31,359 nt of DNA from a virus: positions 1-31,359 of IMG/VR virus record IMGVR_UViG_3300032235_000767. The stretch is one strand, 5' to 3'. The first letter of the stretch is position 1, and each line of letters starts with the position of its first letter. Shown here one piece after another: positions 1 through 31,359 of the stretch. The position numbers and the translations under genes are program-made. The notes below the pieces were generated by a model, which did no database searches, had not been told where the DNA came from, and saw only the letters and a program-made list of their open reading frames with translations.

Positions 1-31
1 GGTAATTAAAAGTTAAAAAGAAAGAAATAAA

Positions 32-1816
32 ATGGCAGTTAGAAACTACGGCGAAGAATTAGGTTGGGAATTAGATGTTGATTTTCCATCATGGGGTAAT
101 ACCGAGATTTATGTAAAAACAATCTCAAAAGGTTATTTACTTCCTGGTGAAAAACCAAAAGATGCTTATTGGAGAGTTGCTTCCAAGGTAGCACAGAGAT
201 TAAATAAACCACAAATGGCAACCAAATTTTTTGATTACATTTGGAAAGGTTGGTTGAACCTTGCTACTCCAGTCCTTTCAAATACAGGAACCGATAGAGG
301 ATTACCTATATCTTGTTTTGGTATTGATGTTGCCGATTCTATTTTTGATATTGGAAACAAGAACTTGGAGTTGATGTTATTGGCAAAGCATGGTGGTGGT
401 GTTGGTATTGGTATTAACCAAATCAGACCTGCCGGTGCAACAATTACTGGAAATGGAACCTCTGATGGAGTAGTTCCATTTTGTAAGATTTACGATTCAA
501 CTATTCTTGCAACTAACCAAGGGTCAGTAAGAAGGGGAGCTGCATCAGTAAATTTAAACATAGAACACAAAGATTTTGAACAATGGTTGGAAATCAGAGA
601 ACCAAAGGGAGATGTAAATAGACAATCACTTAACCTACACCAATGTGCTGTGATAGGTGATAAGTTTATGAGAAAACTTCAAGATGGGGATGAAACTGCT
701 AGAAGAAAGTGGGGTAAACTACTTCAAAAGAGAAAGGCAACTGGCGAACCATATATTATGTTTAAGGGTAATGTAAACAAACAAAACCCTCCGATGTATA
801 AGGAAAATGGTTTGAAAGTATTCATGACTAACATTTGTTCTGAAATTACTTTACATACCGATGAATCACATTCATTTGTTTGTTGTTTAAGTTCTTTAAA
901 CTTGGCTAAATACGATGAGTGGAAGGATACTGATTTGATTTATACCTCAATTTGGTTCTTGGATGGAGTTCTTTCCGAATTTATCCAAAAGGCAAAAGGG
1001 TTAAGAGGGTTTGAAAACTCAGTTCGTTCAGCCGAAAAAGGTAGAGCACTAGGATTAGGTGTATTAGGATGGCATACTTATCTACAACAAAGAGGTATTC
1101 CATTTGAAGGAATGCCTGCTCAGTTTGAAACTCGTAAGATTTTCTCTCAATTGAAGATAGAATCCGAAAGAGCATCAAGAGACCTCGCATCTGAATATGG
1201 TGAACCACTTTGGTGTAAAGATAGTGGATTCCGAAATACTCACTTACGAGCAATTGCTCCAACCGTATCAAATTCCAAATTGAGTGGTGATGTATCTGCA
1301 GGCATTGAACCTTGGGCAGCTAATGTGTTTACCGAACAAACTGCGAAAGGAACTTTTATCCGAAGAAATTCGGAATTAGAAAAAGTATTTAAGAAAGTTG
1401 GAATCAATACAAAGGAAACTTGGGATAAGGTTTTAGAAGATGGTGGTTCTATTCAAGATATTCAAGAACTAGATAATTGGTGTTTTTGTAATGGTAAAGT
1501 AGTAAGATGTGATGAAATTCCTCCACAAGATTTACAAAAAACATTTCCAGTAAAAGATGTATTTAAAACATTTAAAGAAATCAACCAATTGGATTTGGTA
1601 AGACAGGCTGGAATAAGACAACAATACATTGACCAGGCAGTATCTTTGAACCTAGCATTCCCTGCAATTGCAGAACCAAAGTGGATTAACCAAGTAACGA
1701 TGGAAGCTTGGAAACAAGGTGTAAAAACACTTTATTATATGAGAACTGAATCAGTTCTAAGGGGAGATATTGCAACTAAGGCTATGGATCCTGATTGTTT
1801 AAGTTGTGACGGCTAA
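32..1816 (+). CDS. nrdA: Ribonucleoside-diphosphate reductase large subunit, class I (NrdA-like)
   Basis: Catalytic subunit that reduces ribonucleotides to deoxyribonucleotides for phage DNA synthesis. Seen: the first redox cysteine in LPISCFG (C95), the radical-site signature NICSE (N267, C269, E271), the partner cysteine in the FVCCLSSLNL segment, the paired tyrosines in TLYYMRTES, and a C-terminal CLSC (C589, C592) matching the mobile cysteine pair that thioredoxin or glutaredoxin re-reduces. The C-terminal pair and YY motif favour class I over classes II and III. At 594 residues it is shorter than T4 or E. coli NrdA (about 750-760); no N-terminal ATP-cone is present, so dATP feedback through that domain is probably absent. 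The start is secure because an in-frame TAA lies at 14-16. No small subunit is in the window; it may lie upstream. Thioredoxin follows after 29 bases. Confidence 0.95.
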   Translation: MAVRNYGEELGWELDVDFPSWGNTEIYVKTISKGYLLPGEKPKDAYWRVASKVAQRLNKPQMATKFFDYIWKGWLNLATPVLSNTGTDRGLPISCFGIDVADSIFDIGNKNLELMLLAKHGGGVGIGINQIRPAGATITGNGTSDGVVPFCKIYDSTILATNQGSVRRGAASVNLNIEHKDFEQWLEIREPKGDVNRQSLNLHQCAVIGDKFMRKLQDGDETARRKWGKLLQKRKATGEPYIMFKGNVNKQNPPMYKENGLKVFMTNICSEITLHTDESHSFVCCLSSLNLAKYDEWKDTDLIYTSIWFLDGVLSEFIQKAKGLRGFENSVRSAEKGRALGLGVLGWHTYLQQRGIPFEGMPAQFETRKIFSQLKIESERASRDLASEYGEPLWCKDSGFRNTHLRAIAPTVSNSKLSGDVSAGIEPWAANVFTEQTAKGTFIRRNSELEKVFKKVGINTKETWDKVLEDGGSIQDIQELDNWCFCNGKVVRCDEIPPQDLQKTFPVKDVFKTFKEINQLDLVRQAGIRQQYIDQAVSLNLAFPAIAEPKWINQVTMEAWKQGVKTLYYMRTESVLRGDIATKAMDPDCLSCDG

Positions 1817-1845
1817 GTTATATTAATTAAAAAAAGGAGGAAAAA

Positions 1846-2109
1846 ATGATAGAAGTAAAGAAATTCTCAGCATCTTGGTGTGGGCCGTGTAAGATGTTGG
1901 CACCAATAATGGAAGGTATAAAACCAAAATTTAAAAATGTAAATTTTGTAAATATAGATGTAGACCAGCAGTTTGAAGTAGCTTCAAAATACGCAATTCG
2001 TTCAGTTCCTACGGTAGTGATTGAAAAAAATGGTAAGGAAGTGAAAAGATTCACAGGTCTTCAATCAGCAATGGCATACGAAAGTGCTATAAATGAATAC
2101 AATAAATAA
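1846..2109 (+). CDS. Thioredoxin
   Basis: Small dithiol reductant, here most likely the electron donor of the adjacent ribonucleotide reductase. The active site WCGPC is at residues 11-15 and the cis-proline is in SVPTVVI. At 87 residues it is shorter than the usual 105 or so; the first beta-alpha unit seems to be missing, as in several phage thioredoxins. It has one of the few canonical Shine-Dalgarno sequences in the window, AAGGAGG at 1834-1840, five bases before the ATG, which fixes the start. It sits 29 bases behind the reductase with no promoter between, so the two are probably co-transcribed. A glutaredoxin is less likely given the classical WCGPC sequence. Confidence 0.94.
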   Translation: MIEVKKFSASWCGPCKMLAPIMEGIKPKFKNVNFVNIDVDQQFEVASKYAIRSVPTVVIEKNGKEVKRFTGLQSAMAYESAINEYNK

Positions 2110-2278
2110 TAGACGAGGAGAAAATCATCCTCGTGCAAAACTCACAAATGACCAAGTAAGACAGATTAGAGACCTCTACTCAAAGGGGTTCTCTACATCT
2201 GTTATATGTAAAAATTTCAAAGTGAGTAAATGGAATATAGAAGAAATAGTTAAGAAAAAGACATGGACTCATATATAG
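2093..2278 (+). CDS. Small helix-turn-helix protein, homing-endonuclease-associated type
   Basis: A 61-residue protein overlapping the thioredoxin 3' end by 17 bases. Residues 10-61 follow the pattern GENHPRAKLTNDQVRQIRDL, then an HTH-like FKVSKWNIEEIV, ending in KTWTHI. This is the small DNA-binding module often found at the C-terminus of phage HNH homing endonucleases and also as stand-alone proteins. No HNH or GIY-YIG nuclease residues are visible, so it is either an independent DNA-binding protein or the remnant of a homing endonuclease. Its stop (TAG) is followed within 10 bases by the next promoter. Function is inferred from sequence pattern only. Confidence 0.6.
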   Translation: MNTINNRRGENHPRAKLTNDQVRQIRDLYSKGFSTSVICKNFKVSKWNIEEIVKKKTWTHI

Positions 2279-2287
2279 TCCAAAAAA

Positions 2288-2319
2288 TTTGGATATATTA
2301 GATATTTTTTCTATCTTTG
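2288..2319 (+). promoter_or_regulatory. Bacteroidota-type promoter for the first TAGT gene
   Basis: TTTG at 2288-2291, a 20-base gap, then TATCTTTG at 2312-2319, matching the -33 TTTG and -7 TAnnTTTG elements of Bacteroidota sigma factor promoters. The ATG lies 22 bases downstream. The upstream box is inside a short dyad, CCAAA-AAA-TTTGG (2280-2292), which could be an operator or chance. Confidence 0.8.
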
Positions 2320-2341
2320 TAGAAGTTTTTAAATTAGTAAA

Positions 2342-3715
2342 ATGCGAATATTAAAGTGTAGATTTGAAAATAATGAGTCTATCCAAAATCTTAATTTAGA
2401 TAACCTAACAATGGTGGTTACTGAATATGATTTAGATAAACAGCGTGTTCTTAAAAGAAAAAAACTTGTTAAAGGAACTTCCTTATTCAATGACAAGCAT
2501 GATTTTTTAACACATTATGTTGGAATGCCGGAATTTAAATCAAAAAAGATTGAACCATTCCATAAAGTAATATTTCATACCAATAAAACATCAAAGGAAT
2601 TATCCGAAATATTTGACCAACCTATAAATGACGAGACTAAAAGTATTTGGTATCCAAAATTAGTTCCTGGTAAACATGCAAAGTATAGAGTAGTTGGTGG
2701 TAATACTTTTGAAAATCGTTATCCAATTTATGTAATCAGTAAAGGTAGGTCAGAAACTTGTAAAACAAGCGTTCATTTATCACAAATGAATGTTCCACAT
2801 AATGTGGTAGTAGAACCAGATGAAGTCCAAGCATATAAATCAAACTTGGATTTAAATTATGCAAATGTTATTGAACTAGATATGTCCTATAAAGACACCT
2901 ATGATACTTTTTCAGACATAGGTGAAAATATGGGAACTGGGTCTGGACCTGCTAGAAACTTTTGTTGGCAACATAGTATAGATAATGGATATAAGTGGCA
3001 TTGGTTGATGGATGACAATGCAGTTGAAGGTTTCTTTTGGATGTATCAAAACACCAAAGTCAAATGTAGAAGTTGGGCATTCTTTGATGCAATAAATGAT
3101 TTTGTGGATAGGTATGATAATCTCGCAATCGCAGGGTTAAATTATTCTTCGTTATGTAAGATGATGGATTATACACCTCCTTATGTAATGAACACGCGTA
3201 TTTACTCATTCTTACTTATCAGAAATGATATACCTTACAGATGGAGGGGTAGATACAATGAAGATACTGATTTAAGTTTAAGAGTTCTAAAAGGAGGGTG
3301 GTGCACCGTTTTATTCAATTCATTCTTGGCTGGTAAAATCACTACACAAAAAATGAAGGGTGGAAACACCGATACCATCTATAAAGAAGGAACCCTTGGT
3401 AAATCTGAAATGTTAAAACAAATGCATCCTGATGTAACCGAAGTTACTTGGAAATTTAACAGATGGCATCACCAAGTAGATTATAGTGGATTTAAACAAA
3501 AACTAAATCCGATTGTTAATATTAGTAAATTACCAGAAGTGAATAACTATGGTATGAAAATAATTCATACTGAAGAGGAATTGACAAGTGATTATAAACC
3601 ATTTTTGGAGTCTAAATATAAAGACTTACTCCATAATCACCAACAACCTCAATTAACTCAATATGATGATGTTGTTAGATTACAGCCAACAACCAAGTTT
3701 TTTTCCTTCAACTAA
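2342..3715 (+). CDS. TAGT-family glycosyltransferase (putative DNA-base glycosyltransferase), copy 1
   Basis: A 457-residue protein. Residues about 120-390 match the TET-associated glycosyltransferase (TAGT) type as I recall it: YPIYVISKGR, RNFCWQHSIDNGY, a DxD-like LMDDN (D224-D225-N226), RWRGRYNEDTDLSLRV (N306-D310) and KMKGGNT. Family members in phages are linked to glycosylation of hydroxymethylated pyrimidines in DNA; that is family knowledge, not shown here. A paralogue lies at 9816-11045 with the same motifs in the same order; both share a VNNY-x-MK segment after which the paralogue ends. This copy adds about 50 residues that finish in TTKFFSFN, nearly the same as the DNA polymerase end TAEKFFSF, a possible sliding-clamp-binding peptide. 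It has its own promoter. An ordinary sugar transferase acting on other acceptors is possible. Confidence 0.78.
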   Translation: MRILKCRFENNESIQNLNLDNLTMVVTEYDLDKQRVLKRKKLVKGTSLFNDKHDFLTHYVGMPEFKSKKIEPFHKVIFHTNKTSKELSEIFDQPINDETKSIWYPKLVPGKHAKYRVVGGNTFENRYPIYVISKGRSETCKTSVHLSQMNVPHNVVVEPDEVQAYKSNLDLNYANVIELDMSYKDTYDTFSDIGENMGTGSGPARNFCWQHSIDNGYKWHWLMDDNAVEGFFWMYQNTKVKCRSWAFFDAINDFVDRYDNLAIAGLNYSSLCKMMDYTPPYVMNTRIYSFLLIRNDIPYRWRGRYNEDTDLSLRVLKGGWCTVLFNSFLAGKITTQKMKGGNTDTIYKEGTLGKSEMLKQMHPDVTEVTWKFNRWHHQVDYSGFKQKLNPIVNISKLPEVNNYGMKIIHTEEELTSDYKPFLESKYKDLLHNHQQPQLTQYDDVVRLQPTTKFFSFN

Positions 3716-3747
3716 TTAGGAATTTTAAATATTATTTCGTATCTTTG
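3716..3747 (+). promoter_or_regulatory. Bacteroidota-type promoter upstream of the small protein and DNA polymerase
   Basis: TTAG at 3716-3719 (one mismatch from TTTG), a 20-base gap, then TATCTTTG at 3740-3747, preceded by TTTCG. The -33 box starts immediately after the stop codon of the previous gene. The ATG at 3764 is 16 bases downstream. Confidence 0.78.
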
Positions 3748-3763
3748 TACAAAGAAAAAATAT

Positions 3764-4018
3764 ATGGCAGCACGAATTAAATTTGTAGACACAACTGAAA
3801 AAGAACCAGTAATTAAAGGAACACCAAAAGTTCCAAAGGAATTCTCAAAGAAACTTGTAAGTATGGATGGTACACAAGTTGTTTATTTCATAGACAAAGA
3901 TTGGGGGTATAAGAACCGATTATGGCCGGTGATGAGAGTATTTAACTTACATCCTATATATCCAAATTTTTGTGAAATCACAATACCAATTAAAAGAGTA
4001 GATGAAATTAAAAAATAA
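3764..4018 (+). CDS. Hypothetical protein, 84 residues
   Basis: A small soluble protein without recognisable domain, membrane segment or cysteine cluster. It is lysine-rich at the N-terminus and has a central VVYFID-x-DWGYKNRLWPV segment. It is the first gene after a good promoter and is followed three bases later by the DNA polymerase, so the two are almost certainly co-transcribed, suggesting a replication-associated or expression-coupling role. That is inferred from position only. Confidence 0.7.
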   Translation: MAARIKFVDTTEKEPVIKGTPKVPKEFSKKLVSMDGTQVVYFIDKDWGYKNRLWPVMRVFNLHPIYPNFCEITIPIKRVDEIKK

Positions 4019-4021
4019 TTA

Positions 4022-6538
4022 ATGGCATACCAAAACGCGTACTACCAACGAGAAAAAAATTTAATGCATATATGGGATGATACCTTGGGGTATCGTTCGT
4101 TCCCTTATACACGATATGCATACGAAAGAGCAACAAAAGGGGAGTATACATCAATCTATGGTGATAGATTAACAAAGATATATAAATTCACCAAGGAAGA
4201 CCCAGATCTTTTTGAATCAGATGTACCCGAAACAACAAGAACTTTAGTAGATTTATATTCCACTTCAGATGACCCATCAGTTGGCCATGTTATCTTGACA
4301 TACGATATTGAGTGCGAGATGACAAGTGGACTGCCAAACCCATCAGAGGCAACAAACGAACTTACATCCATTGCATTGCATGATTCTGCTACTAATCAGT
4401 ACTGGGTATTGGTTATGGATAAAAAAGGACTGATGCAGGAAAAGGTTGTTAATAATGCAATCGTAATCCCTTTCAGACACGAAGAGGATATGTTGTTGAA
4501 GTATTTGAATTTATACGAATACATCAATCCATCAATTGTCACGGGTTGGAATATTGATTACTTCGATACTCCAATGTTGTATAACCGAATTAAAAGATTA
4601 TTGGGAGAAAAACATGCAAACCGTTTATCACCTATTGGAGAATGTTTCTGGTCACCATATCGTAAAAGATATTTCATGGCCGGAGTTTCGTATTTGGATT
4701 ACATTGAACTTTATAAGAAATACAACTATGGTGAACTTCCAAACTACCGATTAGATACCGTAGCCCAAATCGAATTGGGTAGAGGTAAGGTAGAATATCA
4801 AGGAAACCTAGACCAATTATTCAGAGATGATATTGAAAAGTTCATTGAGTATAACTTGGTGGACGTGGAGTTGGTAGTAGAGTTTGATAAGAAATTACAA
4901 TTTATTGACCTATGTAGAGGTATCTGCCACGCAGGTCATGTGACATACGAGGATTTTGTATATTCATCAAAATATCTTGAAGGGGCTATGTTGACATATC
5001 TTCGTAGAAAGAACTTAGTTGCACCAAACAAACCGGCAGATAGAAGAGAAAAGATGGCAGCATTGAATGAGGCTGGAGAATCTAAATTTATTGGTGCGTA
5101 TGTAAAAGACCCTATTGTTGGTAAGTATGATTGGATATACGATTTGGATTTAACTTCACTATATCCATCAATCATTATGACAATTAACATCTCGCCCGAA
5201 ACCAAAATTGGTAAGATACAAAATTGGGATGCTAATAAATTCATCAAGGGTGAGATAGATTATTACCAACTAGATGGAGAAAGAATAAGTAAAGAGAATC
5301 TTAAAAAGTATTTAGAAGAATCCAAGTATTCAGTTGCATCAAATGGTGTTCTTTATACACAAGATAAGGTGGGATGTATTCCTGGTATTCTTGACCTATG
5401 GTTTCAACAACGAGTAGAGTTCCGAAAGTTGGAAAAGAAATATGGTAAAGAAGGTGATATGGAAAAGTACGCCTTTTATGCCAAGAGACAATTGGTTCAA
5501 AAGATTCTATTGAACTCCCTTTATGGGGTATTAGGATTACCTGCTTTCCGATTCTATGATATTGATAATGCAGAGGCAGTAACACTTACTGGCCAGACCG
5601 TAATTAAATCTACGGCAGATATGGCTAATATCAAATACAATAAGGAATTAGGTACAAAAGATGTAGATTCTAACATCTATATTGATACTGATTCAGTATT
5701 CTTCTCAGCAGTACCTTTGATGGAAAAACGATTCCCGAATTGGAGGTCCGAAACACAAGATGTGATTGCAGGGTATGTAGATGGTATTGCAGGTGAAGTC
5801 CAAGATTACCTTAACAATTTTTATGATATCCTTTCAGAAAAGGTATTTAATGTACCAAAGGATAAACACCGATTTGAGATTAAAAAAGAATTCGTAGCCA
5901 AATCAGGACTTTGGGTAGCAAAGAAAAGATACGCCCAATGGATTATCATGAATAATGGTGTACCGATGGATAAATTGGATGTGAAGGGATTGGATGTTAA
6001 AAGGTCATCATTCCCCAAGGCTTTCCAAGATATCATGGCAGAAGTTCTTATATCAATTCTACGAGGTGAAACCGAACAAGAGATATCAGATAAAGTTCTA
6101 GCGTTCAAAAAGAAAATGACAAAGTACGATGTAAAGGATGTTGCCAAGAACGCACCCGTAAAGGAACTTTCTAAATACATGGGTAAGAAAAGACAACCAT
6201 TCCAAGTTGAGAAAGGAACACCTGCTCACATCAAGGCAGCCATAGCATACAACGATTGTTTGAAACACTTTGATTCCCCCTTCAAATATACACCAATGCA
6301 GAATGGCGATAAAATAAAGTGGGTATATCTAAAAGATAATCCACTTGGATTAGATGGATTGGGATTTACTGGGTATAATGACCCACAAGAGATTATAGAT
6401 TTTGTGGCAACTTATGTAGACCATAATAAAATCTTTGAAAGAGAGTTGAAAGGTAAATTACAAGATTTCTTTGATGCAGTTGGGTGGGGTGAAGTAGTGA
6501 GTGAGCAAAGAACGGCAGAAAAGTTTTTCTCCTTCTAA
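4022..6538 (+). CDS. DNA polymerase, family B (T4 gp43-like)
   Basis: Replicative DNA polymerase with 3'-5' proofreading. Exonuclease motifs: Exo I DIE (D95, E97), Exo II NIDYFD (N177, D182), Exo III YNLVD (Y277, D281). Polymerase motifs: A, DLTSLYPS (D376 to S383); B, KILLNSLYG (K494 to G502); C, YIDTDS (D555, D557); then KKRY. All catalytic residues are present, so both activities should be intact. The length of 838 residues compares with about 900 for T4 gp43. The extreme C-terminus, TAEKFFSF, is hydrophobic and aromatic as in T4 gp43, whose last residues bind the gp45 clamp. The same ending occurs on the glycosyltransferase at 2342-3715. The clamp and loader genes lie 2-6 kb downstream. 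Confidence 0.97.
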   Translation: MAYQNAYYQREKNLMHIWDDTLGYRSFPYTRYAYERATKGEYTSIYGDRLTKIYKFTKEDPDLFESDVPETTRTLVDLYSTSDDPSVGHVILTYDIECEMTSGLPNPSEATNELTSIALHDSATNQYWVLVMDKKGLMQEKVVNNAIVIPFRHEEDMLLKYLNLYEYINPSIVTGWNIDYFDTPMLYNRIKRLLGEKHANRLSPIGECFWSPYRKRYFMAGVSYLDYIELYKKYNYGELPNYRLDTVAQIELGRGKVEYQGNLDQLFRDDIEKFIEYNLVDVELVVEFDKKLQFIDLCRGICHAGHVTYEDFVYSSKYLEGAMLTYLRRKNLVAPNKPADRREKMAALNEAGESKFIGAYVKDPIVGKYDWIYDLDLTSLYPSIIMTINISPETKIGKIQNWDANKFIKGEIDYYQLDGERISKENLKKYLEESKYSVASNGVLYTQDKVGCIPGILDLWFQQRVEFRKLEKKYGKEGDMEKYAFYAKRQLVQKILLNSLYGVLGLPAFRFYDIDNAEAVTLTGQTVIKSTADMANIKYNKELGTKDVDSNIYIDTDSVFFSAVPLMEKRFPNWRSETQDVIAGYVDGIAGEVQDYLNNFYDILSEKVFNVPKDKHRFEIKKEFVAKSGLWVAKKRYAQWIIMNNGVPMDKLDVKGLDVKRSSFPKAFQDIMAEVLISILRGETEQEISDKVLAFKKKMTKYDVKDVAKNAPVKELSKYMGKKRQPFQVEKGTPAHIKAAIAYNDCLKHFDSPFKYTPMQNGDKIKWVYLKDNPLGLDGLGFTGYNDPQEIIDFVATYVDHNKIFERELKGKLQDFFDAVGWGEVVSEQRTAEKFFSF

Positions 6539-6570
6539 TTTGGAATTATCAACTATTCTTCGTATCTTTG
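6539..6570 (+). promoter_or_regulatory. Bacteroidota-type promoter for groEL
   Basis: TTTG at 6539-6542, a 20-base gap, then TATCTTTG at 6563-6570, preceded by CTTCG. The -33 box abuts the polymerase stop codon. The start codon is 86 bases downstream, far more than for the other promoters, leaving room for the structured leader. Confidence 0.83.
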
Positions 6571-6580
6571 TAAAATAGTA

Positions 6581-6619
6581 TGACAATATGTCAGTATATC
6601 CCATATTGGTATGGGGTAT
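6581..6619 (+). promoter_or_regulatory. Structured leader of groEL: operator-like dyad plus stable hairpin
   Basis: Two inverted repeats lie between promoter and start codon. TGACA-ATA-TGTCA (6581-6593) is a perfect 5-base dyad. At 6596-6619 a 10-pair stem (one G-U) closes on a TTGG tetraloop: 6596-6605 pairs with 6610-6619, with CCCATA facing TATGGG. There is no T-tract, so it is not an intrinsic terminator. It could be a protein-binding site, a temperature-sensitive structure or an mRNA-stabilising hairpin. Confidence 0.5.
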
Positions 6620-6647
6620 GTAATATACAAACTAAATAATAAATTAA

Positions 6648-8297
<1,650 letters not shown>

Positions 8298-8313
8298 AAT
8301 AAATGGAGAAAGG

Positions 8314-8345
8314 TTTGATATGCTCAGATTTTTTTCGTATCTTTG
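8314..8345 (+). promoter_or_regulatory. Bacteroidota-type promoter for the clamp / clamp-loader transcription unit
   Basis: TTTG at 8314-8317, a 20-base gap, then TATCTTTG at 8338-8345, embedded in TTTTTTTCGTATCTTTGTA. The clamp start codon is 22 bases downstream. No further match is seen before the terminator at 17629, so it may drive some 9 kb of genes. Confidence 0.85.
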
Positions 8346-8367
8346 TAAAAACTTAAAATAAATTATA

Positions 8368-9081
8368 ATGGAAAAACAAAAATTAAATCGTTTCGTACAG
8401 AAGTACACTCTCGCTGGTTTGGTAGAATCAGTAAAATGGGAATCAAAAGATGGTTCTTTAAACACTTCATTCATTTCTGATGATAAATCCGTATTGGGTT
8501 CAGTTAGTATGCAAGAATTTGATGGTTCGAATGCAACACTTGGTGTGTATGATACCACAAAACTAACTAAAATGTTATCGGTTCTTGGTGATGGTGTAGA
8601 TTTTGCAATCCAAGATATTGATGGTAAGGCAGTATCTTTGAAATTTAAGGATAAATCCACATCAGTAAATTATATGTTGGCTGACCTTTCGGTTATTCCA
8701 AATGTACCTGATTTGAAACAACTTCCAAACTTTGATGTGAAGATTAAGTTGGATTCGGCTTTTATCAACACTTTTATCAAGGCCAAAGGTGCTCTTGCAG
8801 ATGAAAATAACTTTACATTTACTTTTAAGGGTGGTAAAGGACAAATTAGTATTGGACATTCTAATATCAATACTAACCGAATTGATATTGATGTTGATTG
8901 TGAGTGTGAAGGTGATATTCAACCAATCTCATTCTCAGCAACATACCTAAAAGAAATTCTTGTGGCTAACAAAGAGGCATCTGATGCTACATTGAATATT
9001 TCTACTCAAGGTCTTTCTCATATTCATTTTGAAATTGACCAATACACTTCAGATTATTATTTAGTTGAGATTCAATCCTAA
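8368..9081 (+). CDS. Sliding clamp, DNA polymerase processivity factor (T4 gp45-like)
   Basis: A 237-residue protein close in length to T4 gp45 (228). It starts MEKQKLNRFVQKYTLAGLVE and ends in HIHFEIDQYTSDYYLVEIQS, the pattern of a trimeric phage clamp with two PCNA-like folds per subunit. It has acidic and lysine-rich stretches but no catalytic motif, as expected for a DNA-encircling ring. Identification is strengthened by the clamp-loader pair about 2 kb downstream. It heads a promoter-led unit and would be the docking partner for the C-terminal peptide of the DNA polymerase and, if the peptide similarity is functional, of the TAGT glycosyltransferase at 2342-3715. Confidence 0.88.
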   Translation: MEKQKLNRFVQKYTLAGLVESVKWESKDGSLNTSFISDDKSVLGSVSMQEFDGSNATLGVYDTTKLTKMLSVLGDGVDFAIQDIDGKAVSLKFKDKSTSVNYMLADLSVIPNVPDLKQLPNFDVKIKLDSAFINTFIKAKGALADENNFTFTFKGGKGQISIGHSNINTNRIDIDVDCECEGDIQPISFSATYLKEILVANKEASDATLNISTQGLSHIHFEIDQYTSDYYLVEIQS

Positions 9082-9141
9082 TAATGAAGTTTTATACACG
9101 AAGTAAATTTTCTAATCATTACAAAAATAAAAATAAGTTAT

Positions 9142-9810
9142 ATGAAAGATTATTCAATAGAACAATTAGAAGAAAACTACAATAAATTTATTGAGTTTTT
9201 GAAGAAGGTGTTTAAAAATAACCCTGATAGATTAGAAAATTTACTTCATATGTATTCGGAAACCGAATTAGGAACCGAACTTACTATTGCCCCTGCAAGT
9301 GGGAAACTACATTTTCACTCTGCGTATGTAGGTGGTTATATTGACCATGTTATGAATGTGTGTAGAAATGCATTTGGTATCAAGAAACTATTTGCAGAAC
9401 AAGGTGGTAGAATCAATTTTACTGATGAAGAATTATTTTTTGCTGCACTTCATCACGATTTGGGAAAACTTGGTGATGGTGAGAAACCACATTATATCCC
9501 AGAAGAATCAGAGTGGCATAGAAAAAATCAAAACTCTGCATTTAAAATCAATCCCGAACTTTATTATATGGATGTGACTGATAGAGCACTTTGGTTGTTG
9601 AATCAGTATGGTATAAAATATTCTCAAAATGAAATGTTGGGAATTAAAATGGCAGATGGATTGTATAATGAAGGTGCCAAAAAATACTTTATCAATTACT
9701 CCGATGGTGGTGAATTGAAAACCGAACTTCCATATCTTATTCATTGGGCAGACCACATGAGTTGTAGAGTAGAAGGTAGTTTATATAAAAATTGGTTAGA
9801 GGGAAAGTAA
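9142..9810 (+). CDS. HD-domain metal-dependent hydrolase
   Basis: A 222-residue HD-superfamily protein. The metal site is visible as H69 (YIDHVMNV), H105-D106 (ALHHDLGK) and a late D204 (HWADHMSCR), the H...HD...D pattern of phosphohydrolases. Nearby H57 and H59 (LHFHSAYVGG) resemble the segment before the first ligand in YhaM-like nuclease HD domains. It lies 60 bases after the clamp and just before a TAGT glycosyltransferase in the replisome operon. Substrate is unknown: a nucleotide phosphohydrolase or a phosphodiesterase/nuclease are both possible. The leader ends in AAGTTAT before the ATG with no Shine-Dalgarno sequence. Confidence 0.78.
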   Translation: MKDYSIEQLEENYNKFIEFLKKVFKNNPDRLENLLHMYSETELGTELTIAPASGKLHFHSAYVGGYIDHVMNVCRNAFGIKKLFAEQGGRINFTDEELFFAALHHDLGKLGDGEKPHYIPEESEWHRKNQNSAFKINPELYYMDVTDRALWLLNQYGIKYSQNEMLGIKMADGLYNEGAKKYFINYSDGGELKTELPYLIHWADHMSCRVEGSLYKNWLEGK

Positions 9811-9815
9811 AATCA

Positions 9816-11045
9816 ATGAAAGTACACACTAGTAATAAAGAAAAAGTAAAAGAAATATTAGATAATACCCGAATCAAAGGTAAGTTCTGGGATTATACCT
9901 TGTATTATGAATTGGATTATGGCCACTTGAATGGGCATGATTTGGAAAACGATGATTGGTTTGATATGCCAGAATTCAAGTGGTCTGATTCATTACACGA
10001 TAGGTATGTATTTGAGGTTCAGTTAAATAATGAGATGGAACGTGCTGAGTTCTTTAAAATGTTTAACCATAACCCAACTGTGCACAATTACATTCATTAC
10101 GAGTTAGATGAGCACCCATTAAAGGAACACGAATACGAGTTCACCCATAAGATACATCCAAAGTATCCTATTTATGTTATTACAAAGGGTAGATGGGAGA
10201 AAACTATGACTATTGATTCGCTTGAAGAGATGGGTATTGATTTTCGTATTTGTGTAGAACCTAGTGAATATGATAATTATATTGCAAATCCAAGAATAGA
10301 TATCAACAAAGTAATCAAATTACCTGAGAATTTTAGTGAAAGAAAACAAGGTGGTATCCCTGTGAGAAACTTTGTATGGCATCATTCAGTAGAAAGAGGG
10401 TATGAAAAACATTGGATTATTGATGATAACATCTTGGGATTTTTTAGATGGAATGAGAATACCCAAAAGAAGGTAAAAGATGGTGTATTTTTTAGAATCA
10501 TGGAAGATTTTAGTGATAGGTATGAAAATCTAGGATTAGTATCTTGTCAGTATGCATCATTCATTCCAGCAATAGATGTTGGTAGAGGTCAATTCATTAG
10601 AAATACGCGTACTTATTCTTGTATCCTAATCAACTCAAAGTTATTAGATGAACGATTGGAAGAGCGATGGAGAGGCACTTATAACGAAGATACTGATTTA
10701 TCCCTTAGAGTATTATCAACTGGAGATTTGTGTACCGTAAACTTCAATGCCCTATTATCGGGTAAACAAACAACGGGTAGTATGAAAGGTGGAAATACCA
10801 CTACTATTTATGAATTCGGTAAAGATTCCCAACAAGATAAGTTTAGTGGATTACAAAAAAAGTTTGATGAGTTAAAGAAAAATTGGGGAGACATCGTAAC
10901 TTTTACAAATAAGAGACACAAAGATGGAAGACCACATCATCATATTGACTATACTAAATTGTTTAAACAAGAATTAGTATTAAAGAAGGGGATTGAAAGA
11001 ACCCCAAAGGTAAACAATTATAATATGAAATTAGTTAAAAAATAA
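9816..11045 (+). CDS. TAGT-family glycosyltransferase (putative DNA-base glycosyltransferase), copy 2
   Basis: Paralogue of the protein at 2342-3715. Shared landmarks in order: YPIYVITKGRWEKT, RNFVWHHSVERGY, IIDDN (D203-D204-N205), FSDRYENLGLV, RWRGTYNEDTDLSLRV (N290-D294), SMKGGNTTTIY and VNNYNMK. These fit the TAGT glycosyltransferase pattern, members of which are linked to sugar addition on modified DNA bases. It ends right after VNNYNMKLVKK and lacks the FFSF-bearing extension of copy 1. I chose the ATG at 9816, five bases after the HD gene stop and preceded by an AGAGGG at 9798-9803; an in-frame TTG at 9792 would add eight residues and overlap the HD gene. Position among replisome genes supports a DNA-directed role. 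Confidence 0.78.
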   Translation: MKVHTSNKEKVKEILDNTRIKGKFWDYTLYYELDYGHLNGHDLENDDWFDMPEFKWSDSLHDRYVFEVQLNNEMERAEFFKMFNHNPTVHNYIHYELDEHPLKEHEYEFTHKIHPKYPIYVITKGRWEKTMTIDSLEEMGIDFRICVEPSEYDNYIANPRIDINKVIKLPENFSERKQGGIPVRNFVWHHSVERGYEKHWIIDDNILGFFRWNENTQKKVKDGVFFRIMEDFSDRYENLGLVSCQYASFIPAIDVGRGQFIRNTRTYSCILINSKLLDERLEERWRGTYNEDTDLSLRVLSTGDLCTVNFNALLSGKQTTGSMKGGNTTTIYEFGKDSQQDKFSGLQKKFDELKKNWGDIVTFTNKRHKDGRPHHHIDYTKLFKQELVLKKGIERTPKVNNYNMKLVKK

Positions 11046-11050
11046 TCCTC

Positions 11051-12001
11051 ATGGCATTCTTTGCAGATAATAACGAAACACAAAAACCAGATAATTCACT
11101 TTGGGTAGAACAATACAGACCAACTACCTTGGAAAACTATGTTGGTAACGAACACCTAAAAGATAAAGTAAAGGGTTATATTGAAAGTGGTGATGTTCCA
11201 CATCTACTTCTTTATGGAAGGGCAGGTACTGGTAAAACTACACTAGCCAAATTGATTACAAAATCGGTAGAGTGTGATTATATGATTATCAATGCATCTG
11301 ATGAAAACAATGTGGATATGGTAAGAAACAAAGTAAAGGGTTTTGCCTCTACCGTTGGATTCAAACCATTGAAAATTGTTATCCTCGATGAGTTTGATTA
11401 TATGTCTCAGAACGCACAAGCAATTCTAAGAAACTTGATGGAAACATTTTCCAAACATTGCCGTTTCATTTTGACTTGTAATTATGTAGAGAAAGTAATT
11501 GAACCAATCCAATCTCGTTGTCAAACTTTCCAAATTGTACCTCCAACTAAGAAGGATGTTGCAATTCAAATTTCTAAAATTCTTAAATCTGAAAATGTAA
11601 AGTTTGAACCAAAGGATTTAGTACCTATTATTGATGCTGGTTATCCTGATATTCGTAAGATTATCAATACTTGTCAATTAAATTCGCACAAAGGAGAATT
11701 AAAGGTAGATGTCCAAAACTTATTGGAAAACGATTACAAGATGAAAATCTTGGATATTCTTAAATCAAATGATGATAAAAGAAATCGTTATATGAAACTC
11801 AGACAAACCCTGATTGATAGTAGAGTGACAGATTTTACTGAATTGTTTACCCTACTTTATGATAAGGTAGATGAATATGCACCATCAAACACTGCTAATG
11901 TTATCATCGCCCTTTCACAAGGACAAACTAATCATTTTCATTCCATAGATAAAGAAATCCCTATGGCCGCTTGTTTGATTGAAATAAATTCTTTATTGTA
12001 A
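11051..12001 (+). CDS. Clamp loader ATPase subunit (T4 gp44-like, RFC family)
   Basis: A 316-residue AAA+ ATPase that loads the sliding clamp. Seen: WVEQYRPTTLENYVG at the N-terminus (typical of RFC/gp44 proteins), Walker A GRAGTGKT (56-63), Walker B VILDEFD (110-116), sensor 1 ILTCNY (140-145) and the SRC arginine-finger motif (S155-R156-C157). Length matches T4 gp44 (319). It starts five bases after the TAGT stop and ends with a TAATG junction shared with the next gene, so small and large subunits are translationally coupled as in T4. Function is secure from motifs plus gene order. Confidence 0.96.
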   Translation: MAFFADNNETQKPDNSLWVEQYRPTTLENYVGNEHLKDKVKGYIESGDVPHLLLYGRAGTGKTTLAKLITKSVECDYMIINASDENNVDMVRNKVKGFASTVGFKPLKIVILDEFDYMSQNAQAILRNLMETFSKHCRFILTCNYVEKVIEPIQSRCQTFQIVPPTKKDVAIQISKILKSENVKFEPKDLVPIIDAGYPDIRKIINTCQLNSHKGELKVDVQNLLENDYKMKILDILKSNDDKRNRYMKLRQTLIDSRVTDFTELFTLLYDKVDEYAPSNTANVIIALSQGQTNHFHSIDKEIPMAACLIEINSLL

Positions 12002-12450
12002 TGGCAAAATCACTTTTTGATCATATCAAGGCAGTGACCCAAGAACAAGACCCAAAGTATTGGGATAAATTGGATGAATCAGATAGAAAATCGTGGAGCA
12101 ATTACATGATATTCCGATTCCTTTCAATGAATCCTGATTGGGTTGGTATGGTTGCTCAATTACAACCATATCTACAAGAAGTACCACCAAAGGCTTGTTA
12201 CTTGGCATTGATTGATTTGATTCCTAAGACTCGGGCCTTTCTAAAATACATGAAGGCCAAATCGGAAGATTCATACGAAAAGTGGTTAGTTGAATTAGTA
12301 TCAAAACATTACGAAACAAACCAAATACAATCAGAAGAGTATCTAAAAATTTTATATAATTCGCGTAAAGGCAGAGAACGAGTAAAAGAGTTATGTGAAA
12401 TGTATGGAGTAGAACCTAAAGTTATAACAAAATTAAAACTAAATATATAA
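12001..12450 (+). CDS. Clamp loader small subunit (T4 gp62-like)
   Basis: A 149-residue, largely helical protein with no ATPase motif, overlapping the gp44-like gene by one base (TAATG). In T4, gp62 is the non-ATPase subunit of the loader and is encoded directly after gp44. Segments such as YLALIDLIPKTRAFLKYMKA and WLVELVSKHYETN correspond in style to gp62 (a basic-aromatic KYxKW stretch followed by LAKRYQVN). It is shorter than T4 gp62 (187 residues). The call depends as much on position as on sequence. Confidence 0.75.
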   Translation: MAKSLFDHIKAVTQEQDPKYWDKLDESDRKSWSNYMIFRFLSMNPDWVGMVAQLQPYLQEVPPKACYLALIDLIPKTRAFLKYMKAKSEDSYEKWLVELVSKHYETNQIQSEEYLKILYNSRKGRERVKELCEMYGVEPKVITKLKLNI

Positions 12451-12451
12451 T

Positions 12452-12751
12452 ATGGAAACAAATTTTCAACCACTTGGTGACAGAGTTTTAGTAAAACCAG
12501 ACCAAGTAGAACAAAAATCAAAAGGAGGATTGATTCTAAATGATTCAATCAGTAGAGGACAGAAAATTGTAGGAGAAGTCATTGCAGTTGGTACTGGATT
12601 ATTTTCTCAAACTGGTAATTCAATTCCAATGAGTGTGAATGTTGGTGATAGAGTTCTTTATTCAAAAGATGAGGCAACTAATAAACTGAAATTGGGTGAT
12701 GAAGAATACTTATTATTCAGAGAACATGAACTAATTGGAATTTTAAAGTAA
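12452..12751 (+). CDS. groES: Co-chaperonin GroES (phage-encoded)
   Basis: A 99-residue Cpn10 protein: FQPLGDRVLVKPDQVEQKSK at the start, the mobile-loop hydrophobic tripeptide in GGLILND (binds GroEL), GEVIAVGTG, VNVGDRVLYSKDEATNKLKL and a C-terminal beta strand ELIGILK. It is recognisably bacterial-type GroES, unlike the divergent T4 gp31. It sits one base after the gp62-like stop and overlaps the next gene by one base (TAATG), so it is expressed with the clamp loader rather than with groEL, which lies about 4 kb upstream. Confidence 0.95.
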   Translation: METNFQPLGDRVLVKPDQVEQKSKGGLILNDSISRGQKIVGEVIAVGTGLFSQTGNSIPMSVNVGDRVLYSKDEATNKLKLGDEEYLLFREHELIGILK

Positions 12752-13191
12752 TGACATCAAAAGAATTCGTCCTTTGGTTACAAGGATTTACTCAAGGAGT
12801 ACATGAATACAATATAACACCCAAACAATGGGATGCATTAAAAGATACATTGGCAAAGGTTAATGATGAACCAACACTAACTTTTCCAATCAATACTCCA
12901 AATACTGCACCAAATACACATTCGTTTCCTACTTGGCAACATCCACATTTAGTTAATGTTCCAAACTTAGGCCCAAATAATCCATTTACAGTAAATGGTA
13001 ATCCGGTTTCATTTGGAACAACAACTGGTGATAGTTCTATTACATACGCAACTCCACAATTTGTAACATTAACTACATCTGGAACTGCATCTGGATATCC
13101 GAGTGGGAGTAGTTGGCACTATACCCTCACACAAACAGAACCAACTCCATCAACTTCTGGAAAACAATTACTAACTGAAAATCAAAATTAA
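12751..13191 (+). CDS. Small phage protein with conserved N-terminus and low-complexity tail
   Basis: Residues 1-40 (FVLWLQGFTQGVHEYNITPKQWDALKDTL, split here by its own motif FVLWL and TPKQW) resemble a short helical module that recurs in small phage proteins of unknown function. Residues about 45-146 are rich in Thr, Pro, Ser, Asn and Gly, with few charged residues, and look disordered. Overlap with groES is one base (TAATG). No enzymatic motif, signal peptide or membrane segment is visible. Function unknown. Confidence 0.7.
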   Translation: MTSKEFVLWLQGFTQGVHEYNITPKQWDALKDTLAKVNDEPTLTFPINTPNTAPNTHSFPTWQHPHLVNVPNLGPNNPFTVNGNPVSFGTTTGDSSITYATPQFVTLTTSGTASGYPSGSSWHYTLTQTEPTPSTSGKQLLTENQN

Positions 13192-13203
13192 AATACAAGT
13201 TAT

Positions 13204-14274
13204 ATGAATTATCATCTTACTTACGATGACATCCAATTAGTACCACAATATTCTCATATTCCTTCCAGAACCCAAATCAATCTCAACACTCTCGTATCAA
13301 GAAGATATGGTCTTTTAAATCCACTCGTAGCGTCTCCAATGGATACGGTATGCGGAGAAGAAATGGCCTTCAAAATGTTCTTGATGGGGGGTGTTGGTTG
13401 CATTCATAGATTCATGAGTATTGAAGAGCAATCCATAATTGTAAAATCATTATATTATAAAATTTATGGAGAAGGCTTCGGTGGACCTTTTGAAGATTGG
13501 GGTATAATGTATGATACATGGCATTCAGAAATTGCCCAAATACCTATTATGGCTGCAATAGGAGTATCAGAATCAGATAAAGAACGAGCCAAATCACTAG
13601 TTGATAGCGGAGCAAATATCCTTGTGATAGATGTTGCTCATGGTCACCACAAAAATGTTTTAGAAATGATAAAGTGGTGTAAAAACAATCTTGATGACAA
13701 AGTTGATATCATAGCTGGTAATATCGCTACTGCCCAAGCTGCAATGGATTTAGAAAAAGCAGGAGCAGATGGGCTAAGAGTTGGTATCGGTGGAGGTTCA
13801 CTTTGTACAACAAGAATAAAAACAGGTTTTGGTATACCAAATGTAAGTTGTTTGGAGGAAATCATTAAAGTTGCTAAAACTCCTGTTATGGCAGACGGGG
13901 GGATTAGAACATCTGGTGATATTTCTAAAGCACTTGCATTGGGGTCAAGTTCTGTAATGTTGGGTTCATTATTAGCAGGAACAGATGAAGCTCCTGGTAA
14001 AATAATTGAAACTCCAAAAGGTCTCTACAAAAGATATAGAGGTTCGGCATCGTTAGAGACTAAATCGGTTCATGGGCAACAAGAAAGAAATGTGGAAGGA
14101 GAATCAACAACAATCCCATACAAAGGTGGAGTAAAATTCATCATCAATGGTTTATTGGATGGTGTGAAATCCGCATTATCTTATGGAGGTGCGAGTTCAT
14201 TAAAAGAATTCAGACCCCCGTATGTTGTAGTGACGAATTCGGGAATCAATGAGGCAAAACCACATTTATTGTAG
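13204..14274 (+). CDS. IMP dehydrogenase / GMP reductase family enzyme
   Basis: A 356-residue TIM-barrel purine enzyme. Seen: LTYDDIQLVPQYS at the start, ASPMDTV, the catalytic loop GIGGGSLCTTR with C201 (the usual GPG is GGG), MADGGIR, and YRGSAS followed by EGESTTIPYKGG. The two CBS domains of typical IMP dehydrogenase are absent. The flap between YRG and the PYKG motif is short and lacks the Arg-Tyr pair that IMP dehydrogenase uses to activate water, resembling GMP reductase in length and arrangement; total length also fits GMP reductase (about 347). I favour GMP to IMP reduction, but a CBS-less IMP dehydrogenase is possible. It lies in the replisome operon, preceded by AAGTTAT next to the ATG. 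Confidence 0.88.
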   Translation: MNYHLTYDDIQLVPQYSHIPSRTQINLNTLVSRRYGLLNPLVASPMDTVCGEEMAFKMFLMGGVGCIHRFMSIEEQSIIVKSLYYKIYGEGFGGPFEDWGIMYDTWHSEIAQIPIMAAIGVSESDKERAKSLVDSGANILVIDVAHGHHKNVLEMIKWCKNNLDDKVDIIAGNIATAQAAMDLEKAGADGLRVGIGGGSLCTTRIKTGFGIPNVSCLEEIIKVAKTPVMADGGIRTSGDISKALALGSSSVMLGSLLAGTDEAPGKIIETPKGLYKRYRGSASLETKSVHGQQERNVEGESTTIPYKGGVKFIINGLLDGVKSALSYGGASSLKEFRPPYVVVTNSGINEAKPHLL

Positions 14275-14318
14275 AGTAGTAAAGTGTTATGTTTAATTTA
14301 AAAAAAAAGAAAAAAAGT

Positions 14319-17300
14319 ATGAAAAACAATTTAAAAAACTTAATGAAGTTTAGTTTTGTTACTTTGCTCATGTTGATGATGAGTTTTACTGCGTATTCGC
14401 AGGGGGTAACAACTGCTAGTATTTCAGGTCAAGTTGGGTCAAACGAAGGTGAATCATTGCCGGGAGCAGTAATTACCGCAGTACATACCCCATCTGGAAC
14501 TAAATACAATGCGGTATCTAACACGGAAGGTAGATATTTCATTCCAAACATGAGAATTGGTGGACCTTATGTAGTATCTACATCCTTTATTGGTTATTCC
14601 GTATCAAAAGTAGATGGTGTATTTTTGAGTCTCGGTGTAACCTCAAATTTAGATTTTTCATTAAAAACTGAAGAATCAGTATTAGGTGAAGTACTCGTTG
14701 TAGGTGAAAAAAATCCAGTATTTAGTTCTGAAAGAACTGGTGCATCCACTGGTATTACCAATCAAAACTTGAATAGATTGCCAACTATTTCAAGAAGTAT
14801 TAATGATTTTACACGATTGACTCCGCAAGCATCTGGTAACTCTTTTGCTGGACAAGATGGTAGATTGAACAACATTACAGTCGATGGTTCTTACTTCAAT
14901 AACTCATTTGGTTTGGGTTCTGGTTCTAACCCAGGTGGTAGAACAGGTGTATCTCCAATCTCATTGGATGCAATTGAACAAATTTCAGTAAATGTGGCAC
15001 CTTATGATGTGAGACAAGGTAACTTTACTGGTGCTGGTGTAAACACCGTAACCCGTTCAGGTACAAACGAATTCTCTGGTTCTGCTTACTATTTTTGGAG
15101 AAATAATAACAATGTAGGAACTAAGGCAGGTGAAAACACCTTCAACCCTGGTGATTTTACTTACAAACAACAAGGTTTCAGAGTTGGTGGTCCAATTGTT
15201 AAAGACAAACTATTTTTCTTCGCATCTTACGAAGATGACTCGGAAACAAGACCAGGTACTACATGGAGAGCTAATAATGGAAGTGAACCAATTACTGGTA
15301 ATGTAACTCGTGTTCTTAAATCCGATTTAGATGGATTGAGTACTTTCCTAAGAGATAAATTTGACTACGAAACTGGTCCTTATCAAGATTATGATAACGA
15401 AACTTTATCTCAAAAATTCTTGGTAAAGTTTGACTACAACATCAACGATAAGAACAAATTGAGTTTGAGATACAACCACTTAGATTCGTCTACTGATGTC
15501 TTGATGTCAGGTTCTTCCTCTCTAGGTTTCGGTAACCGTAACTTCAGACCTGAGGCTTTGAACTTCCAAAACTCAAACTACAGCATCATGGAGAATATTC
15601 GTTCCGTAGTTGCTGAATTGAATACAAAAGTTAGAAGTAATGTAAGTAATAACTTGATTGTTGGTTATACCTACCAAGACGAAAGCCGTGGATATAAAGG
15701 AGAATTCTTCCCAATGGTTGACATTCTAAACAATGGTGCAACTTATACTTCATTTGGGTTTGAACCATTTACACCAAACAATGAACTTAGATATAAAACT
15801 TTCCAAGTTCAAAACAACCTTCAGATTTTTGCTGGAAACCATACAATTACAACTGGTTTCACTTATGAAAAGTATCAATCTGAAAACGTGTTCTTCCCTG
15901 GTTCTCAATCAGTATATGTTTATAACTCTTTAGATGATTTCTACAAAGACGCAAACAACTTCTTGGCAAACGGAAATAAAACTGCTTCAGGAGTTAATTT
16001 GAGAAGATTCCAAGTAAGATGGAATAACATTCCTGGTTCCGAAAAGCCAGTTCAACCTTTAGAGGTAGATTATTTCGGACTTTATGCTCAAGACGAGATT
16101 CAAGCAAGAAAGAACCTTAAATTTACTGCAGGTTTAAGATTTGATATTCCCTACTTCGGTGAAACTGCACTAAGAAACCCTGAAGTGGAAACAATGTATT
16201 TCAGAAACGAAGATGGTAGATTTGTTAATTTCAGAACAGACCAACTTCCTGAGCCAAATATTTTATGGTCTCCACGAGTAGGTTTCAACTGGGATGTTTT
16301 CAGTAATCAAAAAACTCAGTTTAGAGGTGGTTCGGGTGTATTTACTGGCCGTCCAGCGTATGTATGGATTTCCAATCAAGTTGGTAACAACGGTATCTTG
16401 ACTGGTTTTGCTCAATTGGATAACACAACTACAAGACCATTTAATCCTAATCCTGATGCATACAAACCAACTCAAGTTTCAGGTACACCGGCATCTTCTT
16501 ACGAACTTGCTTTGACCGAACCTAACTTCAAATTCCCTCAAGTTTGGAGAACAAATGTGGCAGTTGACCAAAAATTACCTTTGGGAATCATTGCTACTGC
16601 AGAATTTATTTATAGTTCTGATGTAAATGGTGTGGCATATTATAATGCAAACCTACCTGTGGCAACTTCACAATTTAATGGACCTGATAATAGATACAGA
16701 TGGGCTGGTAACAGAATCAACTCAAAGATTCCTAATGCAGTTACACTTTCTAACCAAGCTCTTGGATATTCCTGGGTAGGTTCATTCTCATTGGAAAGAC
16801 CATTTAGTAATGGGTTGTTTGTTAAAGGAGCTTATAGTTATGGTGAAACCAAAAATACAGTAGACCCAGGTTCAATTGCATCAGGTACTTGGTTTGGTAA
16901 CCCTATCACATCCGACCCTAACAATCCTGGACTAGGTTTCTCTTCCAACTTCATGGGCCATAGAGTATTTGCTACCGCTAGTTATAGTAAAGATTTCTTC
17001 AAATTCGGTAATACTTCAGTTTCCGTATTCTGGGAAGGTAGAACTCTTGGAAATGCAAGTTATGTATTCGGTGGTGACTTGAATAATGATGGAGGTACAT
17101 CAAATGACCTTATCTATATTCCAGCTACAAAAGAGGAAATGAATTTCCAACAATATACTGCAAGTGGAAAAACATTTACCGCTGCTGAACAAGCAAATGC
17201 ATGGGAAGCGTATATTCAACAAGATAAGTACCTAAGTGCAAACAGAGGTAAATATGCAGAAAGAGGAGCTGTAATCATGCCGATGATTTATAGAGCAGAT

Positions 17301-17606
17301 TTATCTTTCGCACAACAATTATTTACTAATATCAAAGGAAAGAAAAACGCCTTGGAATTCAGAGTCGATGTTCTTAACTTGGGTAACTTGTTGAACTCTG
17401 ATTGGGGTATTGGACAAACATTCAATACAACTCAACCATTGGTTGTACCTTCATCTGCACAAGGTGGACCGGCAAGTGCCGATGGAAGACCTCAATACAG
17501 ATTGAGAAACTTTGGTACTGATTTAGTTACAACAACTTACAGACCAACCGTAGGAGTATCCGATGTATGGAGAATGCAATTCGGTTTAAGATATAGTTTT
17601 AATTAA
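14319..17606 (+). CDS. TonB-dependent outer-membrane receptor, Oar-like
   Basis: A complete receptor of about 1095 residues. A signal peptide (KNNLKNLMKF, then hydrophobic VTLLMLMMSF, cleavage near AYSQ) is followed by a carboxypeptidase-regulatory-like beta-sandwich (SGQVGSNEGESLPGAVI to about residue 110), a TonB-box-like GEVLVVGE, a plug with GQDGRLNNITVDG and SLDAIEQISVNVAPYDVRQG, and a long beta-barrel ending MQFGLRYSFN, a typical Bacteroidota barrel end. It would import a ligand across the outer membrane using host TonB; the ligand is unknown and no SusD partner is nearby. I use the ATG at 14319 because it starts a classical signal peptide; an in-frame ATG at 14289 adds ten Lys-rich residues. 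The gene closes the replisome transcription unit and is followed by a terminator. Such a receptor inside a phage genome is unusual. Confidence 0.95.
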   Translation: MKNNLKNLMKFSFVTLLMLMMSFTAYSQGVTTASISGQVGSNEGESLPGAVITAVHTPSGTKYNAVSNTEGRYFIPNMRIGGPYVVSTSFIGYSVSKVDGVFLSLGVTSNLDFSLKTEESVLGEVLVVGEKNPVFSSERTGASTGITNQNLNRLPTISRSINDFTRLTPQASGNSFAGQDGRLNNITVDGSYFNNSFGLGSGSNPGGRTGVSPISLDAIEQISVNVAPYDVRQGNFTGAGVNTVTRSGTNEFSGSAYYFWRNNNNVGTKAGENTFNPGDFTYKQQGFRVGGPIVKDKLFFFASYEDDSETRPGTTWRANNGSEPITGNVTRVLKSDLDGLSTFLRDKFDYETGPYQDYDNETLSQKFLVKFDYNINDKNKLSLRYNHLDSSTDVLMSGSSSLGFGNRNFRPEALNFQNSNYSIMENIRSVVAELNTKVRSNVSNNLIVGYTYQDESRGYKGEFFPMVDILNNGATYTSFGFEPFTPNNELRYKTFQVQNNLQIFAGNHTITTGFTYEKYQSENVFFPGSQSVYVYNSLDDFYKDANNFLANGNKTASGVNLRRFQVRWNNIPGSEKPVQPLEVDYFGLYAQDEIQARKNLKFTAGLRFDIPYFGETALRNPEVETMYFRNEDGRFVNFRTDQLPEPNILWSPRVGFNWDVFSNQKTQFRGGSGVFTGRPAYVWISNQVGNNGILTGFAQLDNTTTRPFNPNPDAYKPTQVSGTPASSYELALTEPNFKFPQVWRTNVAVDQKLPLGIIATAEFIYSSDVNGVAYYNANLPVATSQFNGPDNRYRWAGNRINSKIPNAVTLSNQALGYSWVGSFSLERPFSNGLFVKGAYSYGETKNTVDPGSIASGTWFGNPITSDPNNPGLGFSSNFMGHRVFATASYSKDFFKFGNTSVSVFWEGRTLGNASYVFGGDLNNDGGTSNDLIYIPATKEEMNFQQYTASGKTFTAAEQANAWEAYIQQDKYLSANRGKYAERGAVIMPMIYRADLSFAQQLFTNIKGKKNALEFRVDVLNLGNLLNSDWGIGQTFNTTQPLVVPSSAQGGPASADGRPQYRLRNFGTDLVTTTYRPTVGVSDVWRMQFGLRYSFN

Positions 17607-17628
17607 GTAAAGAGATATTTATAACTCG

Positions 17629-17655
17629 GGGGAGGGCATAATCCTCCCCTTTTTA
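17629..17655 (+). terminator. Intrinsic terminator after the TonB-dependent receptor
   Basis: GGGGAGG (17629-17635), loop GCATAAT, CCTCCCC (17643-17649), then TTTTT (17650-17654). A perfect 7-pair GC-rich stem with a U-tract, the only strong intrinsic terminator I found in the window. It begins 22 bases after the receptor stop and ends just before the ATG at 17658. Confidence 0.93.
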
Positions 17656-17657
17656 TT

Positions 17658-18365
17658 ATGAATACATCAGAATTATTTACCGTAGTCATACCTTCTTATA
17701 ATGAGGAAAGGTATATATACAATACTTTGTGGTATTTATCAAGACAAAATCTTAAAACAAAAATTCGTGTTATTATTTGTGATGCAAACTCAACTGATAA
17801 AACACTAGAACATATATCAAAAGCAGATAACGATTTTGAAAACCTTGAAATAGAAATCAGAACTGGTGGAAGTGTAGCCTATGGTAGAAATAAAGGAGCA
17901 GAATTAGTTAATACACCTTTTATTCTATTTTTAGATGCAGACTCAGTTTTATTAAACCCAGACACAATATCAGAAACTCTACAAAATGCATTTGATTATG
18001 ATATCATTGGTTGTAAACTAAAATCAACTATTGATGGTCTATACTCTTGGTTAACTTGGAAAGGTTTTGAATTTATAAGAAGGATAATGCCAGAAACATT
18101 TTGTACTGGTTGTTATTTTTTCATATCAAAACAAAAATTTATCCAATTGGGTGGATTTAATGAAACATTACAAAACTCCGAAGATTTTTGGTTGAGTAAA
18201 CAAATACCAAAATCAAGATTTAAACTACTTGATAAATACATCGGACAAGATGATAGACGATTTAAAAAAATGGGAAACCTTTCATTTCTAAAAAATATTA
18301 TTTTAACTTATTTGAATAAGAATAATATAAATTGGTTTAGAAATGATGTAGGATATTGGAAATAG
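17658..18365 (+). CDS. Glycosyltransferase family 2 protein
   Basis: A 235-residue GT-A fold glycosyltransferase. Seen: VVIPSYNEERYI at the start, CDANSTDKT, GRNKGAELVNTPFILFLDAD with DAD at residues 93-95 (metal and nucleotide-sugar binding), a TGCYFFISKQKFIQLGGFNE segment and a following ED (NSEDFWL), the likely catalytic-base region. It transfers a sugar from a nucleotide donor; acceptor unknown. The ATG is three bases after the terminator U-tract, so its own expression depends on read-through or on a promoter not recognised here. It ends in TAG and is separated from the next gene by a weak promoter. Confidence 0.88.
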   Translation: MNTSELFTVVIPSYNEERYIYNTLWYLSRQNLKTKIRVIICDANSTDKTLEHISKADNDFENLEIEIRTGGSVAYGRNKGAELVNTPFILFLDADSVLLNPDTISETLQNAFDYDIIGCKLKSTIDGLYSWLTWKGFEFIRRIMPETFCTGCYFFISKQKFIQLGGFNETLQNSEDFWLSKQIPKSRFKLLDKYIGQDDRRFKKMGNLSFLKNIILTYLNKNNINWFRNDVGYWK

Positions 18366-18376
18366 TATTAAAGATA

Positions 18377-18408
18377 TTAGGATTATAGGAAAAAAATTCG
18401 TATATTTA
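18377..18408 (+). promoter_or_regulatory. Degenerate Bacteroidota-type promoter
   Basis: TTAG at 18377-18380, a 20-base gap, then TATATTTA at 18401-18408, preceded by TTCG. The last base of the -7 element and the -33 box each deviate from consensus, but spacing and the TTCG prefix match the other promoters. The next ATG is 20 bases downstream. Confidence 0.55.
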
Positions 18409-18428
18409 CTCAATAAACTATAAACTAT

Positions 18429-18779
18429 ATGATATACAATCCTGAAAATCCACTAACCGAAGAAGAATTAGATAAACTTGGTAATGAAGATTTTGATAGT
18501 TTCCTTGATTATCTTGACCAAAAAGCCAATTATCTCAAACAATTTACAAAGCCATTAGATACTTATCATTTGAAGAAATTTGCTTCATTAGATGCTACTG
18601 ATAAGGGTGAGATGTTAAATGATGATGATATTGCTAGACTAAACAAGTTGGGTAGAAAAAACGAAGAAATTGGGTTTGATAAAGAAATTCATCAAGATTG
18701 GATTAAAAAGAAAAATGAAGTATTAAAAAACACTGGTGTAAAAAATGTAAAGACACACCGTTCACAATGGTTTGATTAA
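18429..18779 (+). CDS. Hypothetical protein, 116 residues
   Basis: An acidic N-terminal half (PLTEEELDKLGNEDFDSFLD) and a lysine-rich C-terminal half, mostly predicted helical with no cysteine pair, membrane segment or enzymatic motif. I do not recognise a family. It starts behind a weak promoter and is followed after 12 bases by the zinc-ribbon gene and then the radical SAM gene, so the three probably form one transcript. Confidence 0.7.
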   Translation: MIYNPENPLTEEELDKLGNEDFDSFLDYLDQKANYLKQFTKPLDTYHLKKFASLDATDKGEMLNDDDIARLNKLGRKNEEIGFDKEIHQDWIKKKNEVLKNTGVKNVKTHRSQWFD

Positions 18780-18791
18780 ATAAAAAAAGTT

Positions 18792-19040
18792 ATGGCACAA
18801 TTAATAGGTAATAAAAACCAACAACCTCAACAACCAAAAATAGATTTATCACAGGCAAAAGAAATCACTTGTCAGAATTGTGGTGGTACTATTTTTATCA
18901 ATGGAAATAAATTCCTTAAAATTCCTAAAATATCAGCAGGTACACCACAAGATGTTTTGATTCCCGTAGAAGTATTTCTATGCGGAGATTGTGGAGAACT
19001 ATGTGAAGAACTATTGCCAAAGGAATTTAAAACCAAATAA
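18792..19040 (+). CDS. Small zinc-ribbon protein
   Basis: An 82-residue protein with two CxxC knuckles, C27-QN-C30 and C64-GD-C67, separated by about 33 residues, which fits a single zinc ribbon. The first 20 residues are Gln- and Pro-rich and probably flexible. Proteins of this kind are common in T4-like phages but without known role. It overlaps the radical SAM gene by one base (TAATG), so translational coupling and perhaps functional association are likely. The leader has AAGTT directly before the ATG. Confidence 0.75.
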   Translation: MAQLIGNKNQQPQQPKIDLSQAKEITCQNCGGTIFINGNKFLKIPKISAGTPQDVLIPVEVFLCGDCGELCEELLPKEFKTK

Positions 19041-20302
19041 TGAATTCAAATAGTAATACTTTTTGTATTTTACCATTTGTTCATTTGTATGCAGAGCCAA
19101 AGGGTGAAATGAAACCTTGTTGTATAGCAGGTGGATTTGATATACCTTTGGATCTAAAAACAATGTCTATCGATGAATCTTTCAATTCTAATCAAATGAA
19201 AGAACTTCGTAAAGATATGTTACAAGGTAAACGAAATAAAGTATGTGATGTTTGTTATAAAAGAGAGGATACAACTGGACATTCACCACGATTGGATTTT
19301 AATAATAATCCTTTGTGGGTTCTTCCAACAATAAATGAAGATTATAGTGTCCCATCCCAATTTCAACATTTAGATGTTAGATTTTCTAATCTATGTAATT
19401 TTAAGTGTAGAATGTGTAATCATAACTTTTCATCAAATTGGTATGAAGATTATGGTAAGATAAGAGAAGAGCATCAACTTAAAGATTATCCAAAAATATT
19501 TAAGGTATCTGAAACAATTGCACAAGACTTAAAAGTGCATTTATCTGATATAAAAAGTATTTACTTCGCAGGAGGTGAGCCTTTAATCATGCCAGAACAT
19601 TTTGAAGTTCTTAAATATTTGTATGATACAATGCCAATTCAAGAATTTCAATTAAGTGCAACCGAATTTTTTTCTGCTAGAAATTTATCAATTCACTATA
19701 ACACGAATCTTTCAGTAATTAAATACGATGAACAAAGTTTAATTGATTTGTGGAAAGGATTTTATAAAGTATTTCTATCAATTTCGTGTGATGGTGTTAA
19801 AGAGGTAGGTGAGTACCAAAGAACAGGTTTGAATTGGAAACGATTTGAACAGAACTTAAATACAATAAAAAAATATGCCAATCCGAAAAATGTACAAGAA
19901 CCTAGTACTGGTTTAAATTACAATTTTCAATATACAACTACACTTTGGAATGTTTACCATATTTTTGATTTTATAAACTATATGTTAGATAAGGAACATA
20001 TCACAAGTTCCGAACATTTAGATTTTTATTACGCATGGGGACCTTCATTTTCTGCTTTAAACACTTTACCGAAAAATGAGAAAACCAAAATTATATCATT
20101 TTTAGAAACTGGTAGTGAAAAAAATAAACTTTCTGAAAAAACTAAAAGGGAAATTAAACAAATAATAGATTTTACTAATTCATTTGATGGGTCTTTTGAA
20201 GATGAGATATACAATAAGACAAGAGTATTGGATGAAATGAATAAAACTCACTGGTCAGTTCTAAAAGGTATTGATTTTGATTCATTAATTTCTAAAAAAT
20301 AG
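19040..20302 (+). CDS. Radical SAM enzyme with N-terminal cysteine (twitch/SPASM-like) region
   Basis: A 420-residue protein. The radical SAM motif CNFKCRMC (C119, C123, C126) would bind the 4Fe-4S cluster that cleaves S-adenosylmethionine, and FAGGEPLI is the GGEP SAM-binding motif. An N-terminal block, FCILPFVHLYAEPKGEMKPC with C9, C27, C28 and then C69 and C72 (VCDVC), looks like an auxiliary-cluster (twitch/SPASM-type) region placed before the core rather than after it. Substrate is unknown; relatives occur in phages and in glycan or peptide modification clusters. The preceding zinc-ribbon gene overlaps it by one base. Confidence 0.88.
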   Translation: MNSNSNTFCILPFVHLYAEPKGEMKPCCIAGGFDIPLDLKTMSIDESFNSNQMKELRKDMLQGKRNKVCDVCYKREDTTGHSPRLDFNNNPLWVLPTINEDYSVPSQFQHLDVRFSNLCNFKCRMCNHNFSSNWYEDYGKIREEHQLKDYPKIFKVSETIAQDLKVHLSDIKSIYFAGGEPLIMPEHFEVLKYLYDTMPIQEFQLSATEFFSARNLSIHYNTNLSVIKYDEQSLIDLWKGFYKVFLSISCDGVKEVGEYQRTGLNWKRFEQNLNTIKKYANPKNVQEPSTGLNYNFQYTTTLWNVYHIFDFINYMLDKEHITSSEHLDFYYAWGPSFSALNTLPKNEKTKIISFLETGSEKNKLSEKTKREIKQIIDFTNSFDGSFEDEIYNKTRVLDEMNKTHWSVLKGIDFDSLISKK

Positions 20303-20313
20303 ATAGCGAAAGA

Positions 20314-20345
20314 CTTGATAATTCCAATTTTTTTTCGTATATTTG
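20314..20345 (+). promoter_or_regulatory. Bacteroidota-type promoter for the Cas4-like nuclease
   Basis: CTTG at 20314-20317, a 20-base gap, then TATATTTG at 20338-20345, preceded by a T-tract and TTCG. The ATG lies 18 bases downstream. Confidence 0.75.
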
Positions 20346-20363
20346 TAGTATAAAATATATCAA

Positions 20364-21221
20364 ATGGCAAAGGTAAGTTATTCTCAATACAGCATGTGGT
20401 CTTCTTGTCCACAACAATTCAAGTTGAACTATATTGATAAGTTAGGTGAAAGTTCGGCAAATATCCACACAATTTTCGGTTCTGCAATGCACGAAACCAT
20501 ACAACATTTTTTATCAGTAATGTATGGTGTGACAAAGAAACAAGCATTAGAACTAGATTTGGAGATGATGTTGAAAGATAAATTAGTAGAACATTTCACC
20601 AAAGAAAAAGAAAAACTAACCGAAGGTACTCCGTGTACTCGTGAAGAGTTGGAAGAGTTTTACGGTGATGGTAGACAAATTATCCAATACTTTAAATCCA
20701 AATTAGATAACCTATATACCAAGAGTGGATTTGAGTTGGTGGCAATAGAAATGCCACTAAATGCACAAATCAAAGAGGGTGTACATTTTATCGGTTTTAT
20801 TGATATTGTACTAAAAGATGTATCAAGTGGCGAGATTATTATCGTAGACTTAAAAACATCTACTAATGGTTGGAACAAGTACCAAAAGGCAGATAAGATA
20901 AAAACATCTCAAATGTTATTGTACAAAAAGTTCTATTCAGAAAAGTATGATATACCATTAGAAAAAGTAAAAGTAGAATATCAGATTCTAAAAAGAAAAC
21001 TTATGGAATCTACCGATTATGCTATTCCTCGTATTTCTAAATTCATTCCACCACATGGTAAACCATCGGTAAATCTTGCATGGAAGGGGTTTATGGAATT
21101 TGTAGATACCGTGTATGATGATGGCGGGTTGATTCGTACTGATAATTTCCCAACAAATAAAGGTAAGGCTTGTAATTGGTGTGAGTTTAAAACAAGAAAA
21201 CTTTGTCCAATATGGCAATAA
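20364..21221 (+). CDS. PD-(D/E)XK nuclease, Cas4/RecB-like with probable Fe-S cluster
   Basis: A 285-residue nuclease. It starts with SYSQYSMWSSCPQQFKLNYI, typical of Cas4 and AddB/RecB nuclease domains, followed by the helical GSAMHETIQHFL. The active site is in GFIDIVLKD and VDLKTS (D162-L-K164, the D-x-K of PD-(D/E)XK). One N-terminal cysteine (C15) and three C-terminal ones (C270, C273, C281 in CNWCEFKTRKLC) match the four ligands of a Cas4-type 4Fe-4S cluster. It is probably an exonuclease for recombination-dependent replication or host DNA degradation. No cas1, cas2 or repeat array is present, so a CRISPR adaptation role is unsupported. It is a single-gene unit with its own promoter. 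Confidence 0.88.
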   Translation: MAKVSYSQYSMWSSCPQQFKLNYIDKLGESSANIHTIFGSAMHETIQHFLSVMYGVTKKQALELDLEMMLKDKLVEHFTKEKEKLTEGTPCTREELEEFYGDGRQIIQYFKSKLDNLYTKSGFELVAIEMPLNAQIKEGVHFIGFIDIVLKDVSSGEIIIVDLKTSTNGWNKYQKADKIKTSQMLLYKKFYSEKYDIPLEKVKVEYQILKRKLMESTDYAIPRISKFIPPHGKPSVNLAWKGFMEFVDTVYDDGGLIRTDNFPTNKGKACNWCEFKTRKLCPIWQ

Positions 21222-21241
21222 TTTTCGTTTTTATATATTTG
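21211..21241 (+). promoter_or_regulatory. Possible weak promoter for the RHH and glycosyltransferase unit
   Basis: A good -7 element, TATATTTG at 21234-21241, lies 35 bases before the ATG at 21277. The upstream box is poor (TATG at 21211-21214, 19-base gap) and overlaps the end of the nuclease gene. Confidence 0.4.
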
Positions 21242-21276
21242 TATATATTTATATAAAATACATAAAAAGGAGAGTT

Positions 21277-21471
21277 ATGGCAGAAACAAAATTAACCACG
21301 GTAAAAATCTTAAAAGATGTTTACTCTAAATTTAAAAGAGTTTCGTTTGATTCCAATATCACATTACAAAAAATTGTAAATCGTTCACTAGAACTATATA
21401 CAAATGATGATGAGTATCAAACGAAAATTAATGAATTTACCGAACTGCAAGCAAGTGGTTCACAATTTTAA
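21277..21471 (+). CDS. Small ribbon-helix-helix-like protein
   Basis: A 64-residue protein starting at the ATG behind AAGGAG (21267-21272), a clear Shine-Dalgarno. The pattern LTTVKILKDVYSKFKRVSFD then ITLQKIVNRSLELY, an N-terminal strand with two amphipathic helices, resembles RHH (Arc/MetJ-type) DNA-binding proteins. It may be an autoregulator of the unit it heads. The assignment rests on predicted secondary structure and length, not on a diagnostic motif. Confidence 0.6.
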   Translation: MAETKLTTVKILKDVYSKFKRVSFDSNITLQKIVNRSLELYTNDDEYQTKINEFTELQASGSQF

Positions 21472-21483
21472 AAAAGTTATATA

Positions 21484-22875
21484 ATGATAGAAGAAAAAGG
21501 AAAGAAAAAGATTCTTTTATTATCAGATGATTTAAGAATGACATCTGGTATTGCAACCGTTTCAAAGGAATTGGTTTTTGGTACATTTGAAAAATACCAT
21601 TGGATACAATTAGGAGCAGCAGTAGAACATCCTGAAAAGGGTAGAGAAATTGATTTAGGAGAAGACGCACGAAATATTAGTGGTATTTCAGACGCTTCTC
21701 TTAAAATTATTCCATGGAGTGGATATGGTGATGCAAACATTTTAAGAGAACTTATGATGAGACATCAACCTGATGCAATTCTACACTTTACTGACCCTAG
21801 ATATTGGAGATGGTTGTATGAAATCGAACATGAAATCAGACAAAATATTCCAATTCTATTCTACCATATTTGGGATGACCTTCCAGACCCTAAGTATAAT
21901 AGAGATTATTATGAATCTTGTGATTGGTTGGGTTGTATTTCAAAACAAACGTATGGTATCGTAAATCGAGTTGGAAAAATTGAATCACCAACTAACAAGA
22001 CACTTGAAGATTGGCAAGTTTCGTATGTACCCCATGGTATTAATTCCGAAACATTTAAACCAACTGAAGTACCTGCTGAATTCAAAAAAGAATTTTTTGG
22101 TGATAAGGATTATAAGTTCGTCTTATTCTGGATGAACCGAAATATCAAAAGAAAACAACCTTCTGATGTGATTTGGGCATTTAAACGATTTGTTGATGGA
22201 CTACCTGAAGGAGATAAAGATAAGGTTTGTTTGGTAATGCACACTGCACCAATTGACCAAAACGGAACTGATTTATTCAAGGTAGCAGAAACTATTGCAC
22301 CGGGATGTGATATTAAGTTCTCGGCTAATAGAATCAATCAACAACAATTAAATTGGATTTACAATCTATCAGATGTTACAATTAACATTGCAGGTAATGA
22401 AGGATTTGGTTTAGTAACTGCAGAATCAGTAATGGCTGGAACACCAATCATTGTAAATGTTACTGGTGGATTACAAGACCAATGTGGATTTAAGATTGAT
22501 GGTAAGTATTTAACCGCCGATGATTATATTAAGATTGGGTCTCTACATGATTACCGATTGTGGGAAGATAAAGTAACACATGGTGAGTGGGTAAAACCAG
22601 TATGGTCAAGAACTCAATCAATGGTAGGTTCAGTTCCAACTCCTTATATTATTGATGATAAGGTAGATATTTATGAAACTGCAGAGGCAATTCGTTATTG
22701 GTACGATAAAACACCTGAAGAACGAAAGGCTGCTGGTTTGAAAGGTAGAGAAGAATTTTTGGGTGAAATGGGATTGAATCATAAAAATATGTGTCAAACA
22801 CTAATTGATGGTATTGAAACCACATTCGAAAATTGGAAACCAAAAGATAGATTTACTATTCATAAATTAAAATAA
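21484..22875 (+). CDS. Glycosyltransferase, GT4-like (GT-B fold)
   Basis: A 463-residue retaining-type glycosyltransferase. Seen: a Rossmann-like start KILLLSDDLRMTSGIATVSK, VSYVPHGINSETFKP at the linker, a second-domain strand KFVLFWMNRNIKRKQP and the donor-site E-x7-E signature EGFGLVTAE (E306, E314), then GTPIIVNVTGG. The acceptor is unknown. It starts 12 bases after the RHH gene and two bases before the dUTPase gene, in a long run of sugar genes. A second GT4-like protein is encoded at 23576-24832 with the same E-x7-E arrangement. Both belong to the group used for surface or virion glycans, though DNA or protein acceptors are not excluded. Confidence 0.9.
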   Translation: MIEEKGKKKILLLSDDLRMTSGIATVSKELVFGTFEKYHWIQLGAAVEHPEKGREIDLGEDARNISGISDASLKIIPWSGYGDANILRELMMRHQPDAILHFTDPRYWRWLYEIEHEIRQNIPILFYHIWDDLPDPKYNRDYYESCDWLGCISKQTYGIVNRVGKIESPTNKTLEDWQVSYVPHGINSETFKPTEVPAEFKKEFFGDKDYKFVLFWMNRNIKRKQPSDVIWAFKRFVDGLPEGDKDKVCLVMHTAPIDQNGTDLFKVAETIAPGCDIKFSANRINQQQLNWIYNLSDVTINIAGNEGFGLVTAESVMAGTPIIVNVTGGLQDQCGFKIDGKYLTADDYIKIGSLHDYRLWEDKVTHGEWVKPVWSRTQSMVGSVPTPYIIDDKVDIYETAEAIRYWYDKTPEERKAAGLKGREEFLGEMGLNHKNMCQTLIDGIETTFENWKPKDRFTIHKLK

Positions 22876-22877
22876 AA

Positions 22878-23303
22878 ATGAAAGTAAAAATAAAAAAATT
22901 ACATCCTAATGCAGTAATTCCCACTTATGCAAAAAGTGGGGATGCTGGATTAGATTTTGTAGCAACTAAAGTAATAAGTGAAGAAACTTATTCAATCACA
23001 TTTGGTACAGATATTGCCGTAGAAATACCTGAAGGATTTGTAGGATTAGTATTCCCACGTTCATCAATTAGAAAATATGAATTGAATTTAAGTAATTCAG
23101 TTGGTGTAATTGATAGTGGATATAGAGGTGAGTTACAAGCTACATTTAGAAAAACACATGGTGATGCATCAGAGACATATAATGTAGGAGATAAGATATT
23201 CCAAATGATTATTGTACCTTACCCACGAGTAGATTTTATTGAAGTAGATGAACTATCGGATACCGAAAGAGGTGAAGGTGGATTTGGTTCAACTGGAAAG
23301 TAA
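22878..23303 (+). CDS. dut: Deoxyuridine triphosphatase (dUTPase)
   Basis: A 141-residue trimeric-type dUTPase that hydrolyses dUTP to dUMP, limiting uracil incorporation and feeding thymidylate synthesis. All five motifs are present: AGLDF (1), PRSSI (2), GVIDSGYRGE (3, with the catalytic aspartate), GDKIFQMII (4) and the C-terminal RGEGGFGSTG (5), so it should be active. It is out of place among glycosyltransferase genes, but short spacings (2 bases upstream, 1 base downstream) show it is part of the same transcript. Known phage counterparts normally sit with nucleotide-metabolism genes. Confidence 0.96.
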   Translation: MKVKIKKLHPNAVIPTYAKSGDAGLDFVATKVISEETYSITFGTDIAVEIPEGFVGLVFPRSSIRKYELNLSNSVGVIDSGYRGELQATFRKTHGDASETYNVGDKIFQMIIVPYPRVDFIEVDELSDTERGEGGFGSTGK

Positions 23304-23304
23304 T

Positions 23305-23583
23305 ATGAGTAAACCCGTATTAGTAATTCGTTTTCCTGGTTATTGGAAAGAAGTTCAATGGGATATTTCTCGTAAAGCAATTTATGATAATAGACCATTA
23401 AACGAAGATTATCATGTGATGGTGCTGGTTGATAATGAGGTAGAAGAAGTAAAGTTTGAATGTTACAATTCTCCACATGAACTAGAAAAGTTAGAAGAAA
23501 TTACAAAGTTAGTCAGAATGTCTATTGAAAGATGTTTGAGACAAGAAGAAGATTTAAGAAAAAAACAAAAAGAAAATGAGTAA
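23305..23583 (+). CDS. Hypothetical protein, 92 residues
   Basis: A small, charged protein starting at ATG 23305, one base after the dUTPase stop; an earlier in-frame start at 23248 would lie inside dUTPase and is not needed. The N-terminal half (VLVIRFPGYWKEVQWDIS) looks strand-rich; the C-terminal 40 residues are helical and Lys/Glu-rich, possibly a coiled coil. No family recognised. It overlaps the next glycosyltransferase by eight bases, and both proteins begin MSKP-[VL]-LV, probably chance. Confidence 0.65.
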   Translation: MSKPVLVIRFPGYWKEVQWDISRKAIYDNRPLNEDYHVMVLVDNEVEEVKFECYNSPHELEKLEEITKLVRMSIERCLRQEEDLRKKQKENE

Positions 23584-24832
23584 ACCATTATTAGTATTTC
23601 AAGGACCAGTTGCAACTAGGTCTGGTTATGGAGACCATTCAAGGGATTTGTTAAAATCACTTTTTGATATGGATAAGTTCGATATTAAAATCATTCCTAC
23701 TAGATGGGGAAATACTCCTCAGAATCAGTTAGATGAAAGAACTGAATTAGGACAAAAGATTTTATCAAATATTATATTTCAGTTGACACAACAACCTGAT
23801 GTTTATGTTCAAGTTTCGGTGGCAAATGAATTTAGAAAAGTTGGTAAATATAATATTGGAGTAACTGCAGGAGTAGAAACTACCGTAGCTCCAAAAGAAT
23901 TTATTGATGGATGTAATCAAATGGATTTGGTTTTAGTTCCATCTGATTTTACCAAACAAGTTTTAGAAAAAACTTCTTTTGCTGAAACTGATAAAAGGAC
24001 AGGACAAAAAATTAGAGATATTCAAGTTAATGTTCCAGTTGAAGTTTTATTTGAAGGAGTTGATACATCTATTTTCAAATCGGTAAAAACGGATTTCTTA
24101 AAGGATGTAGATACTGATTTTAACTTACTTTATGTGGGACATTGGTTGAGTGGTGATTTGGGACATGATAGAAAAGATACAGGTATGATGATTAAAACAT
24201 TTTGCACCGTATTTAAAAATCTACCAAAGGAGAAACAACCTGGACTTATTCTAAAAACCTCTCATGCTGGATTCTCGGTAGGTGAAAGAGAAGATATTGC
24301 AAGTAGAATAACTGCAATTACAAAGGAATTTGGTGATAAGTGTCCTCCGATTCATTTAATATGGGGTGATTTAACTGAATCAGAACTAAATGAACTCTAT
24401 AATGATGATAAAGTAAAGGCAATGATTTCATTTACCAAGGGTGAAGGATATGGTAGACCTCTTGCAGAATTTGCTACAACTGGAAAACCAATTATTGTTT
24501 CAAATTGGAGTGGACATACTGATTTTTTACCTCAAGTTAATACTATTTATTTAGAGGGTGATTTGAAAAATGTACATGAATCTGCACAGAATCAATTCTT
24601 ATTAAAAGAATCAAAATGGTTTTATGTAGATTACACAAAGGCTGCTCAAGTCATATTCGATGTTTATAAAAATTATGATTCTTATCTTAAAAAATCAAAA
24701 GGATTGAGTGATAATATAAACAATAGGTTTTCTTTAACAAAAATGACCGAAGTATTTAAGGGCATTTTTGATAGGTATGTTAAGATACAACAAAAAGTAG
24801 AATTAGTATTACCACAAATTAAGAAATTGTAA
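23576..24832 (+). CDS. Glycosyltransferase, GT4-like (GT-B fold)
   Basis: A 418-residue glycosyltransferase. The N-terminal domain starts LLVFQGPVATRSGYGDHSRD, a pattern seen in GT4 proteins, followed by VLVPSDFTKQVL and an EGVDTSIF linker; the C-terminal domain has LLYVGHWLS and the E-x7-E donor-site motif EGYGRPLAE (E290, E298), then GKPIIVSNWSGH. Acceptor and donor sugars are unknown. It overlaps the upstream gene by eight bases and the downstream gene by one (TAATG), so it is deeply embedded in the sugar transcript. Confidence 0.9.
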   Translation: MSKPLLVFQGPVATRSGYGDHSRDLLKSLFDMDKFDIKIIPTRWGNTPQNQLDERTELGQKILSNIIFQLTQQPDVYVQVSVANEFRKVGKYNIGVTAGVETTVAPKEFIDGCNQMDLVLVPSDFTKQVLEKTSFAETDKRTGQKIRDIQVNVPVEVLFEGVDTSIFKSVKTDFLKDVDTDFNLLYVGHWLSGDLGHDRKDTGMMIKTFCTVFKNLPKEKQPGLILKTSHAGFSVGEREDIASRITAITKEFGDKCPPIHLIWGDLTESELNELYNDDKVKAMISFTKGEGYGRPLAEFATTGKPIIVSNWSGHTDFLPQVNTIYLEGDLKNVHESAQNQFLLKESKWFYVDYTKAAQVIFDVYKNYDSYLKKSKGLSDNINNRFSLTKMTEVFKGIFDRYVKIQQKVELVLPQIKKL

Positions 24833-25401
24833 TGACATTTATAAAACAATACAAAGAAATTCTAAAACCAGAAGTTCGTGTATCTCGGAATGAAATCAGA
24901 CCGAGAAACATATATAGAATATCTACATACAGGGGTAGTGATCCTATTACCAAGACTGGAGAAGAAACTCGTCTTGTTTTTGTAATTGGAAAAATTGGTA
25001 CTGACAGAATTCATTGTATTAAATTAAATGATATAAGACCAATTTACTTTACTGAATTTATTAATAAATTAAGAGATAAAAGAATACCAGTTCCTCCAAA
25101 TCCTCGTCTTGAAGATATTTTAAAAACTTTTTCAAAAGATGGAAAACTATTATTTGAAACTTACATAAAACGCAATCCAAAAATATATTCTCCTGTATTA
25201 GCAAATTACAGAGTTTATTTATTAAAAGATATTGTAAATGTGTTTGAAATCAGATTTGAAGATGAAATGTTACAAAAAATGTTTGGGGAAGGTTCAAATA
25301 TAACTAAACAAAGAAGTGTCATACAAGATGAAGTAAATCAAAGAGATGGTGGGATTGCAACTACACAAACAAATGATACACAAGGTCAAAATATACAATA
25401 A
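24832..25401 (+). CDS. Hypothetical protein, 189 residues
   Basis: Residues 20-75 include RNIYRISTYRG and LVFVIGKIGTDRIHCIKLND, a strand-rich section similar in style to a conserved T4-like phage protein of unknown function; residues 130-150 are VFEIRFEDEMLQKMFG, and the last 35 residues are Gln/Thr/Asn-rich and likely disordered. No catalytic motif, signal peptide or membrane segment. It overlaps the preceding glycosyltransferase by one base and is followed two bases later by a GT2 gene. Function unknown. Confidence 0.65.
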   Translation: MTFIKQYKEILKPEVRVSRNEIRPRNIYRISTYRGSDPITKTGEETRLVFVIGKIGTDRIHCIKLNDIRPIYFTEFINKLRDKRIPVPPNPRLEDILKTFSKDGKLLFETYIKRNPKIYSPVLANYRVYLLKDIVNVFEIRFEDEMLQKMFGEGSNITKQRSVIQDEVNQRDGGIATTQTNDTQGQNIQ

Positions 25402-25403
25402 AT

Positions 25404-26030
25404 ATGATTAGTATTAGTTACGCGATTACAGTTTGTAATGAAATAGATGAACTTACAAAATTATTAAATTTTTTACAATTACATATTAGGAAAGAAGATG
25501 AAATTGTAATTCAATATGATAAAGATAATTCCACTAACGAAGTTAAGGATTATCTTAATATAGTGGAAAAAATGCATCAAAATCACAAAGTGATTTCATT
25601 TCCTTTAAATAAAGATTTTGCATCATTCAAGAACAATTTGAAATCACATTGTACGAAAGATTATATTTTTCAAATTGACGCCGATGAAATTCCACATGAA
25701 GCACTTATTGAATATCTACCACAAGTCTTGGAAACAAATCCAGTAGATGTGGTATTTGTACCAAGAGTAAATACGGTAGAAGGAATTACACAGCACCACA
25801 TTTTTAAATGGGGATGGAGAGTAAATGAAAAAGGTTGGGTGAATTTCCCCGATTATCAGATGAGAATTTATAAAAGAACGGATGAAGTTGTTTGGATGAA
25901 CAAAGTTCATGAACAAATCACTGGTTATACAACATTCTCAAACTTCCCAGCAGAAGAATATTGGAGTTTGTATCACCCAAAGGATATCAAAAGACAAGAA
26001 AAACAAAATGAATTTTACGAAAGTATATAA
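25404..26030 (+). CDS. Glycosyltransferase family 2 protein
   Basis: A 208-residue GT-A glycosyltransferase. Seen: ISYAITVCNEIDELTKLL at the start, a nucleotide-binding strand DEIVIQYD, FASFKNNLKSHCTKDYIFQI followed by the DxD motif DADE (D92, D94), and a C-terminal WVNFPDYQMRIYKR with VHEQITG, a region typical of short GT2 proteins. It lies at the end of the transcript that starts near 21277; a fresh promoter overlaps its 3' flank. Substrates are unknown. Confidence 0.88.
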   Translation: MISISYAITVCNEIDELTKLLNFLQLHIRKEDEIVIQYDKDNSTNEVKDYLNIVEKMHQNHKVISFPLNKDFASFKNNLKSHCTKDYIFQIDADEIPHEALIEYLPQVLETNPVDVVFVPRVNTVEGITQHHIFKWGWRVNEKGWVNFPDYQMRIYKRTDEVVWMNKVHEQITGYTTFSNFPAEEYWSLYHPKDIKRQEKQNEFYESI

Positions 26031-26031
26031 A

Positions 26032-26063
26032 TTTGTAAATGTGAATATTTTTTCGTATCTTTG
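26032..26063 (+). promoter_or_regulatory. Bacteroidota-type promoter for the sugar-nucleotide genes
   Basis: TTTG at 26032-26035, a 20-base gap, then TATCTTTG at 26056-26063 within TTTTTTCGTATCTTTGTA. The epimerase ATG is 18 bases downstream. It probably drives all genes to about 30984, which are joined by ATGA-type overlaps. Confidence 0.85.
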
Positions 26064-26081
26064 TAAAAATAAAAAATAATT

Positions 26082-26927
26082 ATGAAAATATTAGTGACAG
26101 GTGGTGCCGGATTTATCGGTATGAATTTGATAAAAAAATTATTAAAAGAAGGTCATCAAGTTCATTCATTAGATAATTATGAAACTGGGTTTAAAGAAAA
26201 CCATATAGATGGAGCAACCTATATAGAAGGAGATATTGAAACTATATTGTATTTAGATGGTGATTATGATTTAGTTTACCATCTAGCAGCACTATCTCGT
26301 ATTCAACCTTCATTTGAAGATCCAACTGAAACCTTCAGGGTAAATACCAATGGATGTCAAGTAGTTGCAGAATGGGCCAAACAAAAGAAAGTAAAAGTTA
26401 TATACTCAGGGTCATCTTCTAGATGGCATGACCCATACCAATCACCTTATGCATGTTTCAAACACATGGGCGAGGAAATTTTTAAAATGTATCGAAAAGT
26501 TTATGAACTTGATGTAGAGATTTGTAGATTTTATAATGTGTATGGACCTGGAGAAATAGTAGATGGAGATTGGGCAGCAGTAATCGGAATTTGGAGAAGA
26601 CAAGTTAGAGATGGATTACCTATCACAATAATAGGTGATGGTGAACAAAGAAGAGACTTTACTCATGTCGATGATATTATTGATGCACTTTACAAAGTAG
26701 GTATGAGTTCAGAAAAACATGAAGATGCATGGGAATTCGGAACTGGTATAAATTACTCCATAAACGAAGTGTATGAAATGTTTAAAGAAAAATTTGGAGT
26801 AGATAAAATTTATTTACCAGACCAGTCAGGAAATTATCGTAAAACTTTAAGAGAAAATGATGATACATTGGAAAGATTGGGATGGGAACCACAAAATAGA
26901 TTGAAAGATTATATAAATAGTTTATGA
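26082..26927 (+). CDS. NAD-dependent sugar-nucleotide epimerase/dehydratase (SDR family)
   Basis: A 281-residue extended short-chain dehydrogenase. The NAD-binding motif is TGGAGFIG near the N-terminus with D31 following (HSLDNY); YHLAALSR is the NAD-contact strand; the active-site tyrosine and lysine are Y123 and K127 in SPYACFKHMGEE, with the serine in SGSSSRW; RFYNVYGPGE and FTHVDDIIDAL complete the family pattern. UDP-glucose 4-epimerase-like activity is most likely, but a dehydratase or other epimerase cannot be excluded. It overlaps the next gene, a nucleotide-sugar dehydrogenase, by four bases (ATGA), so both probably act on the same sugar-nucleotide pool. Confidence 0.92.
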   Translation: MKILVTGGAGFIGMNLIKKLLKEGHQVHSLDNYETGFKENHIDGATYIEGDIETILYLDGDYDLVYHLAALSRIQPSFEDPTETFRVNTNGCQVVAEWAKQKKVKVIYSGSSSRWHDPYQSPYACFKHMGEEIFKMYRKVYELDVEICRFYNVYGPGEIVDGDWAAVIGIWRRQVRDGLPITIIGDGEQRRDFTHVDDIIDALYKVGMSSEKHEDAWEFGTGINYSINEVYEMFKEKFGVDKIYLPDQSGNYRKTLRENDDTLERLGWEPQNRLKDYINSL

Positions 26928-27742
26928 TAATTGGAATTGTAGGACAAGGATTTGTAGGTAACGCAGTTTATCGAAAATTCAAAAGTTATTACGAAGTTAG
27001 AACATTTGATTTAGATGTTACAAAAAGAAATTCAACATTTGAAGAAGTTTCGGAATCAGATTATGTATTTGTATGTTTACCAACTCCAATGAATAGAGAT
27101 GGTTCATGTAATATTGATATTGTAGAAGGTGTTATTAAACAACTTGATGAGGTAGGTAAAACAAAAGGTATTGTAGTTAAATCTACTATACCACCAATGA
27201 CTACCGAAAAGTGGAATAAGAAATACAAAACAAATGTAGTATTCAATCCAGAGTTTTTGACCGAGAGAAATGCTGTATCTGATTATGAAAATCAAAATAG
27301 AATTATCTTAGGTGGACCTAGACCTACTACAACTGAATTAAAACAAATATTCTCAAAAGTATTTCCAAAGGCACATATTATTAAAACCGATTCAACTTAT
27401 GCTGAGATGGTTAAGTACACAACCAATACATTTCTTTCAGTAAAAGTTTCTTTCGCAAATGAAATTTATCAATTGTGTAATAAGGTAGGAGCAGATTACG
27501 ATAAAGTAATTGAATATGCTACTATGGATGAAAGACTAGGAGAATCACATTGGGGAGTACCTGGTCACGATGGTGATTTTGGATTCGGTGGACATTGTTT
27601 TCCAAAGGATTTAGCTGCCCTCTTACACTTAACCAACGAATTAGGAACAATTAATAATGTTCTTTCTGCAACCCAACAAACTAACAATGAAGTTAGACAA
27701 AATCGAGACTGGGAAGGAATGAAAGGAAGAGCAGTTGTATGA
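26924..27742 (+). CDS. UDP-glucose/GDP-mannose dehydrogenase family protein, lacking the C-terminal domain
   Basis: A 272-residue protein with the N-terminal NAD domain (GIVGQGFVGNAVYRKF, VFVCLPTP, VVKSTIPP, FNPEFLTE) and the central domain with the catalytic cysteine C225 in FGFGGHCFPKD. Typical family members run to about 400-450 residues and add a C-terminal UDP-binding domain, missing here. It may therefore oxidise a nucleotide sugar to the uronic acid using an unusual substrate mode, or perform only part of the reaction. The catalytic residues are conserved, and the ATGA overlaps on both sides show an intact operon gene, so a simple truncation by mutation is less likely. Confidence 0.9.
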   Translation: MIIGIVGQGFVGNAVYRKFKSYYEVRTFDLDVTKRNSTFEEVSESDYVFVCLPTPMNRDGSCNIDIVEGVIKQLDEVGKTKGIVVKSTIPPMTTEKWNKKYKTNVVFNPEFLTERNAVSDYENQNRIILGGPRPTTTELKQIFSKVFPKAHIIKTDSTYAEMVKYTTNTFLSVKVSFANEIYQLCNKVGADYDKVIEYATMDERLGESHWGVPGHDGDFGFGGHCFPKDLAALLHLTNELGTINNVLSATQQTNNEVRQNRDWEGMKGRAVV

Positions 27743-28638
27743 TGAACAAAATAACTTTCATTTACGCCCATGAAGGAGAAGAATGGTCAACTCCCATGTC
27801 ACTTGCAAAAGAGTTTGATTCTATTGGATGGAATGTTGAATTTGTTTCCATTGGTTCTAATAGGTTGCAAAATTGGAATGATTCTCATATTAAAACTTGG
27901 TTAAATTCTGACCCACAAACTGATATTGTATTGTTCATGGATTGGGGTAGATTTGATTCAGTCTTTTTAAATAAAAATTTAGTAGATGCATTTTGGGTAC
28001 AAGAAAGTGGAGATGACCCTCAAAACTTTGAAAGGAATTTTCCAAAATCAGAAAGATTTCATATAACACTTTCACCTGATGCAGATGCAACTGAAGAATA
28101 TAAACGAAGGGGTAGAGATGCATATTGGTGGACTCATTTTGCAGATACTAGAGTTCAGTTTCCAATCCAAACTAAACCAGAATATGTTGCAGTAACCACT
28201 CGTGGAGTGGGTAATTCACAATTCTTGGATACAATTACTCAGCATGGAGATGGTTCTATTGGTAATAAAAATAATTTGGATTATAAACACCATACCGAAT
28301 TTTTGAATAAAGGATTAATGGTAATTCAAAATTCAAGATTTGGTGAAATTACACGTAGAATATTTGAAGGAATGGCATGTGGTAAAATGATTCTATGTGA
28401 TAGATTAAATGAATCTAAAAGATTACATGAATTATTTAGAGAAGGTGAAGATATTGTGTTCTATGATGATATAATTGATTGTGTAAATAAGATAAATTAC
28501 TACACCGAAAATTCAGAAGAAAGAGAACGAATCTCAAAAAATGGTTATGAGGTTTGTTTAGAAAATCATACACAAAAACAAAGAGTAGATTTTATTATTA
28601 AAAAATGGAAAGAATGGAAAAACTCCCTATCTCAATAG
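27739..28638 (+). CDS. Glycosyltransferase, GT-B type (CgeB/Glyco_trans_1_2-like)
   Basis: A 299-residue protein. The N-terminal half starts ITFIYAHEGEEWSTPMSLAK and has a VLFMDWGRFD strand and FWVQESGDDP; the C-terminal half has FGEITRRIFEGMACGKMILC with a following HELFREGEDIVFYDD, the donor-binding pattern of CgeB-like glycosyltransferases. It is short for a two-domain GT-B enzyme but all expected segments are there. Two ATG codons in tandem (27739, 27742) follow the upstream gene's TGA by overlap. It overlaps the next gene by 34 bases. Confidence 0.82.
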   Translation: MMNKITFIYAHEGEEWSTPMSLAKEFDSIGWNVEFVSIGSNRLQNWNDSHIKTWLNSDPQTDIVLFMDWGRFDSVFLNKNLVDAFWVQESGDDPQNFERNFPKSERFHITLSPDADATEEYKRRGRDAYWWTHFADTRVQFPIQTKPEYVAVTTRGVGNSQFLDTITQHGDGSIGNKNNLDYKHHTEFLNKGLMVIQNSRFGEITRRIFEGMACGKMILCDRLNESKRLHELFREGEDIVFYDDIIDCVNKINYYTENSEERERISKNGYEVCLENHTQKQRVDFIIKKWKEWKNSLSQ

Positions 28639-29423
28639 GAATATTAGGCTGGAATAGTAATAATTCATCATTACCAAATACATTATTTTCTTATTTAAGA
28701 AATGGGTTTTTGGACATAAGCGATGATATTACAATATTCTTTCAAGAAATAAAAGAAGAAGATATTAAATTGGCTAATTATTTTAATATCAAATATATTG
28801 GTGCAGATACTAATGTTGGAATTGCAAATGCTTTTTATAAATTAGTAGAAAACTCAAAATATGAAAATTTCTTAATATTAGAACACGATTGGTATTTGCA
28901 AGAAAATGTAGAAACTACATTTAGTAGAATTTCATCTTCTATAAACTTATTAGATAATGGGTTTGATTGTATTAAAATGAGAAGTATGGTAAGACCTGGA
29001 TTCACCGATTTTTCAGTAATACGGTATATGGAAAATCCATTAGGATATTTTGATGATGAATTACAATTATCATATCCACATTTATTGGATACCTGTCATA
29101 TTTTTAAAGATATTCATCATCACTTTCCAAATGAAATATCACAAATGTACGATGGGGAATGTATGTATTACACTTCATCTTCAAGGTATGGAAATTATAC
29201 AAACAATCCATGTATGTATAAGACAAAATTTTTCAAAGAAATATTAGAAAAGTTTTTGGGTGATAAAGACTCTTTGGAAGGATTAATATCACGCTGGTGG
29301 GCTCACCAAAATTTTAAAGTAGCACATTCGGAAGGTTTATTCACTCATTTTGATATTGTAAAATATGCACCATACTGGGATACTATAAATTATTACACGA
29401 AAGAAAAAGGAATATTACGATAG
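28605..29423 (+). CDS. Putative glycosyltransferase (GT-A, GT2-like)
   Basis: A 272-residue protein with PISIGILGWNSNNSSLPNTL at the start, a nucleotide-binding-like ITIFFQEI and a LILEHDWYL segment in the DxD position (EHD in place of DxD). NVGIANAFYKLVENS before it resembles the GT2 helix that precedes the metal site. The His- and Tyr-rich centre has no other recognised motif. It overlaps the previous glycosyltransferase by 34 bases; a second in-frame ATG at 28614 is a possible start. The assignment as a glycosyltransferase is plausible from fold pattern and context; donor and acceptor are unknown. Confidence 0.68.
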   Translation: MERMEKLPISIGILGWNSNNSSLPNTLFSYLRNGFLDISDDITIFFQEIKEEDIKLANYFNIKYIGADTNVGIANAFYKLVENSKYENFLILEHDWYLQENVETTFSRISSSINLLDNGFDCIKMRSMVRPGFTDFSVIRYMENPLGYFDDELQLSYPHLLDTCHIFKDIHHHFPNEISQMYDGECMYYTSSSRYGNYTNNPCMYKTKFFKEILEKFLGDKDSLEGLISRWWAHQNFKVAHSEGLFTHFDIVKYAPYWDTINYYTKEKGILR

Positions 29424-29428
29424 ATAAA

Positions 29429-29617
29429 ATGGAAAACCAAGCAAAAATAGCACTTCGTTTATCTGGATTAATAAGAAATTCATTTTTTTGTTTTCCATAC
29501 ATTTACAATTCTTTTTTGAATAGTGAATACAAAGTTGATGTTTTTATTCATACTTGGAATGAATCTCCAACAATTTCTTTATATAATCCACTAAAATTCA
29601 GATATAACAATATATGA
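29429..29617 (+). CDS. Truncated paralogue of the family encoded at 31002 (N-terminal fragment)
   Basis: A 62-residue protein. KIALRLSGLIRNSF, DVFIHTWNESP and YNPLKFRY correspond in order to KVALLLSGLPRKVN, DVYLHAWKDED and QEPFKFTKY in the protein starting at 31002. Members of this family, found near capsule and glycan genes, are several times longer, so only the first unit remains. The stop codon TGA overlaps the start of the next gene (ATGA), implying that the deletion left a neat junction. It may be a non-functional relic retained for translational coupling. Confidence 0.6.
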   Translation: MENQAKIALRLSGLIRNSFFCFPYIYNSFLNSEYKVDVFIHTWNESPTISLYNPLKFRYNNI

Positions 29618-30984
29618 AAAATAAAATTAAGTTAATTATATTTGATTTAGATGGTGTTTTAGTTGAGGCAAAAACCATTCATTTTGATGCTCTTAACGAA
29701 GCTCTAGGTGAAAAATACTCTATATCGTGGAATGAACATCTTTCAATTTATGATGGATTAAAAACATCACAGAAGTTGGATATGTTAAGTGAAAGAAAAG
29801 GATTACCAAAAGATGAGCATCAAAAAGTTTGGGAAACAAAACAAAAAATAACATTAGAAAAATTAAAGGAATTAAAACCAAATGAAAAACTCCAAGAAGT
29901 TATGGAGTTTTTATCTACTAAAAGATACAAGATTGCAGTATGTTCCAATTCAATTAGAAAAACAATTTTGACTGTTCTTTCTAAATTTGGTATTATGGAA
30001 TATATGGATTTGGTAATATCAAACGAGGATGTAAAAAACTCCAAACCCCACCCTGAAATGTATTGGAAAGCAATTTCAATGATGAGTGTATTACCAGAAC
30101 AAACCCTTATTGTAGAAGACTCACCTTATGGATTACTTGCTGCATCTCGTTCCAAATCACATATCCTACGAGTTAAAAATCCAAAAGAAGTTACAATACA
30201 AAATCTTGAAAATAAATTAAATGAAATTAATATGGGAGAAATACAATCAACACCAGCATGGAGAGATGAAAAACTAAATGTATTAATACCTATGGCAGGG
30301 GCAGGTTCACGATTTGAACAAGCAGGATATACATTTCCAAAACCATTAATTGAGGTGAGGGGGAAACCTATGATTCAAGTAGTGGTTGAGAATCTAAACA
30401 TAAAGGCTAATTATATTTATGTGGTTCAGAAATCACATAGAGAAAAATATAACTTGGATACCTTACTAAATCTAATTACACCTGGATGTAAAATAGTAGA
30501 AACCGAAGGTGTGACCGAGGGTGCAGCTTGTACTGCACTTCTCGCCAAAGAACATATCAACTCCGAAAATCCATTATTCTTTGCCAACTCTGACCAATTC
30601 GTAGAATGGGATTCTAATGAATTCATGTATAAAATGAATGAAACTGATGTAGATGGTGGTATTGTATCATTTAGAGCAACTCACCCAAAGTGGTCATTTG
30701 CAAAAATAGATGAAAATGGATTAGTAACCGAAGTTGCAGAAAAGAACCCAATTTCAGATATTGCAACCGTGGGATATTATTTTTGGAAACATGGTTCTGA
30801 TTTTGTAAAGTACGCAGAACAAATGATTGAAAATAACATTCGTGTAAATAATGAATTTTATGTTTGTCCTGTATTCAATCAGGCCATAGTAGATGGTAAA
30901 CAAATTCGTACATTTGATATTCCAAAGATGTGGGGATTGGGCACACCAGAAGATTTAAATTATTATTTGGAAAATTATAAATAA
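29614..30984 (+). CDS. Fusion of HAD-superfamily phosphatase/phosphomutase and sugar nucleotidyltransferase
   Basis: A 456-residue two-domain protein. Residues 5-215: HAD hydrolase with DLDGVL (nucleophile D11, acid/base D13), CSNS (motif II), SKPHPEMY (motif III lysine) and VEDSPYG (motif IV), closest in style to beta-phosphoglucomutase and sugar phosphatases. Residues about 222-456: nucleotidyltransferase starting VLIPMAGAGSRF with TFPKPLIEVRGKPM (the phosphate-binding G-x-G-x-R and PKP signature) and FANSDQFVEW. Together the two could convert a hexose phosphate to its 1-phosphate and activate it to an NDP-sugar, or control a nucleotide-sugar pool. It overlaps the fragment upstream by four bases and ends inside the next promoter region. 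Confidence 0.88.
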   Translation: MKNKIKLIIFDLDGVLVEAKTIHFDALNEALGEKYSISWNEHLSIYDGLKTSQKLDMLSERKGLPKDEHQKVWETKQKITLEKLKELKPNEKLQEVMEFLSTKRYKIAVCSNSIRKTILTVLSKFGIMEYMDLVISNEDVKNSKPHPEMYWKAISMMSVLPEQTLIVEDSPYGLLAASRSKSHILRVKNPKEVTIQNLENKLNEINMGEIQSTPAWRDEKLNVLIPMAGAGSRFEQAGYTFPKPLIEVRGKPMIQVVVENLNIKANYIYVVQKSHREKYNLDTLLNLITPGCKIVETEGVTEGAACTALLAKEHINSENPLFFANSDQFVEWDSNEFMYKMNETDVDGGIVSFRATHPKWSFAKIDENGLVTEVAEKNPISDIATVGYYFWKHGSDFVKYAEQMIENNIRVNNEFYVCPVFNQAIVDGKQIRTFDIPKMWGLGTPEDLNYYLENYK

Positions 30985-30997
30985 TTTCGTATATTTG
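30966..30997 (+). promoter_or_regulatory. Bacteroidota-type promoter overlapping the end of the fusion gene, nearly leaderless
   Basis: TTTG at 30966-30969, a 20-base gap, then TATATTTG at 30990-30997, preceded by TTTCG. The -33 box is inside the last codons of the upstream gene. Only four bases separate the -7 element from the ATG at 31002, so the transcript would have almost no leader. Confidence 0.75.
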
Positions 30998-31001
30998 TAA
31001 A

Positions 31002-31313
31002 ATGAAAGTAGCATTGTTATTGTCTGGTTTGCCACGAAAAGTTAACGAAGGATATGAACACACGTGGAAACATATCATAGAAAACTATGATACTGATGTT
31101 TATTTACATGCTTGGAAGGATGAAGACTGGGAATTAGTACCAAAAACATACTCTAATGCCAAATCATTACAAATACAAGAACCATTCAAATTTACAAAAT
31201 ATAAAGAAGGTATAATACTACCTCATTCGGATACATCAAGACCTATACCACAATATGATGTTATGAGTTGTTTTAGACAACTACCAATGTTTTATAGTTG
31301 GCAAATGGGATAG
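31002..31313 (+). CDS. Family member interrupted by an in-frame TAG (probable pseudogene)
   Basis: A 103-residue reading frame whose start KVALLLSGLPRKVN and DVYLHAWKDED match the fragment at 29429-29617, followed by PQYDVMSCFRQLPMFYSWQMG. It stops at TAG 31311-31313, yet the same frame continues beyond the stop as KPLYDSMIEYDVVII to the window end, which is what the family would show before its arginine/aspartate motif. The TAG therefore looks like a nonsense mutation or sequencing error rather than the natural end. The window cuts the rest. Confidence 0.6.
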   Translation: MKVALLLSGLPRKVNEGYEHTWKHIIENYDTDVYLHAWKDEDWELVPKTYSNAKSLQIQEPFKFTKYKEGIILPHSDTSRPIPQYDVMSCFRQLPMFYSWQMG

Positions 31314-31359
31314 AAACCATTATATGATTCAATGATCGAATATGATGTTGTAATTATAA
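31314..31359 (+). other. In-frame continuation of the interrupted gene beyond the TAG
   Basis: Codons after the TAG read KPLYDSMIEYDVVII in the same frame without a further stop until the window edge. The YDVVI strand fits this protein family, indicating that the sequence is still coding-like downstream of the stop. Confidence 0.5.

Follow-up and report, generated by a model that had tools for sequence, protein, structure and literature searches.

The locus at positions 14319-17606 raises the question of why a virus should encode a complete TonB-dependent transporter, a protein of the bacterial outer membrane, directly behind its replication genes. It lies on the + strand of a linear 31,359-bp IMG/VR virus record, which was analysed over its whole length and is referred to here as the window. 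We consider there to be about an even chance (probability of approximately 0.5) that the gene is a phage copy of a host transporter that would sustain nutrient uptake during infection, in a role resembling that of psbA in cyanophages.

The gene encodes an Oar-type TonB-dependent transporter of 1095 amino acids followed by a stop codon, as identified by Pfam matches (PF25183 and PF13620) and an AlphaFold model. An open frame runs without interruption from 14289 to 17606; however, one base is missing between 14289 and 14319 in each of the two related contigs L003 and L010, so that the ATG at 14289 does not share the frame there. The upstream start was therefore rejected, and 14319, which alone stays in frame in these relatives, was adopted as the right one, in agreement with the single uninterrupted frame of about 1095 codons described in the initial annotation. 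The predicted signal peptide (residues 1-27; 14319-14399, +) would be cleaved before Gln28, which is invariant in the aligned homologues (125/125) and whose position agrees with the Bacteroidetes Q-rule (PMC5837995). It is followed on the same strand by an N-terminal CarboxypepD_reg domain at 14418-14666 (PF13620, 57.7 bits), the TonB box region GEVLVVGE at 14685-14708 (residues 123-130), of which the E-V-x-V type core is retained in most of the phage and host copies compared, a plug domain at 14724-15074 (residues 136-252), and a 22-stranded beta barrel with 11 extracellular loops at 15075-17603, for which the Oar-like barrel family PF25183 (OMP_b-brl_4) scored 158.2 bits against a curated cut-off of 30. 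The plug HMM (PF07715) scored 20.3 bits, slightly under the Pfam cut-off of 23.9, and the plug was recognised in the predicted structure and by matches to solved TonB-dependent transporters. The AlphaFold model, for which 125 homologues were the input and from which the strands and loops of the barrel were taken, had a pLDDT of 88.7 and a pTM of 0.84, with 22 barrel strands assigned by DSSP. A structure search with this model gave solved TonB-dependent transporters as the top PDB matches (FusA, E of 9.7e-33; YddB, 7e-29), whereas a profile search of the PDB sequences gave no match. Thus, the features that define a TonB-dependent transporter, namely an export signal with a TonB box, a 22-strand barrel and a plug, are all present, the fold being that of the predicted model, and the locus is a complete Oar-like transporter gene with all of its modules, for which energised transport through TonB-ExbBD would be expected. 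This bears out the intact receptor that had been proposed from the sequence, with signal peptide, beta-sandwich, TonB box, plug and barrel, and supplies the structure prediction that had been suggested as a check. In L003 (2283-5480), predicted extracellular loop 5 is shortened by an in-frame loss of 30 residues, at around residues 543-572.

The genes upstream include those for a T4-type DNA polymerase (phrog_262) and GroEL and, all on the + strand, for a gp45-like sliding clamp at 8368-9081 (phrog_947, 4.2e-6), the clamp loader subunits gp44 at 11051-12001 (phrog_168, 5e-79) and gp62 at 12001-12450 (phrog_225, 1.3e-16), GroES at 12452-12751 (PF00166), and an IMPDH/GMP reductase at 13204-14274 (PF00478), which forms the left flank of the insertion site; the right flank is formed by a GT2 glycosyltransferase at 17658-18365 (+; PF00535). 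The neighbours named in the initial annotation, namely clamp, clamp loader, GroES and a GMPR-like gene, were thus confirmed by Pfam and PHROG matches. A Bacteroidota-type promoter motif, TTTCGTATMTTTG, which is a strong repeated extended Bacteroidota -7 box, was matched 13 times in the window against 3.9 expected, a count reached in 0 of 100 shuffles, and a scan of the window for sigma-70-type promoters gave no excess. Its sites at 2307, 3735, 6558, 8333, 20333, 26051 and 30985 (+) stand before many phage genes; those at 6558 and 8333 precede GroEL and the clamp, respectively, and the relative L005 has the motif at both places too. The promoter-like copy upstream of the clamp gene, TTTCGTATCTTTG (8333-8345, +), is presumed to initiate the unit whose final gene is the transporter, the next exact copy being that at 20333; weak copies, each with two mismatches, lie at 10242 (within a gene) and 18396. 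Directly 3' of the transporter gene lies an intrinsic terminator hairpin of 9 pairs with a T run (17628-17650, +), and no strong phage-type promoter was found between the 8333 motif and this hairpin. Therefore, the transporter gene most likely closes a unit of approximately 9 kb spanning 8333-17650, so that its suggested co-transcription with the replication genes is probable. GroEL (6657-8297) and GroES share one region of this phage, and in other phages (L185, L253 and L183) GroEL was found directly 3' of the transporter.

The same arrangement in related phages, which the initial annotation had proposed looking for, bears on whether a bacterial gene has been joined to a phage contig by misassembly or contamination. 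Close relatives of the transporter are encoded on 10 IMG/VR contigs, and the left flank is common to the window and 7 of these (L002-L006, L008 and L010), as is the right flank, where the contigs reach far enough, except in L002. A very close relative, L096, has an empty site (5550-5939), at which the IMPDH stop codon is followed by a terminator-like hairpin equivalent to that of the window (GGGAGG...CCTCC and a T run) and then directly by the GT2 gene, with no transporter, the flanking DNA being 94% (IMPDH) and 90% (GT2 start) identical to the window. Because L005, which is more distant from the window (86%), carries the transporter gene at this position, loss of the transporter in L096 is the simpler reading, and its absence there indicates that the transporter is dispensable. 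The repeated flanks and the empty site argue against an artefact, as do the occurrence of the T4-type capsid gene gp23 and terminase on the same contigs as the transporter in many relatives and the phage-like GC3 of the gene. The point in favour of an artefact is L002 (3323-6610), in which the phage lineage changes within the transporter gene, window-like upstream and L007-like downstream, with the identity to the window, 92-99% over roughly the first two thirds of the gene, falling to 86-90% thereafter; this contig is either a natural recombinant or an assembly chimera, so that one or the other does occur. Misassembly was thus rejected on the grounds of synteny, the empty site and hallmark genes, and we regard it as extremely improbable, with L002 retained as a caution.

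A profile search of IMG/VR with the phage copies gave at least 105 confirmed viral stretches, of which at least 80 loci were kept, many of them on contigs of 100-321 kb. Among 31 transporter-bearing records tested, gp23 was present in 18 and terminase in 21, whereas gp23 was matched in 0 of 14 control genomes; terminase and transporter also occur together on the 28-kb contig L007 and the 34-kb contig L009. A search of INPHARED with three transporter types as queries matched only unannotated fecal fragments. The carrier of the window gene is a large T4-like virus of Bacteroidota.

The origin of the phage copies was examined in a tree of 186 proteins (FastTree), in which they formed 6 virus-only clades, each within a different Bacteroidota branch. 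The virus/cell label needs 6 changes on this tree, all forced by well-supported branches, and the result was unchanged with 48 further cellular homologues. The transporters thus appear, on the sequence evidence, to have been captured by viruses six separate times, a number that is an estimate, given the use of FastTree and the length of some cellular branches, and that could rise or fall with sampling. The sister group of the window clade is Algoriphagus-type Cyclobacteriaceae, and Algoriphagus-type genomes hold the nearest cellular copies to the window protein (73-82% identity). Freshwater Flavobacterium and its relatives form the sister group of the largest virus clade (42 rows), for which the best identity among 150 Flavobacterium genomes was 59-60%, and another virus clade lies near Chitinophagales, with a best identity of 64%. 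One full-length copy per genome was found in the Algoriphagus and Flavobacterium genomes checked, and the host orthologue is a solitary gene that stands beside the same housekeeping genes in all Algoriphagus-type genomes compared (18 of 18). The neighbours in Algoriphagus, namely aspS, an alpha/beta hydrolase-like gene and RND efflux genes, point to no substrate. The composition of the phage copies has shifted to phage values, with a GC3 of 0.25-0.33 compared with 0.36-0.56 in hosts.

Exchange of the gene between phages is indicated by the terminases, which split the transporter phages into two T4-like lineages that are approximately 28% identical. Flavobacterium-type transporters are present in both lineages, and window-type transporters are found in lineage B (L007 and L009) and in the window, which itself was assigned to lineage A through its clamp loader, with 84% identity to the counterpart in G015, a record of 271 kb. 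In L182, the terminase shares 94% identity with that of L007, whereas the transporter is only approximately 70% identical to the window clade. Fixed loci also hold different types: ClpA-M20-c1-[T]-c17/c8/M23, in which T stands for the transporter, holds the window, L182 and Flavobacterium types, helicase-c27-[T]-kinase holds the Chitinophagales and Flavobacterium types, and c14-[T]-kinase holds two types. We infer that the transporter type may be matched to the actual host. An AAA_28 kinase-like gene lies directly 3' of IMPDH in L101 (at approximately 12790), and in several other phages a gene of the same family closely follows the transporter.

The pairwise dN/dS was 0.034-0.081 among the window-clade phage copies and 0.04-0.08 among hosts, values which indicate that the phage copies are under purifying selection at the host level, as judged from substitution patterns. 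As a host-derived gene on a genuine phage genome and under selection, as seen in the tree, the hallmark genes and the dN/dS, the transporter gene is a candidate auxiliary metabolic gene. The regions of the protein have diverged unequally. Between the window and host L012, the identity was 86.7% in the loops, 83.2% in the strands, 88% in the plug, 59.8% in the N-terminal domain and 40% in the TonB-box region, whereas between hosts the pattern was reversed, with 80-81% in the loops and 90-93% in the N-terminal domain. For the window clade as a whole, identity to hosts was 59-61% in the N-terminal domain and 30-40% in the TonB-box flanks, compared with 90-93% and 80-85%, respectively, between hosts. 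Fixed differences, defined as sites conserved within both groups but differing between the window clade and the clade of its hosts, amounted to 0/263 in the loops, 4/200 in the strands and 5/47 in the N-terminal domain and TonB-box region. The contrast between loops and strands was modest (p = 0.034; 0.003-0.04 at other thresholds), and that between the loops and the N-terminal domain with the TonB-box region was strong (p = 6.6e-5). The large Flavobacterium-type phage clade compared with 5 Flavobacteriales hosts showed no loop/strand contrast (p = 0.54-0.75), so that the result on loop conservation rests on the window clade; in this large clade, loop variation was no higher than that of the strands (0.61 versus 0.62 bits). 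The plug was the most conserved region in the phage copies, with an entropy of 0.05-0.24 bits. Taken together, in the window clade the modelled extracellular loops appear to have stayed close to those of the host, in contrast to the diverged N-terminal domain in the periplasm, and no altered or masked receptor surface was found at the comparable loop sites.

A second phage-borne TonB-dependent transporter, of the OMP_b-brl_3 type and 827 aa in length, was also observed in many related phages (L326-L405, and, together with a lipoprotein-like gene, in L007 at 6047-7240 and 7240-9720 on the - strand). It was confirmed in 117 viral stretches, and at 69 of 80 loci it is accompanied by an adjacent 398-aa surface-lipoprotein-like gene, as is typical for uptake systems. 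Among 15 large contigs tested, gp23 was present in 8 and the first transporter in 0, and at least 9 other contigs hold both families. Beyond the transporter, the window is dense from 17658 to 31313 in glycosyltransferases, with a sugar epimerase, a UDP-sugar dehydrogenase-like gene, a nucleotidyl-transferase and a radical SAM gene, a run that suggests sugar synthesis or glycosylation by the phage. Two further glycosyltransferases, at 2342-3715 and 9792-11045, are paralogous (approximately 40% identical), and the latter matches PF20691, a TET-associated glycosyltransferase family, which hints at modified phage DNA.

If the phage copy serves nutrient uptake, it would be transcribed by the phage as the last gene of the replication/chaperone unit, exported by the host through Sec and signal peptidase I, inserted in the outer membrane by the host BAM machinery, and energised, as expected, by the host TonB-ExbBD. 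A copy with the extracellular surface of the host would have the ligand specificity of the host, and it would keep or raise nutrient uptake after the shut-off of host gene expression, as psbA does with photosynthesis in cyanophage infection; phages would take the gene from hosts repeatedly and swap it when the host changes. This reading fits best because it is in line with a gene that was captured repeatedly and whose plug and TonB-box core are intact, a second family with a lipoprotein-like partner, and change on the inside rather than the outside of the protein. Since the N-terminal domain and the TonB-box flanks are strongly diverged, energising may differ in the window clade, which tells against this reading. 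It also counts against the uptake reading that, to our knowledge, no ligand is known for the Oar-like transporters of Bacteroidota, that the gene is dispensable, as L096 shows, and that no inner-membrane transporter or enzyme naming a substrate is adjacent to the window gene. A further point against it is that Myxococcus Oar, the best-studied Oar, is needed for protein export, the secretion of the protease PopC requiring it (PMC6434023). Export of a phage-made or host protein across the outer membrane in infection would accord with this and with the Oar-like family (PF25183), and FusA, which takes up a whole protein, is among the best PDB matches; however, no conserved candidate cargo gene stands beside the transporter, the neighbours differing among phage loci, and we consider export unlikely.

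The initial annotation had offered, beside nutrient import, a role in superinfection exclusion, in which the phage-made transporter would mask or replace the host receptor so that rival phages no longer adsorb. TonB-dependent receptors are common phage receptors (PMC11658791), phages do alter receptors, and glycosyltransferase genes adjoin the transporter. However, a masking copy should change outside, in its loops, whereas the window-clade copy changes inside, the loops being its best-kept part relative to the host, and the loops are not hypervariable among phages. Known receptor blockers of phages, such as T5 Llp and Cor, are small proteins, which also counts against exclusion. Of the two proposed roles, import is therefore the better supported, and masking or replacement is disfavoured and held to be improbable. 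It could also be supposed that the gene product takes the place of an abundant structural protein of the outer membrane once the host has been shut off, transport being irrelevant. The solitary, single-copy host gene and the full length of the phage copies would suit such envelope maintenance, but the plug and the TonB-box core, needless for a purely structural role, have been kept, and there is little likelihood that this is the function. Extending the uptake reading, it is conceivable, although we offer it tentatively, that large T4-like Bacteroidota phages install host-matched outer-membrane transporters as a general strategy, two unrelated families serving as exchangeable cassettes at fixed loci that are swapped per host, with the outer face of the host kept and the periplasmic energising side rewired to the advantage of the phage; equally tentative is that an authentic surface on infected cells or vesicles may spread the phage's own receptor.

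Compared with the cellular Oar-like transporters of Bacteroidota (PF25183; M. xanthus Oar), the window copy has the same domain order, length, barrel family, signal peptide and TonB box, but it is phage-encoded, stands in a replication operon and has a diverged N-terminal domain. The cyanophage genes psbA and psbD are core host genes that have been captured repeatedly, are under purifying selection and are swapped between phages; the transporter is alike in these respects, whereas the psbA/psbD products are photosynthesis proteins rather than outer-membrane transporters and their function is proven, that of the transporter being proposed here. The porin Lc/NmpC of the lambdoid prophage PA-2, which brings about lysogenic conversion with receptor replacement, is likewise a phage-encoded outer-membrane protein but has no plug or TonB dependence. 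A "TonB-dependent receptor (SusC)" has already been noted in the megaphage Mar_Mega_1, for which raised uptake was proposed (PMC9723777), and is the one clear precedent for a phage-encoded TonB receptor that we found in the open-access literature. Thus, the statement in the initial annotation that no well-described phage carries an intact receptor of this kind needs correction in view of Mar_Mega_1 and the at least 80 phage-borne copies. The sole strong structural match to the window protein among viral proteins (BFVD) was a "TonB-dependent receptor SusC [uncultured marine phage]", with 12% identity over the structural alignment. The putative SusC-type receptor of Mar_Mega_1 and LR745206 is likewise phage-borne; the window protein had no match in LR745206, in which the relative is of the second family (26.7% identity to the 826-aa transporter). 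No SusD lipoprotein lies next to the window gene, the neighbours being IMPDH and GT2 with no NCBIfam match, and the locus thus lacks the lipoprotein of a SusCD glycan import system. The open-access literature searched yielded no description of the Oar-like family in phages, of how widely it is distributed, or of its separate captures and swapping, and the repeated capture and allele swapping of a transporter appear to be undescribed.

These findings concern a group of genes, the auxiliary genes of phages, that are mostly known as cytoplasmic enzymes, whereas here a large outer-membrane transporter has been taken over repeatedly. TonB-dependent receptors are usually the doors by which phages enter, and here phages carry the door with its outer face unchanged. 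The presence of the same cassette, fitted to the host, in two deeply separated lineages could serve as a host marker in the genomes of uncultured large phages, and the function can be tested in the culturable genera Algoriphagus and Flavobacterium. More broadly, infection by such phages may reshape the uptake of the cell from outside.
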